Both the position numbers and the translations under genes were made by a program. The notes below the pieces were generated by a model that worked only from the letters and a program-made list of their open reading frames with translations, was not told where the DNA came from and searched no databases. A DNA stretch of 64,000 bases from an uncultured Roseobacter sp. (GTDB lineage Bacteria > Pseudomonadota > Alphaproteobacteria > Rhodobacterales > Rhodobacteraceae), in NCBI GenBank assembly GCA_947488305.1, contig CANKZM010000002.1:496001-560000 (forward strand), given 5' to 3'. This document shows positions 1 to 64,000 of the stretch, in pieces (within the stretch, counting starts at the first letter, position 1; each line of letters begins with the position of its first letter).

Positions 1-1
1 C

Positions 2-1453
2 GATGAGATCGCGCCAATGTGGTTCCTGATGCAGTTTCAGGGTCGGTTTGTGTTTCCGGTTCCGGAGCTCGTAACCAGCGTTGACGAAATTGCGCAGAGC
101 TTCAGACGTCCTTATTTTGCAATTTTTTCTGAAAGCACCCGCCCGGATGTGTTGATCAGAAAGCTCAAGAAAACGGGCCTTGTGGCTGAACCAAAAGACG
201 GAACACTTCTGCTCCACCCGTTTCTGCCAGCCATTATTCCGCATCCCTACAATTGCGATCCTTACCGCAGCGAGGATGCGGTCAATCTATTGCACGCTGC
301 CAAAAGCTTCATGGCGCAATATGCCTGGCTGGCCTCCGGCGAGACTTCGAAATTTGTGCCGGAAATGGGTCGGTCTCATCCGGCCTCGCGTTTGCATCTG
401 CACAGTTTGCACAACGCATGGTATTCTATTGCGGGCGATGATGTGGTGATCCCGGACTATGTCCTGAAGCTTGGCCGCAAACTGCGCGTCATGCTCGAAC
501 ATCTGCCCGATGACAACGCCCGCCAGCACCTGATCGACCGGATGACAAAGGTGTTTGATGATTATCCGCCGGAGGATACCGCGGACGGGCAACGACTGGC
601 GCTGGATTGGGTCAACGAACAACTCTCCATCGCGCTGGCGGACCATGACAAGGAAAAGGCACAGGTATTGTCGCAACAGGTCGCCGACATGGAAGGCAAA
701 CTTGAGGCCGTGGCAGCCGATGATGCACAGGCAAGCGAAGACTACGCCCGAAGGCTTAACGCAGAGGCTTCGTTCGACAACCATTGGAAAGCGGGCAAGG
801 CCCTCGCGCAAGACGATCCGGAAACGGCGTCCCAGGCATTTGCCAGCGCATTTCAGGCTGCTGGCAATGACATTTCCAGGCAAGCTTTAGCAGCTCTGGA
901 ATTGGCCCGTCTGACCAGCACGCGCAAGGAAGTGCTTGATCTGGATACCGCCGAGACTTTTGCGACATTGGCGTATAACGGGTTCGTTGACCTGTCCAAG
1001 GCAAATCTGGTCGAACGCGGACGTGTCAGCGAGGCGGCTTTGACCGCGTCGAGGATCGCTCTCGAACTTGCGCGGCGAGACAACAACCTTGAGGAAAAGC
1101 AAACTGATGGCCTCGCATTTGCGATCATGGCAAGGGACGACGCGTCAAATAAGAATGAGGAAGCTCTCGCCGCCTTCAACTTCGGAAACTGGTTGCGCCA
1201 ACTTCGGAAACATGGCGCTGCGGAGGAATTCATAAAGGCATCAAGCCTCTTTGAAGAGATCGGCAATGAGCGAAACAAGGCCAGGTCCCTGTTGTTCTAC
1301 GGTGTCGCGCTGTTCGAAAGTAAAGGGACCGAAAATGCGCTTGATCCCATTAATCGCGCCAGGGTGCTTTTCGAAAAACTGAATGACAAGGAAAGCCTTG
1401 ATCTGACGGATGTTTATCTTGAGCATATCACAGCGGCACTGAACTCACAGTGA
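2..1453 (+). CDS. C-terminal part of a TPR-like helical-repeat protein, cut by the window edge
   Basis: The frame is open from base 2 to the stop at 1453, and the first in-frame ATG (17) has no Shine-Dalgarno, so this is probably the 3' end of a longer gene. About 35-80 residues after that ATG, a stretch containing LKKTGLV and LLLHPFLP looks like a winged-helix element. From roughly residue 195 to the end the protein is Ala/Leu/Glu-rich, with repeated helix pairs (ALAAFNFGNWLRQLRKHGAA; ARSLLFYGVALFES) typical of TPR repeats. Winged helix followed by TPR is the usual C-terminal layout of STAND NTPases, but the NTPase part would lie outside the window, so that reading is inference. An unrelated TPR scaffold is equally possible. 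No catalytic residues can be assigned. Confidence 0.7.
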   Translation, partial: DEIAPMWFLMQFQGRFVFPVPELVTSVDEIAQSFRRPYFAIFSESTRPDVLIRKLKKTGLVAEPKDGTLLLHPFLPAIIPHPYNCDPYRSEDAVNLLHAAKSFMAQYAWLASGETSKFVPEMGRSHPASRLHLHSLHNAWYSIAGDDVVIPDYVLKLGRKLRVMLEHLPDDNARQHLIDRMTKVFDDYPPEDTADGQRLALDWVNEQLSIALADHDKEKAQVLSQQVADMEGKLEAVAADDAQASEDYARRLNAEASFDNHWKAGKALAQDDPETASQAFASAFQAAGNDISRQALAALELARLTSTRKEVLDLDTAETFATLAYNGFVDLSKANLVERGRVSEAALTASRIALELARRDNNLEEKQTDGLAFAIMARDDASNKNEEALAAFNFGNWLRQLRKHGAAEEFIKASSLFEEIGNERNKARSLLFYGVALFESKGTENALDPINRARVLFEKLNDKESLDLTDVYLEHITAALNSQ

Positions 1454-1530
1454 AACCAATAATCTTCCGTCACGGGGGCGGTGTTTAGCTTCCGCTGGTC
1501 TCGCATTGGATGCGTTTGGGGCAAGTGTTT

Positions 1531-2601
1531 ATGAAACGACGACAAGTTTTGCAAAGCGTTGGGGCGATTGGGTTGATGAGTGCGATGAGTAGAGTATCGG
1601 CGGGCGTAAATGATGGGTTCTTTGTGCCAGCAGAGGAGTCGCCGCATCAACGAACCTTTATGCAGTGGCCCGTCAATCGCCGTGTCTATTCCGATCCGGC
1701 TTTCCTCGAAGCGACACAAATGACCATTGCGGAGATTGCCAATACGATCAGTTCATTCGAACCGGTTACGATGCTGGCAGCAGCTGAAGACCACGAGAAA
1801 GCGCGCCGAATGCTGGGTAGTGCGGTCGTGCTCTGGGATATTCCCACTGAAGACCTTTGGTGCCGGGATGCAGGGCCGATCTTTTTGGTGAATGACGCGG
1901 GCCAGCTTGCCGTCAGCCATATTCAGTTCAACGGCTGGGGAGAGAAACAAATCAATCAACGCGATTCCCAGATCGCGCGGCTTGTGGCGGAACGTCTTGG
2001 CCTTTCGCTCCTTCCGACCGGGCTGCGTGGAGAGGCCGGTGGAGTCGAGCATGATGGTGAAGGTCTTTTGATAGCGCATGAAAGCAGTTGGGTGAATGAG
2101 AACCGCAACCCCGGGCTATCGCGCGACGAGATCGAAAGGCGTTTGCTGGCCGCTTACGGGGCGACCCGCATGATTTGGTCTGATGGTATGTCGGGAGAGG
2201 ACATAACAGACTACCACATAGACAGCCTTGCGCGTTTGACGGCACCACAGCGCGTGTTGATAAACTTGCCTGACAAAGTGGACAGGAACGACCCTTTCCA
2301 CATTGCTGCGCTGGAAACCTACGACCGATTGATTGAAGAGGGTTTGGACGTCGAGGTTATCCCGGAGCCGCGACGACCAAGGGTGCGGAGTTTTGATTTT
2401 GTGGCTTCCTATGCAAATTACTACCTGTGCAACGGTGCAGTAATTGCGCCTGAGTTTGGCGACCGAAAGACGGATGCAATTGCGATCGAAGCTTTAGCAA
2501 ACCACTTTCCTGATCGGGAAATTGTTACCCTCAATGTCGATCCGCTCGGTGAGCTTGGGGGTGGTATCCATTGCGCGACCCAGCAAATGCCCGCGACGTG
2601 A
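1531..2601 (+). CDS. agmatine deiminase / peptidylarginine deiminase family protein with Tat-like leader
   Basis: A 356-aa member of the guanidino-group-modifying deiminase family, which converts agmatine to N-carbamoylputrescine and ammonia. Family landmarks are present: TEDLWCRDAGP, DYHIDSLARL, and the C-terminal GGGIHCATQQ, whose Cys (about residue 348) would be the nucleophile. I chose ATG 1531 rather than 1510 because the protein then opens with KRRQVLQSVGAIGLMSA, a twin-arginine-type leader ending near VSA-GV. Most agmatine deiminases are cytoplasmic, so the leader is unusual and suggests action in the periplasm. The gene stands alone, converging on the ABC importer genes 12 bases downstream. 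Peptidyl-arginine or another guanidino substrate cannot be excluded. Confidence 0.85.
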   Translation: MKRRQVLQSVGAIGLMSAMSRVSAGVNDGFFVPAEESPHQRTFMQWPVNRRVYSDPAFLEATQMTIAEIANTISSFEPVTMLAAAEDHEKARRMLGSAVVLWDIPTEDLWCRDAGPIFLVNDAGQLAVSHIQFNGWGEKQINQRDSQIARLVAERLGLSLLPTGLRGEAGGVEHDGEGLLIAHESSWVNENRNPGLSRDEIERRLLAAYGATRMIWSDGMSGEDITDYHIDSLARLTAPQRVLINLPDKVDRNDPFHIAALETYDRLIEEGLDVEVIPEPRRPRVRSFDFVASYANYYLCNGAVIAPEFGDRKTDAIAIEALANHFPDREIVTLNVDPLGELGGGIHCATQQMPAT

Positions 2602-2612
2602 GACGCGCCTTT

Positions 2613-3767
2613 TCAGCTTTTGTAAGGATCAAGTGAAGCCCGCAGCCCATCACCAAGGAAGTTGAAGGCAAGGACAACAAAGATGATCGGAAGCATGGGG
2701 ATCGCCGTCCAAGGGTAGATCTCGATCGATGCGAGGTTTTGCGCATCGTTCAGCATCACGCCCCAGCTGACAGCGGGCGCGCGCAAGCCAAGCCCTAGAA
2801 AACTCAAGGCGGTTTCACCAAGGATCATTGCGGGGATCGACAGCGTTGCCGAGGCGATGAGATGCGACATGAAATTGGGCAGCAGGTGTTTTCGAATGAC
2901 CCGGCTGGGCTTTGCGCCCATCATCTCTGCCGCGCGTACATATTCTTCTTCCCGAAGAGACAGGAATTTCGAACGCACTGCCCGCGCCAATCCGGGCCAG
3001 TCGAGAATGCCCAGTATGATCGAAATTATGAAGAATACCGATACAGGGCTCCAGTTCGACGGCACCGCGGCTGACAGAGCCAGCCAAAGCGGGAGTTCCG
3101 GCAGGGAGCGCAGGATCTCGATCATCCGGTTTATGACCCAGTCGGTTCGCCCGCCGAAATACCCAGCGATGGAGCCAAAGAAGATGCCCAGAACAAAGGA
3201 TACGGTGATCCCGATCAGCCCGACGGTCAGAGAGAGTTGCGCACCATAGAGGATCCGGCTGAAGACATCTCGTCCCAACCTGTCAGAACCCCATAAGAAT
3301 ACCGTCGCGTCCTCTGGAGCGCAAAACAGATGGGTGGTTGAAGGAACAAAACCAAACAGGTTGTATTGAGTGCCCTCGCAGAAGAACTCCAGTGGCATCG
3401 GCGTTGTTTCGTCGCGTTCGTATGTCCAGCGAAAATTCACCAGATCCGCCGACGCGGTGACTGGATAAACGTAGGGCCCAATGAACTTTCCTTCATGCCA
3501 CAGGTTGATGGATTGTGGCGGTGCATAAAGGTAGTCGGCGCTGCGTTCATTGGGCGTATAGGGGGCGACAAAGCCGGCAATGGGCAGGATCAGATAACAC
3601 AGCAACAAGAAGGTGCCTGAAATCAAGCCAAGCTTGTGACGTTTGAATTTCCGCCAAACAAGAACCCAGTTTGGCGCGTCCATATCCGAACGCTCGAGAG
3701 CGCTGAGGTCCACCTCATCGGTGTATGGGGCATCGTCTACAAAACGTCCGTCAGGCAGTTGCGTCAT
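2613..3767 (-). CDS. ABC transporter permease, OppC/DppC type
   Basis: Inner-membrane permease (384 aa) of a family-5 peptide/opine-type importer. A cytoplasmic N-terminus is followed by one membrane span (about residues 52-72) and then a long loop of roughly 100 residues before WGSDRLGRDVFSR and the remaining spans. The EEYVRAAEMMGAKPSRVIRK segment is the EAA loop that docks on the ATPase. Last gene of a four-gene leftward operon; its start overlaps the end of the other permease gene by 4 bases (ATGA-type), indicating translational coupling. The long N-terminal loop resembles YejE-type permeases, but the substrate cannot be read from sequence. Confidence 0.9.
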   Translation of the reverse strand: MTQLPDGRFVDDAPYTDEVDLSALERSDMDAPNWVLVWRKFKRHKLGLISGTFLLLCYLILPIAGFVAPYTPNERSADYLYAPPQSINLWHEGKFIGPYVYPVTASADLVNFRWTYERDETTPMPLEFFCEGTQYNLFGFVPSTTHLFCAPEDATVFLWGSDRLGRDVFSRILYGAQLSLTVGLIGITVSFVLGIFFGSIAGYFGGRTDWVINRMIEILRSLPELPLWLALSAAVPSNWSPVSVFFIISIILGILDWPGLARAVRSKFLSLREEEYVRAAEMMGAKPSRVIRKHLLPNFMSHLIASATLSIPAMILGETALSFLGLGLRAPAVSWGVMLNDAQNLASIEIYPWTAIPMLPIIFVVLAFNFLGDGLRASLDPYKS

Positions 3768-4792
3768 GTTCCACGCGCCCCATAGCGGATGCGAGGGTCA
3801 AGCAGGACAAGCAGCAGATCAGAAATCATCGTGCCGATCAGAGTCAACAAGGCGACAAACATCAGGATAAAGCCCGCAAGGAACTGGTCCTGACTTTTCA
3901 GAGCAGTCAACAGGGACGGGCCAATGGTTTGTAGGCCCAGAACAACCGAGACCAGAACCGACCCCGAAACCATTGCAGGAAGCAGGTTGCCAATATCAGC
4001 GACAAACGGATTGAACGCCATGCGCAGAGGGTACTTCGAAAGCAGCTTCGACGGCGCAAGACCTTTGGCTTTTGCGGTTTCGACATAGGGTTTACTCAAT
4101 TCGTCGAGCATATTGGCGCGCAGCCTTTGCATCATTGCAGCAGCGCCTGACGTCCCAATCACGAAGGTGGGTACGATCAGGTGAATGAGCACCGACTTCA
4201 CCTTTTCCCACGACATGGGCTCGCCTTCGAACTGCGGGTCCATCAACCCGCCGATGGGGAGATCAAAGTACTTGTTCCCATAATAGAAGAGCATCAGGGC
4301 CAGCAAGAAGTTCGGCGTCGCCAGGCCCAGATAGCCAACGAAGGCGGCCGAGTAATCGACCCAAGTCTCAGATTTGGCGGCGGCAATGACACCAAGCGGT
4401 AAGGCCACCATGTAGACGAACAAAACAGCAGCCAGATTGACCAGAACGGTCAGCCAGAGGGCGTCGCCTACAATCTCGCTGACGGGGCGATCAAACTCGA
4501 AAGACCAGCCAAAATTGCCCTGAATGAGCCCGTACCACCCCTGCGGGCCGGGTGCCATGCCTACCCAGATCAGGTATTGCTCCCAGATCGGGCGATCGAG
4601 CGCATATTCAGTTCGCAGAAACTCCGCCTTCGCGACCCCTTCCGCCTGACCCGTAGCGCGAAGCTCCGCGATCTGGTTGCTGAGATAGTCACCGGGCGGC
4701 AAGTTGATGATCACAAAGATCAGGATTGAAACTGCCCAGAGCGTGAGCAGCATCGTGATGAACCGATAAATGGCGTAGCGCAGGAACATCAT
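3764..4792 (-). CDS. ABC transporter permease, OppB/DppB type
   Basis: Partner permease of 342 aa with the classical OppB layout: an N-terminal span (RFITMLLTLWAVSILIFVII), a periplasmic loop, then five spans. The EAA loop includes YVETAKAKGLAPSKLLSKYP. Two adjacent ATGs (4792 and 4789) are possible starts; the first overlaps the TGA of the binding-protein gene as ATGA. It would form a heterodimer with the downstream OppC-type permease and receive substrate from the binding protein encoded just upstream. Confidence 0.9.
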   Translation of the reverse strand: MMFLRYAIYRFITMLLTLWAVSILIFVIINLPPGDYLSNQIAELRATGQAEGVAKAEFLRTEYALDRPIWEQYLIWVGMAPGPQGWYGLIQGNFGWSFEFDRPVSEIVGDALWLTVLVNLAAVLFVYMVALPLGVIAAAKSETWVDYSAAFVGYLGLATPNFLLALMLFYYGNKYFDLPIGGLMDPQFEGEPMSWEKVKSVLIHLIVPTFVIGTSGAAAMMQRLRANMLDELSKPYVETAKAKGLAPSKLLSKYPLRMAFNPFVADIGNLLPAMVSGSVLVSVVLGLQTIGPSLLTALKSQDQFLAGFILMFVALLTLIGTMISDLLLVLLDPRIRYGARGT

Positions 4793-6714
4793 TGGGTGAG
4801 CTGCTGAAACGGGTCTTCGTAGTAGAATTCATCAATGCGGTGGATGCCGAAATGGGCACCGGGGTCCCATGCCCATTTCCCGCGTTCCGGCACGTTCTGC
4901 AACCTGTCCGACACCACAATCGGCTGTGGCGCCTGGGAGAGGATGCCAATTCCAAATTGATGGTCCGCGTGAATGGTCAGCATTTCCCGCCAAATCTGTT
5001 CGCGCAGAACGCTGTCCTGCGTGTGGCTCCAGTCATAGCTCAACTCCATCAGGCGTTCGGCCTCTGCCATATCCGGGGCTTCGCCAACTTCTCCGCCGGT
5101 CTGGTAATACTGGCCCCATTTTGGCCAGGCGAAAAATTCCTGGTGTTTAGGGGCAAGATATTCCGGTGACGTATATTCCTGTGGCAGCCCATTGTCCCAG
5201 CCATACCAGACGGCAGCCATGCTCAGGCCGGAGTACACCCGGTTGCGCAGGATGTCCCGATCAAGAGGCCGCATGATCAGCTTGATGCCGATTTCTCGCC
5301 ATGTGTCGGTGACAATTGCCAGAGCGTTTTCGACCTCTTTGCGTTCGCCTGCCGTCTCAATGATGAATTCCATCGGCCTTCCATCCGGGAGAAGGCGAAT
5401 GCCGTCAGGGCGTCGCTCTGTCAGGCCCATCTCGTCGAGCAGAGCATTTGCCTTGGCCGGGTAGTAAATGGACCAGCGGTACAAATTGGCTGTTTCATGA
5501 AATGGGCTTTGCGGCAGTGCGGTCATGCCCCCTTCGGTTGCCAATCCAAAATAGAGCGCCCTGTTGATCATGCGGCGGTCAATGCCAAGTGACAGCGCGC
5601 GCCTGAACCGGACGTCCCGTATCACTTCACGCCACATCGGATCGGCAAAATTGAGGTTCGGATAAATCGTTATCTGGTTGGCGGCTCCGTTGGCCCAAAG
5701 CAATGTGCGGTAGCCAGCGCCATCCACTTCGCCTTTCTTCAGGATCGAAATGTCAGGGAAATCGAGGCCCCGCGCCTGTAGGTCGACTTCTCCGGCATTG
5801 GCTTTGGCGGCGATCAACCCGCCGCCCACAATCGTCATTTCTACAATGTCGATGTAGGGAAGTTGCACACCTTTGGCATCAATGCGGTGATAGTAGGGAT
5901 TGCGTACAAAAAGGTTACGGCTGGACTTTCCGGTTGACGCATTCATCCATGGTTGCAGCGTCGGCAGGTCCGGGTTGTCAAATTTGTACATATTGTCCAG
6001 ACCGTTATGCAAAGCGGCCCAAGTGCGTACTCGGGCCTTTTTGATGGCGCGTTTTAGGGTCTTCTGGTCTGTGAATTCAGCGTGAAATTGCTTGAGGTAA
6101 TGCGCTGGCCGGTAGATGAAAAACGGGCTGGCCTGCGCGAGCAACTGAAGAAAACCCGGATTGGCATAGGGCCACTCGATGACGACGGTATAGTCATCCG
6201 GAAACGACATTTCTGCCAGAATGCCATCGACGAACAGGTTTTGCGGCGGCCCCGATGGACTCAGCTCCTTATTTTGCGCGACATGTTTCCAGTAGTATTC
6301 AAAGTCAGCAGAGGTGAACGGATGCCCATCAGACCATTTGTGCCCACGGCGCAGGTGAAGCGTAAACTTACGCCCTTCTTCGACCTCAACATCGCGTAGG
6401 ATATCGGGATAAATCTCGTAATTCTCGTCATAGCCGACCAGTCTGGCATAGCCGTAAACCACCATCTGTCGAACATCCTTGGAGCGAGACACGAGCGTCC
6501 GCAAGGTGCCGCCCTCACGCCCAAAGCTCCGACCCTTCGCTTCAAGGTCAACAACGAGAGGGTCGAGCGGGAGGCGTTCTGAAACCGGGGGGAGTGAGCC
6601 ATTTGCTACTTCCTGCCCCCAGAAACTGCTTTCTTGAACCTCGGGCAATTCCGATGCGAATAAGGGCAGGGTAAAGGCAGCAGTGAAGACAAGAGTGATG
6701 AATGCTCTAAACAT
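4789..6714 (-). CDS. ABC transporter family-5 extracellular solute-binding protein
   Basis: Periplasmic binding protein of about 641 aa. ATG 6714 was chosen because it gives a clean Sec signal peptide (MFRAFITLVFTAAFTLPLFA-SE); the frame remains open further upstream, inside the ATPase gene. The family-5 core is visible: a domain around SPSGPPQNLFVDG and LHLRRGHKWSDGHPFTSADF, and the hinge region with DVRFRRALSLGIDRR. It is larger than typical DppA/OppA proteins (about 540 aa), as in YejA and rhizobial opine binding proteins. The start overlaps the ATPase stop by 8 bases. Oligopeptides or opine-like amino acid conjugates are the likely ligands; which one is unknown. Confidence 0.9.
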   Translation of the reverse strand: MFRAFITLVFTAAFTLPLFASELPEVQESSFWGQEVANGSLPPVSERLPLDPLVVDLEAKGRSFGREGGTLRTLVSRSKDVRQMVVYGYARLVGYDENYEIYPDILRDVEVEEGRKFTLHLRRGHKWSDGHPFTSADFEYYWKHVAQNKELSPSGPPQNLFVDGILAEMSFPDDYTVVIEWPYANPGFLQLLAQASPFFIYRPAHYLKQFHAEFTDQKTLKRAIKKARVRTWAALHNGLDNMYKFDNPDLPTLQPWMNASTGKSSRNLFVRNPYYHRIDAKGVQLPYIDIVEMTIVGGGLIAAKANAGEVDLQARGLDFPDISILKKGEVDGAGYRTLLWANGAANQITIYPNLNFADPMWREVIRDVRFRRALSLGIDRRMINRALYFGLATEGGMTALPQSPFHETANLYRWSIYYPAKANALLDEMGLTERRPDGIRLLPDGRPMEFIIETAGERKEVENALAIVTDTWREIGIKLIMRPLDRDILRNRVYSGLSMAAVWYGWDNGLPQEYTSPEYLAPKHQEFFAWPKWGQYYQTGGEVGEAPDMAEAERLMELSYDWSHTQDSVLREQIWREMLTIHADHQFGIGILSQAPQPIVVSDRLQNVPERGKWAWDPGAHFGIHRIDEFYYEDPFQQLTQ

Positions 6715-8479
6715 GGCAACGTACCTTATGACCGGGTTCCAACTCTTGCAGAGCAGGGGCAGCAACGCCTTCAAACCTGAATTCGTCTGGCCAGCTTGCA
6801 GGGGAACCGGCCCCTTTGGCAACTAAATTGAGGTCTATGGGGCGGTTGATATCAGGTGTGGGCTGTGCAGCGATCAAGGCGCGGGTATAAGGATGCCTCG
6901 GATCGTAAAACAGCGTGTCAGGCGCTGCCTGCTCTACAACGACGCCTTGCCGCATCACGGCCACTTCATCCGCTATGCGCGCGACAACGGCCAGATCGTG
7001 GCTGATAAACAGATAGGAAAGCCCCATACGGTCCCGGATATCTTCAAGCAGGGACAGGATTTGTTCTTGCACGGAAACGTCCAGGGCCGATGTCGGCTCG
7101 TCACAGACCAGCAGCACGGGATCCAGCGTAAGAGCACGCGCAATGGACAACCGCTGCCGCTGACCACCGGAGAAGGCGTGAGGGTACCTGGAGAGCATGG
7201 AAGAGTTCAACCCAACCCAGCGCAACATTTCCTCTGCTTTTTCACGGCGCTCGCTACGCGTTCCGATGTCGTGAATTTCCATCGGTTCGGTCATGGTCTG
7301 ATGGATACGCATGCGGGGCGACAACGATGAGTAGGGGTCTTGAAAGACCATCTGGGCCTGACGTTGAAAGGCCACTCTCTCTGCCGGTGACATCGCGTTG
7401 ATATGGATCGGGTCTTGATCTTGCGATGGTCTGAAGATTACGTCGCTTCCGGGATCGGGCACCTCGGCGCCGAGGGCGATCCGCGCGCAGGTTGTTTTGC
7501 CTGAGCCACTTTCGCCCACAACGGCGACGGTTTTGCCTCGTTCCAATGTCAGGTTCACCTCGTGGCAGGCGGTGACAATCGTTGGCTGGCTCCATCCGCC
7601 CGAGCGCATCGTGAATGTTTTGGACACGTTGTGCATTTCAAGAATATGGTCAGTGCCACGTTCGGTGCGCGCGGGTTCTGCAACTTTTGGAATAGCCGGT
7701 GCCGCAGCAAAGAGCTTCTTTGTGTACCCGTGGGCGGGTGCGCCGAGTATGGCGGCGGCCGGGCCACTTTCCATGATGCGCCCCTTATTCATCACAACCA
7801 CAGATTCGGCCATATTGGCGACAACGCCGAGGTCATGCGTAACGAGGATCACCGCCATGCCGGTGTCCTGCTGCAAATCCTTGATCAGGCCCAGAACCTG
7901 CGCCTGTGTCGTCACGTCAAGGGCTGTGGTCGGTTCGTCAGCAATCAACAGATCAGGTTTGGCAACCATCGCCATTGCTATCATGGCGCGCTGTCGCATG
8001 CCCCCTGACATCTCGAACGGATAGGCGCGCCACACCCGTAAAGGATCCGGAAATCCAACGCGGTCAAAGGTTTCGAGAACTGCCGCCTTGGCATCTCGTT
8101 TCGTCATGTCACGGTGGAGCTTGAGAACCTCCGAGACTTGGTCTCCCAGTCGGTGAAGCGGCGAGAGAGAGCGCATAGGCTCTTGAAAAATCATCGAAAT
8201 CTGGTCGCCACGGATGCTGCGCATGGCGCGCTCGCTAATGTCCATCAGATCCACAGTGGGGCCATTGGGCGACGCAAAAGTGATGCTGCCACTGCGGATT
8301 TGCGCGACTTCCGGCAGTATTCGCAACACGGACCGGCACGTTATGGTTTTGCCGGACCCGCTCTCTCCGACCAGGGCCAGTGTCTCACCGGGCATAACCC
8401 GAAAATTCACATCCCGAACGACGGACTCCGCCGCGCCAAAGCCAATGCTGAGATCTGACACATCGAGCAACGGGGTCAT
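6707..8479 (-). CDS. ABC transporter ATP-binding protein with two fused ATPase domains
   Basis: A 590-aa fusion of two OppD/OppF-type ATPases, as in YejF and GsiA. Each half has a Walker A (GESGSGKT), a signature (MSGGMRQR in the first, FSGGQRQR in the second), a Walker B (LLIADEP, LLVCDEP) and a switch His (VTHDLGVVA, ISHDLAVVA). The linker around residues 260-285 carries the oligopeptide-transporter C-terminal extension. First gene of the leftward four-gene operon; the start may be ATG 8479 or the adjacent GTG 8482. Having the ATPase first and the permeases last is an uncommon order for this class. All catalytic motifs look intact. Confidence 0.92.
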   Translation of the reverse strand: MTPLLDVSDLSIGFGAAESVVRDVNFRVMPGETLALVGESGSGKTITCRSVLRILPEVAQIRSGSITFASPNGPTVDLMDISERAMRSIRGDQISMIFQEPMRSLSPLHRLGDQVSEVLKLHRDMTKRDAKAAVLETFDRVGFPDPLRVWRAYPFEMSGGMRQRAMIAMAMVAKPDLLIADEPTTALDVTTQAQVLGLIKDLQQDTGMAVILVTHDLGVVANMAESVVVMNKGRIMESGPAAAILGAPAHGYTKKLFAAAPAIPKVAEPARTERGTDHILEMHNVSKTFTMRSGGWSQPTIVTACHEVNLTLERGKTVAVVGESGSGKTTCARIALGAEVPDPGSDVIFRPSQDQDPIHINAMSPAERVAFQRQAQMVFQDPYSSLSPRMRIHQTMTEPMEIHDIGTRSERREKAEEMLRWVGLNSSMLSRYPHAFSGGQRQRLSIARALTLDPVLLVCDEPTSALDVSVQEQILSLLEDIRDRMGLSYLFISHDLAVVARIADEVAVMRQGVVVEQAAPDTLFYDPRHPYTRALIAAQPTPDINRPIDLNLVAKGAGSPASWPDEFRFEGVAAPALQELEPGHKVRCHV

Positions 8480-8641
8480 CACAGTCAGGGTATTTCCTCT
8501 TTTCGGCGCGTTTTTCTTTTGCGTACAGTCAACGCGATTTCAGGCCTGACGTCCAGCGCCGTGGAATGTGAATGGCATAGCACTATCAATTTTGTGATAA
8601 ACCGGGCATGTGAAATCCGTACCACAACAAGAAAGACAACC

Positions 8642-9133
8642 ATGAGCAGGCTGGATATCTTCATCAACCGTATGGTTTCACAACGCGCGTGCCTTGATCA
8701 CGCGGCAGCGATAACTCGGAACCTGCCCGGGCCCGTTTTTGAACTTGGTCTGGGAAACGGGCGGACCTACCACCACATGTGCGAAATCATGCCCGAGCGG
8801 GAGATTTACGTCTTTGAGCGCGCGATTGCGTCGCATCCTGACAGCACGCCGCCAGATGACAAAGTGATCCTGGGAGACGTGTTCGAAACATTGCCGGCTG
8901 CCCTAATGCGTTTCGGCGCCACGGCAGGCCTTATCCACGCTGATCTTGGAGGCCACGACGCGGAGAAAAACGATATTTTCGCGCGCCGAGTCTCGCCGCT
9001 TGTGGAGCCCCTTCTGGAAAAGGGCGCCTTGATGGTCTCAAGTGACAGAATGTACTTTGAAGGCTTGCGTGAAATTGACCTCCCGCCGGATGCGGTGCCG
9101 GGGCGCTGCTTCATCTACCAACGTGTCACCTGA
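8642..9133 (+). CDS. class I SAM-dependent methyltransferase-like protein
   Basis: A 163-aa protein. VFELGLGNGRTYHHM is a motif I of the SAM-binding Rossmann fold, followed by an acidic strand end (IYVFERAIA) and GLIHADLGGHD at the motif IV position. It is short for a methyltransferase and lacks an obvious substrate domain. I chose ATG 8642 because upstream in-frame sequence shows no homology-like character. The stop overlaps the ATG of the downstream fadJ-type gene as TGATG, so the two are translationally coupled, although no functional link is obvious. Substrate unknown. Confidence 0.75.
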   Translation: MSRLDIFINRMVSQRACLDHAAAITRNLPGPVFELGLGNGRTYHHMCEIMPEREIYVFERAIASHPDSTPPDDKVILGDVFETLPAALMRFGATAGLIHADLGGHDAEKNDIFARRVSPLVEPLLEKGALMVSSDRMYFEGLREIDLPPDAVPGRCFIYQRVT

Positions 9134-11235
9134 TGGCGCTGTCGCACCCTGTCCGTTATGAGCGACAAGGTGCGATCGCTCTGGTCTCGATCGTTAATCC
9201 GCCAGTGAATGCGCTCTCGCAGAGCGTTCGTTTGGGGCTGATGGATGCAATGGACCGCGCAGAAGCAGATAAGGGCGTGGTCGCGGTGGTGCTCTTTGGC
9301 ACAGGCCCGAATTTCATTGCTGGGGCAGATATCAGTGAATTTGGTCAGCCTCCGCGCATGCCGAGCCTTCCTGAGGTCTGCAACCGTATTGAAGCGTCGG
9401 ACCTGCTGGTGGTCAGCGTGCTTCATGGTGTCACCTTGGGCGGCGGATTGGAGATTGCGCTGTCAACTGACTATCGGGTGGCGCTTGCAGGGGCTCAGGT
9501 TGGCCTGCCCGAGGTTGCTCTGGGTTTGATCCCCGGGGCAGGCGGAACGCAGCGACTGCCGAGGCTGGTGGGGGTGGATGCCGCTCTGGACTTGATATGT
9601 ACGGGTCGGCGTATCAGCGGGTCGAAAGCGGAAGCGCTGGGTATCGTTGACCATGTAACGACCGGTGCGCCACGGGACATTGGCCTGTCTTACGCAAATG
9701 ACCTGCTGGGACGGAACCAAACCGTTCGACCGGTATCTGCGCTGGCACCACCTGAAAGTACCAACTGGGAGGCAGCAGAGCGCAAGATCAATCACCGGGC
9801 GCGAGGTCAGATTGCCCCGGTCACCGCCCTGCGCGCCATACGCGCAAGCGTCGAGTTGCCATTTGAACAGGGGTTGGCAGAAGAGCGCCGCCATTTTGAA
9901 GACCTGATGCAAAGCGATCAGCGACAAGCGATGGTCCATGCGTTCTTTGCGCAGCGGAAGGCGTCCAATCTCCCTGAGCTTAAGGGACTTGCGCCGAGGG
10001 AATTTGAGAAAGTGGCGGTTGTCGGAGGTGGATTGATGGGCGCCGGTATCGCCTCATCTGCACTGATGGCTGGTCTGACGGTCACGGTGGTTGAAACAAG
10101 TGAAGGGGCCGCTGAGACTGCCCGGGACCGGATCGCGCAAAACCTGGAAGGGGCGGTTCGACGAGGGAAGATGACAAGTTCGGAATACGAACTGGCCTTG
10201 GGAGAGAACCTTGAACTCGCCAGCCATTTCGGTGCTCTTTCAGATTGCGATCTGGTGATCGAGGCTGTTTTTGAGGATTTGGCGGTCAAAAAGGTTGTGT
10301 TTGAACACTTAGATACGCATTGCAAACCGGGTGCCGTGCTGGCCACGAATACCTCCTATCTGGATGTCGAAGAGTTGGCGGGCATTACAAAGCGGCCTCA
10401 AGATGTTCTGGGCTTGCATTTCTTCTCTCCGGCGCACGTCATGAAATTGCTTGAAGTTGTCGTTCCGCAAGCAACAGCGCCGGATGTCGTTGCCACTGGT
10501 TTTGCCTTCGCCAAACGGCTCGGTAAACACGCTGTCAGGGCAGGCGTAGGCGATGGGTTTATCGGAAACCGTATCCTGGGGGCATATCGCGCTGCGGCAG
10601 ACCAGATCGTCGTGGCGGGAGCATCCCCATTGGATGTCGATCGTGCAATGGAAGGTTTCGGGTTTGCCATGGGCCCCTATGCGGTGGCTGATATGGCAGG
10701 ACTGGATATCGGCCGGGCCGCACGAAAACGTCTTGCAGCACTCCGCGATCCTCGGGCCAGAACCGCAAGCTTTCCGGATCGGTTATGTGAAGCGGGGCAT
10801 CTGGGTCGAAAGACCGGCGCAGGGTATTACCAATACGATGCTGAGGCACGTCAGGGCGACCTGAATCCAAAGGCACTGGAACTGATCAACGCGGAACGAG
10901 AATACTCCAAAGTTCAGTCTCAGGATTTCCCTGCTGAACAGATCGCATATCGGATTGCTGCCGCAATGGTAAACGAAGCCGCAAAAGTGATCGATGAAGG
11001 AGTCGCACGCCGGCCCCTGGATGTAGATGTGGTCATGATGGCCGGGTATGGGTTTCCAAGATACCGCGGCGGTCCTTGCAAATGGGCGGATTTGAGGGGG
11101 TTGCGCGCGCTTTTGTCAGAGATCGAAACTTATGCCGAGAATGATCCGTTTTTCTGGCAACCCGCAGAGCTTTTGCAGCGACTGGTTGCTGAAGGACGCA
11201 ACTTCGATGATCTCAACGAGACGCCGCTAACCTAA
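9133..11235 (+). CDS. bifunctional enoyl-CoA hydratase / 3-hydroxyacyl-CoA dehydrogenase, FadJ/FadB type
   Basis: A 700-aa beta-oxidation enzyme. The N-terminal crotonase domain (about 1-190) has GGGLEIALSTDYRVA and the catalytic-region segment LPEVALGLIPGAGGTQRLP. The NAD-binding domain begins near residue 293 with VAVVGGGLMGAGIASSAL and contains FFSPAHVMKLLEVV. Two C-terminal 3-hydroxyacyl-CoA dehydrogenase domains follow. It would hydrate trans-2-enoyl-CoA and oxidise the resulting 3-hydroxyacyl-CoA to 3-ketoacyl-CoA in the cytoplasm. No thiolase (fadA) is adjacent, unlike classical fadBA. Length and layout match the peroxisomal-type multifunctional enzymes of alphaproteobacteria. Confidence 0.92.
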   Translation: MALSHPVRYERQGAIALVSIVNPPVNALSQSVRLGLMDAMDRAEADKGVVAVVLFGTGPNFIAGADISEFGQPPRMPSLPEVCNRIEASDLLVVSVLHGVTLGGGLEIALSTDYRVALAGAQVGLPEVALGLIPGAGGTQRLPRLVGVDAALDLICTGRRISGSKAEALGIVDHVTTGAPRDIGLSYANDLLGRNQTVRPVSALAPPESTNWEAAERKINHRARGQIAPVTALRAIRASVELPFEQGLAEERRHFEDLMQSDQRQAMVHAFFAQRKASNLPELKGLAPREFEKVAVVGGGLMGAGIASSALMAGLTVTVVETSEGAAETARDRIAQNLEGAVRRGKMTSSEYELALGENLELASHFGALSDCDLVIEAVFEDLAVKKVVFEHLDTHCKPGAVLATNTSYLDVEELAGITKRPQDVLGLHFFSPAHVMKLLEVVVPQATAPDVVATGFAFAKRLGKHAVRAGVGDGFIGNRILGAYRAAADQIVVAGASPLDVDRAMEGFGFAMGPYAVADMAGLDIGRAARKRLAALRDPRARTASFPDRLCEAGHLGRKTGAGYYQYDAEARQGDLNPKALELINAEREYSKVQSQDFPAEQIAYRIAAAMVNEAAKVIDEGVARRPLDVDVVMMAGYGFPRYRGGPCKWADLRGLRALLSEIETYAENDPFFWQPAELLQRLVAEGRNFDDLNETPLT

Positions 11236-11244
11236 TCTTTAGGG

Positions 11245-11937
11245 TCAGACGGTTGTTGTCAGCACCGCGTCACGAATGGCCTTGATGTTTGCGCCGTAGG
11301 GCGCCGTGTTCGTGACGGAACCGCCACGAAAAACCGCCGATCCCGCTACCAGAACATCTGCGCCCGCTTTAGCCACAAGTGGGGCAGTGGTGGGGTCGAC
11401 ACCGCCGTCGATCTCAATGTGGACTGGGCGATCGCCGATCATAGCGCGGAGCTGCCTGACTTTGTCGATCTGGCTGTGAATGAATTTTTGCCCGCCAAAC
11501 CCTGGATTTACGGTCATGACACAGACCATGTCTACCATATCAAGCAGATATTCGACCGCCGAGGCGGGTGTGCCCGGGTTCAGTGCGACACCCGCTTTGA
11601 CACCGGCGGCACGGATCGCCTGCAATGTCCTGTGGATGTGCGGTCCTGCTTCTACATGCGCAGTGATGAAATCTGACCCGGCCTCTGCGAAAGCTTCGAT
11701 GTAGGGATCAACGGGCGCGATCATCAGATGCACGTCCATGATGCCTTTGATATGGGGGCGGATCGCGGCACAGGTTGCCGGACCAAAGGTGATATTGGGC
11801 ACAAAATGGCCGTCCATGACGTCAACATGCACCCAATCAGCGCCCTCAGCCTCAATAGCCTCGCACTCTGCACCAAAATTGGCGAAATCCGCGGAAAGGA
11901 TGGAAGGTGCAATTTTCAGTGACCGGTCAAAACTCAT
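11245..11937 (-). CDS. rpe: ribulose-phosphate 3-epimerase
   Basis: A 230-aa TIM-barrel enzyme that interconverts D-ribulose 5-phosphate and D-xylulose 5-phosphate in the pentose phosphate and Calvin pathways. Diagnostic motifs are [12 protein letters not shown] at the N-terminus, [17 protein letters not shown] with the metal and catalytic Asp, [12 protein letters not shown], and [11 protein letters not shown] near the C-terminus. Length is standard. The gene converges on the fadJ-type gene with only 9 bases between the stops. It is the last gene of a probable leftward pair with the MmgE/PrpD gene 81 bases upstream. Confidence 0.95.
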
Positions 11938-12018
11938 CTGGGTTGCCTTTGCGCAAGAGACTGATGCCGCGCTGTATCGACCTATAGGGCGTCAAGAGCA
12001 AGGGGCTGATTGGTCCCT

Positions 12019-13374
12019 TCACAAGATTGCTTTGGTCCGGGATGCAGAACCGACCAGTGCGGTCAGAGAGGAGAACATATGCCCGGGTTTGAGAAGATCA
12101 TGGCGCATCTGCCAGAGCGCTGTGGTTTTTTCGTCTCCAAGAGCCGGACCTGCAAAGAGCTTGAGCTTTGCCAGAACCTCCTCTTCCGGCAAGGGCGCCT
12201 CGGGCCCGCCGCGTGCCTCCGTGTCTCCGGAATGAATTTGATCGCCATTTGTTGTCGTGATGCAGACATCGGCCGATCTTTGAGCGGGAAAACGATCAGA
12301 ATGTCGGACATGCTCAAAGACGGAGATTCGAGGGATAAGTTCTATGACACTCTGGTCTAGTAGCCCTTCGCCGGATATTTCCTTTGGGCCGACCTGACCC
12401 TTTGCAATCATCGCGGCCAAGGCAAATGGCAGGGAATATTGAGCCTGGCTGGTTGTTTGTGGAACGCCAGGGAAGAGTGCTGCACTTTCGGCAAAGGTGC
12501 ATACTTCTACTTTTGCGACATCGGCTTTTGTCAACTTTTGCTCGCGCATCAATTCTGCCAAAGCATCAAGCGGTGCATGTGCCCAGCGGCACACCGGATA
12601 CGGTTTGATATAGTTCAATTCAATGGTCCAACGGTCTCCAAGGTCCTCCCAGATGTCTGATACATCATCCCCCTCCACGGTTACGGCAGGAGCGCCCTGA
12701 AAACCCTTTGCTGCCAGTTGGGCAGCCATGGCTCCAGTAAGCGCGCCCATGCCGGAGCCATCGTGCAGCATCGTCGGGTGCGCGATTTCGCGCATCATCT
12801 GGCTGCGCGGTCCGTGGTATTCGGCGATGCCAATGGCCTCACGAAACGCTGCTCGGCTGCACTCCAGCAGACGGCAACCGATCGCGGCGACAGCTAAGGC
12901 ATTCCATGCGCCAGAGGTGTGGTAATCTGAAACCGTGCGGTGCAATGCGATCGCGGCACGGGCACCGACCTCATAAGACATGACCAGAATATCAAGGGCT
13001 TGGGATGACGTAAGGTTCGGCCTTTGAGAGGCGAAAGCAAGAAGGGCAGGTACAACGGCACAACCGATGTGCCCTTTCGTGGGATTGTAGCCATCATGAC
13101 CATCCAGGTTATCAATCTGGGTTGCGGCTGCAAAAGCAACACCTGGGATGGAAACGTGACGGCCGTCAAACAGCATGGGCGCGCTTTTCATCGGGTCCAA
13201 CGTGGCGAAATTCTCGGCGGCAAATTCTCGTGCGATGATCGCAGGTGTTAAATCGCGCGCCCCTGCGGCGACGCCCAGCGTATCAACCAAAAGCAAGGCG
13301 GCCATATCCCGCGCGCTCTGCGGTGGATTGGGAGCTTCGACAAACTCTGCGATGCGATCAAAATTCTTCGACAT
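12019..13374 (-). CDS. MmgE/PrpD family protein
   Basis: A 451-aa protein of the 2-methylcitrate dehydratase/immune-responsive-gene family. Landmarks: VDTLGVAAGARD, the NLDGHDGYNPTKGHIGC segment containing the conserved D-GH, YHTSGAWNALAVAA, and KPYPVCRWAHAPLDA. Family members dehydrate 2-methylcitrate or decarboxylate cis-aconitate, but most paralogues are uncharacterised. No prpB/prpC is nearby, so methylcitrate-cycle function is not supported by context. ATG 13374 (MSKNFDRI) has a GGAAAGG about 10 bases upstream; the longer frame would need a TTG at 13392. Confidence 0.85.
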   Translation of the reverse strand: MSKNFDRIAEFVEAPNPPQSARDMAALLLVDTLGVAAGARDLTPAIIAREFAAENFATLDPMKSAPMLFDGRHVSIPGVAFAAATQIDNLDGHDGYNPTKGHIGCAVVPALLAFASQRPNLTSSQALDILVMSYEVGARAAIALHRTVSDYHTSGAWNALAVAAIGCRLLECSRAAFREAIGIAEYHGPRSQMMREIAHPTMLHDGSGMGALTGAMAAQLAAKGFQGAPAVTVEGDDVSDIWEDLGDRWTIELNYIKPYPVCRWAHAPLDALAELMREQKLTKADVAKVEVCTFAESAALFPGVPQTTSQAQYSLPFALAAMIAKGQVGPKEISGEGLLDQSVIELIPRISVFEHVRHSDRFPAQRSADVCITTTNGDQIHSGDTEARGGPEAPLPEEEVLAKLKLFAGPALGDEKTTALWQMRHDLLKPGHMFSSLTALVGSASRTKAIL

Positions 13375-13498
13375 GCGTATGGCCCTTTCCAAGTTTTGGG
13401 ATCACAAAGAAGGGTATCGGCAAGGAAGGCTTGTCTATCTGCGACCTGTTCCAACTTCAGCGACGCATGGCGCGATGTCTCTTCGGCCCCTTTTTTTT

Positions 13499-13523
13499 GG
13501 AAAAAGGCGCGGCTGCGCCGCAC
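13499..13523 (-). terminator. rho-independent terminator after the acyl-CoA synthetase gene
   Basis: On the minus strand a GGCGC-AGCC-GCGCC hairpin (flanked by further G/C pairs) is followed immediately by TTTTT. It lies 70 bases beyond the stop of the leftward acyl-CoA synthetase gene and before the MmgE/PrpD gene, so it should separate the two transcription units. Confidence 0.65.
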
Positions 13524-13591
13524 GAGATGTCCCTTGCCCTTCCTTGCGGGCGGTCAAGGTGTTGGCGCCGGGCCTCAGGTCGTGCTCAGTA

Positions 13592-15289
13592 TCAGGAGCT
13601 GCCAAGCTCTTTGAGCATTTGATCCCGCATGACGAATTTTTGGGGTTTGCCGGTCACCGTCATTGGCAATTCAGACCGGAAGGAAACATGGGCTGGAACT
13701 TTGAAGTGAGCGATGTTTTCGCAGCAGAAAGATCTTATTTCTTCCTGTGTCACAGCGCTGTTTTCCCGTTTCACAATCCATGCGCAGACGATTTCGCCCA
13801 GTTTTGTGTCCGGTATTCCGAAGACCTGTACCTGGGACACATCTGGGTGGGTGTATAGAAACTCTTCGATTTCCCGCGGGTAAATGTTTTCTCCTCCGCG
13901 CAGGATCATGTCCTTTACCCGTCCGGTGATTGCGCAGTATCCGTTTTCATCCAGGGTTGCGAGGTCGCCGGTATGCATCCAGCCATCAGGATCTATGGCT
14001 TCCTTAGTCTGCTGGTCTTCGTCCCAATAGCCTTGCATCACCGAATAGCCACGCGTCAGCAATTCCCCCTGCGTGCCGACAGGGACGGTGTCTCCGTCCG
14101 TATCGACGATTTTCACTTCCACATGCGGATGGATACGGCCGACGGATGAGACGCGCTGTTCCAGGGGGTCGTCCACATTGCTTTGAAAGGACACAGGAGA
14201 GGTTTCAGTCATACCATAGGCGATGGTGACCTGCCGCATATTCATCTTTGCTTGCACCTGTCGCATCACCTCGATCGGGCAGGGGGCACCTGCCATTATG
14301 CCCGTGCGCAGGTGTGACAAGTCGAAGCTCTCGAAGTCCGGAAGATCCAATTCATTAACGAACATGGTGGGCACTCCAAAAAGCGCGGTGCTGGACTCGT
14401 CGGATACAGCATGCAGCGTTGCACGGGGATCAAAGCCTTCGCCGGGCACCACCATGGTTGCGCCTTTGGTGACGCAGCCCAGTGTTCCCATCACCATGCC
14501 GAAACAATGGTAAAAGGGCACGGGAATGCACAACCTGTCGTTCTCGGTGAAAGTCATGGCGTCGGTTACAAATCGGGCGTTGTTTACGATGTTATGGTGC
14601 GTCAGGCATGCGCCTTTTGGGCTGCCGGTTGTGCCGGAGGTGAATTGAATGTTGATCGAGTCGTAGGGTGAAAGTGAGGCTGTGACACTGTTGAGTACCT
14701 GTCGTTCCTTCTCTGACACCGGGCGACGAAGTGTTTCAAATGCATAGGTGCCGGGGAACGCATTCTCTCCCATGACGACGACACTGCGCAAGTGTGGCAA
14801 GCGTTCCGATTGCAACGCGCCCGGCGTACTTGCTGACAGTTCCGGTGCCAGACTGCGGATCATTCCGACATAGTCCGACCCTTTGAACTCAGGCGCCATG
14901 ACAAGGACTTTGCAGGCGACTTTATTGAGCGCAAATTCAAGCTCGGATATGCGATATGCGGGATTGATGCACACGAGAATTGCGCCGATCCTTGCGGTTG
15001 CGAATTGGATCAGCAACCATTCGATGCGATTGGGCGCCCATATGCCGACCCTGTCACTTTTGCCGACGCCGATGTGCACCAATCCGTTCGCCACCGCGTC
15101 AACTTCGCGAACAAATTCGGAATAGGTCCATCTGATGTTCTGCGCAGGAAAAACTGCGGCTTCGTGATCCGGCAATCGCTTGGCGGTTTGGGCCAGAAGG
15201 TCAGGTATGGTGATGTCTATCAGGGGCGTGGTAGTATCGCCCATTACGTGGGAAAACCCATCGGTCGGGATGCGTCCGTTGGTTGTCAT
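13592..15289 (-). CDS. AMP-binding fatty-acyl-CoA synthetase family protein
   Basis: A 565-aa ANL-superfamily ligase that would activate a carboxylic acid to its CoA thioester through an acyl-adenylate. Core motifs are in order: the P-loop [18 protein letters not shown] (about residue 215), the adenylate motif [11 protein letters not shown], the [12 protein letters not shown] region with the ribose-binding Asp, [20 protein letters not shown] at the hinge, and a C-terminal [11 protein letters not shown] holding the catalytic Lys. It resembles the medium/long-chain FadD-like group often annotated fatty-acyl-CoA synthase. Substrate chain length cannot be read from sequence. It is transcribed alone or with the TauE-type gene upstream. 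Confidence 0.92.
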
Positions 15290-15363
15290 CTACCTCTCCT
15301 TGCTCTGATCTGCGGCAAGAACTTTCATTCCTCCGCACTGGTACGGCAATCTATGCGTTCTGC

Positions 15364-16113
15364 TCAAGTGTACCAGATGGCGCGCCGGATCAGGTTTAGG
15401 CCCAGAAACAAGAACAAAATGAGCAAGGCGTTTCGAAAGGCCTCTACCGACATGCGACGCCGGAGCATTTCGCCTGCCGTGAAACCGATCAGAGTGGGAA
15501 CGAGCATCGCTAATGAAATTGTGGCGAGTTGAGTGCTCAGAAAGCCTATCTGAACATAGGTTATGACCAGCGGCAGCGTTCCGATCGAGATCAGGAAACC
15601 AGTCGCCCGGATGAATTCATCTTTGTCCACGCCTTTGGCGTGAAGATACATCGCCATCGGGGGGCCCCAGGCTGCTGTCATGCCACCAATTACGCCCGCC
15701 AAAAGTGCGAACCCGACCTGTGCTGTACGGTCGTGCTTGTCCGGCAGGGGCGGGATCAGTTTTTGCCAACTGAGCGCCACGAAGATCAGGATGGCAATGC
15801 CGAGGATCGCCAGCAGAGCCCTGTCGGACGCGCCTTGTGTCGCAAATGCCGTCCCGCCCACGCCAATAAAGAGCACGACCGCGAACAACCAGTAGCGCTG
15901 GGCAGTGCGCATCAAGGCTCCGCCGCGAAACATTTGCCAAAGGTTGGAGCCAAGCATCGGGAACAGTACCAATGCTATTGCGGTCCGCGGGTCGAGGAAC
16001 AATGTCATGAAAGCGATCGCTGCCGTTGGCAGTCCGATGCCTGCCACACCTTTGATTGTCCCGGACATCAGGAACGCGGCGGCGGCAATTAAAGTGAGTG
16101 TCGCGAGATCCAA
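15364..16113 (-). CDS. TauE/SafE (DUF81) family membrane permease
   Basis: A 249-aa very hydrophobic protein with about eight predicted spans in two related halves. The N-terminus ATLTLIAAAAFLMSGTIKGV and the motif AGVIGGMTAAWGPPMAMYL are typical of the TauE/SafE family of anion exporters (sulfite, sulfoacetate and other organosulfur products). Nothing nearby handles organosulfur compounds, so the substrate is open. It lies 74 bases upstream of the acyl-CoA synthetase gene in the same direction and may be cotranscribed. Confidence 0.85.
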   Translation of the reverse strand: MDLATLTLIAAAAFLMSGTIKGVAGIGLPTAAIAFMTLFLDPRTAIALVLFPMLGSNLWQMFRGGALMRTAQRYWLFAVVLFIGVGGTAFATQGASDRALLAILGIAILIFVALSWQKLIPPLPDKHDRTAQVGFALLAGVIGGMTAAWGPPMAMYLHAKGVDKDEFIRATGFLISIGTLPLVITYVQIGFLSTQLATISLAMLVPTLIGFTAGEMLRRRMSVEAFRNALLILFLFLGLNLIRRAIWYT

Positions 16114-16258
16114 AGGTGCTTTCCAATAGTGCAGTTACTTTCGCCAACGGCTCGACGGGCAAGATCTAGAACTTGGCATATATGGCCGCGACTACCTGCG
16201 ACAGTTGTCTTGGCGGACTGCCACATCACAACTACCCATCGAGTAGACAATGCGGACT

Positions 16259-17290
16259 TCAAGAAAAGCTGATCTGCGCTTTCATCGCCTGGGTCCGGTC
16301 ACTTGCCAGCTCGAAAGCGGCGACAGCATCATTCAAGGGTAGGGTTTGCGTAATCAAAGGTTTTACGTCGATCAGACCTTTTTGCATCAGGGTCACGCCT
16401 GTGAAGAACTCCTCATGAAACCGGAAAGAGCCGCGCAGCTCCAATTCTTTGGCTGTCAACATCTGCACCGGCAGGGTCATATCGCCGCCCAACCCCAACT
16501 GGACGATCACGCCGCCCGGACGCATAACGGCAATCGCTCCAGAAAGCGCCGCAGCGACACCGGTACATTCGAACAGGACATCGAAAGTCCCCTTGCCTGC
16601 TTGGAATGCGTTGAGCCCGCCCGGTTCCTCCCGGCCGTTGATGGTTCTGTCCGCGCCCTGTTTTGCTGCCATATCAAGTGTGAAATCAGTTAAGTCTGTC
16701 GCCACGATCTCGGTTGCACCGGCGCGTCTCGCGATCAGGATGCACAAAAGCCCGATGGGGCCGCATCCGGTGACAAGCACGCGCTTGCCCAGGAGCGATC
16801 CCGCCTGGTGCGCGGCATGCAGACAAACGGCGAGAGGTTCGGCCATTGCGGCCTCACCGGCGGTCAAGCCATCTGCAGGGGCACATTGCGCGACATCTGC
16901 AATGAGGACCTGCCGAAATGCGCCCTGAATATGCGGGAACGGCATGGCAGATCCATAAAACCGCATGTTCAGACAATGGTTGTGACGACCTTCCTGACAA
17001 AAGCCGCAGTCGCCGCAGGGCCGCGAGGGAGAAACGGCGACAAGCTGCCCAATGCTCAACCCGGTTACGCCTTCGCCCAAGGCGGTGACGCGACCAGACA
17101 CTTCATGCCCGAGCACCATGGGTTCTTTCAGACGAACGGTGCCGAAACCGCCGTGGTTGTAGTAGTGAAGATCAGATCCGCAAATACCACCGGCGGCGAT
17201 CTCAATCTGAACCTCTCCTTGCCCGGGGGCATCCGGAGTTTGATCTTCGATGCGCAAATCCTTGGCCGCGTGGATGACAAGCGATTTCAT
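16259..17290 (-). CDS. idnD: zinc-dependent alcohol dehydrogenase, L-idonate 5-dehydrogenase type
   Basis: A 343-aa medium-chain dehydrogenase. The catalytic zinc ligands are in GGICGSDLHYYNHGG and the downstream GHEVSG. The four structural-zinc cysteines are in CGDCGFCQEGRHNHCLN, and the NAD(P) site is VTGCGPIGLLCILIARRAG. ATG 17290 (MKSLVIHAAKD) gives the standard N-terminus. The divergently transcribed neighbour is a gluconate 5-dehydrogenase-like SDR, and that pairing makes L-idonate to 5-ketogluconate to gluconate the best guess. Other polyol dehydrogenases (sorbitol, xylitol) share these motifs, so the substrate is inferred from context. Confidence 0.75.
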   Translation of the reverse strand: MKSLVIHAAKDLRIEDQTPDAPGQGEVQIEIAAGGICGSDLHYYNHGGFGTVRLKEPMVLGHEVSGRVTALGEGVTGLSIGQLVAVSPSRPCGDCGFCQEGRHNHCLNMRFYGSAMPFPHIQGAFRQVLIADVAQCAPADGLTAGEAAMAEPLAVCLHAAHQAGSLLGKRVLVTGCGPIGLLCILIARRAGATEIVATDLTDFTLDMAAKQGADRTINGREEPGGLNAFQAGKGTFDVLFECTGVAAALSGAIAVMRPGGVIVQLGLGGDMTLPVQMLTAKELELRGSFRFHEEFFTGVTLMQKGLIDVKPLITQTLPLNDAVAAFELASDRTQAMKAQISFS

Positions 17291-17401
17291 TGAGGTTTCT
17301 TCCCGCTGGTTGGTGCGCGAAAAACTGGCGCGCTTGACTTTATGGGTGTGGGGCAAAATAAGCGTGGCTGATTATCATTGTCGAGCCGAAAAGAGAAAAC
17401 C
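17291..17401. promoter_or_regulatory. divergent promoter region between idnD-like and idnO-like genes
   Basis: The 111-base gap must hold promoters for both genes. On the plus strand TTGACT (17334-17339) is a good -35 element; the AT-rich AAAATAA about 16 bases downstream is a weak -10 candidate. I could not find a convincing palindrome, and no dedicated regulator gene is adjacent. Confidence 0.35.
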
Positions 17402-18160
17402 ATGAGCCTGAAGCTGTTTGACCTGAGCGGGCGTCGCGCCCTTATTACCGGATCGTCGCAGGGGATCGGCTTTGCGCTGGCCAAGGGTTTGCGTGATGCA
17501 GGTGCCGCGGTCGTCCTCAACGGACGCGACACCAACAAGCTTGCAGCAGCGGCACAGGAATTGGGCGGTGACGTTGAACAGCTGGCTTTTGACGCTACGG
17601 ATCACGAAGCTGTACGCGCTGCTGTCGATGGGTTTGAGGCCAAGTTTGGCGCGATTGATATATTGGTCAACAACGCAGGCATGCAGCACCGTACGCCGTT
17701 GGAGGACTTCCCGGCTGATGCGTTTGAACGCCTGATGCAAACCAACATCGCCAGTGTGTTTCATGTCGGCCAGGCTTGTGCGCGGCACATGATCAAACGC
17801 GAAGCCGGCAAAATCATCAATATTGCCTCTGTACAGACCGCGCTCGCACGGCCCGGTATTGCGCCTTACACAATGACCAAAGGTGCGGTGGCAAACCTGA
17901 CCAAAGGCATGGCAACGGATTGGGCAAAATATGGTCTGCAGTGTAATGGGCTGGCACCGGGGTATTTCGACACGCCCCTGAACGCGGCTTTGGTTGCCGA
18001 TCCGGAATTCTCGGCATGGCTGGAAAAGCGCACGCCTGCAGGCCGCTGGGGCAAGGTCGAGGAACTAGTGGGGACCTGTGTCTTCCTGGCGTCTGACGCA
18101 TCCTCCTTCGTGAATGGCACGACGATCTTTGTGGATGGCGGCATTACGGCATCGCTCTGA
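17402..18160 (+). CDS. idnO: SDR family oxidoreductase, gluconate 5-dehydrogenase type
   Basis: A 252-aa short-chain dehydrogenase with the full classical signature: cofactor motif GSSQGIGFALA, NNAG, catalytic Ser in NIASVQT, YTMTKGA (Tyr-x3-Lys), and the C-terminal FVNGTTIFVDGGITASL. It would reduce 5-keto-D-gluconate to D-gluconate with NAD(P)H. The start at 17402 (MSLKLFDLSGR) matches the standard N-terminus of gluconate 5-dehydrogenases. Pairing with the divergent idnD-like gene supports an idonate/ketogluconate role, but a gluconate kinase is not nearby. Related SDRs acting on other keto-acids cannot be excluded. Confidence 0.78.
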   Translation: MSLKLFDLSGRRALITGSSQGIGFALAKGLRDAGAAVVLNGRDTNKLAAAAQELGGDVEQLAFDATDHEAVRAAVDGFEAKFGAIDILVNNAGMQHRTPLEDFPADAFERLMQTNIASVFHVGQACARHMIKREAGKIINIASVQTALARPGIAPYTMTKGAVANLTKGMATDWAKYGLQCNGLAPGYFDTPLNAALVADPEFSAWLEKRTPAGRWGKVEELVGTCVFLASDASSFVNGTTIFVDGGITASL

Positions 18161-18177
18161 CCAAGGGTCATAGCGGG

Positions 18178-19575
18178 CTAAGCGTCAACTGTCAGAATCC
18201 GCTTGTGTTTGCGTGCCTCCGCGCGCACATCGGCAAAACTGCGGAGCCCTCGGGCTTCCAGGATAGGGATCAGGGCAACCAGAACCTCTGCGGTTGCCAT
18301 GGCATCACCCAGAGCCGTGTGACGCAAGTCGTCAGGGATTTCGATACTCAACCGGTCGCAAAGCGCATCAAGCGTGTGCTCGGCGGACCCTCCGAACACA
18401 ACTGCTGAGAGATGCACCGTATCCAGCACTGGATGATCAAAGCTGAACTCCGTCCCGTCGGTTTGACGGCGCAGGAACGCCATGTCGAACGGCGCGTTAT
18501 GCGCGACGATCACCGCGCGATCCGCGAATTGGTGAAAGGATTTACAGACCGTATCGAAGCCCGGCGCGTCGGCAACCATCGCGTCATCGATACGGTGCAC
18601 TTTGGTTGAGCTGGGCGGAATGGGCCGTCCGGGGTTCACCAGCGTGTCAAAGACCTCTCCTGGTACGATCTTGCCGTTGACCACCCGGACAGCGCCCAGT
18701 TGCACGACCGCGTCATGTGCCGGATCCAGACCTGTTGTCTCGCTGTCGAAGATGACAAAGGTCAGATTACGCAAGGCACATTGGTTGAGGTCTTGCGTCA
18801 CCTCCTTGTCAAGAAGGTCGAAATCATAAACCAGCGGGCGTGCTGCGTCGGGGGATAGGGGTTCCAACATCAGCGTATAGCCAGCGTCCTCCCCAAAAAG
18901 CCGGATATGCCCTTTGTAAACGGCACCGGATCGTCCCTTGACGTTCACTTCCTGGCGTTTCGCACCATGATCCTTGAGCGCTGTGAGCGCATCGGTGATA
19001 GTACTGGTTTCAAGGTAATCAGTGACCGATCCATTCAGGCGCGCGGGGCATTCCCGTTCCATCAACTCAGCAGCCTGCCCATCGTAGAGCACGATCTGAT
19101 GATCCTGTCGTGCCACGATGACGGCAACGGGGATATCGGACAATATCTGCAAAAGCTGCGCGCGCTGTGCCCGTAGACGTGCCGTCCGCTCAACCACAGC
19201 AGCGGATGAGGCCCGCGCCTCTTCATTCAGCCTTTGATGAATCGCGGCAACGGCGGGGGCCAGATCGCCGAGGTATTTCGCGGCTTCAGCCTCAATGTCT
19301 TCGTCGATGTTGGCGTGGGTACGGACACGCACACCGGCAGCAAGTGCCTCGATCGGTTTGCTCACGTTCTCGTCGAAGAGCAGCCAGATCAACACGACCA
19401 ATCCGGTCACGCCGAAGCCACTGACGATGCCTGCGGTGACAAAGGACGACAACGCTTCGCTGCTGCCTAACTGGCGGTAGCCCAAAAACAGGCCCAGCCC
19501 GATCAGGAGCACTCCGCCAACTGCCAAAAGGCAAAAGAAAAGCAGAATCCTGATCCGCAGGCTGAGCGATTGCAT
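18178..19575 (-). CDS. membrane-anchored PAS-like / DnaQ-type 3'-5' exonuclease
   Basis: A 465-aa protein with two membrane spans (about 8-32 and 44-66), a helical linker (70-140), a PAS-like region (about 140-245, ILSDIPVAVIVARQDHQIVLYDG) and a C-terminal DEDDh exonuclease. Exonuclease motifs are complete: FDSETTGLDP (Asp277, Glu279), HNAPFDMAFLRR and HTALGDAMATAE. It would hydrolyse 3' ends of nucleic acid or small nucleotides at the inner membrane face. It is the last gene of the acetate cluster, one base after the preceding gene. The combination of sensor-like input with exonuclease output suggests signalling, not replication proofreading. Confidence 0.88.
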   Translation of the reverse strand: MQSLSLRIRILLFFCLLAVGGVLLIGLGLFLGYRQLGSSEALSSFVTAGIVSGFGVTGLVVLIWLLFDENVSKPIEALAAGVRVRTHANIDEDIEAEAAKYLGDLAPAVAAIHQRLNEEARASSAAVVERTARLRAQRAQLLQILSDIPVAVIVARQDHQIVLYDGQAAELMERECPARLNGSVTDYLETSTITDALTALKDHGAKRQEVNVKGRSGAVYKGHIRLFGEDAGYTLMLEPLSPDAARPLVYDFDLLDKEVTQDLNQCALRNLTFVIFDSETTGLDPAHDAVVQLGAVRVVNGKIVPGEVFDTLVNPGRPIPPSSTKVHRIDDAMVADAPGFDTVCKSFHQFADRAVIVAHNAPFDMAFLRRQTDGTEFSFDHPVLDTVHLSAVVFGGSAEHTLDALCDRLSIEIPDDLRHTALGDAMATAEVLVALIPILEARGLRSFADVRAEARKHKRILTVDA

Positions 19576-19576
19576 G

Positions 19577-20101
19577 TCACACCTCCTCGCAGGCGACCTT
19601 CAACACTGGATCAGACGCTTTCACTGGCATCCAATCAGCCCCCAGAATTTCGCCGTCCGTGCCAAATTCAATCCCATCGACGATGTCCGCGCGTTGGTTT
19701 GTGCCGCAGTCAAACAACATGGGAACCTTTGCGGTCCGTGTCCACCGTCCGTAAAACACCAGGTCCACAATGCGCTGATCGGGCTGGGCCGGGTGTGTCC
19801 GCATCGTGGCCTGATCTACAGCGACGAAACGGGTGACAAAGGGCTTTGCATAGGTCCATGGGCGGTAAAAAACCTGCTCTTCCACGGTCTGAGCGACCAC
19901 AAACCCTTGCGGCATCGTAGCCGCGGTGCGGTCGAACCAGCCATATTCGCTGGAGACTGTCGCAATCAGCATGGCCATGCCCGCGGATGCGGGCATGAGC
20001 CAGGATGGCAGGCGACCTTTCAATAGCGTCCGGTTCACAGCCCAGAAAATGAGCGCCATTGCGACGCCCGCAATGATCGTTCCGATCAGTTCAAAAAGCA
20101 T
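19577..20101 (-). CDS. conserved hypothetical protein with N-terminal membrane segments
   Basis: A 174-aa protein with two predicted N-terminal spans (about 3-22 and 33-47: LFELIGTIIAGVAMALIFWA; LMPASAGMAMLIATV). An exported or periplasmic domain of about 125 residues follows with no motif I recognise. It sits between the cNMP/CBS/DUF294 gene (33 bases) and the exonuclease gene (1 base), so it is almost certainly cotranslated with them. Its product may partner the membrane-bound exonuclease, which is inference from spacing alone. Confidence 0.7.
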   Translation of the reverse strand: MLFELIGTIIAGVAMALIFWAVNRTLLKGRLPSWLMPASAGMAMLIATVSSEYGWFDRTAATMPQGFVVAQTVEEQVFYRPWTYAKPFVTRFVAVDQATMRTHPAQPDQRIVDLVFYGRWTRTAKVPMLFDCGTNQRADIVDGIEFGTDGEILGADWMPVKASDPVLKVACEEV

Positions 20102-20134
20102 GTGCCCACTCCTCCCAGAGGTCTCATATTTACC

Positions 20135-21958
20135 CTACCCCAAAACGCCTCGACCCTGCATCAGGGCCGATTGCATTGTCTTGATAACCACGAATGCATC
20201 CCGCAGGTGGCTGCGTTCGAAATCCGACAGTGTGTCCGGGGGCAAGTAATTGTCAGGTGCCTTCCCCTGCTTTATCAGCCGTGCCTGATGTTCCAGCCGA
20301 GTCTGGGCAACCAGATCATAGGCCTCCAACAGGTTGCGCCCGCCCCGGGAGCTGGTAATCGAGGCGTTGAGCGCGGCCTTCAGCCGAGCGCGGGTGTTTA
20401 CTTCGGTCAATTGGCCCTGCAAGGCATACATCCGCCCGAGATCCACAACCGGAACTACGCCATTCAGCTTGGTGTCGATGGTCTTGCGGTGATCGCCGGA
20501 CGAAATCGTGGCGATTCCGCGCAACAGACCAAGCGGTGTCTGGTGGGTCAGCGAGTTGCTCGCCATATGGGCGGTGAAAATCGAGTTCTTGGAGGCTTTT
20601 TCGAGCGTGCCGAGGTTCAGCCCATGGAATAGTGAGACGTCGCCGCCGATCGGGCGCAGATCAAACATGACCGATGCAAGCATCTGAGCCTCTTTGCTGG
20701 GGCTATTGATCCAGCCGGTGAAGTACTCTTTCCAGACAGATAGCGGCTGGCACCAACGCGGATTTGTCGCCATCATATCGCCAGGGCAGTAGACGTAGCC
20801 GCAGGTGTTAAGGCCATCGCTGACGTATTTGGCGAAATCTGCGAAGTATTCGAGATCGTATTTTGACACACCATCATCGAGAATGAGGCAATTGTCCTGG
20901 TCGGAGACACCGGTTTGTTCCTGCCGGCCTTGAGATCCACAGGCGAGCCAAAGATATCTTGCGGGGGCCGGGCCCAACTTGGCTTCTGCCAGTGATAAAA
21001 GCCTACGGGTCACGACATCGGCGACATCAGTGATCATCCGTGTCACGACGTCATGGCGATTTCCAGAGGCCACAAGCTGGACCAACAACTCGGGAATGCG
21101 CGACGTAACCTCAGCCAGATCCGCTGGTGTTTCAGCGCGTGCAGCATCGCCAACGAGGCCGGCCGCTGTTGTCGCCTGAAACCGGGTGAGATCTGTTTGC
21201 GTGACGATGCCGACAAGCCGGTTTCCTTCAACAATGGGCAAGTGGCCCAGACGATACTCCATCATCATGTGGAGCACATCCGAGCCTATCGCGGTTGGCG
21301 ACAAAAACCTTGGGTCGGGTGTCATGATGCTGGAAATCGGTGAGGTGCCGGGCAGAGTTACGGCGAGCGCCTTGCCGACGAGATCGCGCAAAGTCACGAT
21401 CCCCTTCAGTTTGTCATTCTCGGTGACGCAAAGGCAGGAAATCCGCTTGTCGGACATCTTCTTTGCGGCTTCAACAATGGTAGTATTGGTCGGGCATGTC
21501 ACAGGATTGGGCACCATCAAAGATGACACGGTGACCTGCGCCAGGGTATTCTGTTTTGGCGTTGATCGTTCAGCGTCTTTGCTGCGTGCAAAGAAGCGCT
21601 GGAAAGGGGCTTGTTCGTTGCGCAGCGTATGAAATAGCGGGACGGGCAAGCGGATCAGCAATGTATCCTGCACGGCTCTTGCGGATGTCGCGGCAGTTCC
21701 GTCAGCCAAAAGGCCGCGCTCGCCAAATGTGTTGCCACGCTCAAGAAGCGAAACAGGCGCGCCTGTCCGGTCGGTAACGGAAACACGGCCACTCTGCACA
21801 ATGTAGAGCCCTGCCATGTCTTCGCCGAATGTGTAGATTTGCTCACCTTCCGAGAAACTCAGTTTTTCCACCTGTTTTGCGACGTCGTGTAAGACCGGCG
21901 CGGGCAAGGCTTCATAGGGGTGCTGTTGGGACAGGAATGTGAGCGCGTCTTCGTTCAT
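20135..21958 (-). CDS. cyclic-nucleotide-binding / CBS-pair / DUF294 nucleotidyltransferase-like protein
   Basis: A 607-aa cytoplasmic regulator. Domains in order: cNMP-binding fold (about 15-125, with EGEQIYTFGEDMAGLYIVQS and GNTFGERGLLADG), a pair of CBS domains (about 150-265, CPTNTTIVEAAKKMSDKRIS and MMMEYRLGHLPIVEGNRLVG), then a DUF294 nucleotidyltransferase-like domain with ACGSQGRQEQTGVSDQDN (the G-S...D-x-D metal motif) and its C-terminal helical domain. This architecture often accompanies acetate/solute symporters and is related to GlnD-type uridylyltransferases. It probably senses an adenine nucleotide and modifies a partner, possibly the neighbouring symporter or exonuclease; the target is unknown. 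Confidence 0.9.
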   Translation of the reverse strand: MNEDALTFLSQQHPYEALPAPVLHDVAKQVEKLSFSEGEQIYTFGEDMAGLYIVQSGRVSVTDRTGAPVSLLERGNTFGERGLLADGTAATSARAVQDTLLIRLPVPLFHTLRNEQAPFQRFFARSKDAERSTPKQNTLAQVTVSSLMVPNPVTCPTNTTIVEAAKKMSDKRISCLCVTENDKLKGIVTLRDLVGKALAVTLPGTSPISSIMTPDPRFLSPTAIGSDVLHMMMEYRLGHLPIVEGNRLVGIVTQTDLTRFQATTAAGLVGDAARAETPADLAEVTSRIPELLVQLVASGNRHDVVTRMITDVADVVTRRLLSLAEAKLGPAPARYLWLACGSQGRQEQTGVSDQDNCLILDDGVSKYDLEYFADFAKYVSDGLNTCGYVYCPGDMMATNPRWCQPLSVWKEYFTGWINSPSKEAQMLASVMFDLRPIGGDVSLFHGLNLGTLEKASKNSIFTAHMASNSLTHQTPLGLLRGIATISSGDHRKTIDTKLNGVVPVVDLGRMYALQGQLTEVNTRARLKAALNASITSSRGGRNLLEAYDLVAQTRLEHQARLIKQGKAPDNYLPPDTLSDFERSHLRDAFVVIKTMQSALMQGRGVLG

Positions 21959-22059
21959 CGAAAGATCCTTGAAAGAATGAACCTGCCCCGCACGTAGCGG
22001 GACAGGTCTTTAGTGGATCATGGCCAACGGCGTTTGAACAGTGCCGGCCAATTTTGCGA

Positions 22060-23862
22060 TCAGTGGTCGACTGCGGCACCGGCACCTGCTGGTGTGCGCA
22101 CGCTTTCGACAAGGTCCTTGATCTCTTGCGGGGTCTCCTTGGTGATCGAGGAAACACCGAAGGCAACCGCGAAGTTGATGACCGCACCGACGGCCCCGAT
22201 TGCGGTGGACTGGATGCCCAGCAGGCTACCTTCTGCGGTATCCGCAAAGGAGTTGGTGTCCGGAATGAAGAACCAGCCTTTGTGCAGGAAGATGTAGACC
22301 AGCGTAAAGATCAGGCCAGCCAGCATCCCCGACACAGCGCCGACGTTGTTCACGCGCTTGGAGAAGATGCCCATCATCAGTGCAGGGAAGATCGACGCCG
22401 CTGCAAGACCAAAGGCCAGAGCCACTGTTTGCGCCGCAAAGCCCGGTGGGTTGAGGCCCAGGATCACCGCGACCACAATGGCAGCCGCCATTGAGATTCG
22501 TGCCGCGAGCAGTTCCGACTTTTCCGACATGTTCGGTGTCAGCTGACCTTTGAGAAGGTCGTGGCTCACCGCCGAAGAGATCGCCAGGAGAAGACCAGCA
22601 GCAGTGGAAAGCGCTGCAGCAAGGCCGCCCGCCGCCACCAGACCGATCACCCAACCCGGAAGGTTCGCAATCTCGGGGTTTGCCAGCACGAGGATGTCGC
22701 GGTTGAAGTTGGTCAGCTCATTGCCTTCCCAGCCGTTTGCCGCGGCCTTCTCGGCCATCGCGTCGTTCTTGTCGTTGTAGTACTGGATTTTGCCGTCGCC
22801 ATTCTTGTCTTCCCAGTCGAGAAGGCCCGTTTTCTGCCAGGTTGCCATCCAGTTGTAGCGCTCATCCGTTTCGATGGTTTCGACTGAAACCGCTTCACCG
22901 TTCACGCCATTTGGCCACATCATCTCGGAGATATTGAGACGTGCCATCGCACCAACCGCTGGGGCCGTCAGATAGAGCAGAGCAATAAAGACCAGCGTCC
23001 AACCTGCGGACCAACGTGCGTCAGACACACGTGGCACGGTGAAAAAGCGCATGATGACGTGCGGCAGACCCGCGGTGCCGATCATCAGGGACAGGGTAAA
23101 GAGAACCATGTTGAGGCTGTCTTTGTGCGCTTCCGTATAGCTGGCAAAACCAAGGTCAGTCACGATCTGGTCGAGCTTGGTCAGCAGGTAGACACCGCTG
23201 CTAGCCCCGTCGGCATTGACGGTTTCAGAGAAAAGACCCAGCGCAGGGATCGGCGTACCGGTCAGTTGCAGCGAGATAAACACGGCTGGGATCGTATAGG
23301 CCATGATGAGCACGCAATACTGCGCGACCTGTGTGTAGGTCACGCCCTTCATACCGCCGAAAACGGCGTAAGCGAACACGACACAGGACCCCAGAAGCAG
23401 ACCCCAGAAGGCGTCGATTTCAAGGAAACGTCCAAATGCAATGCCAACCCCCTGCATCTGCCCGATAACGTATGTGATCGAAGCTACCAGCAGGCAGATC
23501 ACGGCAACAAGCCGCGCCGTTGGCGAGTAGAAGCGGTCGCCGATGAATTCGGACACGGTGAACTTGCCAAACTTGCGCAGGTAGGGCGCCAGGAGCAAAG
23601 CAAGCAGAACGTAGCCGCCGGTCCAGCCCATCAGGAAGGATGAGTTGTCGTACCCGGTGAAAGCGATCAGCCCCGCCATGGAGATGAAGGAGGCCGCAGA
23701 CATCCAGTCCGCCGCTGTCGCCATGCCGTTGGTTACAGGGTGCACGCCCCGGCCAGCCGCATAGAATTCAGATGTGGAACCCGCACGGGCCCACACCGCG
23801 ATGCCGATGTAGAGCGCGAAAGACGCCCCAACAAACAGCAGATTGAGTGTGAACTGGTCCAT
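22060..23862 (-). CDS. sodium:solute symporter, ActP/VC_2705 type (acetate permease)
   Basis: A 600-aa SSS-family transporter with about 13 spans. Typical segments: AADWMSAASFISMAGLIAFT near the N-terminus and FAYAVFGGMKGVTYTQVAQY in the fourth-fifth span region. An extracytoplasmic loop (about 320-395) contains DKNGDGKIQYYN, which resembles an EF-hand calcium loop. It would import acetate or another short monocarboxylate with sodium. The gene follows its DUF4212 partner by 3 bases and sits in one leftward cluster with acs and adk, which strongly supports acetate uptake. Confidence 0.9.
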   Translation of the reverse strand: MDQFTLNLLFVGASFALYIGIAVWARAGSTSEFYAAGRGVHPVTNGMATAADWMSAASFISMAGLIAFTGYDNSSFLMGWTGGYVLLALLLAPYLRKFGKFTVSEFIGDRFYSPTARLVAVICLLVASITYVIGQMQGVGIAFGRFLEIDAFWGLLLGSCVVFAYAVFGGMKGVTYTQVAQYCVLIMAYTIPAVFISLQLTGTPIPALGLFSETVNADGASSGVYLLTKLDQIVTDLGFASYTEAHKDSLNMVLFTLSLMIGTAGLPHVIMRFFTVPRVSDARWSAGWTLVFIALLYLTAPAVGAMARLNISEMMWPNGVNGEAVSVETIETDERYNWMATWQKTGLLDWEDKNGDGKIQYYNDKNDAMAEKAAANGWEGNELTNFNRDILVLANPEIANLPGWVIGLVAAGGLAAALSTAAGLLLAISSAVSHDLLKGQLTPNMSEKSELLAARISMAAAIVVAVILGLNPPGFAAQTVALAFGLAAASIFPALMMGIFSKRVNNVGAVSGMLAGLIFTLVYIFLHKGWFFIPDTNSFADTAEGSLLGIQSTAIGAVGAVINFAVAFGVSSITKETPQEIKDLVESVRTPAGAGAAVDH

Positions 23863-23865
23863 GTT

Positions 23866-24150
23866 TTATTCCTCTACACCGTGTTCTTTGTCGAGTTTGT
23901 TCATCCGCCAGGCATAGAAGAAGATCAGCGCCAGAAAGACGAGAATGGAGCCCTGTTGCGCGAACCAGAACCCGAGGTCCGTACCGCCGACTTCGATGCC
24001 TGCGATCAGGGGGCGCAGCAGGATGCCAAAGCCAAAGGACACGAGGGCCCAGATGACAAGACACACTGTGATGGTGCGGATGTTCGCGGACCAGTAAGCT
24101 CCGTTGTCCTCCGCCGCTTGTGTGTCTGTATTTACCGATTGTTCTGCCAT
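23866..24150 (-). CDS. DUF4212 small subunit of the sodium:solute symporter
   Basis: A 94-aa protein with two membrane spans (about 29-50 and 63-85, with TVCLVIWALVSFGFGILLRP and FWFAQQGSILVFLALIFFYA). It matches the DUF4212 family, found next to VC_2705-type symporters and thought to be an obligate small subunit. The spacing of 3 bases to the symporter gene points to equimolar expression. Confidence 0.88.
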   Translation of the reverse strand: MAEQSVNTDTQAAEDNGAYWSANIRTITVCLVIWALVSFGFGILLRPLIAGIEVGGTDLGFWFAQQGSILVFLALIFFYAWRMNKLDKEHGVEE

Positions 24151-24206
24151 GTTGGCGTTCCTCCTATGGTGTCAGAATGCGGACGGCGCGTCGCCCGCAG
24201 GATTTG

Positions 24207-24893
24207 CTAAACAGTTACTTTGGATACGATTTGCGCAATCTTCTGGCCGATGGCCTCGATGTCTCCCATGGCGTCCACACGCTGGAGCGATGCTTTGGCG
24301 TCGTAATACGCAATCAGGGGCTCAGTTTGTTCTTGATAGGCATCGAGGCGCGACATGACCGTCTGCGCGTTGTCGTCGGCCCGCCGCGTCATGTTGGTGC
24401 TGCCACAACCGTCGCAAACACCGTCCACCCGTGTTGGTTTGAAATTGTCGTGGTAGCCTTCGCCACAATCTCCACAGGTGAATCGACCGGCAATCCGCAG
24501 GACCATCTTTACGTTGTCGACCTCCAGAGCGATTGCGGCATTGATCCGCTGGCCAGAGGTTTCGAGTAAGGTATCGAGTGCTTCAGCCTGACCTGTGGTG
24601 CGCGGAAACCCGTCCAACACGACTCCGCCCGCGCAATCTTCTTCTGCTAGCCTGTCGGAGAGGATTTGCAAGACGATCTCGTCGCTCACTAAACCACCGG
24701 AGGACATCACCGTCTTGGCCGTTTCCCCCGCTTGCGTGCCCGCAGCGACCGCTGCTCGTAGAAGATCGCCGGTTGAGAGTTGTACAAAGCCGAACTGCTC
24801 TTGCAACATTCGGGCTTGTGTTCCCTTGCCAGCCCCCGGAGGGCCTAGCAGGATCAGTACGGGCGCGGTTTCAGGGTGTTTTGATCCGTCCAT
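24207..24893 (-). CDS. adk: adenylate kinase (zinc-LID type)
   Basis: A 228-aa kinase that interconverts ATP + AMP and 2 ADP. Motifs: P-loop LLGPPGAGKGTQA, AMP-binding LSTGDLLRA and DGFPRT. The LID domain has two Cys pairs (CGDCGEGYH and CDGCGSTNM) forming a structural zinc site. It starts one base after the acs stop and lies upstream of the symporter. In this position it probably serves to recycle the AMP released by acetyl-CoA synthetase. The housekeeping adk usually sits in the ribosomal-protein operon, so this is probably a second copy; that cannot be tested from this window. Confidence 0.95.
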   Translation of the reverse strand: MDGSKHPETAPVLILLGPPGAGKGTQARMLQEQFGFVQLSTGDLLRAAVAAGTQAGETAKTVMSSGGLVSDEIVLQILSDRLAEEDCAGGVVLDGFPRTTGQAEALDTLLETSGQRINAAIALEVDNVKMVLRIAGRFTCGDCGEGYHDNFKPTRVDGVCDGCGSTNMTRRADDNAQTVMSRLDAYQEQTEPLIAYYDAKASLQRVDAMGDIEAIGQKIAQIVSKVTV

Positions 24894-24894
24894 C

Positions 24895-26850
24895 TTACGC
24901 TTCCTCGCGATTCATCCGGTTTTCGATGAGGTTTTCGACGACGCTTGGGTCGGCGAGGGTCGAGGTGTCGCCCAAGGCACCGAAGTCGTCCTCGGCGATC
25001 TTGCGCAGGATGCGGCGCATGATCTTGCCCGAACGGGTCTTCGGCAGACCCGGCGCCCATTGGATGAGGTCCGGTGAGGCGATCGGGCCGATCTCGGTGC
25101 GGACCCAGGTGCGCAGCTCTTTGCGCAACTCTTCGGAGGGCTCTTCGCCGTTCATCAGCGTGACGTAGCAGTAGATGCCTTGTCCTTTGATATCATGGGG
25201 ATAGCCGACAACAGCAGCCTCGGCGACCTTTGCATGCGCGACCAGCGCGCTTTCCACTTCGGCGGTGCCCATGCGGTGGCCCGAGACGTTGATCACGTCG
25301 TCCACGCGGCCGGTGATCCAGTAGTCGCCATCCGCGTCGCGGCGACAGCCGTCGCCAGTGAAGTAGTAGCCCTTGTAGTCGGAGAAATAGGTCTTCTCAA
25401 AGCGCTCGTGATCACCCCAGACCGTGCGCATCTGCCCGGGCCAGCTGTCGGCCAGCACCAGAACGCCCTCGACGCCATTGCCTTCAATGACCTCGCCGGT
25501 CGTAGGCTCGAGAACCAGAGGCTCGATGCCGAAGAACGGTTGCTGCGCTGACCCAGGTTTGAGTTCCGTTGCACCGGGCAGGGGCGTTAGCAGATGCCCG
25601 CCGGTCTCCGTCTGCCACCAGGTATCAACGATCGGGCAGCGTCCGCCGCCGACCACATCATTGTACCAATTCCAGGCTTCCGGGTTGATCGGTTCACCCA
25701 CGGTGCCAAGAACGCGAAGGCTCGACAGGTCATAGGCTTTCACCGGATCATCGCCAGCCGCCATCAAGGCGCGAATAGCCGTGGGCGCGGTGTAGAACTG
25801 GGTGACTTTGTATTTTTCGCAGACGTCCCAGAAGCGGCCTGCATCCGGGTAAGTCGGCACGCCCTCAAACATCAATGTGGTCGCGCCATTGGCCAGCGGG
25901 CCATAGACGATGTAGCTGTGGCCTGTGACCCAGCCCACGTCTGCCGTGCACCAGAAAACGTCGCCATCGTGGTAGTCGAAAACAAGCTCATGCGTCAGGG
26001 ATGCATAAGTCAGGTAGCCGCCGGATGAATGCACAACGCCCTTGGGTTGGCCGGTGGAACCAGAGGTATAGAGAATGAACAGCGGGTCTTCAGCGTTCAT
26101 TTCTTCGGGGCGGCATTGGTCAGACGCTTCGAGGGCCATTTCGTTGTAGTCATAATCCCGATCGGTCCAGGTGGTCTGGCCGCCGGTACGCTTCACCACA
26201 AGGCACTTTACAGTGTCCTTGCAGTGGAGGAGAGCTTCATCCGTGTTGGATTTAAGCGGTGTAACGCGACCGCCACGCGGAGCGTGGTCGGCCGTGATGA
26301 CGACCTTGGCGTCCGATCCATTGATGCGGGCGGCAAGAGCGTCGGGGGAGAACCCGGCAAAGACGATTGAATGGATGGCGCCGATGCGCGCACAGGCCAG
26401 CATGGCATAGGCTGCTTCGGGGATCATCGGCAAATAGATGACTACGCGATCCCCCTTCGTGACGCCAAGTTCCTTGAAGATGTTGGCCATTTTGCTGACC
26501 GACGCATGAAGATCGTTATAACTGATATGAAGTGCTTCATCTTTGGGATCGTCAGGCTCCCAAATGATGGCGGTCTGCGCGCCACGTGATTCCAGATGCC
26601 GGTCGATGCAATTGGCTGAGACGTTCAAAACACCATCTTCGAACCACTTTATCGACACGTTTCCCGGTTCAAAGCTTACGTTCTTTACTTTTGAGTAGGG
26701 CTTGATCCAGTCGAGGCGCTTTCCTTGTTCACCCCAGTAGGCGACAGGATCAGCCACGGACGCAGCATAAGTGTCGCGGTATTGCTCAGCATTTACATGG
26801 GGCGTTGGCGCGGTGCTGTTGGCTGCAGTATCCTGGTTGGTGGTGGTCAT
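24895..26850 (-). CDS. acs: acetyl-CoA synthetase
   Basis: A 651-aa AMP-forming ligase that makes acetyl-CoA from acetate, ATP and CoA. Motifs are complete: the P-loop [20 protein letters not shown], the substrate-pocket motif [18 protein letters not shown], hinge region [17 protein letters not shown], and [11 protein letters not shown] with the catalytic Lys at residue 609, the position whose acetylation controls enterobacterial Acs. ATG 26850 is preceded by a strong GAGGAGAAC ribosome-binding site. It heads the leftward acetate module (acs, adk, DUF4212, symporter, regulators). Confidence 0.96.
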
Positions 26851-27348
26851 ATCGTTCTCCTCAAAACGGTGACTGTTCAGATCAAACGGCCTTCGGCAAG
26901 AAACCCGAGCCGGTGGCATGTCATGAGGTTACGAATACGTGATAATAGAAAATTTGTAATTATAATACTGAATTTCAACGATTATCTTGTAAAGTTATTT
27001 ATTTTTTTGAATGTGATTTGTAAATTTGTCCTGCGACAATCTGCCAAAATCGAATGAGTCCAGTTAATTGCCAGTTAACGAACCTTTGGGCGATTTGCTT
27101 CTTTTAAGTTCACGGCGCGCGTGCAGGCTTTTGGTTTTTTCCGCGCCGCGCACAGGTCTTGTCTTTCGGTGATGCAACGGCAGAAACGCCCGCCAGAAAA
27201 CGACTCACCTCACCAGAAAAATTGTTAGCGCCAGACAAATTGCGTATTTTTGTCACGGATTTGTGAGCGTGAAGGGGTCTATTAAATTCCACGTGCTAAA
27301 AATTTGGAGTGTTACTATTATGAAGTGCATTCTTACAGGAGACTAAAA
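26851..27348. other. AT-rich intergenic region between acs and the L,D-transpeptidase gene
   Basis: About 500 bases without a recognisable gene. Bases 26940-27060 are strikingly AT-rich against the flanking DNA and include a perfect TATAAT at 26961 and a run of seven T near 27001. Two copies of CCAGTTAA lie close together around 27060-27080. The stretch must carry the acs promoter (leftward) and the transpeptidase promoter (rightward), but I could not assign -35/-10 pairs with confidence. Confidence 0.5.
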
Positions 27349-27948
27349 GTGAAACGTCGTGAGTTTTTGCAAGGTTCTGGATGCGGGGTTATCGTTTGCG
27401 CATCCACCCCGGCCATTGCGCGCATCCCCGATCAGCTGCCAAACTACAACATGCCAGAGGAATTCCTGCCGCGCGAGGTAAGGATCAAAAATGATTTTGC
27501 GCCGTATGAAATTCATGTCGATCCTGGACAATATGCTCTCTACTGGACGTTGCCGAAAAAGATGGCCATCCGCTACGCCGTCGGTATCGGGCGTACCAAC
27601 CTTTACGAGTCCGGTGAGTTCTACGTGGGCGCCAAGAAGGTTTGGCCCAGCTGGACGCCAACGCCGGAAATGATCGAACGTGATCCGGCAAGCTATGCGC
27701 AGTTTGCTGATGGCATGCCGGGAGGGATCAACAATCCGTTGGGATCGCGAGGGCTTTACCTGTTTCAGCCAGGGCGTGGTGACACCTTCCTGCGGATTCA
27801 CGGCACGAATGAACCAAGGACAATAGGACGGCGGGTATCAAATGGATGTGCGCGGCTCATCAACGATCAGATGATCGAATTGTATGACCGCGTCCCAATG
27901 GACACGCGAGTCATTCTATATCCGCTCGGCGGGCCGCAATCGAGCTGA
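27349..27948 (+). CDS. L,D-transpeptidase (YkuD domain), exported
   Basis: A 199-aa cell-wall enzyme that cross-links peptidoglycan or attaches proteins to it. The YkuD catalytic signature is complete: FLRIHGTNEPRTIGRRVSNG followed by CARL (His...Ser-x-Gly-Cys-x-Arg). The start is GTG 27349, preceded by AGGAGA at 27335-27340. It opens with VKRREFLQGSGCGVIVCAS, a twin-arginine-like leader ending near AIA-R. The upstream TTG 27304 has no ribosome-binding site. Short single-domain form, without a separate LysM or peptidoglycan-binding domain. An imperfect hairpin terminator follows the stop. Confidence 0.9.
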   Translation: MKRREFLQGSGCGVIVCASTPAIARIPDQLPNYNMPEEFLPREVRIKNDFAPYEIHVDPGQYALYWTLPKKMAIRYAVGIGRTNLYESGEFYVGAKKVWPSWTPTPEMIERDPASYAQFADGMPGGINNPLGSRGLYLFQPGRGDTFLRIHGTNEPRTIGRRVSNGCARLINDQMIELYDRVPMDTRVILYPLGGPQSS

Positions 27949-27963
27949 ACGCCTTACGAAAGA

Positions 27964-27993
27964 ACCAAAACGAGGGCGATTGCCCTGTTTGGT
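27964..27993 (+). terminator. bulged stem-loop after the L,D-transpeptidase gene
   Basis: ACCAAAA-CG-AGGGC pairs with GCCCT-GTTTGGT around a GATT loop, leaving a small bulge, 15 bases after the stop. The run after the stem is short and mixed (AATTCG), so this may be a weak terminator or an RNA-stability stem. Confidence 0.45.
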
Positions 27994-28010
27994 AATTCGT
28001 GATTAGGAGT

Positions 28011-28030
28011 GTCAGGCGCTGTTGCCTGAC
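28011..28030 (+). repeat. perfect inverted repeat overlapping the rarD start region
   Basis: GTCAGGC-GCTGTT-GCCTGAC, a 7-bp perfect stem with a 6-base loop. It sits directly after an AGGAG (28005-28009) and covers the TTG start (28022) proposed for the rarD-like gene. Folding of the mRNA here would hide the start codon, so it may limit translation. Confidence 0.5.
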
Positions 28031-28951
28031 GACCCTTGGAGCGTAGGCTTGTCCCTTCCGAATACTGATAGCCCACGTGGATTTGCCTTCGCAATCAGCG
28101 CGTATTTTCTTTGGGGTTTTCTGCCCATCTATATGAAAGCGCTGTCCCACATGGGACCCATCGAGGTTTTGGCGCATCGGGTGCTCTGGTCAATTCCGGT
28201 TGCTGGTTTGGTGTTGGTATTCCTAAGGCGCACCAGCGACCTTGCCGCTGCTTTACGGTCGCCTCGAACGCTCGCTATGGGGGCGGTAACCGCCGGGCTG
28301 ATCTCAGTGAACTGGGGTATCTATATCTATTCGATCATGTCCGGCCAGGCGCTGGAAGCTGCGTTGGGCTATTACATGAACCCGCTTTTCAGCATTTTTT
28401 TAGGCGCGGTCCTTCTGGGGGAAAAGCTGAACGGCCTGAAATGGGTGGCCATTCTTCTGGCATTGGCGGCGGTGGTGATCTTGACGCTTGATGCCGGATC
28501 AGTACCCTTGGTGGCCCTTGGGTTGATGCTGACCTGGGGATTTTACGCCTATTTCAAAAAGTCTTTACCTATTGGCCCAAATCAGGGGTTTTTGCTCGAA
28601 GTTATTTTGCTTGCGCCGCCAGCTTTGTTCTACTTTGGATTCCTACTGTCGTCTGGCAGCGGTCATTTCGGCACCGCAGATTTTTGGGACACTGCTTTGC
28701 TAATCGGGTGCGGTATCGTGACTGCGGTTCCGTTGATGCTTTATGCCAATGGCGCGAAGCTCCTCAGGCTGTCGACCATTGGGATGCTTCAGTACATTGC
28801 GCCCACGATGATTTTTCTGATCGCCGTCTTTGTCTTTGGTGAGGAGTTTGGACGCGCTCGCATGATCGCATTCCCGCTGATCTGGCTGGCGCTCGCGATC
28901 TATTCGTTCTCACTGTGGCGCGATACGCGAGCGCTTCAGGCAAGTGCCTAG
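28022..28951 (+). CDS. rarD: EamA-family permease RarD
   Basis: A 309-aa, ten-span drug/metabolite-superfamily membrane protein. The N-terminal FAFAISAYFLWGFLPIYMKA and the motif VLAHRVLWSIPVAG are characteristic of RarD (chloramphenicol-sensitive protein). SALR-like features continue in NWGIYIYSIMSGQALEAALG. The only plausible starts are TTG (28022 or 28049). The 3' end overlaps the convergent transglycosylase gene by 4 bases. Substrate is unknown; RarD names a family, not a proven resistance function. Confidence 0.85.
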   Translation: MPDDPWSVGLSLPNTDSPRGFAFAISAYFLWGFLPIYMKALSHMGPIEVLAHRVLWSIPVAGLVLVFLRRTSDLAAALRSPRTLAMGAVTAGLISVNWGIYIYSIMSGQALEAALGYYMNPLFSIFLGAVLLGEKLNGLKWVAILLALAAVVILTLDAGSVPLVALGLMLTWGFYAYFKKSLPIGPNQGFLLEVILLAPPALFYFGFLLSSGSGHFGTADFWDTALLIGCGIVTAVPLMLYANGAKLLRLSTIGMLQYIAPTMIFLIAVFVFGEEFGRARMIAFPLIWLALAIYSFSLWRDTRALQASA

Positions 28952-30078
28952 AGGGCGTTCAACAATGTGATCGACGGTTTGCCAGTGAGCGGCAAACCGC
29001 GGCTGGCCTGATAGGCGCGTATCGCTTGTTCCGTGTTCGGGCCGATCACGCCATCTGCCCCCTGGGTGTCAAACCCGCGAGACGTCAGCTTTTCCTGCAA
29101 CGCGATACGGTCCGCTTTCGTCAGGCCGTTCTCATCAGGCGGGAAGGGCGTTTGCAAAGGCCCGCCACCGGCGATCCGGTCCCCCAAATGGCCGACCCCA
29201 ATCGCGTAAGCGTCCGAATTATTGTAGCGTTTGATCACATTGAAATTCCGGGTGACTGCAAAGCGCGGCCCGCCTGGCTGTGGCTGGATGATCGTACCTG
29301 ACGGGGTGCCGGAATTAACTTCTGCGCCCCATGGCACGCCACGCGCCCACCCATTGCGCTGCAGATAGGCTGCGGCAGACGCCAATGCATCACTTGGGTC
29401 GTCAGACCATATGTCGCGCCGACCGTCGCCTGTGAAATCAACGGCGAAGGCCTGATACGATGTAGGAATGAACTGCGTATGCCCCATGGCGCCCGCCCAA
29501 CTGCCGACCAGTTTCTCGGGCGTGATATCGCCGCTTTGTACAATTCTGAGTGCAGCAATCAGTTGTTTTTCAAAGAATGCGCCGCGCCGTCCGTCGAATG
29601 CCAGCGTCGAGGTGGCAGAAATAACGGGGATGGTGCCGCGGCGGTCACCGTAAAAGCTCTCAAGGCCCCAGATCGCCGTGATGAGCTCTTTTGGTACGCC
29701 GTATGTACTTTCCAATGCACCGAGAACCGATGCGTGTCGAGACAATGCCTCGCGCCCTCTCGCGACACGTTCGTCTGAAACGGCAATGGCAAGATAATCT
29801 TCGAGGGTGCGTTTGAATTCAGTCTGGTTGCGGTCACGGCGGACAACACCTGGCAGATAGCCGGTACCCTGAAACGCACGGGTCAAGGTTGTGTCGGAGA
29901 TTCCTGCGGCCCGCGCGCGCGGTTTGAAACCGGCGACCCAGGCATCATAGATTCCGTTTGGGATCGGTTTCAGATCATCGGGTGTGCTGCTGCGACGAGC
30001 AGGCGCGCTTGGGACAGAGCAGGCTGCAAGCGATAAGGCCGTTAGTCCGAAGCTGAAAGTGCGACGTGTCAGAACCAT
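28948..30078 (-). CDS. lytic murein transglycosylase (MltB-like) lipoprotein with C-terminal peptidoglycan-binding domain
   Basis: A 376-aa protein. The lipoprotein signal peptide MVLTRRTFSFGLTALSLAAC has its lipobox at LAAC. The SLT/MltB-type catalytic domain (about 45-300) includes ITAIWGLESFYGD, whose Glu is the catalytic acid, and SWAGAMGHTQFIPTSY. A C-terminal peptidoglycan-binding domain (about 310-376) contains GVIGPNTEQAIRAYQASRGL. It would cleave the MurNAc-GlcNAc bond to 1,6-anhydro products from the outer membrane side. ATG 30078 has a GGAGA ribosome-binding site; the frame stays open far upstream but that part shows no homology features. Confidence 0.92.
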   Translation of the reverse strand: MVLTRRTFSFGLTALSLAACSVPSAPARRSSTPDDLKPIPNGIYDAWVAGFKPRARAAGISDTTLTRAFQGTGYLPGVVRRDRNQTEFKRTLEDYLAIAVSDERVARGREALSRHASVLGALESTYGVPKELITAIWGLESFYGDRRGTIPVISATSTLAFDGRRGAFFEKQLIAALRIVQSGDITPEKLVGSWAGAMGHTQFIPTSYQAFAVDFTGDGRRDIWSDDPSDALASAAAYLQRNGWARGVPWGAEVNSGTPSGTIIQPQPGGPRFAVTRNFNVIKRYNNSDAYAIGVGHLGDRIAGGGPLQTPFPPDENGLTKADRIALQEKLTSRGFDTQGADGVIGPNTEQAIRAYQASRGLPLTGKPSITLLNAL

Positions 30079-30720
30079 CCGATTCTCCATTTGACCAATG
30101 TCCTGTCGCGCACTGTAAAGCCTGAACCAGGAATCCCAAGGGCTTCTGCAGGGGATCGGCACAATTTCGGTACGCTGCGCGTGCCGATCTGGTGAAAGCT
30201 GATCACCGTCCAAAAAAGATGCGATGTTTTTGTTCGAGAGGCCCCTGACGAGATCGCGCAGATGAGCGGATTCGCGCGACCCAAAGATCTCGTTGCCAAA
30301 GGTTCTGCGAAAACCATCAGTCCGGAGTTGTCGGAATTCCAATCCAGACCCAGGATAATCCATATCTCTCGTGCAGCGGGCGTGAATCTTCTATCGTCTA
30401 GCGCGATCAACTCTCAGGACGGCGTGCGAATGGTACGTTTTTTTCTTTAAAACGAGAAGTCTATCGGTAAGCCGCCGATCGCCACGCCCGACGCAGTTTT
30501 GAGAAACCTGCTACTCCACTTCCGTTCGTTCTGGGTCGCAAAAGGGTCTGGTTCGGTTTGTGGGAGATACATACTAGAGGCGCCGAGAACTTCGCGGCGT
30601 GATGCGGTTCCGCCCCAGAAGATGTCTTGCATGTCAGGGTTTTCAAAACCAATCTCTGGAACTGCCAAGAATTGACGTCAGAACGCTGAAAATTGGAGCC
30701 GTCCTATCGGACAAACCGGG
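30079..30720. other. 640-base stretch with no recognisable gene
   Basis: Several short open frames occur on both strands (for example 30262-30450 plus and 30447-30668 minus), but none has a recognisable motif or convincing ribosome-binding site, and none is longer than about 110 codons. The sequence could hold degraded coding DNA or the leader of the transglycosylase transcript. I see no clear repeat or RNA element. Confidence 0.4.
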
Positions 30721-31899
30721 TCAGGCCCGAACAACAAACCGTGCTGTCACAGGGACACAGGCTATCAACAGCGCCAGCAACCAGAAGGCTGTGATCAGGC
30801 TTGTTGCATCTGCCACAAAGCCGATCATGGCGGGCCCAAGCAAAATGCCTGCATATCCCGTGGTGGTCACAGAGGCGATCGCAAGTCCCGCGGGCATGAC
30901 CTTTTGCCGGCCTGCTGCGCTAAACAGGATTGGGACGAGGTTGGCGACCCCCAAACCAATCAAAATAAACCCTGACAAGGCGAGCACTGGGCCAGAAGAG
31001 ATGAGCACCGTCGCGATGCCTGCCACGGTCACAAGGCCGCCAATGACGAGAACGCGGAACTCGCCGACGGTCGCTACAATGTAGTCACCGGACAGCCGTG
31101 CGATGACCATTGCGATCGACAACAGGATATAGCCTATCCCCGCATTCTGCGGTGCGGTCAGATCGCGGTCGATGATCAGCAGCGCGCCCCAATCCAGAAC
31201 AGCGCCTTCGACCAGAAAGGAGATCCCGGCAAGCACCGAAAGCAACAACACGACACCTTTGGGCAGGGCGTAAGGTTCTGGTTCAGCGCCGCTCACCGCA
31301 AGCAGCCCTTTCCGGGTTGTGAGCACCGCAATTAGCGTGATCACCGCCCCGATGCAGGCTGCATGGACCACCGAGACAGAGACGGACAGCAAAAGCGTTA
31401 CCAGACCTGCTCCAAAGAATCCTCCGATGCTGAATTGTGCGTGAAAATTTGACATCAACGGACGCTTTTCCATGCCCTCAACCTCTGCGCCATGAACATT
31501 CATCGCGACGTCAATGGTGCCAAGAGAAGCTCCAAAAAAGAACAAGGCTGCTCCCAGTGTCATTGGTGTTTGTGCCAGTGCCAACATGGGTAGAAAAGCG
31601 ACCAAGCCAAAACCACCCACCAGAACGACAGGGCGAGCGCCACGTCTCGCCGCCAGTATGCCGGATGCCGGCATCGCGATGATCGACCCCAAACCGAGGC
31701 ATAACAGAACGAGGCCAAACTCGGCTTTGTCGGCGCCGACATTTTCTTTGAAGAAAGGAAACAGCGGCGCGCAACATGCCATTGCAAACCCGGCAGCAAA
31801 GAATGCGAGCCGGGTGGCCCATCGGGCCTGCGCGGTCGCTGCGTAATCTGGTTTTGCCAAGCCCGGCGGTAGGGGCGATTGGGTGTTTTCTCGCTGCAT
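30721..31899 (-). CDS. MFS transporter (YbjJ-like)
   Basis: A 392-aa, twelve-span major facilitator. FAAGFAMACCAPLFPFFKE is span 1, and LFFFGASLGTIDVAMNVHGA plus NFHAQFSIGGFFGAGLVTLL are typical of the YbjJ/fucose-permease-like branch. The ATG overlaps the stop of the DeoR-type regulator gene as TGATG, so the two are translationally coupled and the regulator probably controls this permease. A sugar or sugar-phosphate-related substrate is inferred from that pairing; the neighbouring polyol operon is transcribed divergently. Confidence 0.88.
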   Translation of the reverse strand: MQRENTQSPLPPGLAKPDYAATAQARWATRLAFFAAGFAMACCAPLFPFFKENVGADKAEFGLVLLCLGLGSIIAMPASGILAARRGARPVVLVGGFGLVAFLPMLALAQTPMTLGAALFFFGASLGTIDVAMNVHGAEVEGMEKRPLMSNFHAQFSIGGFFGAGLVTLLLSVSVSVVHAACIGAVITLIAVLTTRKGLLAVSGAEPEPYALPKGVVLLLSVLAGISFLVEGAVLDWGALLIIDRDLTAPQNAGIGYILLSIAMVIARLSGDYIVATVGEFRVLVIGGLVTVAGIATVLISSGPVLALSGFILIGLGVANLVPILFSAAGRQKVMPAGLAIASVTTTGYAGILLGPAMIGFVADATSLITAFWLLALLIACVPVTARFVVRA

Positions 31900-32654
31900 C
31901 AGGCTGTTACTACTGTTGTGCCCGCTTCCACGAACGCGGCGGTCTCACCTGGTGCCGCGTCGGTGATCAGTGTGTCGATTTCGGGCAAGGTTAGCGTATG
32001 GTGGCGCGCCTTCCGCCCGATCTTGTCACTTTGCGTTACAACAATTGTCCGTTTAGCCGCAGCCTGCATCGCGCGTTTCATCATGGCCTCATCGTGATCG
32101 TCCGAACTCAATCCGAAGTCCGCCTCCACCCCGCACGCGCCCAAAAGCGCTATATCGACAGCGACTTTACCGATTTGGTCCAATGAACTATCGCCGGTTG
32201 CGATCCCTCCTTGTGGGCGCAACCTTCCGCCCAGCAGGAACACCTCGATCCCTTTCTTTTGACAGGCGATCGCAACCCAAGGGGATGGGGTGATCACCAG
32301 CCGGTCCTTTTGAACGGGCAGGTGTTCCAAAATGCAAAGCGTTGTTGTGCCGCCGTCTACAAGGATTGTGGGTGCTGGACCTATTTCATCCAATGCGGTT
32401 CCGATCATCTCTGCTTTGACGTGGTTGGCACCCTCCAGGCGCTCATGGAGGGGCAAAGCGGGCGGGGCGACAGGGATCGCGCCGCCTCTAACACGGTGGG
32501 CTTTTCCGCAGGCTTCCAAAGCCAATATGTCCCGACGAATTGTATCAACAGACACACCAAATTCGCGCGCAACTTCAATCGCAACCACTTGTTGGCCGGC
32601 ATTCAGCCTTTCAGCGAGCGCAGTTTGTCGGGTATCCGGAATATTCAATTCCAT
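31899..32654 (-). CDS. DeoR/GlpR-family transcriptional regulator
   Basis: A 251-aa repressor-type protein. The N-terminal winged helix-turn-helix has VAREFGVSVDTIRRDILALE followed by GKAHRVRGGA, the DeoR signature. The C-terminal effector domain (DeoRC) has ILVDGGTTTLCILEHL and LLGGRLRPQGG, which bind phosphorylated sugars in this family. The start is ATG 32654. It is coupled to the MFS gene and lies back-to-back with the SorC regulator and polyol operon, 241 bases away. Confidence 0.92.
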   Translation of the reverse strand: MELNIPDTRQTALAERLNAGQQVVAIEVAREFGVSVDTIRRDILALEACGKAHRVRGGAIPVAPPALPLHERLEGANHVKAEMIGTALDEIGPAPTILVDGGTTTLCILEHLPVQKDRLVITPSPWVAIACQKKGIEVFLLGGRLRPQGGIATGDSSLDQIGKVAVDIALLGACGVEADFGLSSDDHDEAMMKRAMQAAAKRTIVVTQSDKIGRKARHHTLTLPEIDTLITDAAPGETAAFVEAGTTVVTA

Positions 32655-32673
32655 GCATAATCCTGCAGTAAGT

Positions 32674-32687
32674 TGCAATATTTTGCA
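32674..32687. promoter_or_regulatory. candidate operator upstream of the DeoR-type gene
   Basis: TGCAA-TATT-TTGCA is a perfect 5-bp inverted repeat 19 bases upstream of the regulator start. Further TGCA motifs flank it (32654-32690). Position suggests autoregulation, but the arms are short and chance occurrence is possible. Confidence 0.35.
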
Positions 32688-32822
32688 TATGGTAATTCTT
32701 CGAGCTCGTCAATGAGGGAGCGAAAAAAGATAAATACCTGAAATTAGATAAAAATTTTTTAGATGCTCAGTTTCAATCAATTCGACGGACCTGAGCGATG
32801 CCAGCGCATTCTGCTGCCAGCG

Positions 32823-32864
32823 ACAAATTAGTTTTGTAATTTTTTACATATGATGTAACAAATT
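32823..32864. promoter_or_regulatory. tandem palindromic operator and -10 element of the polyol operon
   Basis: AATTTTTTACAT (32838-32849) and ATGTAACAAATT (32853-32864) are inverted 12-mers with one mismatch around a 3-base centre. A second, weaker inverted repeat, ACAAA-TTAGT-TTTGT, abuts it at 32823-32837. TATGAT (32849-32854) at the centre resembles a -10 box, so a bound regulator would block RNA polymerase. The site lies 31 bases before the SorC-type regulator's start and is the obvious candidate for its own operator. Confidence 0.65.
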
Positions 32865-32895
32865 ACTCTCGGACACGTTGAATTGGGGGAATCAC

Positions 32896-33861
32896 TTGGC
32901 CGCTCGACAGCATGACAACGAACTCAGCCTGGCGACGCGCGCAGCGTGGCTGCACTATGGGGGCGGGCTCTCGCAGACCGATGTGGCCAAGCGGCTAAAC
33001 GTCACCAAGGTGAAAGCCCACAGGTTGATAAACAAAGCCAACCAGGACGGCGTGGTTAAAGTCAGTTTCGACGGAGAGATCGCGGAATGTGCCGCTCTGG
33101 AAATGCTGCTAAGCGAAAACTGTGGTCTCAGTTATTGTGAGGTCGTGCCGGATCTGGACGAAACCGGGTTGCCGGTCCGCGCTCTTGGCCTTGGCGGAGC
33201 GTCGTTCCTGAGCCGTGAAATTGCCAACACTGAAAACAAGGTAATTGGACTTGGCAATGGGCGCACGCTGAGCGCGTGTATCCGCAACATGGCGTCGACG
33301 TCCACGCCGAATACAAAATTCGTTTCCCTCATGGGGGGGCTGACGCGTAATTTTGCAGCCAATCCGCACGACGTGATGCACAGGCTCGCAGAGAAAACTG
33401 GCGCCGAAGCCTATTTCATGCCCGTTCCGTTCTTTGCCAATTCCAATGAGGACCGCGATGTCATGCTTGCGCAACGTGGTGTGCCCGAAGTCATGTCGAT
33501 GGCAGCAGGCGCGGATCTGAAATTCGTCGGTATCGGGACAGCGGACGACAATGCTCAGACGGTTCTGGCCGGGGTCATTACCCCGGAAAACATGGAGGCG
33601 ATACGCGCGCAGGGCGGCACTGGAGAGCTGATAGGGCATTTTTTCGACCTGGACGGCAATCCGGTCAACACGGAGCTTTCCGACCGCACATTGTCGATCG
33701 GGCTGGAGGACATGAAAACCGGCCGGGTCATCGCGGTCGCTGGGGGCGAAGACAAGATTAATTCAATTTGGGCGATCCTGAAGAGTGGTCTTCTGGACGG
33801 CCTCATTACCGACGAACGCACGGCAAAAACCCTGGTTCGTCAAACATCCATGGGAGGATAA
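32896..33861 (+). CDS. SorC/EryD-type sugar-binding transcriptional regulator
   Basis: About 321 aa. The N-terminal helix-turn-helix contains ARAAWLHYGGGLSQTDVAKR and LNVTKVKAHRLI, characteristic of the SorC family. The C-terminal sugar-binding domain has VIGLGNGRTLSACIRNM and KFVGIGTADDNAQ. No ATG is available near the start. TTG 32896 follows a GGGGGA at 5-base spacing and is preferred over TTG 32878. It heads the polyol operon, its stop (TAA) lying one base before the binding-protein ATG. The erythritol regulator EryD belongs to the same family; a phosphorylated polyol or ketose is the likely inducer. Confidence 0.9.
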   Translation: MAARQHDNELSLATRAAWLHYGGGLSQTDVAKRLNVTKVKAHRLINKANQDGVVKVSFDGEIAECAALEMLLSENCGLSYCEVVPDLDETGLPVRALGLGGASFLSREIANTENKVIGLGNGRTLSACIRNMASTSTPNTKFVSLMGGLTRNFAANPHDVMHRLAEKTGAEAYFMPVPFFANSNEDRDVMLAQRGVPEVMSMAAGADLKFVGIGTADDNAQTVLAGVITPENMEAIRAQGGTGELIGHFFDLDGNPVNTELSDRTLSIGLEDMKTGRVIAVAGGEDKINSIWAILKSGLLDGLITDERTAKTLVRQTSMGG

Positions 33862-33862
33862 T

Positions 33863-35308
33863 ATGCACGACAAAGAAAAACAGTTGGTGCAGTCATACAT
33901 GAACGGCAATATCAGCCGTCGGGGTATGCTGCGCGGTTTGGCATCTATGGGGGTAACTGCGGCAACTGCGAGCGTTCTTGTCAATGCGGCGGCAACAGAG
34001 GCACTTGCACAGAACGGCTTTGATTGGAAAAAGCACTCTGGCACGACCGTAAAGCTTCTTTTGAACCAGCACCCTTATGCCGACGCGATGATCGCCAATC
34101 TTGAGAACTTCAAGGCCTTGACCGGTATGGATGTGGTCTATGATATTTTCCCGGAAGACGTTTACTTCGACAAGGTGACCGCCGCGCTGTCGTCTGGATC
34201 CAGCGAGTACGACGCCTTTATGACCGGCGCTTACATGACCTGGACTTACGGCCCGGCGGGCTGGATCGACGACATGAACGAGTACATCAACGATCCTGCC
34301 AAGACCAATCCGGATTACGACTGGGAAGACATGCTGGAAGGCGTGCGCAACTCCTGCGCGTGGAACGGGCAACCCGGTGGTGCCTTGGGGTCAGACGACG
34401 CCAAGCAATGGTGTATCCCGTGGGGGTATGAGCAGAACAACCTGTCCTACAACGGACGGATGTTCAAAGAGGCGGGGCTGAGCGTTCCCAAGAACATCGA
34501 CGAGTTGGTTGCAACCGCTGCTGAGGCCAAGGCCAAAATCGACGGTACTTACGGCATCGGTGTGCGCGGGTCACGCTCCTGGGCGACGATCCACCCTGGG
34601 TTCCTCTCCGGCTACGCCAACTTCGGTGAGAAAGACCTGAACCTCGCGAGCGATGGCAAACTGTCCGCTGCGATGAACACAGATACGTCGCGCATGTTCC
34701 ACGAGAAGTGGGTTCAGATGATTCAGGAAAGTGGTGCGCCCGACTGGTCGACACACACTTGGTATCAGGCTGGCACTGATCTTGGGGCCGGTAAATCCGC
34801 CATGATTTTCGACGCGGATATTCTGGGGTACTTTATGAATGGCGGCGACAATGCCGAGGCAGGAAACCTCGAGTTTGCGCCATTCGCGGCCAACCCGGAT
34901 GCCGCGGCGCCGACACCAAACATCTGGATCTGGTCCTTAGCGATGGCGAGCGCTGGCAAACAGAAGGATGCAACCTGGTACTTCTTGCAATGGGCGTCAG
35001 GTCCGGAGCATGGGCTTTTTGGGGCAACGCAAATGGATTTTGTGAACCCAGTGCGCAAGTCTGTCTGGGCGGATGCGGGTTTCCGCGAGCGTCTGGACTC
35101 CAGCTATCCGGGCTATGTGGACATGCACGATCTGTCTGCACCGGGGGCAAAAATCCACTTTACGGCTCAGCCGCTCTTCTTTGACCTCACCACCGAATGG
35201 GCTGCAATGCTTCAGAAAATGGTGGCCAAAGAAGTGCCCGTCGACGAGGGACTTGGTCAGTTGGAAGACAGCGTGAATCGACAGCTGAAAGAAGCAGGCT
35301 TAGGCTGA
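33863..35308 (+). CDS. ABC transporter sugar/polyol-binding protein, Tat-type leader
   Basis: A 481-aa family-1 (MalE-like) periplasmic binding protein. The start at 33863 has GGGAGG just upstream. The n-region is long and carries NISRRGMLRGLASMGVTAA, a twin-arginine motif, with cleavage probably after ALA-Q. The mature part shows the two-lobe pattern with WTYGPAGWIDDMNEYIND and FFLQWASGPEHGL-like C-terminal-lobe segments. Export in folded form is inferred from the leader. It is the first structural gene of the importer; a strong RNA hairpin separates it from the permease genes. Confidence 0.9.
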   Translation: MHDKEKQLVQSYMNGNISRRGMLRGLASMGVTAATASVLVNAAATEALAQNGFDWKKHSGTTVKLLLNQHPYADAMIANLENFKALTGMDVVYDIFPEDVYFDKVTAALSSGSSEYDAFMTGAYMTWTYGPAGWIDDMNEYINDPAKTNPDYDWEDMLEGVRNSCAWNGQPGGALGSDDAKQWCIPWGYEQNNLSYNGRMFKEAGLSVPKNIDELVATAAEAKAKIDGTYGIGVRGSRSWATIHPGFLSGYANFGEKDLNLASDGKLSAAMNTDTSRMFHEKWVQMIQESGAPDWSTHTWYQAGTDLGAGKSAMIFDADILGYFMNGGDNAEAGNLEFAPFAANPDAAAPTPNIWIWSLAMASAGKQKDATWYFLQWASGPEHGLFGATQMDFVNPVRKSVWADAGFRERLDSSYPGYVDMHDLSAPGAKIHFTAQPLFFDLTTEWAAMLQKMVAKEVPVDEGLGQLEDSVNRQLKEAGLG

Positions 35309-35322
35309 CTTCAACTCAAAGT

Positions 35323-35348
35323 GTCCCACCCGTCATCGCGGGTGGGAC
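35323..35348 (+). promoter_or_regulatory. intercistronic stem-loop between binding protein and permease genes
   Basis: GTCCCACCCG-TCATCG-CGGGTGGGAC: a perfect 10-bp stem, mostly G/C, 15 bases after the binding-protein stop. No T-run follows, so it is probably not a full terminator. It more likely protects the upstream mRNA from 3' decay, giving more binding protein than permease, as in other importer operons. Confidence 0.7.
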
Positions 35349-35398
35349 GACCGCAAAGATGACCTCTACCGCACCCGCGGGATCAAAAGGCCTGCCCC

Positions 35399-36322
35399 AT
35401 GTCCACGCACACCGTTGATGCGCCGAAGAAGCGCAATTTTAAGATCAGCAAAAGGTATCTGCCCTATGTGCTGAGCCTGCCAGCTTTGCTTATGTGTATC
35501 GGCATCTTGATTCCCTTCTTTACCGCGGTGGCCTATTCGCTGCAGCGCTACAGGCTGTCTCAACCTTGGGCGCGCAAGTGGAATTGGGGCGAGAATTACC
35601 TGAACTTCATGACCGACCCGGCGTTCTGGAATACGCTCAAGGTCTCGTTGACTTACGCTTTTCTGACCGTCGGGGTCGAATTGCTGCTGGGGCTGGGCAT
35701 TGCGCTGCTGCTGCAAAAACGCACGCGCTTCAACAATTTCGTCTCAATCATGCTTTTGATGCCGCTGATGACGGCCCCGGCGCTGGCGTCGCTGATGTGG
35801 AAACTCATGACCAACCCGGGATTTGGTGTGCTGAGCTATTGGGCCACTTTGTTGGGCATTGAGGATATGAAGTGGGCGTCGGACCCTTCGACTGCGATGA
35901 TGACCGTCGTGATCGTGGATGTGTGGGTCTACACGCCGTTCATCATGATCCTGCTGCTGGCCGGTCTGCGGTCTCTGCCACGCCAACCTTTCGAGGCAGC
36001 CGAACTTGACGGAGTGCCGCGCCTGTTTGTGTTCTGGAAGATCACGCTGCCGATGCTGACACCTTTCCTTTTGACCGCCGTGTTGTTCCGGGTGATTGAA
36101 TCGATCCAACAGTTCGACATTATCTATGCAATGACCCAAGGCGGCCCCGGGGACAAATTGACGGTGTTCCAGGTTGAAGCCTATCTGAACTTCTTCCAAT
36201 CGACGAATGTGGGCCGCTCGGCAGCGCTGCTGATGATCCTCTGGCTGATCACCTACATCCTGTCGACGATATTCATCAAAAACTGGCTACGCCTGCGCGA
36301 ACGCGCTCGGGGCGAGGGGTAG
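35399..36322 (+). CDS. sugar/polyol ABC transporter permease, MalF type
   Basis: A 307-aa six-span permease. LPALLMCIGILIPFFTAVAY is the first span. The EAA loop is EAAELDGVPRLFVFWKITLP, with the conserved Gly, and docks on the ATPase dimer. It is spaced 90 bases from the binding-protein gene and 9 bases from the second permease gene. It forms a heterodimeric channel with the next product. Confidence 0.92.
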   Translation: MSTHTVDAPKKRNFKISKRYLPYVLSLPALLMCIGILIPFFTAVAYSLQRYRLSQPWARKWNWGENYLNFMTDPAFWNTLKVSLTYAFLTVGVELLLGLGIALLLQKRTRFNNFVSIMLLMPLMTAPALASLMWKLMTNPGFGVLSYWATLLGIEDMKWASDPSTAMMTVVIVDVWVYTPFIMILLLAGLRSLPRQPFEAAELDGVPRLFVFWKITLPMLTPFLLTAVLFRVIESIQQFDIIYAMTQGGPGDKLTVFQVEAYLNFFQSTNVGRSAALLMILWLITYILSTIFIKNWLRLRERARGEG

Positions 36323-36331
36323 GAGGCCGTC

Positions 36332-37189
36332 ATGCATAAAGCGAGCGTTTTGGAACGGACCCTGCGTGGCATTGCCCTGACATTGGTCATCTTCTTTTTC
36401 ATGTTCCCGATCTTCTGGATCTTCCTGATGTCGTTTCAAACCAACGAGACGATCTTGCGGGTGCCGCCATCCATGATCTTTGAGCCGACATTGACCAACT
36501 ACCGCTCGCTGATCTCCGGCACGCTGGAGGGCAGCACGGCCACCCTTGAAATCCGCTTCATGAGCAATTTGTACAATTCACTGTTTCTGTCGGTGACGTC
36601 GGTGACGGTCGGGTTGTTGCTTGGGGTCCCGGCGGCCTATGCCTTCGCCAAGTTGAAGTTTCGCGGGTCAGAAGACATTGCGTTTACTTTGCTGTCGTTC
36701 CGCTTCGCGCCGCCGCTTCTGGTGCTGTTGCCGCTGACCATCTACTTCCAGAAAATCGGCCTCGCCGATACCTACCTTGGGCTCATCTGGGTCTATCAGT
36801 TGATCGTCTTGCCTTTGATATTGTGGATCGTGCGCGGCTATTTCGAAGACATACCCAGCGATATCGAATACGCGCACCGCATCGCGGGCCACGGGTTCTG
36901 GTCTACTTTTACCAAGATTGCCTTGCCTCTGGCCGGACCAGGCATCGCGGCGGCAGGGCTGCTGGCGTTCATTTTTGCCTGGAACAACTTCATCTTTGCC
37001 TTGGTTCTGGCCTCGGCAGACAAGCAACCCGTCACGGTTGGGGCGCTGGCCTTTATCACGGCGTCCGGCATTAACTACGGACAGATTGCTGCAGGGATCA
37101 TGCTTTCAATTGCGCCGACCTTTGCCTTGGCGCTCTATGCACAACGCTATCTGGTCGAAGGCCTGTCGCTTGGTGCGGTGAAAGGATAG
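36332..37189 (+). CDS. sugar/polyol ABC transporter permease, MalG type
   Basis: A 285-aa six-span permease with MalG-type N-terminus (LVIFFFMFPIFWIFLMSFQT) and LGVPAAYAFAKLKFRG. Its EAA loop reads EYAHRIAGHGFWSTFTKIAL, so the usual EAA-x-x-D-G is replaced by EYA-HRIAG, a clear departure. A GGAGG ribosome-binding site precedes the ATG. A matched departure may exist in the partner ATPases, which are themselves unusual. Confidence 0.92.
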   Translation: MHKASVLERTLRGIALTLVIFFFMFPIFWIFLMSFQTNETILRVPPSMIFEPTLTNYRSLISGTLEGSTATLEIRFMSNLYNSLFLSVTSVTVGLLLGVPAAYAFAKLKFRGSEDIAFTLLSFRFAPPLLVLLPLTIYFQKIGLADTYLGLIWVYQLIVLPLILWIVRGYFEDIPSDIEYAHRIAGHGFWSTFTKIALPLAGPGIAAAGLLAFIFAWNNFIFALVLASADKQPVTVGALAFITASGINYGQIAAGIMLSIAPTFALALYAQRYLVEGLSLGAVKG

Positions 37190-37194
37190 TCCGA

Positions 37195-38307
37195 ATGTCT
37201 CTGAGTTTAACCGACATCAGAAAATCCTTCAAAGACGACACGGTTCTGGATGGTGTTTCCCTCGAGGTACCCACCGGCAAGACGTTGGTTCTGTTCGGCC
37301 CTTCCGGGGCAGGTAAAACCGTGCTGCTGCGATTAATCGCGGGGGTGATTGAACCGGACGCGGGCGTGGTCGAAATCGCGGGGCGCAATATGTCCGGTGT
37401 CGAACCGGAAGACAGGGGCATCGGCATGGCGTTCCAGAATTTCGCGCTTTTCCCGCACATGAGTGCGCTGGACAATATTGCGAGCCCCCTGACCGCGCAG
37501 AAGCAAAGCAAATCCGCCATTCAATCGGGCGTTCAGTCACTGGCGCGGCTTTTGAAGATCGAGCACGTGTTGGGTCACAAACCCAAGGAATTGTCGAACG
37601 GTCAAAAACAACGCACAGCGCTTGCCCGGGCACTGGCAGGTAAGCCGGAGGTCTTGCTGCTGGACGATCCTTTACGGAACGTCGACGCCAAGTTGCGGTT
37701 CGAGATGCGCCTTGAGCTGCCGCGCCTGATCAAGGACCAGAATGCGACGGTCATCTACGTGACACAGGATTACAAAGAAGCAATGGCCTTCGGGGACGAG
37801 ATCGCGGTGATTAATGACGGCCGGATCCAGCAAATTGGTACCCCTGAACAGGTGTACCTGACGCCAGCAAACACTGACATTGCACGGCTTTTTGGCGATC
37901 CGGTGATCAACCTGCTGGAAGTGACACCGCAAATGGGGGCGTCGGGCCCGTTCGTGGCGGTCTCGGATCAGCCGGTACCACTGCCTGCGAGCCATTCGGG
38001 CGACATCGATCGCCCCTGCATCCTGGGCCTGCGACCTGAGGCGTTGAGTTTTGCATCCCCAGAAACACCGGGCACGATCCCGATGACTGTCGAGACAGAG
38101 GCTCCACTCAATGAGAAAACAGTCACGCTTGCGGTCACAGCGCGAGGGCGGGAGATCATGCTGTCCCGACCTGCAGGCACTCCGGGACCGCGGTCTGGAC
38201 CCGCGCACATGGTGATCAATGCCAGCGCGGCTTTGCTTTTTGATCGTGCAACCGGGGAATTGATTCAAGGGACGACCGACGCCCAGGCGCAAGGGAAAGT
38301 GGCATGA
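37195..38307 (+). CDS. ABC transporter ATP-binding protein 1 (degenerate catalytic site), GlpS-like
   Basis: A 370-aa MalK-class ATPase with a C-terminal OB-like domain. Walker A GPSGAGKT (35-42) and the Q-loop Gln81 are normal. The Walker B reads LLLDDP, so the catalytic Glu is Asp158. The switch His is Gln191 (VTQDYKEA), and the signature is LSNGQ. These changes predict weak or no hydrolysis at its own site. It is followed with a 4-base overlap by a second ATPase gene, so the two presumably form a heterodimer, as with GlpS/GlpT of rhizobial glycerol importers (family knowledge). Confidence 0.9.
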   Translation: MSLSLTDIRKSFKDDTVLDGVSLEVPTGKTLVLFGPSGAGKTVLLRLIAGVIEPDAGVVEIAGRNMSGVEPEDRGIGMAFQNFALFPHMSALDNIASPLTAQKQSKSAIQSGVQSLARLLKIEHVLGHKPKELSNGQKQRTALARALAGKPEVLLLDDPLRNVDAKLRFEMRLELPRLIKDQNATVIYVTQDYKEAMAFGDEIAVINDGRIQQIGTPEQVYLTPANTDIARLFGDPVINLLEVTPQMGASGPFVAVSDQPVPLPASHSGDIDRPCILGLRPEALSFASPETPGTIPMTVETEAPLNEKTVTLAVTARGREIMLSRPAGTPGPRSGPAHMVINASAALLFDRATGELIQGTTDAQAQGKVA

Positions 38308-39431
38308 GTGAAACCAAGCTGCGCATCAGCAATATTGACAAATTTTACGGTGCCATCGATCACGGTGTCCATGCCGTCAAGAATGTATCCATGGATGTGG
38401 AGGACGGTGACATCGTCGCTCTTCTCGGTTCGTCCGGATGTGGAAAAACGTCGACGCTGCGCATGATCGCCGGGTTCGAGGAGGTCAGTCGGGGTAGCAT
38501 TTCAATCGCCGGTCGCGAGGTGCACATGTTGCCACCCGTCAAACGCAATGTCGCGATGGCGTTTGAAGGCTATTCGCTTTATCCGACGGTCACGGTGCGT
38601 GACAACATTGCATTCGCCCTGAAAAGCAGTGGCAAGCCTGCCGCCGAGGTGGCTGGAAAGGTCGAACAGATCGCAGCGATGCTGGAGATTTCGGACATTC
38701 TGGATCGTTATCCATCGTTTATCTCGGGCGGGCAGCAGCAGCGCGCCTCGCTTGCACGGGCCTTGATCCGAGAAGCGGACCTCTACCTTCTGGACGAACC
38801 GATGGGGCAACTGGAGCCGCAATTGCGCACGTTGCTACGGGGCCGGATCAAGTTTTACATCAAGGAGCGGGGACTGACCGCAATTCTCGTCACCCATGAT
38901 CAGACAGAGGCCAATGCCTTGGCGGACAAAATCGCGGTTATGGAAGATGGCGAGTTGCAGCAATTTGCCAGCCCGGATGAGATCAAGGAGGCACCGGCCA
39001 ACCTCTTCACCGGTACCTTCGTGGGCGAGCCGCCAATGAATGTCTTCCCGGCCAAGGCAAGATCCTCAGATCAGGCTTTGGTCTTTGACCTTCAGGATGG
39101 ATCCGAATTGAGTTTCCCGCGCTCGGTGTTTGCGCGCGACCTGCATGACCGGATCATGGCGCTGCAAAGTGTCATGTTGGGCGTGCGTCCCTACGCCGTG
39201 CAACGCAGTGAAACCGGCGCACAGGCGCGGGTACTGGCAAATCAGTGGCTTGGTGATCAAAGCCACATTGCAGCGGAGTTTGCCGGGGGCGCTTTGGTCC
39301 TTGTTGAGCATGACCGGGCTGCATTGTCCGAAGGGGATGCGATTACTGTCCACCTGGACCCCTCCGATCTGCACATCTTTGATCCCGCGTCTGGTGTTGC
39401 GGTTTCTCACGGAGCCAGTTTGGCAGGATGA
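38304..39431 (+). CDS. ABC transporter ATP-binding protein 2, GlpT-like
   Basis: A 375-aa MalK-class ATPase. Walker A GSSGCGKT (42-49), signature ISGGQ (140-144), Walker B YLLDEP with Glu165, and switch His198 (VTHDQTEA) are intact. The Q-loop Gln, however, is Glu88 (AMAFEGYSLYP), and the D-loop region reads MGQLEPQLR in place of the usual LSNLDAKLR. The C-terminal regulatory domain is present. It overlaps the preceding ATPase gene by 4 bases and the kinase gene by 4 bases. It probably provides the active hydrolysis site of the pair. Confidence 0.9.
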   Translation: MSETKLRISNIDKFYGAIDHGVHAVKNVSMDVEDGDIVALLGSSGCGKTSTLRMIAGFEEVSRGSISIAGREVHMLPPVKRNVAMAFEGYSLYPTVTVRDNIAFALKSSGKPAAEVAGKVEQIAAMLEISDILDRYPSFISGGQQQRASLARALIREADLYLLDEPMGQLEPQLRTLLRGRIKFYIKERGLTAILVTHDQTEANALADKIAVMEDGELQQFASPDEIKEAPANLFTGTFVGEPPMNVFPAKARSSDQALVFDLQDGSELSFPRSVFARDLHDRIMALQSVMLGVRPYAVQRSETGAQARVLANQWLGDQSHIAAEFAGGALVLVEHDRAALSEGDAITVHLDPSDLHIFDPASGVAVSHGASLAG

Positions 39432-40987
39432 GCCGGGATATCATCATAGGTATTGATGCTGGGACATCGGTCATCAAATCGGTAGCGTTTGACCTCTCAG
39501 GCCGCCAGCTCGACATGGCTTCCGTGCCAAATGCGTATACCTCGGGGCCCGGCGGTGCGGTGACGCAATCGCTGTCTCAAACCTGGCGTGATTGTGCGGC
39601 AACCTTGAGAGGCCTGGGCGAGCAAATCCCGGATTTACCCGCGCGGGTCGCAGCGATTTCCGTGACAGGGCAGGGCGATGGCACTTGGCTGGTTGGAAAA
39701 GACAATGCACCTGTCGGTGATGGCTGGCTATGGCTCGATGCACGTGGGGGCGCACTGGCAGAGACGCTGCGCAACCGCGATGATGACGTTGAGCGGTACC
39801 GTTCGACCGGCACAGGGCTCAACGCTTGTCAGCAAGGGGTCCAGCTGGCGCATATGAAGGCGAACTCGCCAGAGCAGCTCGACGCTGCGGAGTGCGCATT
39901 TCATTGTAAGGACTGGCTTTACCTGAACCTGACCGGGGTGCGTGCAACGGATCCTTCCGAGGCCTGTTTCACCTTTGGTAACTTCCGTACGCGAACATAC
40001 AGCGATGATGTCATACGGCTGCTGGGTTTGAAAAGTCATCAACACCTGCTCGCGCCGATATGCGACGGTACGGCGACCACCCATGGCTTGTCAGAGGCCG
40101 CAGCTGCGGAAACCGGGTTGCTTGCGGGCACACCCTGTTCGCTGGGATATGTGGATATCATCTGCACAACCTTGGGCGGGGGCGGGTATCTGCCGGGACA
40201 GGACACCGGATGCACGATCGTCGGAACCACCGGGGTCCATATCCGCTGCAAACCTGTGCCCGACGTTCATCTCAACCCCGAAGAGCGCACGGGGTATGTG
40301 ATGGTCATGCCAACCATTGGTCAAACTGCGCAATTGCAAACCAATATGGCGGGCACATTGAACATCGACTGGGTCTTGGATTTGGCCGCTGATGTCTGCA
40401 GCGCCGTGGGGGCTGATACAGAGCCTGCACAACTCATCGGTCGGGTCGAGCAATGGATGGCCGAAAGCCTGCCCGGCGGTCTGATCTTTCATCCCTATAT
40501 CTCAGAGGCGGGGGAACGCGGACCCTTCATTGACCACACCGCCCGTGCCAGCCTGATTGGCCTGTCGACCGCGCATCGGTTTGCGGATCTGGTTCGGGCG
40601 GCAATTGAAGGTCTGAGCATGGCGTCGCGGGACTGTTACGAGGCAATGGGGGGCGTGCCAGACCATGTCACCCTGACGGGTGGTGCCGCGCGTTCTGATT
40701 CTTTGCGTGCGACGCTGTCGGCGACACTGGGGGCATCGGTCCGCCGGTCCACCCGAGCCGAGGCCGGAGCCGCTGGCGCAGCCATGATGGCGGCGGTCGC
40801 CAATGGCATCTATCCGGATATGGAGACCTGCGTTCAGGAATGGGTAACGCCTTTGCTGACAGAAGCCGAAGCGCCGGATGCGACCTTGGCCGCGCTCTAT
40901 GATCGGCTCTATCCGGAGTACGTTGCCTCGCGTGAAACGGTCAGGCCGATATGGGCAACTCTAGCACAGCGAAGGAGTGTTCTGTGA
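39428..40987 (+). CDS. FGGY-family carbohydrate kinase, erythritol-kinase (EryA)-like
   Basis: A 519-aa kinase. The phosphate-binding motif is IIIGIDAGTSVIKSVAFDLS; the substrate-domain segment ISVTGQGDGTWLVG and the C-terminal adenosine motif VTLTGGAARSDSLRATLS are typical FGGY features. Length and N-terminus are like EryA of Brucella and rhizobia, which phosphorylates erythritol to L-erythritol 4-phosphate. The EryB-like dehydrogenase and SorC regulator in the same operon support a polyol substrate. Which polyol (C4 or C5) is uncertain. Overlaps the ATPase gene by 4 bases. Confidence 0.85.
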   Translation: MSRDIIIGIDAGTSVIKSVAFDLSGRQLDMASVPNAYTSGPGGAVTQSLSQTWRDCAATLRGLGEQIPDLPARVAAISVTGQGDGTWLVGKDNAPVGDGWLWLDARGGALAETLRNRDDDVERYRSTGTGLNACQQGVQLAHMKANSPEQLDAAECAFHCKDWLYLNLTGVRATDPSEACFTFGNFRTRTYSDDVIRLLGLKSHQHLLAPICDGTATTHGLSEAAAAETGLLAGTPCSLGYVDIICTTLGGGGYLPGQDTGCTIVGTTGVHIRCKPVPDVHLNPEERTGYVMVMPTIGQTAQLQTNMAGTLNIDWVLDLAADVCSAVGADTEPAQLIGRVEQWMAESLPGGLIFHPYISEAGERGPFIDHTARASLIGLSTAHRFADLVRAAIEGLSMASRDCYEAMGGVPDHVTLTGGAARSDSLRATLSATLGASVRRSTRAEAGAAGAAMMAAVANGIYPDMETCVQEWVTPLLTEAEAPDATLAALYDRLYPEYVASRETVRPIWATLAQRRSVL

Positions 40988-42030
40988 CTGCTCGGGAAAT
41001 CGCAATCATTGGTGATCATTTCATCTTGCCGGAGGTTTTCGAAGCAGAACTTCGCAGGGCTTGCACCGGCACGGAAATACGTTGTCGAGTGTCACAAAAC
41101 GACTGGCCGAACAGCCCGGTGGTACATGGCTACCATGGGGGTGAAGACGCTCCGATCAAGGAGTATCTGGGTGATTTTGACGAGGTGGCTGCCTTCATCG
41201 GCGATGCCGAGGTGCTGGTCATGCACCAGTCTCCGGTCACGGCAGGGATGCTGGATCAACTGCCCAATCTGCGCCTGATAGCCTGCTCGCGCGGCGGGCC
41301 CGTAAATGTCGACATCGAAGCGGCAAGAAGCCGTGATGTCATCGTGGTGCGGGCACCCGGGCGAAACGCGTCCGCCGTGGCCGAATTTACCATCGGTGCC
41401 ATACTGACCGAAACCCGAAAGATCCGGGTCGGCCATGAGGCGCTGCGCGCAGGCAACTGGCGAGGTGATCTGTACCGGGCAGACACAACCGGACGCGAAC
41501 TGAATGAAATGACCGTTGGCGTCGTCGGGTATGGGAAGATCGGGACCCGCGTGACGAAGCTGCTGCGGGCATTCGGTACACGTGTGCTGGTGTGCGATCC
41601 ATACGTGCAGCTTGACCCGGAAGATGCGCAAGCCGGTGTTGAACAGGTTTCCTTGGCTAAGTTGCTGCGCGACAGCGATGTGGTCAGCCTCCATCCCCGG
41701 GTTACCGAAGAAACCACGCAAATGATCAACAAGGAGACGCTTGCGCAGATGAAGCCGGAGGCACTTTTGATCAACACCGCGCGGGGACCGCTCTGCAATT
41801 ACGATGATCTGTATGAAGCACTGCGCGATGGGGTGATCGGATCGGCGATGCTGGAAACATTTGCGATTGAACCCACGCCTCCGGATTGGCCGCTTCTACA
41901 ACTCGACAATGTAACACTGACGCCGCATATCGCCGGAGCCTCGGTGCGCACAACGACGTTTGCGGCGGAGCAACTTGCAGAAGATGTGCGCCGATACTTC
42001 GATGGCGAACCCCTATTGAATAAATGTTGA
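40984..42030 (+). CDS. D-isomer-specific 2-hydroxyacid dehydrogenase family protein
   Basis: A 348-aa NAD-dependent dehydrogenase, SerA/GyaR-like. Rossmann motif VGVVGYGKIGTRVTKLL, catalytic Arg region NTARGPLCNYDDL, Glu in METFAIEPTPP-type context (LETFAIEP), and the catalytic His in LTPHIAGASVRTT. I chose GTG 40984: it overlaps the kinase stop as GTGA and has GAAGGAG 7 bases upstream; the ATG at 40951 lies well inside the kinase gene. In this operon it could reduce glyoxylate or oxidise a 2-hydroxyacid produced from aldolase-derived glycolaldehyde; this is inference. Confidence 0.9.
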   Translation: MTAREIAIIGDHFILPEVFEAELRRACTGTEIRCRVSQNDWPNSPVVHGYHGGEDAPIKEYLGDFDEVAAFIGDAEVLVMHQSPVTAGMLDQLPNLRLIACSRGGPVNVDIEAARSRDVIVVRAPGRNASAVAEFTIGAILTETRKIRVGHEALRAGNWRGDLYRADTTGRELNEMTVGVVGYGKIGTRVTKLLRAFGTRVLVCDPYVQLDPEDAQAGVEQVSLAKLLRDSDVVSLHPRVTEETTQMINKETLAQMKPEALLINTARGPLCNYDDLYEALRDGVIGSAMLETFAIEPTPPDWPLLQLDNVTLTPHIAGASVRTTTFAAEQLAEDVRRYFDGEPLLNKC

Positions 42031-42040
42031 GGATTATCAC

Positions 42041-42700
42041 GTGAGTGAAAAGGAACTACGCAAGGAAGTTGTCGCTGCTTATCAGGAGCTTGGGCGCGAG
42101 GGGATGAACAAAGGCGCGTCCGGCAATGTGTCGGCACGTATGGGAAAGCACATGCTGATCACCCCATCGGGCATTCCATCCGCGTTGATGGAGCCCGCAC
42201 AGGTGGCCAAACTTCGTATCGACGACGACTCCGGGGAGTGGGATGGACCCTGCAAACCCTCTTCGGAATGGCGGTTTCACAGGGATATCTTGCGGTCGAA
42301 GACTGATGCAGGGGCCGTCGTTCATGCCCATGCACCGTTTTCAACCATTCTTGCAATCCTGCGCAAACCGATCCCGGCGGTCCATTACATGATGGCGGCT
42401 TTCGGCACGACCGAAATCAAGGTGGCGGGCTACAAGACCTACGGCACGCCTGAATTGTCGCAGGCGGTGATCAAGGCTATGGAAGGTGCGAATGGCTGCC
42501 TGATGGCCAATCACGGGATGGTGGTTGCAGGGCCGAACATGACCCGCACGATGTGGCTGGCGGGGGAGTTGGAACTGCTGGCGAGCCAATATTACCACAG
42601 CCTGCTCGCAGGCAAGCCGCACATACTCTCCAAAGCCGAAATAGATGAAACGGCGAAGTCTTTCGAAGGATATGGTCCACAAGAGGTTGAGAAAGACTGA
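42041..42700 (+). CDS. class II aldolase, L-fuculose-phosphate aldolase (FucA)-like
   Basis: A 219-aa zinc-dependent aldolase. Zinc ligands are visible: His95 and His97 in VVHAHAPF and His158 in MANHGMVVAG. Glu76 (SSEWRFH) matches the catalytic acid. NKGASGNVSARMG and TPSGIP are the phosphate-binding segments. The start is GTG 42041, with GAGGA 8 bases upstream. Family members cleave ketose 1-phosphates into DHAP and an aldehyde, so this enzyme probably splits the product of the EryB-like dehydrogenase. Its stop overlaps the next ATG as TGATG. Confidence 0.9.
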   Translation: MSEKELRKEVVAAYQELGREGMNKGASGNVSARMGKHMLITPSGIPSALMEPAQVAKLRIDDDSGEWDGPCKPSSEWRFHRDILRSKTDAGAVVHAHAPFSTILAILRKPIPAVHYMMAAFGTTEIKVAGYKTYGTPELSQAVIKAMEGANGCLMANHGMVVAGPNMTRTMWLAGELELLASQYYHSLLAGKPHILSKAEIDETAKSFEGYGPQEVEKD

Positions 42701-44205
42701 TGACGGAGGCGGTCGACCTCCTTGTTATTGGCGGCGGCGTGAATGGCGCCGGAATAGCGCGGGATGCGGCCGGGCGCGGGTTGTCCGTGGTTTTGTGCGA
42801 AAAAGATGATCTGGCCCAGGGAACGTCCTCTCGGTCGGGCAAGCTGGTGCATGGTGGTTTGCGCTACCTCGAATACTATGAATTCCGTCTGGTGCGTGAA
42901 GCGTTGATCGAGAGAGAGGTTCTGTTGAACGCTGCACCTCATATCATCTGGCCAATGCGGTTTGTGCTGCCACACAGCCCAATGGACCGACCCGCGTGGC
43001 TGGTACGGTTGGGCCTGTTTCTCTACGATCATTTGGGAGGGCGAAAACGCCTGCCCGGGACGCGCACCCTTGATCTGCTGCGGGACCCGGAAGGCGCTCC
43101 GATCCTCGCAAAATATACAAAAGGGTTCGAATATTCTGACTGTTGGGTGGATGACGCGCGGCTTGTCGTCCTGAATGCATTGGGCGCAAAAGACAAGGGC
43201 GCCGAAATCCTGCCGCGCATGGCCTGTGCTTCCCTGCATGTGGAAGACGGGGTTTGGATTGCAAGTCTGAAGAGTACGAATGGAAACGCCGAAAGATCGT
43301 TGCGTGCCCGTGCGGTGGTCAACGCTGCAGGTCCTTGGGTGAATGACATTATCGGGCGCGTGGCCGGGACAAATTCAAATCGGGCTGTACGTCTTGTCAA
43401 AGGAAGCCACATCGTCGTGCCAAAATTCTGGGAAGGGCAGCAAGCCTATCTGATCCAGAACGACGACAAGCGCGTGATCTTCATCAACCCCTACGAAGGG
43501 GACAAGGCACTGATCGGCACCACGGATATCAGCTTTGAGGGTTCAGCGGATGAGGTGCAAGCGGACCAAAGTGAGGTCGATTACCTCGTGGCAGCCGTAA
43601 ACCGGTATTTCAAACAAAAGTTGCATTCGGAGGATGTGCTGGAGACCTTTTCCGGCGTGCGCCCACTTTTCGATGATGGTCAAGGCAATCCAAGCGCGGT
43701 GACGCGGGACTACGTGCTTGATCTCGACAACGCGCGCGGTGCGCCGCTTCTCAATATTTTCGGGGGCAAGATAACGACGTACCGCAAGCTTGCTGAGCAT
43801 GCGGTAGAAGAGCTGAAAGCAGTGTTTCCCCAAATGGCCCCCTGCTGGACCGCGAATGAGCCATTGCCGGGCGGGGACATGCCCGATGCGGATTTTGAGA
43901 GCTTTCTGGGCCGTGTGCACGAAGATTACCCGTGGTTGCCGCGCGCTTTGGCAAAACATTATGCGCGTCTCTATGGCACGCGGATGACCCAGATCATTGG
44001 CAACGCAACGTCACTGGACGGGATGGGTCATCAGTTTGGCCATCTGCTTTTTGAAGCTGAGGTTGCCTATCTCACGTCACATGAGTGGGCCACGAGCGCG
44101 GAGGATATTCTGCAACGAAGAACGAAACACGGGTTGCATCTCTCGGCGGAAGAACAAGACGCACTTGAAAGGTGGTTTGATGACACAATTGCCGAATCCG
44201 CCTGA
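42700..44205 (+). CDS. FAD-dependent polyol-phosphate dehydrogenase, GlpD/EryB-like
   Basis: A 501-aa flavoprotein. The FAD motif is DLLVIGGGVNGAGIARDAAG, followed by GTSSRSGKLVHGGLRYLEYY, the GlpD-family signature, and NIFGGKITTYRKLAEHAVEE. It feeds electrons to quinone at the inner membrane. Members oxidise glycerol 3-phosphate (GlpD) or L-erythritol phosphate (EryB). The length and the association with an EryA-like kinase and SorC regulator favour a polyol-phosphate substrate over plain glycerol phosphate. The true GlpD cannot be excluded from sequence alone. Coupled to both neighbours by overlaps. Confidence 0.9.
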   Translation: MTEAVDLLVIGGGVNGAGIARDAAGRGLSVVLCEKDDLAQGTSSRSGKLVHGGLRYLEYYEFRLVREALIEREVLLNAAPHIIWPMRFVLPHSPMDRPAWLVRLGLFLYDHLGGRKRLPGTRTLDLLRDPEGAPILAKYTKGFEYSDCWVDDARLVVLNALGAKDKGAEILPRMACASLHVEDGVWIASLKSTNGNAERSLRARAVVNAAGPWVNDIIGRVAGTNSNRAVRLVKGSHIVVPKFWEGQQAYLIQNDDKRVIFINPYEGDKALIGTTDISFEGSADEVQADQSEVDYLVAAVNRYFKQKLHSEDVLETFSGVRPLFDDGQGNPSAVTRDYVLDLDNARGAPLLNIFGGKITTYRKLAEHAVEELKAVFPQMAPCWTANEPLPGGDMPDADFESFLGRVHEDYPWLPRALAKHYARLYGTRMTQIIGNATSLDGMGHQFGHLLFEAEVAYLTSHEWATSAEDILQRRTKHGLHLSAEEQDALERWFDDTIAESA

Positions 44206-45226
44206 CGATTTCGAGGCGTTGTGCCGGATGTCGGCCAGCTTCGGATCAAACCCAATGCATATTCAGGGTGCCGGTGGCAATTCCTCGATCAAAGATGACG
44301 CGGTAATGTGGATCAAGGCATCGGGAACGCTTCTGGCGGATGCGCTGACTAAAGAGGTTTTCGTAGCCACGGATTTGGATCGTATTCGTCAAGCTCTGGA
44401 TGCAAATGACCCCGTTGCGGACCAACCTGCCCAATTCCTGTTTCCCGGGGGCAGCGGGTTGCGCCCCTCGATCGAAACCAGCCTGCACGCTGTTTTCCCG
44501 CACCGCGTTGTCCTGCACACCCATTGCATCCACACGTTGGCTTTGGCGGTTCGGAAGGACGCCCGCGAACGGCTCTTGGAAAAACTAGAAGGCTTTGACT
44601 GGGCTTTTGTGGGATATACAAAACCCGGAGCAAATCTGGCCCGAAGCGTCCAAAGCGTGTTGACGCCTGAGATAGATGTGATCGTGCTGGGAAATCACGG
44701 CCTGATCGTTGCCGGTGAAACGGTTGAGGAAGTGCACTCCCTGCAAAACCGTGTGCACGAGGCGCTGCATTGCGATCCGCATGTGGCGGATGTGCCTGAC
44801 CTGAGGGCATTGAAACATTGCGCTCAAGGAACCGACTACGAGCTGCCGGATGATCTGTCTTTGCATCAACTGGGGCTTGACGCAGGACGGGTTACGCAAG
44901 TCACCGAGGGGAGTTTATATCCCGATCACGTGATTTTTTGCGGGGTCGCCGTGGCTTCGTTGAAGCAGGATGAAACCGTTGAAAACGCCGTGCAGCGACT
45001 GACGCAAAGCGGCGCACCCGCGCCGGTTTGGCTTATCGTCCCCGGTGGCGGGGTCATTGTGCGAAAGGGCGCAAGTGGACCTGCCCGTATCATGATGCGT
45101 TGTCTTGCGGATGTGATGGCGCGGATACCGGGTGATGCTGAGCTTTCGTATCTGAGCTCAGATCAAAACAACGAGCTTCTGGATTGGGATGCCGAGAAAT
45201 ACCGGCAGAAGCTGAATGCCAACTGA
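44180..45226 (+). CDS. second class II aldolase/adducin family protein with C-terminal extension
   Basis: A 348-aa protein; ATG 44180 overlaps the dehydrogenase gene by 26 bases, with AAAGGTGG upstream. The aldolase core (1-215) has HIQGAGGNSSIKDD, Glu99 (PSIETSLH), His113 and His115 (VLHTHCIHTLAL) and LGNHGLIVAG. A further 130 residues of unknown function follow. The core resembles the aldolase half of RhaD-type fusion proteins. It is quite different in sequence from the other aldolase in the operon, so the two probably act on different intermediates or on different entry substrates. Confidence 0.85.
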   Translation: MTQLPNPPDDFEALCRMSASFGSNPMHIQGAGGNSSIKDDAVMWIKASGTLLADALTKEVFVATDLDRIRQALDANDPVADQPAQFLFPGGSGLRPSIETSLHAVFPHRVVLHTHCIHTLALAVRKDARERLLEKLEGFDWAFVGYTKPGANLARSVQSVLTPEIDVIVLGNHGLIVAGETVEEVHSLQNRVHEALHCDPHVADVPDLRALKHCAQGTDYELPDDLSLHQLGLDAGRVTQVTEGSLYPDHVIFCGVAVASLKQDETVENAVQRLTQSGAPAPVWLIVPGGGVIVRKGASGPARIMMRCLADVMARIPGDAELSYLSSDQNNELLDWDAEKYRQKLNAN

Positions 45227-46478
45227 CATCTTTGTGGGATTGGATATCGGGACCTCGGGCGCCCGGGCCATCGCGATATCCAAGGCCGGTAATGTGCTCG
45301 CGTCGGGCGCTTCCGCTATGAGCGATCACAGTGCGGATCACAGGGATCCAATAGGATGGCTTGGCGCAGCGAAAGCCGCCTTGCATCAGGTTTGTGTAAA
45401 TTTTGAACGAAGCAAACTGCGTGCAATCTGTGTCGATGGAACCTCTGGAACGATGATCCCAATCGACGCCAAGGGAACACCATTGGCATCGGGGCTGATG
45501 TACAATGATCCTTGTACTGACAAGGAAATGCTCGCCCGTATTGCCGACCATGCTCCGGCAACCAGTGCCGCACATGGCGCGACAAGTGGCCTGGCCAAGC
45601 TGTTGCGGTTTCAAGACTTGCCCGATGTCGCGCAAGTGGTCCATCAGGCAGATTGGATCGCAGGCAATCTTTGCGGGATCTATGCGTCCGATGACAACAA
45701 CGCCCTGAAGACCGGGTATGATCCCGTGACCGGGTGTTGGCCGGACTGGATTGAGAAGACAGGCGCGCGGGCATCATTGCTACCGATTGTTTACACCCCA
45801 GGCACGCCGCTCGCACCACTTTGTGCCGAGGTCGCGAAAACCTTTGGGCTACCGGAAGCAACACAAGTACTGGCGGGAACAACGGATGGATGTGCCGCGT
45901 TTCTGGCAACGGGTGCAGCGGAGCCAGGGGATGGGGTGACTTCCCTGGGTACGACCTTGGTGCTGAAACTCTTGTCAGATAAGCCGATCTTTGATCCGGA
46001 AAGCGGCCTCTACAGTCATCATATCATGGGGCTCTGGCTGGCGGGCGGGGCGTCAAACACGGGCGGGGGTGTTTTACTTGAGCACTTCACGTCAGAGCAG
46101 ATTGATGCTTTGAGCGGTTTGATCAGACCAGAGAACCCCTTGAATCTTGGCTACTACCCTTTGTGCCACCCGGGCGAGCGCTTTCCGATTGCCGATCCGC
46201 ACCTGCCGCCCAGAATGACACCACGCCCTGCTAAAGATGAGGATTTCCTGCAGGCCATGTTGGAGGGCATCGCTGATGTGGAGGCGCTGGGGTACCAGAA
46301 ACTGCTGGATCTAGGTGGGCCCAAGTTGGCTTCGGTGCGCTCTGTTGGTGGCGGTGCCTTGAATGCGACCTGGACGCGCATCCGAGAAGGAAAACTGAGT
46401 GTCCCGCTGATCCGCCCTGACAATACTCAGGCGGCATATGGCGCGGCAGTCCTTGCGCGATTTGGCTTTTCCGGATGA
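45216..46478 (+). CDS. second FGGY-family carbohydrate kinase, ribulokinase/xylulokinase-like
   Basis: A 420-aa kinase, short for the family. FVGLDIGTSGARAIAISKAG is the phosphate-1 motif, and ICVDGTSGTMIPIDAKGTPL is like the D-ribulose/xylulose kinase branch. VRSVGGGALNATWTRIREGK is the C-terminal adenosine motif. It overlaps the second aldolase by 11 bases and the phosphatase by 4 bases. The two are probably a functional pair: phosphorylation of a ketose followed by cleavage. Clearly not a recent duplicate of the EryA-like kinase. Confidence 0.88.
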   Translation: MPTDIFVGLDIGTSGARAIAISKAGNVLASGASAMSDHSADHRDPIGWLGAAKAALHQVCVNFERSKLRAICVDGTSGTMIPIDAKGTPLASGLMYNDPCTDKEMLARIADHAPATSAAHGATSGLAKLLRFQDLPDVAQVVHQADWIAGNLCGIYASDDNNALKTGYDPVTGCWPDWIEKTGARASLLPIVYTPGTPLAPLCAEVAKTFGLPEATQVLAGTTDGCAAFLATGAAEPGDGVTSLGTTLVLKLLSDKPIFDPESGLYSHHIMGLWLAGGASNTGGGVLLEHFTSEQIDALSGLIRPENPLNLGYYPLCHPGERFPIADPHLPPRMTPRPAKDEDFLQAMLEGIADVEALGYQKLLDLGGPKLASVRSVGGGALNATWTRIREGKLSVPLIRPDNTQAAYGAAVLARFGFSG

Positions 46479-47311
46479 CGCTTTGCTACGACACGGTTGA
46501 TAGCCTTTGGGAGCGATATGACGCGTTTCTGGTCGATCAGTTCGGTGTCTTGATGAGCGGCAGCGGACCCTTTCACGGTGCAGCAGACGCATTGTCTCAG
46601 TTGGGCAAGCGAAACAAGCCGACGATCATCCTATCCAATTCGGGTAAAAGATCAGAACCCAATTGCGCACGCCTCGTAAAAAACGGTTTCGGTCGCGGCG
46701 ATTTCCTGACTGTGCTGACGTCGGGCGAAATTGCTCGTGTTTTTATCCTGAACAATTTGGGCCGTTCGATCCCGCGCGGTGGAAAGGTTGTCGTTCTGAT
46801 ACGGAATGGAGATGATGCCCCGCTTGATGGCGTCGATCTCCAACAAACTGACGATACTCAGGAAGCCGATCTGCTATTGATTGTTAGCCGCGACCCGACG
46901 CGACAAATGTCCGCCTATGGTGCCACGCTCAAAGAGTTAGCAGCGCGCAACGTTCCTTGCCTTTGCCTGAACCCGGACCTGATGATGCTTACACCCGAGG
47001 GGCTGATGGCGTCGGCAGGACGGATCGCGCAGCAATACCAGCAGCTGGGGGGCCCCGTTCGTTGGTTTGGAAAGCCACATGCAATGATCTATGACCGGGC
47101 GAAAAAGATGTTGGGTTCGATTGCCGCGGAACGCATTCTGTGTGTGGGCGACAGCCTTTCGCACGACATCAAGGGTGGGCGAGATGCCGGGTGCAAAACA
47201 GCGCTGGTTCGCACAGGTGTTCATGCGGAGCTATCTGACGATGACCTTGCCGCAGAGGTTTTGGCAACAGGGGTGACGCCTGATCATTTTCTGAGGGCAT
47301 TCAGCCTTTGA
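46475..47311 (+). CDS. HAD-superfamily class IIA hydrolase (TIGR01459-like)
   Basis: A 278-aa phosphatase-type protein. The nucleophile motif is YDAFLVDQFGVLMSG, where the usual DxD is DQF as in TIGR01459. Motif II is ILSNSGKRS, and GKPHAMIYDRAKK with CVGDSLSHDIKGGRDAG supplies the Lys and motif IV Asp residues. It would dephosphorylate a small sugar phosphate, possibly to relieve toxic accumulation of intermediates. Last gene of the operon, overlapping the kinase by 4 bases. Confidence 0.88.
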   Translation: MTLCYDTVDSLWERYDAFLVDQFGVLMSGSGPFHGAADALSQLGKRNKPTIILSNSGKRSEPNCARLVKNGFGRGDFLTVLTSGEIARVFILNNLGRSIPRGGKVVVLIRNGDDAPLDGVDLQQTDDTQEADLLLIVSRDPTRQMSAYGATLKELAARNVPCLCLNPDLMMLTPEGLMASAGRIAQQYQQLGGPVRWFGKPHAMIYDRAKKMLGSIAAERILCVGDSLSHDIKGGRDAGCKTALVRTGVHAELSDDDLAAEVLATGVTPDHFLRAFSL

Positions 47312-47372
47312 ACAATGCCGTTCGTTTCGATTTGAAAGGGGCGTCGGCAGCCAAAGGCGATGGGTTGCGACC

Positions 47373-48542
47373 CTATCTGATGATCGACTTCGCAAACCAG
47401 ACAACCGTGCCGAGCAAAACGCCCCAAAATGCGCCGCTGATACCAAAAAGCGTCATGCCGCTGCCCGCTATCAGGAAGGTCAGTGCTGGCGCTTCGAGCT
47501 GTTCCATGTCGCTAAAGGCAGCAGAAATCGAAGCCACGAACGCGGGAATGAGCGCAAGCCCGGCCACCGCCGTGATCAGTGCAGCAGGGGCAAGGCTGGC
47601 AAGCGATGTGACACTGGCAGCCGCGAATGCAAGGGCGACATAAGCAATCCCTGAGATGACGGCCGCCCAATACCGCACCGACGGGTCGCGTCCGGCATCT
47701 TCTCCTGCCATCATGGCCGCCGTGATCGCCGACATATTGACCGGAACTGCGCCGAATGGTGCTATCAATGTGCTGACGAGCCCTGTCGTTCGGATCATCG
47801 AAGACCGGTCCACACGATAGTTGTTGAGCTCCAAAACAGCGATGCCTGGGATGTTCTGGCCCGCCATGGTCACGAGGTATAGCGGCAACGAAACCGAGAC
47901 CGCGGATTGTAAGGTGAATATGGGCCTGATGGGTTCCATGTCAGGGAGCAAACTTACCGGTGGGAGCATCGCATCACCCGGCATCTCGACCGCGAAAAAC
48001 AGTACAAGAAGGCAGGCAATCACCGCAAATGGCATTGCGGCAAGCCGATGCCAAGAAAGTCCAATGAGCCACGCGGCCAAAACCGGCATTATCAGGCCCG
48101 GTATGGTCCCGAGTGCAGGGGCAGGGGCAAGACAGAGTTTAAGAAGAACTCCGGCCAGTAGGGCGGTTGCGATCGGCTTGGGAATTGACGCGACGATCTT
48201 GCCAAGCATCGGGACAAGTCCGGTCACCAGTATGAACCCACCGCACATAATCATCGCCCCTACCGCCTCGGCAAACCCGCCGGGAAGCGCTGCGGTTGAC
48301 GCAAGAAAGGCCGCGCCCGGCGTTGACCAGGCAACGGCAGCGGGAATTCTTGTGGCCATGGGCAACCACACACTGCAGATGCCCATACCGATCGTCGCAA
48401 AGAACAGGCCCGTCGCAGCCTGCGCTTCGGACGCGCCCATTGCGGTAATCCCCGCGAGAACGATGGCAAAAGATGCCGCATACCCGACAAAGGCCGCCAG
48501 CAGGCCCATATAGAATGAGGAAACAGTCAGGTCTCTTATCAT
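47373..48542 (-). CDS. BenE-family benzoate/H+ symporter-like permease
   Basis: A 389-aa polytopic permease of about twelve spans. The FVGYAASFAIVLAGITAMGA N-terminus and TGLVSTLIAPFGAVPVNMSA segment are BenE-family hallmarks; BenE proteins move benzoate or related aromatic acids with protons. No aromatic-ring degradation gene is nearby, so the substrate is open. It converges on the polyol operon with 61 bases between stops and no clear terminator. It lies 102 bases downstream of the GlcD-like FAD oxidase gene in the same direction. Confidence 0.87.
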   Translation of the reverse strand: MIRDLTVSSFYMGLLAAFVGYAASFAIVLAGITAMGASEAQAATGLFFATIGMGICSVWLPMATRIPAAVAWSTPGAAFLASTAALPGGFAEAVGAMIMCGGFILVTGLVPMLGKIVASIPKPIATALLAGVLLKLCLAPAPALGTIPGLIMPVLAAWLIGLSWHRLAAMPFAVIACLLVLFFAVEMPGDAMLPPVSLLPDMEPIRPIFTLQSAVSVSLPLYLVTMAGQNIPGIAVLELNNYRVDRSSMIRTTGLVSTLIAPFGAVPVNMSAITAAMMAGEDAGRDPSVRYWAAVISGIAYVALAFAAASVTSLASLAPAALITAVAGLALIPAFVASISAAFSDMEQLEAPALTFLIAGSGMTLFGISGAFWGVLLGTVVWFAKSIIR

Positions 48543-48644
48543 GTTCGGGATTTTCTATTCCGGTCTGCCCAGGCTGACTGTGGATCAGTTTTCACAGAGG
48601 TGCCAGAGGTTGCGTGCGACCGGTTGTGTATCGCTCTCGGCGCC

Positions 48645-50057
48645 TCACCCAATGATTGCACCGGGGTTCATGATGTTGTTTGGATCGAGCGCCTGCTTGA
48701 TCTTCTTGATCGCCCCCAGCTTATGCCTCGGAGCATATTGTTTCAGGTCCGCCTTTTTCAGGCGGCCAATGCCATGTTCGGCGCTGATTGAGCCATCGAA
48801 TTGCATTGTAGCGTCGTTGATCGCCATGCGGACCGCTTCGATGACGCCTGCATTCGCCTCAAGAAAACTCTCTTTGCTTATCCCGTCGGGGGGCAGGACG
48901 TTTTGATGAATGTTTCCGTCACCAATATGGCCATAGGTGTTGATCCTCAAATCCGGATGAACGCTTGAGACTTTCGCTCTGGTGCACTCGATAAAAGCGC
49001 CAACCTTACTGATCGGCACCGAGGTATCGCTGTTGCAAAACGCGCCCGCTAACCGATTGGCCTCCGGTGTATTTTCGCGCAAATTCCAGAGGCTCTGACG
49101 CTGGGCTGCCGATTGGGCCACCACGGCGTCGAAGACCAATTCTTTTTCGAAACACTCGGCCAAGGCAGCTTCCAGCTTCTCGGTTATTCCAAGCGCGCCG
49201 CCGGCTTCCACCAGAAGGACCCATTTGTGGCTCGCCCTGAACGGTGAAGTTAATGAAGGAAACTGCGAAAAGACCAACTTAAGGCCAAACCCGCTCATCA
49301 ATTCCAAGGCGGAGAGTCCCTCCCCCAATTGCTTGCGAAGATGTTTGTAAAGATCAAGGGCGGCTGCCGGGGTTGCAATTGCGCAAAGCGCTGTTGCTGT
49401 TTCTGGATCAGCAGGCTTCAGAACAAGTGTTGCGGCGGTGATGATCCCCAGGGTTCCTTCGCTGCCGATCAGCAAATGGCGCAGATCATATCCGGTGTTG
49501 TTCTTTCGCAGCGGACTAAGGTCACTATAGACCGATCCATCGGGCAAGACGGCTTCCAAGCCCAGGCACAGGTCGCGGGCGTTGCCGTGGCGAACAACCT
49601 GAATACCACCGGCGTTCGTGGCGAGGTTGCCACCGATACAACAACTGCCTTTTGACGCCATATTGAGCGGGAAAACCAAGTCGTGTTCTTCGGCCGCTGC
49701 GTGAATATTCTCCAAAACGCATCCCGCTTCAGCGACAAGAACGCTGTCATCGGTCGAGATTTCGCGCACCCTGTTCATGCGATCCAGCGATAGGACGAGG
49801 GTCGGGGTATCTTCAATTACAAGTTGGCCTGCGACAACTCCCGTTCCGCCACTGAATGGGATGATGCCAACGCGAGCGTCATTGCAGAGTGTGACGATCT
49901 TTGCGACTTGGTCTGTTGTTTCCGGACGCACGACCAATTGCGCATTGCCTTTGAAGCGACCGCGGGGGTCTTCGTTGTATCGCGCCACCTGTGAGCCATC
50001 TTTAAGGCCCTGTTGCCCGACGATCTTTCTCAATCCGTCGAGGAATGCCTGCTCCAT
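48645..50057 (-). CDS. FAD-binding oxidase, GlcD / D-lactate dehydrogenase type
   Basis: A 470-aa flavoprotein. The PCMH-type FAD domain (about 38-217) contains VVRPETTDQVAKIVTLC, PFSGGTGVVAGQ and GGNLATNAGGIQVVRHGNAR. The C-terminal domain ends with ISAEHGIGRLKKADL, in which the conserved His-Gly motif is metal-linked. Family members oxidise D-lactate, glycolate or D-2-hydroxyglutarate. A stand-alone gene without glcE/glcF, so D-lactate or D-2-hydroxyglutarate is more likely than glycolate; this is inference. Confidence 0.88.
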   Translation of the reverse strand: MEQAFLDGLRKIVGQQGLKDGSQVARYNEDPRGRFKGNAQLVVRPETTDQVAKIVTLCNDARVGIIPFSGGTGVVAGQLVIEDTPTLVLSLDRMNRVREISTDDSVLVAEAGCVLENIHAAAEEHDLVFPLNMASKGSCCIGGNLATNAGGIQVVRHGNARDLCLGLEAVLPDGSVYSDLSPLRKNNTGYDLRHLLIGSEGTLGIITAATLVLKPADPETATALCAIATPAAALDLYKHLRKQLGEGLSALELMSGFGLKLVFSQFPSLTSPFRASHKWVLLVEAGGALGITEKLEAALAECFEKELVFDAVVAQSAAQRQSLWNLRENTPEANRLAGAFCNSDTSVPISKVGAFIECTRAKVSSVHPDLRINTYGHIGDGNIHQNVLPPDGISKESFLEANAGVIEAVRMAINDATMQFDGSISAEHGIGRLKKADLKQYAPRHKLGAIKKIKQALDPNNIMNPGAIIG

Positions 50058-50124
50058 TCAGTTTATACCCTTCACCATTATCAGCGCACCCAAGTGACGG
50101 CGTCCTGGCATCATTCATGCAAGC

Positions 50125-50189
50125 CTTGCCTTGGCAATTCAATACGAGACCTCATGATCGAGCATGCTGATGCTTAAGGCTAAGGCAAG
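50125..50189. repeat. separated inverted repeat upstream of the FAD oxidase gene
   Basis: CTTGCCTTGGC (50125-50135) and GCTAAGGCAAG (50179-50189) are inverted copies with one mismatch, 43 bases apart, 68-132 bases before the oxidase ATG. The spacing could permit looping by a regulator, but no regulator is obviously paired with this site. Confidence 0.35.
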
Positions 50190-50251
50190 CGAACCTCACA
50201 GACCAAGGTCATCTCTGCGACCAATAGAGAGGAAAAAACGCAAATGCGTCC

Positions 50252-51286
50252 CTATGAAGCGGATGTTCGGTAGTCACTGGGTGACATGCCGTAGACCCTT
50301 TGAAACTCACGGTAAAAATTTGATCGAGACAAGAAACCTGACGCTTCCGCCACGGACTTGACGCTCCCACCACTTTCTTTCAGTAACGCTGCAGCGTGTG
50401 CCAGCCTGAGTTCGTTGACGTATTGTGATACGTTCATGTCTTTTGTGTCGTTGACCGCAGCCGACACTTGGCGCGCAGGTATGTGCAGGCGCTTTGCAAG
50501 ACGCTGAACGGTGAGTGCGGGGTCCAGATACAACCGGTCTTCAACCATGATTGAGTTGAGTGCGGCCATTACATGCGAATGATCCGTCTTTTCTTCGCTC
50601 TGCGCGGCGCGGGATGGCGCAGGTGGCAGCGGCAATAATCGCGGCAGAGTTGCGAGAAGGACCAGAAGGATCAAAACCAGTGGGATGGTTCCAAAGGAAA
50701 TCAACCACGTCACATTGCGGCCTTGGGCAAATGCAAAGTCCAGGGCAATAACCGTATCCAGAACCAAAAGAAAAATCAGCAATCCGCTACCGCGCAACAC
50801 CCAGTTAGACAGGCTGCTAACCAGATTGACGGGCGCAAAGATCATCCTGTCCGGTCCACTACGCCAAAGCGTGACAAGAGCAATGACGTAGAACAGATAA
50901 CTTGCGCTGATGAGCCAGTCTAGTGCGCGCAAATCGTTGACCAGAAACCAGAAACACCCCAAGGCGACAACGGGTGCAAAAAGATGCCATACGATCTTTG
51001 CTGCAAGCTGCTGGCTCTCGAACATCAGACTGATGAAGCCGAGATAAATCACCGGCCCGAGGAACAAGGGAAGGACTCGCTGCACCGGGCTGAAACCCTC
51101 GATGCCATACCCGAAACGCAATCCGACCAGAAATGACTGAATGGCCCCCAAGGCAAATACCAGCGAAAACAGGGTACTTGTTCGCCTTGGTCCCAGGTTC
51201 AGTCGCCAGACAAGGACCGAAATCGCCGTGCATAATACCGATGTCAACATGGGCAGCGGGAAGCTGAAGAGCGCATCCGTATCCAT
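50252..51286 (-). CDS. membrane-embedded AraC-family transcriptional regulator
   Basis: A 344-aa protein. The first 200 or so residues hold about six or seven membrane spans (for example FPLPMLTSVLCTAISVLVW and VVALGCFWFLVNDL). The C-terminal AraC domain (about 235-344) has LTVQRLAKRLHIPARQVSAA and SVKSVAEASGFLSRSNFYRE-FQRVYGMSPSDYR. The start at 51286 has a GAGGGAGGG site. A membrane sensor with DNA-binding tail acts without a phosphorelay. It is divergent from the exported hydrolase gene across 126 bases with two palindromes, so it probably regulates that gene and itself. Confidence 0.88.
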   Translation of the reverse strand: MDTDALFSFPLPMLTSVLCTAISVLVWRLNLGPRRTSTLFSLVFALGAIQSFLVGLRFGYGIEGFSPVQRVLPLFLGPVIYLGFISLMFESQQLAAKIVWHLFAPVVALGCFWFLVNDLRALDWLISASYLFYVIALVTLWRSGPDRMIFAPVNLVSSLSNWVLRGSGLLIFLLVLDTVIALDFAFAQGRNVTWLISFGTIPLVLILLVLLATLPRLLPLPPAPSRAAQSEEKTDHSHVMAALNSIMVEDRLYLDPALTVQRLAKRLHIPARQVSAAVNDTKDMNVSQYVNELRLAHAAALLKESGGSVKSVAEASGFLSRSNFYREFQRVYGMSPSDYRTSAS

Positions 51287-51308
51287 CTGCCCTCCCTCTG
51301 GCCAAATC

Positions 51309-51332
51309 TGTCCCGGATCATGATCAAGGACA
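51309..51332. promoter_or_regulatory. 24-base palindrome, candidate operator between the AraC regulator and exported hydrolase
   Basis: TGTCC-CG-GATCATGATC-AA-GGACA: a perfect central 10-bp palindrome flanked by inverted 5-mers, so 20 of 24 positions are symmetric. It lies 23 bases before the regulator start and about 80 before the hydrolase start. Confidence 0.6.
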
Positions 51333-51349
51333 GGTATACGGCGCGCGCC

Positions 51350-51370
51350 CCGTTGCTTCAATCGCAACGG
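51350..51370. repeat. second perfect inverted repeat in the same intergenic region
   Basis: CCGTTGC-TTCAATC-GCAACGG, a 7-bp stem and 7-base loop, 42 bases upstream of the hydrolase ATG. It may be a second operator or an RNA hairpin in the leader. Confidence 0.5.
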
Positions 51371-51412
51371 CAGCGCAGGTCTGGAGTGTTCATTTTCAGT
51401 AAGGAGCATCCC

Positions 51413-52444
51413 ATGAAGCGTTTCTCAATTGTCATCTACGCGGCATTCGTGGCCGTCGCACCCTTTGCATCAGCACAAAGTTATCAGGCCGGTATGACCA
51501 CGCTTGAAGTCCAGGACCCAACCGGTCGGCGCGATCTGGAAGGTCTGCTTTGGTATCCGACCGAGACGGATAGCCCGGTAGACGTCGATTTCGAAAGTAA
51601 GGTGTGGGTAAGCAATACCGTCATCAAAGATGCCACGCCAATAAATGAACGGCTGCCGCTGATCGTTGTTTCACACGGCATGTTTGGCAATGCGTATAAT
51701 CAGGCATGGTTCTCAGCGGCGATGGCGCGACGCGGCTATGCCGTCGTAGCTATCAATCACCCTGGGACTTCCACATGGTTGCGCGACCCCGATCAGCGCC
51801 GCGCGCTTTGGGAGCGGCCCAAAGACATCTCCCGGGTGATAGACGTTGCAACTTCGCCGGAGGGCTTACCTGTGCGGATTGATGATGACCGGATATTTAT
51901 GGCGGGGCACTCACTCGGCGGATTCACTGCTCTTGCCTTGGCCGGAGCGCGCTTTGACAGGGATCATCTGGATAGGTTCTGCGACAGTGCACCTGGTGAA
52001 TTGACCTGCGGAATCTTTGCGGACTGGGAAATTGCCGATACGCGAGGAGACCGTGCCGAAATGGAAGCAGATCTGTCCGACTCCAGGATACGCGCGTTTG
52101 CCCTGTTTGACCTTGGCGGGACACAAGGCTTTGATCCGGAAAGCATCACGCAGATCATCCGCCCGATTCTCGTTTTCGGTGCGCCGGTCGCGAACTCTGG
52201 ACTGACACTGGACGTCGAGTCGCGTGCTTTGGTCGCTGCGTTGCCGTCCGAGACTGTGCGCTACATCGAGCCATCCACTTTGTCGCACTTCGACTTTCTG
52301 GGGCAATGCAAATCCGGCGGCTACGAATTGCTCGCCAAGGAAGAACCGGGCGACGAGATCATTTGCGACAATGGAGGGGATTCCCGTGCAGCTAAACACC
52401 AGATGATTGTGGATGAGGTGACGCGCTTTATCGAAGGGCGATGA
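51413..52444 (+). CDS. exported alpha/beta hydrolase (dienelactone-hydrolase / PAF-acetylhydrolase-like)
   Basis: A 343-aa secreted hydrolase. ATG 51413 has AAGGAG 7 bases upstream and opens a Sec signal peptide, MKRFSIVIYAAFVAVAPFAS-AQ. The nucleophile elbow is IFMAGHSLGGFTAL (GHSLG), the oxyanion strand is PLIVVSHGMFGN, and the catalytic His is likely in STLSHFDFL. It would cleave an ester or lactone in the periplasm. Control by the divergent membrane AraC regulator is inferred from the shared intergenic palindromes. Confidence 0.88.
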   Translation: MKRFSIVIYAAFVAVAPFASAQSYQAGMTTLEVQDPTGRRDLEGLLWYPTETDSPVDVDFESKVWVSNTVIKDATPINERLPLIVVSHGMFGNAYNQAWFSAAMARRGYAVVAINHPGTSTWLRDPDQRRALWERPKDISRVIDVATSPEGLPVRIDDDRIFMAGHSLGGFTALALAGARFDRDHLDRFCDSAPGELTCGIFADWEIADTRGDRAEMEADLSDSRIRAFALFDLGGTQGFDPESITQIIRPILVFGAPVANSGLTLDVESRALVAALPSETVRYIEPSTLSHFDFLGQCKSGGYELLAKEEPGDEIICDNGGDSRAAKHQMIVDEVTRFIEGR

Positions 52445-52626
52445 TCCTTTGATCGACAGCTATCGGGTGTCAGCGCGTACCGCCGAGAGTTTTTGTCGCC
52501 AAAAGAATCTGGTCCCGCTGTGGATGGCAAATAAGGAGTTGAACCAGAGCAGAATGAGCGGGATGGTTGCGCGCCAGAGAGTGAGTTTTCACAGTCCAAA
52601 TACGGATTGCAATGATTGGGAATGGA

Positions 52627-53457
52627 ATGGCTGAATGGTCACTGACTGAGACATTCGAGACGTCGGCGGGTGAGGTCGCAGCGGGTCGGGCCGGCAAGGG
52701 TCCTGATCTGGTCCTCGCACACGGTTGGCCCTGGTCCTCATTTTCATGGCACAGGGTTATTCCGGAACTGGCACGCCAATTTCGCGTCCATTGGTACGAT
52801 ATGCCCGGGTATGGACAGTCAGAAATGAATGCGTCGCAGCGTTCATCGCTCGATGTCCAAGGCGGCGTATTTGTGGAAATGCTGGACAACTGGGGGCTAA
52901 AGACACCGCGCGTGATCGCGCATGATTTTGGTGGGGCCACCACATTACGTGCCCATCTGTTGCATCATCGAGACTTTGAACGTTTTGTCTTGATGAATGT
53001 TGTGGCCATGCGTCCCTGGGGATCAGCGTTCTTTGACCATGTGGGAAAGCACGTGGAGGTCTTTCAGGAGCTTCCTCCAAACATCCATCGCGCCATCGTC
53101 GAAGCCTATATCAAAGGCGCATTTGCACGCGAAATTGATTCATCCGATCTTGAGAAATTGATCGCCCCGTGGCTGTCGACGGGCGGCTGGCAGAGTTTTT
53201 ATCGCCAGTTTGCGCAAGCAGATGAAAAATATACCGCACAAATTGAACCGTTCTTCGATCAACTCAGATGCCCTACCAAGATCATTTGGGGAGAAGACGA
53301 CCCATGGATCCCGCTAGAACGTGGCAAAGCACTGAATGATGCCGTCAAAAACGCGACTTTCACAACGCTGCCTGGTGTTGGACATATGCCGCAATTGGAA
53401 AATCCTGCGGCAGCACTTCGGGAGTTGGTCGAATTCCTTAAGGACAATACCTCCTGA
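52627..53457 (+). CDS. alpha/beta hydrolase, haloacetate/haloalkane dehalogenase-like
   Basis: A 276-aa cytoplasmic hydrolase. The nucleophile elbow reads RVIAHDFGGATTLRA, where the nucleophile is Asp, the class of dehalogenases and epoxide hydrolases, not the Ser of esterases. HGWPWSSFSW is the oxyanion-hole strand, GEDDPWIP holds the acid and GVGHMPQLENP the catalytic His. ATG 52627 (MAEWSL) is preferred over 52612. It may dehalogenate small haloacids or hydrolyse another substrate; a specific substrate cannot be assigned. Transcribed alone. Confidence 0.85.
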   Translation: MAEWSLTETFETSAGEVAAGRAGKGPDLVLAHGWPWSSFSWHRVIPELARQFRVHWYDMPGYGQSEMNASQRSSLDVQGGVFVEMLDNWGLKTPRVIAHDFGGATTLRAHLLHHRDFERFVLMNVVAMRPWGSAFFDHVGKHVEVFQELPPNIHRAIVEAYIKGAFAREIDSSDLEKLIAPWLSTGGWQSFYRQFAQADEKYTAQIEPFFDQLRCPTKIIWGEDDPWIPLERGKALNDAVKNATFTTLPGVGHMPQLENPAAALRELVEFLKDNTS

Positions 53458-53599
53458 GGCTTCGGATTGGGTGGTAAATTCTCCGGCTTGTGCGAGGTCC
53501 ATGATCTATTTTGAATTGCTTTTATCGCGATCGGCTCCAGTGTGCGTTCCAAAGCTGGACAGGTTGGTGAGCCCCACCTAACCTTTTCTCGAGTTGTGA

Positions 53600-54574
53600 A
53601 TGGAACAGAGCCATATGGCTGAGAACAAGCCCGACATACCGGATCAGACCATTGAAAACTGGCAGCGTATTGTTGATCTGATCGCCCGTCTGGCGGATGT
53701 GCCAGCCAGCTTGGTCATGCGCACGCATGCTCCCAGCCATTCGGTCTTTGTATCCAGCCGAACGAAAGGCAACCCTTACGACGTCGGTCGGCGCTTTACG
53801 CTGAACGAGAAGCTCTACTGCTACGGCGTCCTCAAGGATGGCGAATTGGTGGTCGAAGACGCTACCTGTGATCCGAGATGGGTCGACAATGACGATATGG
53901 AGCACCAGATGAGCTTCTATGTCGGGTATCCGCTTTATTGGCCCGATCAATCTGTCTTTGGCACCATCTGCATGCTGGACACGCGGCGAAACCGTCAGGC
54001 GAAGTTGTTCAGCGAAGGGGTAAAAGAATTCGCAAGGGTCATTGAAGCAGATCTTCGGTTGTTGGTCGAAATCGATGTGCGGGCGCGTCTTGAAAAGCAA
54101 TTGCAAGCGATGCTGGATCAGCTCGAAACGCGTGTTGCCGAACGGACTTCCGAGCTCGAAGAAGCCAACACAGCGCTGCGAATTCTGCTGGATAACGTGG
54201 AGCAATCTCGTGACGCCTATGACACCAAGTTCCTGCGTCAAATCAAGGGGATGGTTATCCCTATACTCGGGACCTTACGAGCCCGCCTTATCCATGACGA
54301 AAAAGCCACGATCTATCTGGACATGGTAGAGCAAAACCTTGTCTCAATCACGGCTTCGATGTCCGGGCACCTTGCGACTGTATTTGAGGCGCTGACACCC
54401 TCTGAACAGGAAGTAGCGCAAATGATCATGCGAGGACATACAACCAAGGACATCGCGCGCACCCTATCGCGTGAACCCAGCACGGTGGAGTTTCACCGCA
54501 ACAACATTCGTAAAAAGTTGGGGCTGCGCAAAAGCGGTCAAAATCTGCGCAGCAAGCTTTTGTCAATTCAATAA
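53600..54574 (+). CDS. GAF-domain / LuxR-type transcriptional regulator
   Basis: A 324-aa protein. The GAF domain spans about 24-155 (RIVDLIARLADVPASLVMR, EHQMSFYVGYPLYWPDQSVF, FGTICMLD). A coiled-coil segment follows (about 175-205, QLETRVAERTSELEEANTAL). The C-terminal LuxR helix-turn-helix is LTPSEQEVAQMIMRGHTTKD with STVEFHRNNIRKKLGL. No receiver domain is present, so it senses a small ligand or light/redox state directly. The start could be ATG 53600 or 53615. A terminator hairpin follows the stop; the exported MBL-fold gene lies 125 bases downstream. Confidence 0.88.
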   Translation: MEQSHMAENKPDIPDQTIENWQRIVDLIARLADVPASLVMRTHAPSHSVFVSSRTKGNPYDVGRRFTLNEKLYCYGVLKDGELVVEDATCDPRWVDNDDMEHQMSFYVGYPLYWPDQSVFGTICMLDTRRNRQAKLFSEGVKEFARVIEADLRLLVEIDVRARLEKQLQAMLDQLETRVAERTSELEEANTALRILLDNVEQSRDAYDTKFLRQIKGMVIPILGTLRARLIHDEKATIYLDMVEQNLVSITASMSGHLATVFEALTPSEQEVAQMIMRGHTTKDIARTLSREPSTVEFHRNNIRKKLGLRKSGQNLRSKLLSIQ

Positions 54575-54598
54575 AACACGGGGTTTCTCCCCATGTTT
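54574..54598 (+). terminator. rho-independent terminator-like hairpin after the GAF-LuxR gene
   Basis: AAACACGGGG-TTTCT-CCCCATGTTT: 9 of 10 stem pairs around a 5-base loop, starting at the stop codon, then a pyrimidine-rich run (TTCCCCCTTATTTTT). Confidence 0.6.
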
Positions 54599-54699
54599 CC
54601 CCCTTATTTTTCCCATGCAATCTGAGTCTTCGTCCACGGCTACTCTAGCTGTGGTTGGGGCGTTCCCGGCAAGAAATCTCAAAACAGGGGGCTGAAATA

Positions 54700-55692
54700 A
54701 TGGAAAGAGAAGACCTGAAACTCGAACCGACGCTGATACGCGGTGAAGAGGAGAATTTGACACAAGGCCTGTCGCGACGGTCGTTCTTTATGGCAGCAGG
54801 CGCGGCTGGTGTGGGAGGTGCTGCTTCCTTAATGTCGAGCACATCGGTGCAGGCTCAGTCCACTGACTGGACCCAGCCTGGAAATAACAACGGTGTCATT
54901 GAATTGCAAAACACAACAGGTGCTGCGGTGGAGGGTGATGTCGGCATCGATTTCTATGGTCACTGTGCCCTGAAATTCACGTCACCCGGGGGTGCCACCG
55001 TGTTGTTTGATCCGTGGCGCGATGATCCATCCGGTGCCTGGGGGCTTTGGTTCAAGAACGAATTCCCGGAAACGCCGGTGGATATATGCATGTCGACACA
55101 CACCCACTTTGACCATGACGCGATTCATCGGCCGGTCTCTACGATGGTCTTGGACCGGATGGTTGGGAACTTTGAATTTGCGGATATCAAGATTACCGGC
55201 TTTGCGGACAAACACGCCTGCGTTGCGCCGGGATGGTATAACTGGACGGATGCGCTGGCGGAGTTTGGCGTCGAGGCCTGCCCACCGAACAACGTCAGCC
55301 ATATGGATATGGTGGTTTATGTGATAGAGACTGGTGGTATCCGGACTCTGATATGGGGGGACAACCGCCACAATCCACCGCAAGAGTTTTGGGATGCAAT
55401 TGGCGAAATTGACATCCTGACTTTGCCGATAGACGGCTCTCAACACATTCTGAGTTACGGGCAGGGCGATGATATCGTCGCGCGTTTGAACCCCAAAGTG
55501 GTGATCCCGACCCATTATCTTAACGAAACCACCAGCTATACTCTGACGACACTTCAGAATGCTGATGAATGGGTCAAGGCTCAGGCGAGCTATAAAGAGC
55601 TGGACAGCGCGAGCTTGACGCTCAACACCTCGGACGTGGCAGGGATGAACAAAGAGTTCATGTATTTTGGGCACAACGCTCAGACCGCATAA
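54700..55692 (+). CDS. Tat-exported metallo-beta-lactamase-fold hydrolase (UlaG-like)
   Basis: A 330-aa protein. ATG 54700 has AGGGGG 9 bases upstream. A 28-residue n-region precedes LSRRSFFMAAGAAGVGGAAS, a canonical twin-arginine leader, with cleavage probably after VQA-Q. The MBL metal motif is STHTHFDHDAIHRP (HxHxDH), and further ligands occur in VIPTHYLNETT. The fold binds two metal ions and hydrolyses esters, lactones or phosphodiesters; UlaG-like members act on L-ascorbate 6-phosphate lactone. Export in folded form points to a periplasmic substrate. Possibly controlled by the GAF-LuxR regulator upstream. Confidence 0.88.
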   Translation: MEREDLKLEPTLIRGEEENLTQGLSRRSFFMAAGAAGVGGAASLMSSTSVQAQSTDWTQPGNNNGVIELQNTTGAAVEGDVGIDFYGHCALKFTSPGGATVLFDPWRDDPSGAWGLWFKNEFPETPVDICMSTHTHFDHDAIHRPVSTMVLDRMVGNFEFADIKITGFADKHACVAPGWYNWTDALAEFGVEACPPNNVSHMDMVVYVIETGGIRTLIWGDNRHNPPQEFWDAIGEIDILTLPIDGSQHILSYGQGDDIVARLNPKVVIPTHYLNETTSYTLTTLQNADEWVKAQASYKELDSASLTLNTSDVAGMNKEFMYFGHNAQTA

Positions 55693-55722
55693 TTCGCTGG
55701 ATGCAAGCAATCCTGTTATCTG

Positions 55723-55745
55723 CCGACCCGAACCGATCGGGTCGG
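55723..55745. terminator. bidirectional terminator between the MBL-fold and MFS genes
   Basis: CCGACCCGA-ACCGA-TCGGGTCGG, a perfect 9-bp stem and 5-base loop, followed by TAATTATAGTTT. It lies 30 bases after the MBL stop and 71 bases past the MFS stop on the other strand, so it serves convergent genes. Confidence 0.65.
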
Positions 55746-55816
55746 TAATTATAGTTTCGATCCCCTCTGCGGCCGGACTCGCCTTTCCGGTGAACCGTTC
55801 GACTGCTGGTCGGTAC

Positions 55817-57022
55817 TTAAACCGAGGCATGCCCTCGCAAGCGGATCACCAAAGGAATCATAGCCAAAACAAGCAACGCCGCAAAAAGGAACGGAGCGCC
55901 GGGCAAGTAATAGCCCGTCTCATCAACTGAGGCTTGAAACAATCCGGTCATGAAAATCGGTGACAGGATCGCGGCAACAGAGGATAAAGACGCGATAACA
56001 CCCTGAACAACACCTTGCCGGTCATCATCAACCTGGTTGGATGCCATCGCGGTCATCAGTGCAGGGACAAGATCGGACAAGGCAGCCAGCAACAGAAAAA
56101 CAACGAGCGCTGCAAGCGTTCCGGTAAAGCCAAAGCCGATCATACCAATCAATGCGGAAACCATGCCGAGCATCAGAGTGCGATAATCTCCCATCCAGCG
56201 GATAAAGAGTGGCATCAGAACACCTTGCACCAATGCCAGCAATACGCCGTATGCGGCAAGCGACAGCCCGATAAATAGTGTCGACCAGTTAAAGACTTCG
56301 CGGGTCCAAAAGGCCCAAAGTGTCGGATAGACCATATTCGCGAATTCAAACATGAAAATGCACACCAATGGCACTGCGAGCCCGGGTAACCGAAAAGCAT
56401 CGAATATGGATTTGAACGGATTGAGATCGCGTTTGCCGAAAGGACGGCGCTTATCGGGTGTCAGGCTCTCAGGCAGCACATAGTAGCCAAACACTGCGTT
56501 GGCTGCGGATAAGGCCGCTGCGATCCAGAAAGGCGCTGACAGGCTTATCTCGGCCGCAATGCCACCAATCGCCGGACCAAGAACGAAACCGATACCGAAG
56601 GCTGCACCAATCAGACCAAAGTTCGCGGCCTTTTCCTGCGGCGACGAGATATCGGCAATATAGGCCGTCGCTGTAATATAGGTGGCCCCTGCCAGCCCCG
56701 CGAGCGTTCGCCCAAGCAAAAGCAGCCAGAAAGTGTCGGCCATGGCCATGATCACGTAATCAACCGCCAGCATGACAAGCGCCGCAATCAGTATGGGTCT
56801 GCGTCCGACGGCATCCGAAATGCTCCCGACGATGGGGCCGCATAGGAAAAGGGCACCGGCATAGGCCGCCATGAGTAACCCGCCCCAAAATGCTCCCTGT
56901 CCTGTATCGCCCGCGCCAACGCGGTCCATCAAATCCGGCATGATCGGGAAAACGATACCTATGCCAATTGCGTCGATCATCAGGGTAATCAGGATGAAGA
57001 CGATGGCGCGGTTCTTGAACAT
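55817..57022 (-). CDS. TetA-like MFS transporter
   Basis: A 401-aa, twelve-span exporter of the TetA (DHA1) group. Signature segments: span 1 [20 protein letters not shown], the loop 2-3 motif [33 protein letters not shown], and [16 protein letters not shown] (motif C of antiporters). It would export a small molecule in exchange for protons. Similar genes are common in marine alphaproteobacteria and do not imply tetracycline resistance. No TetR repressor gene is adjacent. Confidence 0.85.
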
Positions 57023-57263
57023 ACGAACCTATCGGACGGCGATGCATTCAACGCAAGTCAAAAGACCAGCGTCCAGGATAGAACGCCAATTTGAAAGAGG
57101 ACACGTAGCGATAGACCGACAAGTCAAACGGCGAGGTCACGACGACTATTCGTTTTTCTCGTGGTCGGCCATCAGTGGTGGTACAGTGCCTTTGCAATTC
57201 AAACTGAACGTTATCACCCGTTGGTCCTCAATCGGATGATGCAGCATTTAAGGGAGACACCAG

Positions 57264-58109
57264 ATGCACCGGGTCTTGATTTTAGCTCTGACACTGTTCC
57301 TGCCTCAATCGGCATATGCGAAATGCGCAGACGATGCGGAGGTGGCCGCCTTTGTTCAATCGTTTCTCGACAAGACACCTGCCGTGGCGCTTGGAAAGTC
57401 GGGAAGCATCGAAGATGCACGGTGTACGCAGCAAAAGGTGGTTGCAGCGCTCGAAAGCCATCTTGGACCGGTGATTGGGTACAAGGCGGGTCTGACGTCA
57501 AAACCAGCCATGGACCGCTTTGGTGTAAACGAACCTGTGGGCGGCGTTCTCTATCGCGATATGATGTTGAGCAATGGTGCAGAAGTACCGGTCAATTTCG
57601 GTACTATCCCACTGTTTGAGGCGGATCTGATACTGGTTGTCGCCTCTGATGACATCAATGCCGCGACCTCGCCCGAAGAAGTGATGATGCATGTCAGTGC
57701 GGTCCATCCCTTTATGGAGTTGCCGGACATCATGGTGGCCAAGGGTGAGCCACTGACGGGTGCCACCATCACTGCGATGGGGGTTGGCGCACGTCTCGGT
57801 ATTCTAGGAGACGCAATTCCCGTAGATGATGCCGCCGAAATGACACGGGCATTGGGAGAGATGCAGGTCTCCGTCAGAAACGCGGAAGGTACGGTTCTTT
57901 CTGAAGCGCCCGGCGCGGCAGTCTTGGGGCATCCTGCCAATGCCGTGACTTGGCTCGTCTCGACCGGTATTACGTTGAAGCCCGGTGATCTGGTCAGCGT
58001 TGGGTCCATTGGCCCGCTTCATCCCGCGGCAAAATCAGGTGGAGGCGCGACCATAACCTATAACGGCCTGCCGGGAGATCCCGTTCTTTCCGTTTCATTT
58101 GTCGAATGA
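57264..58109 (+). CDS. exported FAH/2-keto-4-pentenoate hydratase family protein
   Basis: A 281-aa protein with a Sec signal peptide (MHRVLILALTLFLPQSAYA-KC), AGGGAGA upstream of the ATG, and the hydratase-family core. The core includes VIGYKAGLTSKPAMDRFGV, FEADLILVVASDD, HPFMELPDIMVAKGE and VSVGSIGPLHPAAKSGGG. MhpD-type hydratases act in the cytoplasm on aromatic-degradation intermediates. A signal peptide on this fold is unusual, and no other aromatic catabolism genes lie here. Catalysis is unproven; whether the metal-binding acidic residues are complete needs alignment. Confidence 0.85.
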   Translation: MHRVLILALTLFLPQSAYAKCADDAEVAAFVQSFLDKTPAVALGKSGSIEDARCTQQKVVAALESHLGPVIGYKAGLTSKPAMDRFGVNEPVGGVLYRDMMLSNGAEVPVNFGTIPLFEADLILVVASDDINAATSPEEVMMHVSAVHPFMELPDIMVAKGEPLTGATITAMGVGARLGILGDAIPVDDAAEMTRALGEMQVSVRNAEGTVLSEAPGAAVLGHPANAVTWLVSTGITLKPGDLVSVGSIGPLHPAAKSGGGATITYNGLPGDPVLSVSFVE

Positions 58110-58442
58110 TCTGGCGAAGGCTTCGAAACTTGGTTGGCCGGAAGGACCCAATTTCGGCCACTGGTTTAACCGCTTCGGGCGAAATCTGTCGCAATTTGTG
58201 CTGACGACGCGACGGATGTCGGGCTTGCCAGTGCTGGAGGGTGTCCGCTGGATTTTGCGGCTCCGTAGCGTTTCGCGCCTGACCTCGCCCGAACAAAAGG
58301 GTCCGAAACTGCTCCTCATTTCAGCAAATCGTTGACGAGCGGGCAGAAAGCAGTGGCGGTTGACCATTAAATTTTTTACCATCTGGTCAGAAATACAAAT
58401 ATGTGCTCCATTTTGGAACATGGAAACCATCGGGAATCAGCC
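58110..58442. other. 333-base intergenic stretch before preT
   Basis: No convincing gene. Short frames (58099-58335 plus; 58095-58430 minus) lack motifs and good starts. The 3' part carries the RutR-like site and its half-site, with AAATAT (58397-58402) as a possible -10 placed 16 bases from TTTACC. Confidence 0.45.
58360..58390. promoter_or_regulatory. RutR-type operator upstream of preT, with an adjacent half-site
   Basis: TTTACCATCTGGTCAG (58375-58390) matches the E. coli RutR palindrome TTGACCAnnTGGTCAA at 12 of 14 fixed positions. A separate perfect half-site TTGACCA lies at 58360-58366. They overlap the probable promoter, so a bound regulator would repress preT and preA. Confidence 0.7.
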
Positions 58443-59783
58443 ATGACCTCTTCAATGCGAAAAAGCGGCGTCTCATCGGGACGTCTCGATGCCGCTTCAG
58501 TCCAGTCAAATTTCTCCGATTTGCACCCCCCGTATGACGATCATGAGGCCTTGGTGGCTGCGGACCGGTGCTATTTCTGTCATGATGCACCTTGTGTCAC
58601 GGCCTGTCCGACGTCGATCGATATCCCCCTGTTTATTCGACAAATTGCGACTGGAACGCCGGAAGCTGCCGCCAGGACAATTCTGAACCAGAACATTCTT
58701 GGTGGAATGTGCGCACGTGTGTGTCCTACCGAAACGCTGTGCGAAGAGGCCTGTGTTCGGGAAATTGCTGAGGGCAAACCCGTGGAAATCGGGCGTTTGC
58801 AACGCCATGCCACAGACGTCTTGATGGAGGATGACACCCACCCTTTCACTCGGTCTGCGTCGACAGGTAAAACCGTTGCCATTGTGGGAGCGGGACCGGC
58901 CAGTCTGGCCTGCGCTCACCGTTTGGCGATGTATGGTCATGACGTGGTGATATACGAGGCCCGTCCAAAAGGGGGCGGTCTGAACGAATTCGGGATCGCT
59001 GCGTATAAATCGACAAATGACTTTGCAAAAAAGGAGGTCGACTGGTTGCTGAAGATCGGCGGCATCGACATCCGTTATGGCCGGTCGCTAGGGACGGAAA
59101 TCTCATTGGATAACCTTCAGAACGAGTTTGATGCCGTATTCCTTGGGATGGGGCTTTCGGGCGTGAACGCCTTATCGCTTGAGGGCGAAGACAAGAACCA
59201 CGTGGACGATGCCGTCGCATTCATTGCTGACCTTCGGCAAGCCACTGATCTTACGACCCTTCCCATAGGCAGGCGGGTGGTCATCGTTGGCGGGGGCATG
59301 ACGGCAATTGATGCCGGGGTGCAGGCAAAACTGCTTGGGGCTGAGGATGTCACCATCGTCTATCGGCGCGGAAAGGATGCGATGCCCGCGTCAAAATTCG
59401 AACAAGACCTTGCGCAACAGAAAGGTGTGCGGCTGGTCTTTGACGCGGCACCTGTTGGCATTGAGGGAAACGGAAGTCTCACGGCCGTACGCTTTGCCTA
59501 CACCGAACAGCAGGACGGCAAGCTCGTCACGTCGGATGAAACATTTACCTTGCCGGCCGATCAACTCTTCAAGGCGATTGGGCAGACGCTGGGGCCCGTT
59601 CCAGACAACATCCAGCTAGAGGGCAGGAAAATCGCCGTCGACAACTTTGGTCGTACATCCCTCGATGGCGTTTGGGCAGGAGGCGATTGTGCGACAGGGG
59701 GTGATGATCTTACCGTGACGGCAGTTGCTGAAGGCCGCGATGCCGCAGAAGACATGCATTCCAAACTGATGGGAGAAGGCTGA
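58443..59783 (+). CDS. preT: NAD-dependent dihydropyrimidine dehydrogenase subunit PreT
   Basis: A 446-aa glutamate-synthase-small-subunit-type flavoprotein. The N-terminal iron-sulfur region has CYFCHDAPCVTACPTS and CARVCPTETLCEEACV, binding two [4Fe-4S] clusters. Dinucleotide sites are VAIVGAGPASLACAHRLA and VVIVGGGMTAIDAGVQAKL for FAD and NAD(P). It delivers electrons from NADH to PreA for reduction of uracil or thymine to the dihydro form. ATG 58443 (MTSSMRKS) is preferred over ATG 58401, which would fall within the proposed promoter; the ribosome-binding site is weak in both cases. Coupled to preA by TGATG. Confidence 0.93.
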   Translation: MTSSMRKSGVSSGRLDAASVQSNFSDLHPPYDDHEALVAADRCYFCHDAPCVTACPTSIDIPLFIRQIATGTPEAAARTILNQNILGGMCARVCPTETLCEEACVREIAEGKPVEIGRLQRHATDVLMEDDTHPFTRSASTGKTVAIVGAGPASLACAHRLAMYGHDVVIYEARPKGGGLNEFGIAAYKSTNDFAKKEVDWLLKIGGIDIRYGRSLGTEISLDNLQNEFDAVFLGMGLSGVNALSLEGEDKNHVDDAVAFIADLRQATDLTTLPIGRRVVIVGGGMTAIDAGVQAKLLGAEDVTIVYRRGKDAMPASKFEQDLAQQKGVRLVFDAAPVGIEGNGSLTAVRFAYTEQQDGKLVTSDETFTLPADQLFKAIGQTLGPVPDNIQLEGRKIAVDNFGRTSLDGVWAGGDCATGGDDLTVTAVAEGRDAAEDMHSKLMGEG

Positions 59784-61087
59784 TGGCCGATCTGAACAGC
59801 ACATTTTGTGGCATAAAATCACCCAACCCTTTCTGGCTGGCGTCAGCCCCCCCAACCGACAAGGAATACAATGTCCGGCGGGCCTTTGATGCCGGATGGG
59901 GCGGTGTGGTCTGGAAGACATTGGGGATGGACGGACCGCCCGTTGTAAACGTGAATGGTCCGCGATACGGCGCGATATGGGGGGCTGACCGTCGGTTATT
60001 GGGGCTCAATAACATTGAACTGATCACCGACAGACCACTTGACGTGAACCTGCAGGAAATGACACGCGTCAAACGCGACTACCCCGACCGCGCCCTGATC
60101 GCTTCGGTGATGGTGCCCTGCGAAGAGCAGGCCTGGAAAGAGATCTTGCCGAAAATCGCAGACACGGGCTGCGATGGTTTCGAGCTGAACTTCGGATGCC
60201 CGCATGGCATGGCCGAGCGCGGCATGGGGTCAGCTGTTGGGCAGGTTCCGGAATATATCGAAATGGTGACCCGCTGGTGCAAGGAAGCCACGGACTTGCC
60301 TGTCATCGTGAAACTCACGCCAAATGTCACAAACATCCTTTATCCGGCGGAGGCTGCCAAGAAAGGTGGCGCGGATGGCGTCAGCCTGATCAATACGATC
60401 AATTCGATCACTTCAGTGAACCTTGATACCATGTCGCCTGAACCGATGATTGACGGAAAAGGGACGCATGGTGGATATTGTGGTCCTGCCGTTAAGCCAA
60501 TTGCCCTCAATATGGTCGCCGAAATCGCCAGAAATGCCGAGACGCGCGGATTGCCGATTTCGGGGATCGGCGGCATCACGACCTGGCGGGATGCGGCAGA
60601 ATTCTTGGCATTGGGCGCCGGCAATGTTCAGGTCTGCACGGCTGCCATGACGTATGGGTTCAAAGTGGTTCAGGAGATGATCTCGGGTCTTTCACAATGG
60701 ATGGATGAACAAGGCCACGCGTCACTCGATGAAATTGTTGGACGCGCGGTTCCGAATGTTACTGACTGGCAGTACCTGAACCTCAACTATGTAACCAAGG
60801 CGCGAATTGATCAGGACCTCTGCATCAAATGTGGCAGATGCTATGCGGCGTGCGAGGATACATCGCACCAGGCGATTTCAATGTCGCCGGAACGCGTCTT
60901 CGACGTGAAAGATGATGAGTGCGTGGCCTGCAATCTATGTGTCAACGTCTGCCCGGTGGAGAATTGCATCACCATGGAGACGCTTGAGCCGGGAAGCATG
61001 GACGAGCGTACAGGGAAAGTGGTCGAGGAAGCCTTTGCCGACTGGACGACGCATCCGAACAATCCATCTGCGACGGCGGCTGAATAG
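59783..61087 (+). CDS. preA: NAD-dependent dihydropyrimidine dehydrogenase subunit PreA
   Basis: A 434-aa enzyme that carries the FMN site for pyrimidine reduction. The TIM-barrel part (1-330) contains CGIKSPNPFWLASAPPTD, ELNFGCPHGMAERGMG, PVIVKLTPNVTNI and GIGGITTWRDAAEFLALGA. The C-terminal ferredoxin-like part has CIKCGRCYAACEDTSHQAI and CVACNLCVNVCPVENC, binding two [4Fe-4S] clusters. Its ATG overlaps the preT stop by one base. Together the two subunits perform the first, reductive step of uracil and thymine breakdown. Confidence 0.95.
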   Translation: MADLNSTFCGIKSPNPFWLASAPPTDKEYNVRRAFDAGWGGVVWKTLGMDGPPVVNVNGPRYGAIWGADRRLLGLNNIELITDRPLDVNLQEMTRVKRDYPDRALIASVMVPCEEQAWKEILPKIADTGCDGFELNFGCPHGMAERGMGSAVGQVPEYIEMVTRWCKEATDLPVIVKLTPNVTNILYPAEAAKKGGADGVSLINTINSITSVNLDTMSPEPMIDGKGTHGGYCGPAVKPIALNMVAEIARNAETRGLPISGIGGITTWRDAAEFLALGAGNVQVCTAAMTYGFKVVQEMISGLSQWMDEQGHASLDEIVGRAVPNVTDWQYLNLNYVTKARIDQDLCIKCGRCYAACEDTSHQAISMSPERVFDVKDDECVACNLCVNVCPVENCITMETLEPGSMDERTGKVVEEAFADWTTHPNNPSATAAE

Positions 61088-61105
61088 GGCGACCCCGATC
61101 GTTGT

Positions 61106-61771
61106 TCATTCAACGGTCGGGCGCAAGGCCCGTACGAAAAAGTCTGTGAGATACGCGTCGGCCTCGTCAAAGAGCTGTTCGGCACGCGGTTGTCCAAGGA
61201 TCGCGCAGACTTGAACGTCGAAATCCGCATAATGCTGCGTCATGGCCCAAATGGAGAAAATCAGGTGATGCGGATCAACATTCGCCAGCTTTCCCTCACT
61301 GCTCCATTTTTCGATGACCGCTGCTTTCTCATCGACCAGTGACTTAAGTTCACCAGAAAGTTGGTCCACGGTGCGCGGTGCACCATGCAGGATCTCGGTT
61401 GCGAACAGTTTGCTTTCCCGGGGCATATCTTGCGACATCCGCAGTTTTCGACGCACATAGGTCAGGATTTCTGCAAGCGGTTCGCCTTCCGCGGAAAGCT
61501 CACGCAACGGGCTGAGCCAGGTCTCCAAGAGACTTTCCAGCAGATCGGTATAGATCGCGTCCTTGCTGCCGAAGTAGTAGACGACATGCGGTTTGGACAT
61601 GCCTGCGGCATCGGCGATCTTGGCCAAAGTTGCCCCGCGGAGCCCCTCTATCGCGAATACATCCAACGCTGCACGCAGGATTTGTTCACGTTTTTCGCGT
61701 TGGATGCGGGTGAGCTTTGATTTCTTGGAGTCGGCCCCTTTCTCCATCGCTGCCTTTTCAACCATCGTCAT
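61106..61771 (-). CDS. rutR: TetR-family regulator of pyrimidine catabolism, RutR-like
   Basis: A 221-aa repressor. The helix-turn-helix is GLRGATLAKIADAAGMSKPH followed by VVYYFGSKDAIYTDLLES. The ligand domain includes PRESKLFATEILHGAP and HHLIFSIWAMTQHYADFDVQ, both highly RutR-like; uracil binds this region in E. coli RutR. The gene is convergent with preA and divergent from the ureidopropionase-type gene, with a RutR-like site between them. It probably represses preTA, the hydrolase and itself until uracil or thymine is present. Confidence 0.88.
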   Translation of the reverse strand: MTMVEKAAMEKGADSKKSKLTRIQREKREQILRAALDVFAIEGLRGATLAKIADAAGMSKPHVVYYFGSKDAIYTDLLESLLETWLSPLRELSAEGEPLAEILTYVRRKLRMSQDMPRESKLFATEILHGAPRTVDQLSGELKSLVDEKAAVIEKWSSEGKLANVDPHHLIFSIWAMTQHYADFDVQVCAILGQPRAEQLFDEADAYLTDFFVRALRPTVE

Positions 61772-61943
61772 TAATCTGCACCGCCAAATGTCATGAGTGT
61801 TGCTTGTTTCCAGTTGAACTCACGGCGCTCTGGCAGGGCGATCAGGCAAGAATGCGACGATCTCCCAAAGCTGGGGCCTAAGCTACACATTGCCCGCAGG
61901 GCGTGCAGGTTTCAACTCTTTCCAAGAACGCTGTCGCATTTTT

Positions 61944-61959
61944 CTGTCCAAATGGTCAA
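61944..61959. promoter_or_regulatory. RutR-type operator between rutR and the ureidopropionase-type gene
   Basis: CTGTCCAAATGGTCAA matches TTGACCAnnTGGTCAA at 12 of 14 fixed positions; the right half-site is perfect. It lies 93 bases upstream of the hydrolase start and 173 bases from the rutR start. A TTGACC follows at 61966. Confidence 0.7.
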
Positions 61960-62051
61960 AAAATGTTGACCCTTGGTGCAAGATAAGCCCACGCTGAGCA
62001 CACGCGAGGAATCGCGCAATCCGAAAGATGTTGGCATACAGGGGAAGAAGA

Positions 62052-63299
62052 ATGGAACGCGGCCAGAATTTGCGTATCGATCCGGATCGTCTTTGGGACA
62101 GCCTGATGGAGATGGCCAAGATCGGTCCAGGCGTTGCTGGCGGAAACAATCGCCAAACCCTCACGGATGAAGATGCAGAAGGCCGCGCGCTTTTCAAAAG
62201 ATGGTGCAATGATGCAGGGCTTGAGATGGGCGTGGACACCATGGGCAACATGTTCGCAACACGGGCAGGTGAAGACCCGGACGCGCTGCCTGTTTATATG
62301 GGCTCACACCTAGACACGCAGCCCACCGGTGGGAAGTATGACGGTGTGCTGGGCGTTCTTGGAGCGTTGGAAGTAGTGCGCACGCTAAATGATCTGGATG
62401 TGACGACCAAACACCCGATTGTCATCACCAATTGGACAAACGAAGAAGGGACCCGCTACGCGCCGGCCATGTTGTCGTCCGGTGTCTTTGCGGGAAAGCA
62501 CGCGCAGGACTGGGCGTACGACCGAGAGGATGCAGAGGGCAAGAAATTCGGCGATGAGCTAAAGCGCATTGGCTGGGTCGGTGACGAAGAGGTCGGTGCG
62601 CGCAAGATGCACGCCATGTTCGAATTGCATATTGAACAGGGTCCGATCCTCGAAGCCGAAGGCAAGGATATCGGTGTCGTAACGCACGGGCAGGGGCTGC
62701 GTTGGATCGAATGCACCGTGACAGGCAAGGAGAGCCACACGGGATCGACACCCATGAACATGCGTAAGAACGCTGGCCGTGGTCTGGCATTGGTCACCGA
62801 GCTGGTGCATGAAATTGCGATGCGAAACCAGCCGAACGCGGTGGGCGCCATCGGTCATATCGATGTCTACCCGAACAGTCGCAACATTATTCCGGGCAAG
62901 GTTGTCTTTACAGTCGATATGCGGACCCACCTTCTGGATAAGCTGAACGGAATGGTCGATGAATTCATGCAGCGCGCGCCTAAAATCTGCGAGGACATTG
63001 GTGTCAGTTTCGACTGCCATATCGTCGGGCAGTTCGATCCGCCTGCCTTTGACGAAACCTGCGTAGGGGCGGTTCGCGATGCAGCGCAGGAGCTGGGCTA
63101 TAGCCATATGGATATCGTATCCGGCGCGGGCCACGATGCGTGCTGGATAAACGACGTGGCGCCCACGGCGATGATCATGTGTCCTTGCGTTGATGGCCTG
63201 AGCCACAATGAAGCGGAAGAAATCACCAAGGAATGGGCCCAGGCGGGCACGGATGTTTTGTTACATGCTGTGCTGAACACCGCCGAGATCGTCGACTAG
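62052..63299 (+). CDS. M20-family Zn-dependent hydrolase, beta-ureidopropionase / N-carbamoyl amino acid amidohydrolase type
   Basis: A 415-aa metal hydrolase. ATG 62052 has GGGGAAG 5-11 bases upstream. Metal-binding motifs: YMGSHLDTQPTGGKYDGVLG (His, Asp), NWTNEEGTRYAP (Glu pair), FELHIEQGPILEAEG (His) and a C-terminal SGAGHDACWIN. It would remove the carbamoyl group from N-carbamoyl-beta-alanine (or the methyl analogue from thymine), the third step of the pathway. The dihydropyrimidinase gene follows by 33 bases. Hydantoin/allantoate-type relatives share these motifs; the context decides for pyrimidine use. Confidence 0.92.
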   Translation: MERGQNLRIDPDRLWDSLMEMAKIGPGVAGGNNRQTLTDEDAEGRALFKRWCNDAGLEMGVDTMGNMFATRAGEDPDALPVYMGSHLDTQPTGGKYDGVLGVLGALEVVRTLNDLDVTTKHPIVITNWTNEEGTRYAPAMLSSGVFAGKHAQDWAYDREDAEGKKFGDELKRIGWVGDEEVGARKMHAMFELHIEQGPILEAEGKDIGVVTHGQGLRWIECTVTGKESHTGSTPMNMRKNAGRGLALVTELVHEIAMRNQPNAVGAIGHIDVYPNSRNIIPGKVVFTVDMRTHLLDKLNGMVDEFMQRAPKICEDIGVSFDCHIVGQFDPPAFDETCVGAVRDAAQELGYSHMDIVSGAGHDACWINDVAPTAMIMCPCVDGLSHNEAEEITKEWAQAGTDVLLHAVLNTAEIVD

Positions 63300-63332
63300 C
63301 CCTGAGCCCTAACTCATCAAGGAATGCACATC

Positions 63333-64000
63333 ATGACCACAGTCATCAAAAACGGCACCATCGTCACCCACGATCTGACCTACAAGGCCGACGTGTTGAT
63401 CGATGGCGGTAGGATCATTGAAATTGGCGAAAACCTGACGGGTGACGAGGCGCTTGATGCAAGCGGTTGTTACGTGATGCCGGGCGGGATCGACCCGCAT
63501 GTGCATCTGGAGATGCCGTTCATGGGGACGTATTCTTCGGATGATTTCGAAAGTGGCACGCGAGCGGCGCTGGCGGGCGGCACCACGATGGTGGTGGATT
63601 TCTGCTTGCCCAATCAGGGCGAAAGCCTGCTTGACGCGATCAAACGCTGGGACAACAAGTCGACCCGTGCCAATTGCGACTATTCCTTTCACATGGCTGT
63701 AACGTGGTGGGGGGAGCAGGTCTTCAACGACATGAAAACGGTCATCGAAGAGCGCGGCATCAACACCTTCAAGCACTTCCTCGCCTACAAAGGGGCTTTG
63801 ATGGTGAACGATGACGAGCTTTACTCGTCGTTCAACCGGCTGGCGGAATTGGGTGGCATTGCGATGGTGCATGCCGAGAATGGCGACGTGGTGGCTGAGC
63901 TATCCGCAAAGCTTTTGGCAGAGGGCAACACGGGCCCCGAAGCGCATGCCTATTCCCGCCCGCCACAGGTCGAGGGGGAGGCAACCAACCGCGCCATCAT
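63333..64000 (+). CDS. hydA: dihydropyrimidinase (D-hydantoinase), 3' end beyond the window
   Basis: The first 222 residues of a metal-dependent cyclic amidohydrolase. PGGIDPHVHLEMPFMGTYSS carries the first metal-binding His pair. FKHFLAYKGALMV holds the Lys that is carbamylated to bridge the metals, and MVHAENGDVV carries the next His. It opens the ring of dihydrouracil or dihydrothymine, feeding the neighbouring M20 hydrolase. Normal length would be about 480 aa, so roughly half is outside the window. ATG 63333 is preceded by AAGGAA. Confidence 0.93.
   Translation, partial: MTTVIKNGTIVTHDLTYKADVLIDGGRIIEIGENLTGDEALDASGCYVMPGGIDPHVHLEMPFMGTYSSDDFESGTRAALAGGTTMVVDFCLPNQGESLLDAIKRWDNKSTRANCDYSFHMAVTWWGEQVFNDMKTVIEERGINTFKHFLAYKGALMVNDDELYSSFNRLAELGGIAMVHAENGDVVAELSAKLLAEGNTGPEAHAYSRPPQVEGEATNRAI

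Follow-up and report, generated by a model that had tools for sequence, protein, structure and literature searches.

The 13-gene operon at 32896..47311 of the window (the whole 64,000 nt stretch of DNA analyzed) is, judged from its sequence, the pentitol-side version of a known polyol locus, of the third-category type of Geddes et al. 2013 (PMC3599248), in a roseobacter-like lineage. It is best read, at a probability of about 0.6, as a system that would import the plant sugar alcohols ribitol and L-arabitol and feed them into central metabolism. The combination is of interest both as a roseobacter-like genome in which the pentitol-side locus is present and EryC was not found, and because three of the genes (lalA, rbtB and rbtC), known from mutant genetics, can now be set out as a testable enzyme sequence acting on L-xylulose-1-phosphate, D-ribulose-1-phosphate and D-ribulose.

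Operon structure and its counterpart in Sinorhizobium meliloti

The genes are co-directional and follow the order eryD-mptABCDE-eryA-rbtA-fucA1-eryB-lalA-rbtB-rbtC, and both this order and the protein families agree with the 13 genes listed in the earlier note. The close packing reported there also holds, with 11 of the 12 junctions overlapping or 1 to 10 bases apart, and a sole larger spacing, 90 bases long, separating the binding-protein gene from that of the first permease. The flanking genes on both sides are on the opposite strand. Start codons for the binding protein (33863), RbtA (40984) and LalA (44180) were chosen downstream of the starts in the open reading frame list. The annotated genes, with identities to their S. 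meliloti counterparts, are as follows.

32896..33861, + strand: EryD-like sugar-binding transcriptional regulator (PF04198; 58.8% to S. meliloti EryD)
33863..35308, + strand: MptA-like solute-binding protein (two pieces, 75% and 87% to S. meliloti MptA)
35399..36322, + strand: MptB-like permease (79%)
36332..37189, + strand: MptC-like permease (two pieces, 85% and 66%)
37195..38307, + strand: MptD-like ATPase (67%)
38304..39431, + strand: MptE-like ATPase (68%)
39428..40987, + strand: EryA-like polyol kinase, FGGY family (57% to S. meliloti EryA; tree)
40984..42030, + strand: RbtA-like D-2-hydroxyacid dehydrogenase fold enzyme (63%; Arg/Glu/His triad)
42041..42700, + strand: FucA1-like class II aldolase, accessory (51%)
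42700..44205, + strand: EryB-like FAD polyol-phosphate dehydrogenase (69%; tree)
44180..45226, + strand: LalA-like class II aldolase-fold enzyme, proposed L-xylulose-1-phosphate 4-epimerase or aldolase (43.7% to S. meliloti LalA)
45216..46478, + strand: RbtB-like FGGY kinase, proposed D-ribulokinase (58%)
46475..47311, + strand: RbtC-like HAD-IIA (TIGR01459) protein, proposed ketopentose-1-phosphate phosphatase (two pieces, 44–47%)

Curated NCBIfam cut-offs were not reached by the EryA-like kinase, RbtA, the FucA-like aldolase or RbtB, in a scan run without LalA, and a promoter and terminator scan returned sites no more common than in shuffled sequences.

The same 13 genes occur in identical order in the root-nodule bacterium S. 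meliloti (strain Ak57; 44–87% identity over the aligned pieces, with the importer subunits at 66–87%), and correspond to genes 1 to 13 of the 17 in the S. meliloti erythritol/adonitol/L-arabitol locus, while the last four genes of that locus, eryC and eryR-tpiB-rpiB, which form its erythritol side, have no counterpart in the operon. The primary genetics of the S. meliloti locus are reportedly those of Geddes and Oresnik (2012), who may already have proposed a route. Genetic work in S. meliloti has already linked this gene set to adonitol and L-arabitol (PMC3599248), so the operon is not the unassigned system that it was first taken to be, and the substrates of Mpt are restated in PMC10433430. 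A Gemmobacter plasmid record carries the first 11 genes in order and a partial rbtB at the edge of the record, and a nucleotide search of plasmids gave six records with short pieces of eryB or eryA and nothing further.

In the third category of PMC3599248, as set out there, EryC, EryR and TpiB are absent and the pentitol-side genes are present. With Ak57 as the reference rather than Rm1021, the identities of EryA (57%), EryB (69%), EryD (59%), MptA (75%, a 435-column piece), RbtA (63%), RbtB (58%) and RbtC (44–47%, two pieces) exceed the cut-offs used in that study (46, 65, 44, 56, 50, 51 and 40%, respectively). LalA, at 43.7%, falls below the 49% cut-off and would literally be scored absent, but this figure is a hand-set search threshold for 19 genomes and class membership was judged here by gene content and order; at E up to 1e-40 the genome gives one LalA match only, and its gene lies between eryB and rbtB, as expected. 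The third-category loci of Bradyrhizobium BTAi1 and ORS278, Acidiphilium and Verminephrobacter (PMC3599248, Table 2) are likewise listed with EryA, EryB, EryD, MptA, LalA, RbtA, RbtB and RbtC and without EryC, whereas the present operon is Roseobacter-like (by its nearest named loci) and forms one 13-gene run that includes fucA. Two Roseobacter species in the same study are listed with EryC and TpiB. The erythritol loci of the Brucella and Rhizobium leguminosarum type, as described there, share EryA, EryB and EryD but have the transporter EryEFG, EryC and TpiB, and are without MptA, LalA and RbtABC.

The EryA/EryB front end and its probable substrates

In trees, the EryA-like kinase falls with erythritol-type enzymes and the FAD enzyme with EryB-type enzymes, apart from the GlpD of the same genome, although this FAD enzyme scores 838 bits against a cut-off of 352 bits for the NCBIfam glycerol-3-phosphate dehydrogenase. 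A glycerol operon was considered and rejected, as genes resembling glpD and glpK are present separately in the genome (G000:C1:381710-384701) and the tree keeps EryB apart from GlpD; the earlier reading, in which EryA and EryB form the front end of a polyol operon, is upheld. According to a figure legend in PMC11508834, EryA forms L-erythritol-4-phosphate, EryB forms L-3-tetrulose-4-phosphate and EryC is a racemase; PMC11005471 yielded no passage about the Ery enzymes. Bookkeeping on projections gave ribitol and L-arabitol an end matching L-erythritol-4-phosphate, while the ends tried for xylitol and D-arabitol (second ends by hand) gave none, and oxidation after EryA would lead to D-ribulose-1-phosphate from ribitol and to L-xylulose-1-phosphate from L-arabitol. 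Ribitol and L-arabitol are very likely the substrates, and two converging substrates, as suggested earlier, are probably correct; it is also probable, with somewhat less assurance, that the intermediates are ketopentose 1-phosphates. It seems improbable that the operon mainly serves a different compound (a further polyol whose end is L-erythro, or an alditol that is deoxy or longer) and takes ribitol and L-arabitol on the side. The divergence of EryA and LalA from S. meliloti (57% and 44% identity) and the use of lalA-rbtB-rbtC with other front ends elsewhere (see below) would favor such a reading, but the importer is among the best-kept parts and the gene order is unchanged.

The same tree positions would suit an erythritol operon with its isomerases encoded elsewhere. 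Homologues of TpiB (61–62%, below the 69% cut-off of PMC3599248) and RpiB (59%) do occur outside the operon in another gene group, on contig C8, together with a dihydroxyacetone-kinase family gene, and a by-pass is conceivable in which RbtC frees erythrulose, and the C8 kinase and a DerI-like isomerase produce erythrose-4-phosphate. However, the C8 group has importer genes of its own close by, and EryC had no match anywhere in the genome, nor in four of five near genomes of the same type, with a query that did find matches in 7 of the 14 genomes searched. With EryC undetected genome-wide, erythritol was rejected as the main reading, and it is given very little weight. At the locus itself, the absence of erythritol isomerases was confirmed (tpiB was not there, nor was eryR, which was looked for at the locus only). 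Of the picture that the earlier note had set against its own proposal, the grouping of kinase and dehydrogenase with erythritol-type enzymes and the TpiB and RpiB homologues elsewhere were found, and EryC was not.

The Arg/Glu/His triad of RbtA is kept in 42 of 42 relatives, and the enzyme is part of the polyol-specific front end, without a step in the scheme proposed below. In two relatives (L048 and L051) the operon is without eryB, which adjoins eryC elsewhere in those genomes, and in a metagenome-assembled genome (L066) eryB is missing at the locus and EryB had no match genome-wide. Since eryB is not constant, RbtA or another enzyme may perform the EryB-type oxidation in some relatives.

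A proposed route through LalA, RbtC and RbtB

By homology to the genetically tested S. meliloti system, MptABCDE would import ribitol and L-arabitol under the control of EryD, and EryA would phosphorylate the end with L-erythro configuration, giving L-ribitol-5-phosphate and L-arabitol-5-phosphate. From EryB chemistry, the carbon adjoining the phosphate would then be oxidized to yield D-ribulose-1-phosphate and L-xylulose-1-phosphate, the second of which LalA may convert to its C4 epimer, again D-ribulose-1-phosphate. RbtC would strip the C1 phosphate and RbtB would phosphorylate C5, giving D-ribulose-5-phosphate, with FucA as an optional side exit to DHAP and glycolaldehyde. That RbtC and RbtB together shift the phosphate from C1 to C5 is slightly favored. 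A ketopentose-1-phosphate phosphatase/kinase route was absent from the titles and abstract openings of the literature searched.

The nearest matches of RbtB are SePSK and AtXK-1, the best E value being 5e-95 across residues 5-419. SePSK reportedly has D-ribulose kinase activity, for which residues D8, T11 and D221 are said to matter; among 87 relatives, the equivalent D10 of RbtB is kept in 86 (with one gap) and T13 and D224 in all 87, and RbtB is proposed to be a D-ribulokinase. RbtC is a HAD-fold protein in which the nucleophile Asp, motif II Ser/Thr, Lys and acidic pair are kept in 82, 83, 83, 82 and 82 of 83 relatives. Canonical HAD phosphatases have a second Asp two residues past the nucleophile, and in RbtC this position is Phe (67/83) or Trp (16/83), so phosphatase activity is not safe to assume, and its role as a ketopentose-1-phosphate phosphatase is put forward as a proposal.

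LalA has a class II aldolase fold, and its Glu and three His are kept in 102 of 102 relatives. The fold comparison lists FucA, RhaD and AraD alike without separating them, and its matches barely span the C-terminal part (about residues 200-348). A two-sequence comparison matched LalA (54 bits; 27% over 194 columns) to the aldolase half of a bifunctional enzyme whose annotation is rhamnulose-1-phosphate aldolase/dehydrogenase. Glu versus Asp in the active site was dropped as a deciding feature because that annotated enzyme has Asp in its aldolase half, and the odds that LalA is an epimerase rather than an aldolase are put at even.

An aldolase would fit a different route, in which LalA cleaves L-xylulose-1-phosphate and FucA cleaves D-ribulose-1-phosphate to DHAP and glycolaldehyde, RbtA or oxidases processing the two-carbon product. 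The intact LalA site and fold and the resemblance of LalA to the aldolase half mentioned above would suit it, as would the presence at this locus of fucA, whose product keeps the Glu and three His in 17 of 17 relatives, and a GlcD-like protein encoded nearby (48645-50057). On the other hand, fucA was unnecessary for erythritol, adonitol or L-arabitol in S. meliloti, as reported in PMC3599248, and is found in 9 of 27 fully flanked comparable loci, which makes cleavage by a FucA-like aldolase doubtful as the main route suggested earlier. The aldolase route would also leave the HAD protein and the D-ribulokinase-like protein, both tied to lalA, without a function, and is considered rather unlikely.

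Distribution of the lalA-rbtB-rbtC module

Within the order, lalA (E up to 1e-40) was found in 17 of 149 genomes, and exactly those genomes also have rbtB (E up to 1e-60), adjoining lalA in each; rbtC accompanied both in 16 of 16 fetched loci and in the present window. A second context, almost all of it from Mesorhizobium, has the three genes together in each of its 25 loci with complete flanks, a count that does not amount to 25 independent events given the shared genus. These loci share the module with the present operon but differ in having a DeoR regulator, another FGGY kinase, another importer and a sugar epimerase homologue (23/25), with no Mpt, and with EryA, EryB and RbtA in 0 of 25 each. 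Their kinase had no NCBIfam match and one unassigned structure match, and is assumed to make a 1-phosphate. Two further loci (L036 and L037) carry lalA and rbtB without rbtC, and a search of their genomes for RbtC gave no match in one and a 28% match only in the other. Ten loci have no rbtB near lalA, and in the nine genomes that could be searched RbtB is encoded elsewhere, with RbtC adjoining it in all nine.

The module is found in three or more genomic settings with differing front ends, so that one set of assays could assign many loci. Tentatively, lalA-rbtB-rbtC may be a portable module for the rescue of ketopentose 1-phosphates, in which a 4-epimerase of class II aldolase fold acts on L-xylulose-1-phosphate, and a D-ribulokinase together with an atypical HAD phosphatase transfers the phosphate from C1 to C5. 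If so, it would plug in behind EryA/EryB for ribitol and L-arabitol, behind an epimerase and kinase for L-ribulose or L-xylulose, and behind further front ends, and dephosphorylation followed by rephosphorylation would solve a problem that the erythritol pathway meets with three isomerases. It would also give a physiological setting to a rare-sugar enzyme of Mesorhizobium, L-ribulose 3-epimerase: the one epimerase of the second context that was tested, from Mesorhizobium jarvisii (L068), has almost the same sequence as the M. loti enzyme of solved structure (3vyl), for which a table in PMC8167858 gives activities of 100, 42 and 20 percent on L-ribulose, L-xylulose and D-ribulose.

Gene content and match to a Sinorhizobium meliloti locus

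An earlier note claimed a 13-gene run at 32896-47311, and all thirteen genes are indeed present on the plus strand (eryD-mptABCDE-eryA-rbtA-fucA1-eryB-lalA-rbtB-rbtC), with 11 of the 12 junctions overlapping or separated by at most 10 bases. Family scans identified a sugar-binding regulator, a binding protein, two permeases and two UgpC-like ATPases (genes 1-6), an FGGY kinase, a D-2-hydroxyacid dehydrogenase fold protein, a FucA-like aldolase and a GlpD/EryB-type FAD enzyme (genes 7-10), and a second class II aldolase-fold protein, a second FGGY kinase and a TIGR01459 HAD protein (genes 11-13). The flanking genes on both sides are found on the minus strand (window 30721-32678 and 47373-51409); the upstream neighbor is a DeoR/GlpR-like regulator (31899-32678, minus strand), and a BenE-type transporter and a GlcD-like protein lie downstream.

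Related records were reached by plasmid searches using the first kinase and second aldolase of the window as queries. A Gemmobacter record carries genes 1-11 and a partial gene 12. The S. meliloti Ak57 record (L016, CP090106.1; labeled pSymB, yet 3.72 Mb long) has all 13 in an order identical to that of the window, and behind them come genes for an EryC-type isomerase and a DeoR regulator, then tpiB and rpiB. In this record rbtC and some of the mpt genes are unannotated and were detected by translated search. The matches to mptA, mptC and rbtC are each split in two pieces, for which sequencing errors or decay are both possible.

Identity of window proteins to the Ak57 record (paired values are two aligned pieces)
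EryD: 59%
MptA: 75% and 87%
MptB: 79%
MptC: 85% and 66%
MptD: 67%
MptE: 68%
EryA: 57%
RbtA: 63%
FucA: 51%
EryB: 69%
LalA: 44%
RbtB: 58%
RbtC: 44% and 47%

In content, the window operon fits the 17-gene S. meliloti locus of Geddes and co-workers (PMC3599248), and is a further example of this already known kind of pentitol locus. LalA falls below their 49% search cut-off, and the other seven window proteins for which they give one are all above theirs.

Erythritol genes

In the EryA-type tree (39 rows) the window lies among the Ery kinases, inside a starred, roseobacter-type set of seven rows, two of which are short same-genus stretches, and the EryB tree (40 rows) has a comparable seven-row set, with the genome's own GlpD clustering with three other low-identity rows. 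As both trees were built by a quick method and include a long outgroup row, only close grouping is relied on. No eryC was seen at the locus in the window or in the four other rows of the EryA set, with just 3.3 kb of downstream sequence visible for L030.

The S. meliloti EryC query had no match in the window's genome, in a search that matched 7 of 14 genomes, nor in four of five near same-type genomes (L028, L029, L031, L032 and L033); the L033 genome has one match, away from its locus. The known erythritol route is incomplete in the window's organism. TpiB and RpiB homologues occur on another contig, C8, adjoining a dihydroxyacetone-kinase family gene, and from these genes an erythrulose-type route may exist. 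The RpiB-like protein, at 228 bits, falls short of the 240 cut-off for D-erythrulose-4-phosphate isomerase. Importer genes are close to this RpiB/DerI-like and TpiB-like group (G000:C8:56000-75999; L026:14101-17140).

Distribution and linkage of lalA, rbtB and rbtC

A LalA-profile scan of named genome contigs gave 560 confirmed stretches, and the best 80 were kept, 54 of them fully flanked (9 kb or more on each side): 27 window-type, 25 second-type and two neither. Among these best 80 of 560, the 27 window-type loci carry EryA (27), RbtA (27), MptA (26), EryB (25), RbtB (19), RbtC (19), EryC (17), TpiB (15), RpiB (15) and FucA (9). The second-type loci from the same best 80 all have lalA, rbtB and rbtC (25/25), usually with a DeoR regulator (24) and a sugar epimerase gene (23), and none has EryA, EryB or RbtA (0/25); as most come from Mesorhizobium, they do not count as independent cases. 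A locus of the window's type, L066 (12,094 bases), lacks eryB in a genome without an EryB match, and is a natural case in which to ask if RbtA may stand in for EryB.

In Mesorhizobium jarvisii, the epimerase encoded at the locus is almost identical to the M. loti L-ribulose 3-epimerase of solved structure, 3vyl, for which Table 2 of PMC8167858 gives relative activities of 100 (L-ribulose), 42 (L-xylulose), 24 (D-tagatose) and 20 (D-ribulose). The gene for this rare-sugar enzyme (L068:3124-4017, and its counterparts in other Mesorhizobium loci) accompanies a kinase, importer and lalA-rbtB-rbtC, and this gene company suggests the enzyme's natural pathway. In three loci (L014, L081 and L095) the module occurs together with genes of the rhamnose-isomerase type.

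In a sample of 149 genomes from the order, 17 gave a LalA match (E up to 1e-40) and the identical 17 an RbtB match (E up to 1e-60); the other 132 gave neither, and lalA adjoins rbtB in 17/17. The odds of a chance coincidence are about 1e-22 if genomes are independent and about 7e-10 by genus (7/72), the true figure being weaker because the genomes are related. RbtC lies beside lalA/rbtB in all 16 neighborhoods fetched, 15 of which show a third arrangement, rbtC-lalA-rbtB, with opposite-strand importer genes in 14. These 15 loci (L115-L129) are from genomes of the same taxonomic order as the window, the module lying about 6-10 kb into each, and a GntR-like gene was seen by eye in two.

Among the 76 of the best 80 loci with at least 1.5 kb downstream, 10 have lalA without a nearby rbtB; in the nine genomes searched (not L075), RbtB occurs elsewhere and RbtC adjoins it (9/9). 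At L036 and L037 rbtB is present and rbtC absent; RbtC had no match in one of these genomes and only a 28% match in the other. A LalA relative (42%) in Azospirillum brasilense p5 (L018:9998-11071) is surrounded by polysaccharide genes and adjoins an NTP-transferase-domain gene; neither rbtB nor rbtC had a match in the 21 kb fetched.

Proposed chemistry

The products of EryA and EryB are given as L-erythritol-4-P and L-3-tetrulose-4-P, respectively (PMC11508834, figure legend). By projection bookkeeping, in which the second ends of xylitol and D-arabitol were worked by hand, the EryA-type end is common to ribitol and L-arabitol and not to xylitol or D-arabitol, in agreement with the S. meliloti substrates as reported. 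On the same bookkeeping, oxidation beside the phosphate would yield D-ribulose-1-P from ribitol and L-xylulose-1-P from L-arabitol, a pair of C4 epimers. Entry into the pentose phosphate pathway requires the phosphate on C5. RbtB most resembles SePSK, reported to have D-ribulose kinase activity, and keeps the three residues tested in that enzyme (PMC4880283). RbtC would strip the phosphate between the first kinase and RbtB, a job proposed for it because a D-ribulokinase behind the first kinase is sensible only with dephosphorylation between them.

L-ribulose or L-xylulose is the probable starting sugar for the second-type loci. Since they use the same three genes, L-xylulose-1-P is the likely common intermediate of both types, and a linear order of epimerase, phosphatase and kinase would be the simplest reading of the module; phosphorylation at C1 by the second-type kinase is an assumption here. 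The proposal for the last three enzymes of the operon (LalA, RbtB and RbtC) is testable. Residue 23 of RbtC (window 46475-47311) marks the position of the second Asp of the HAD motif, where each of the 83 relatives compared has Phe or Trp instead.
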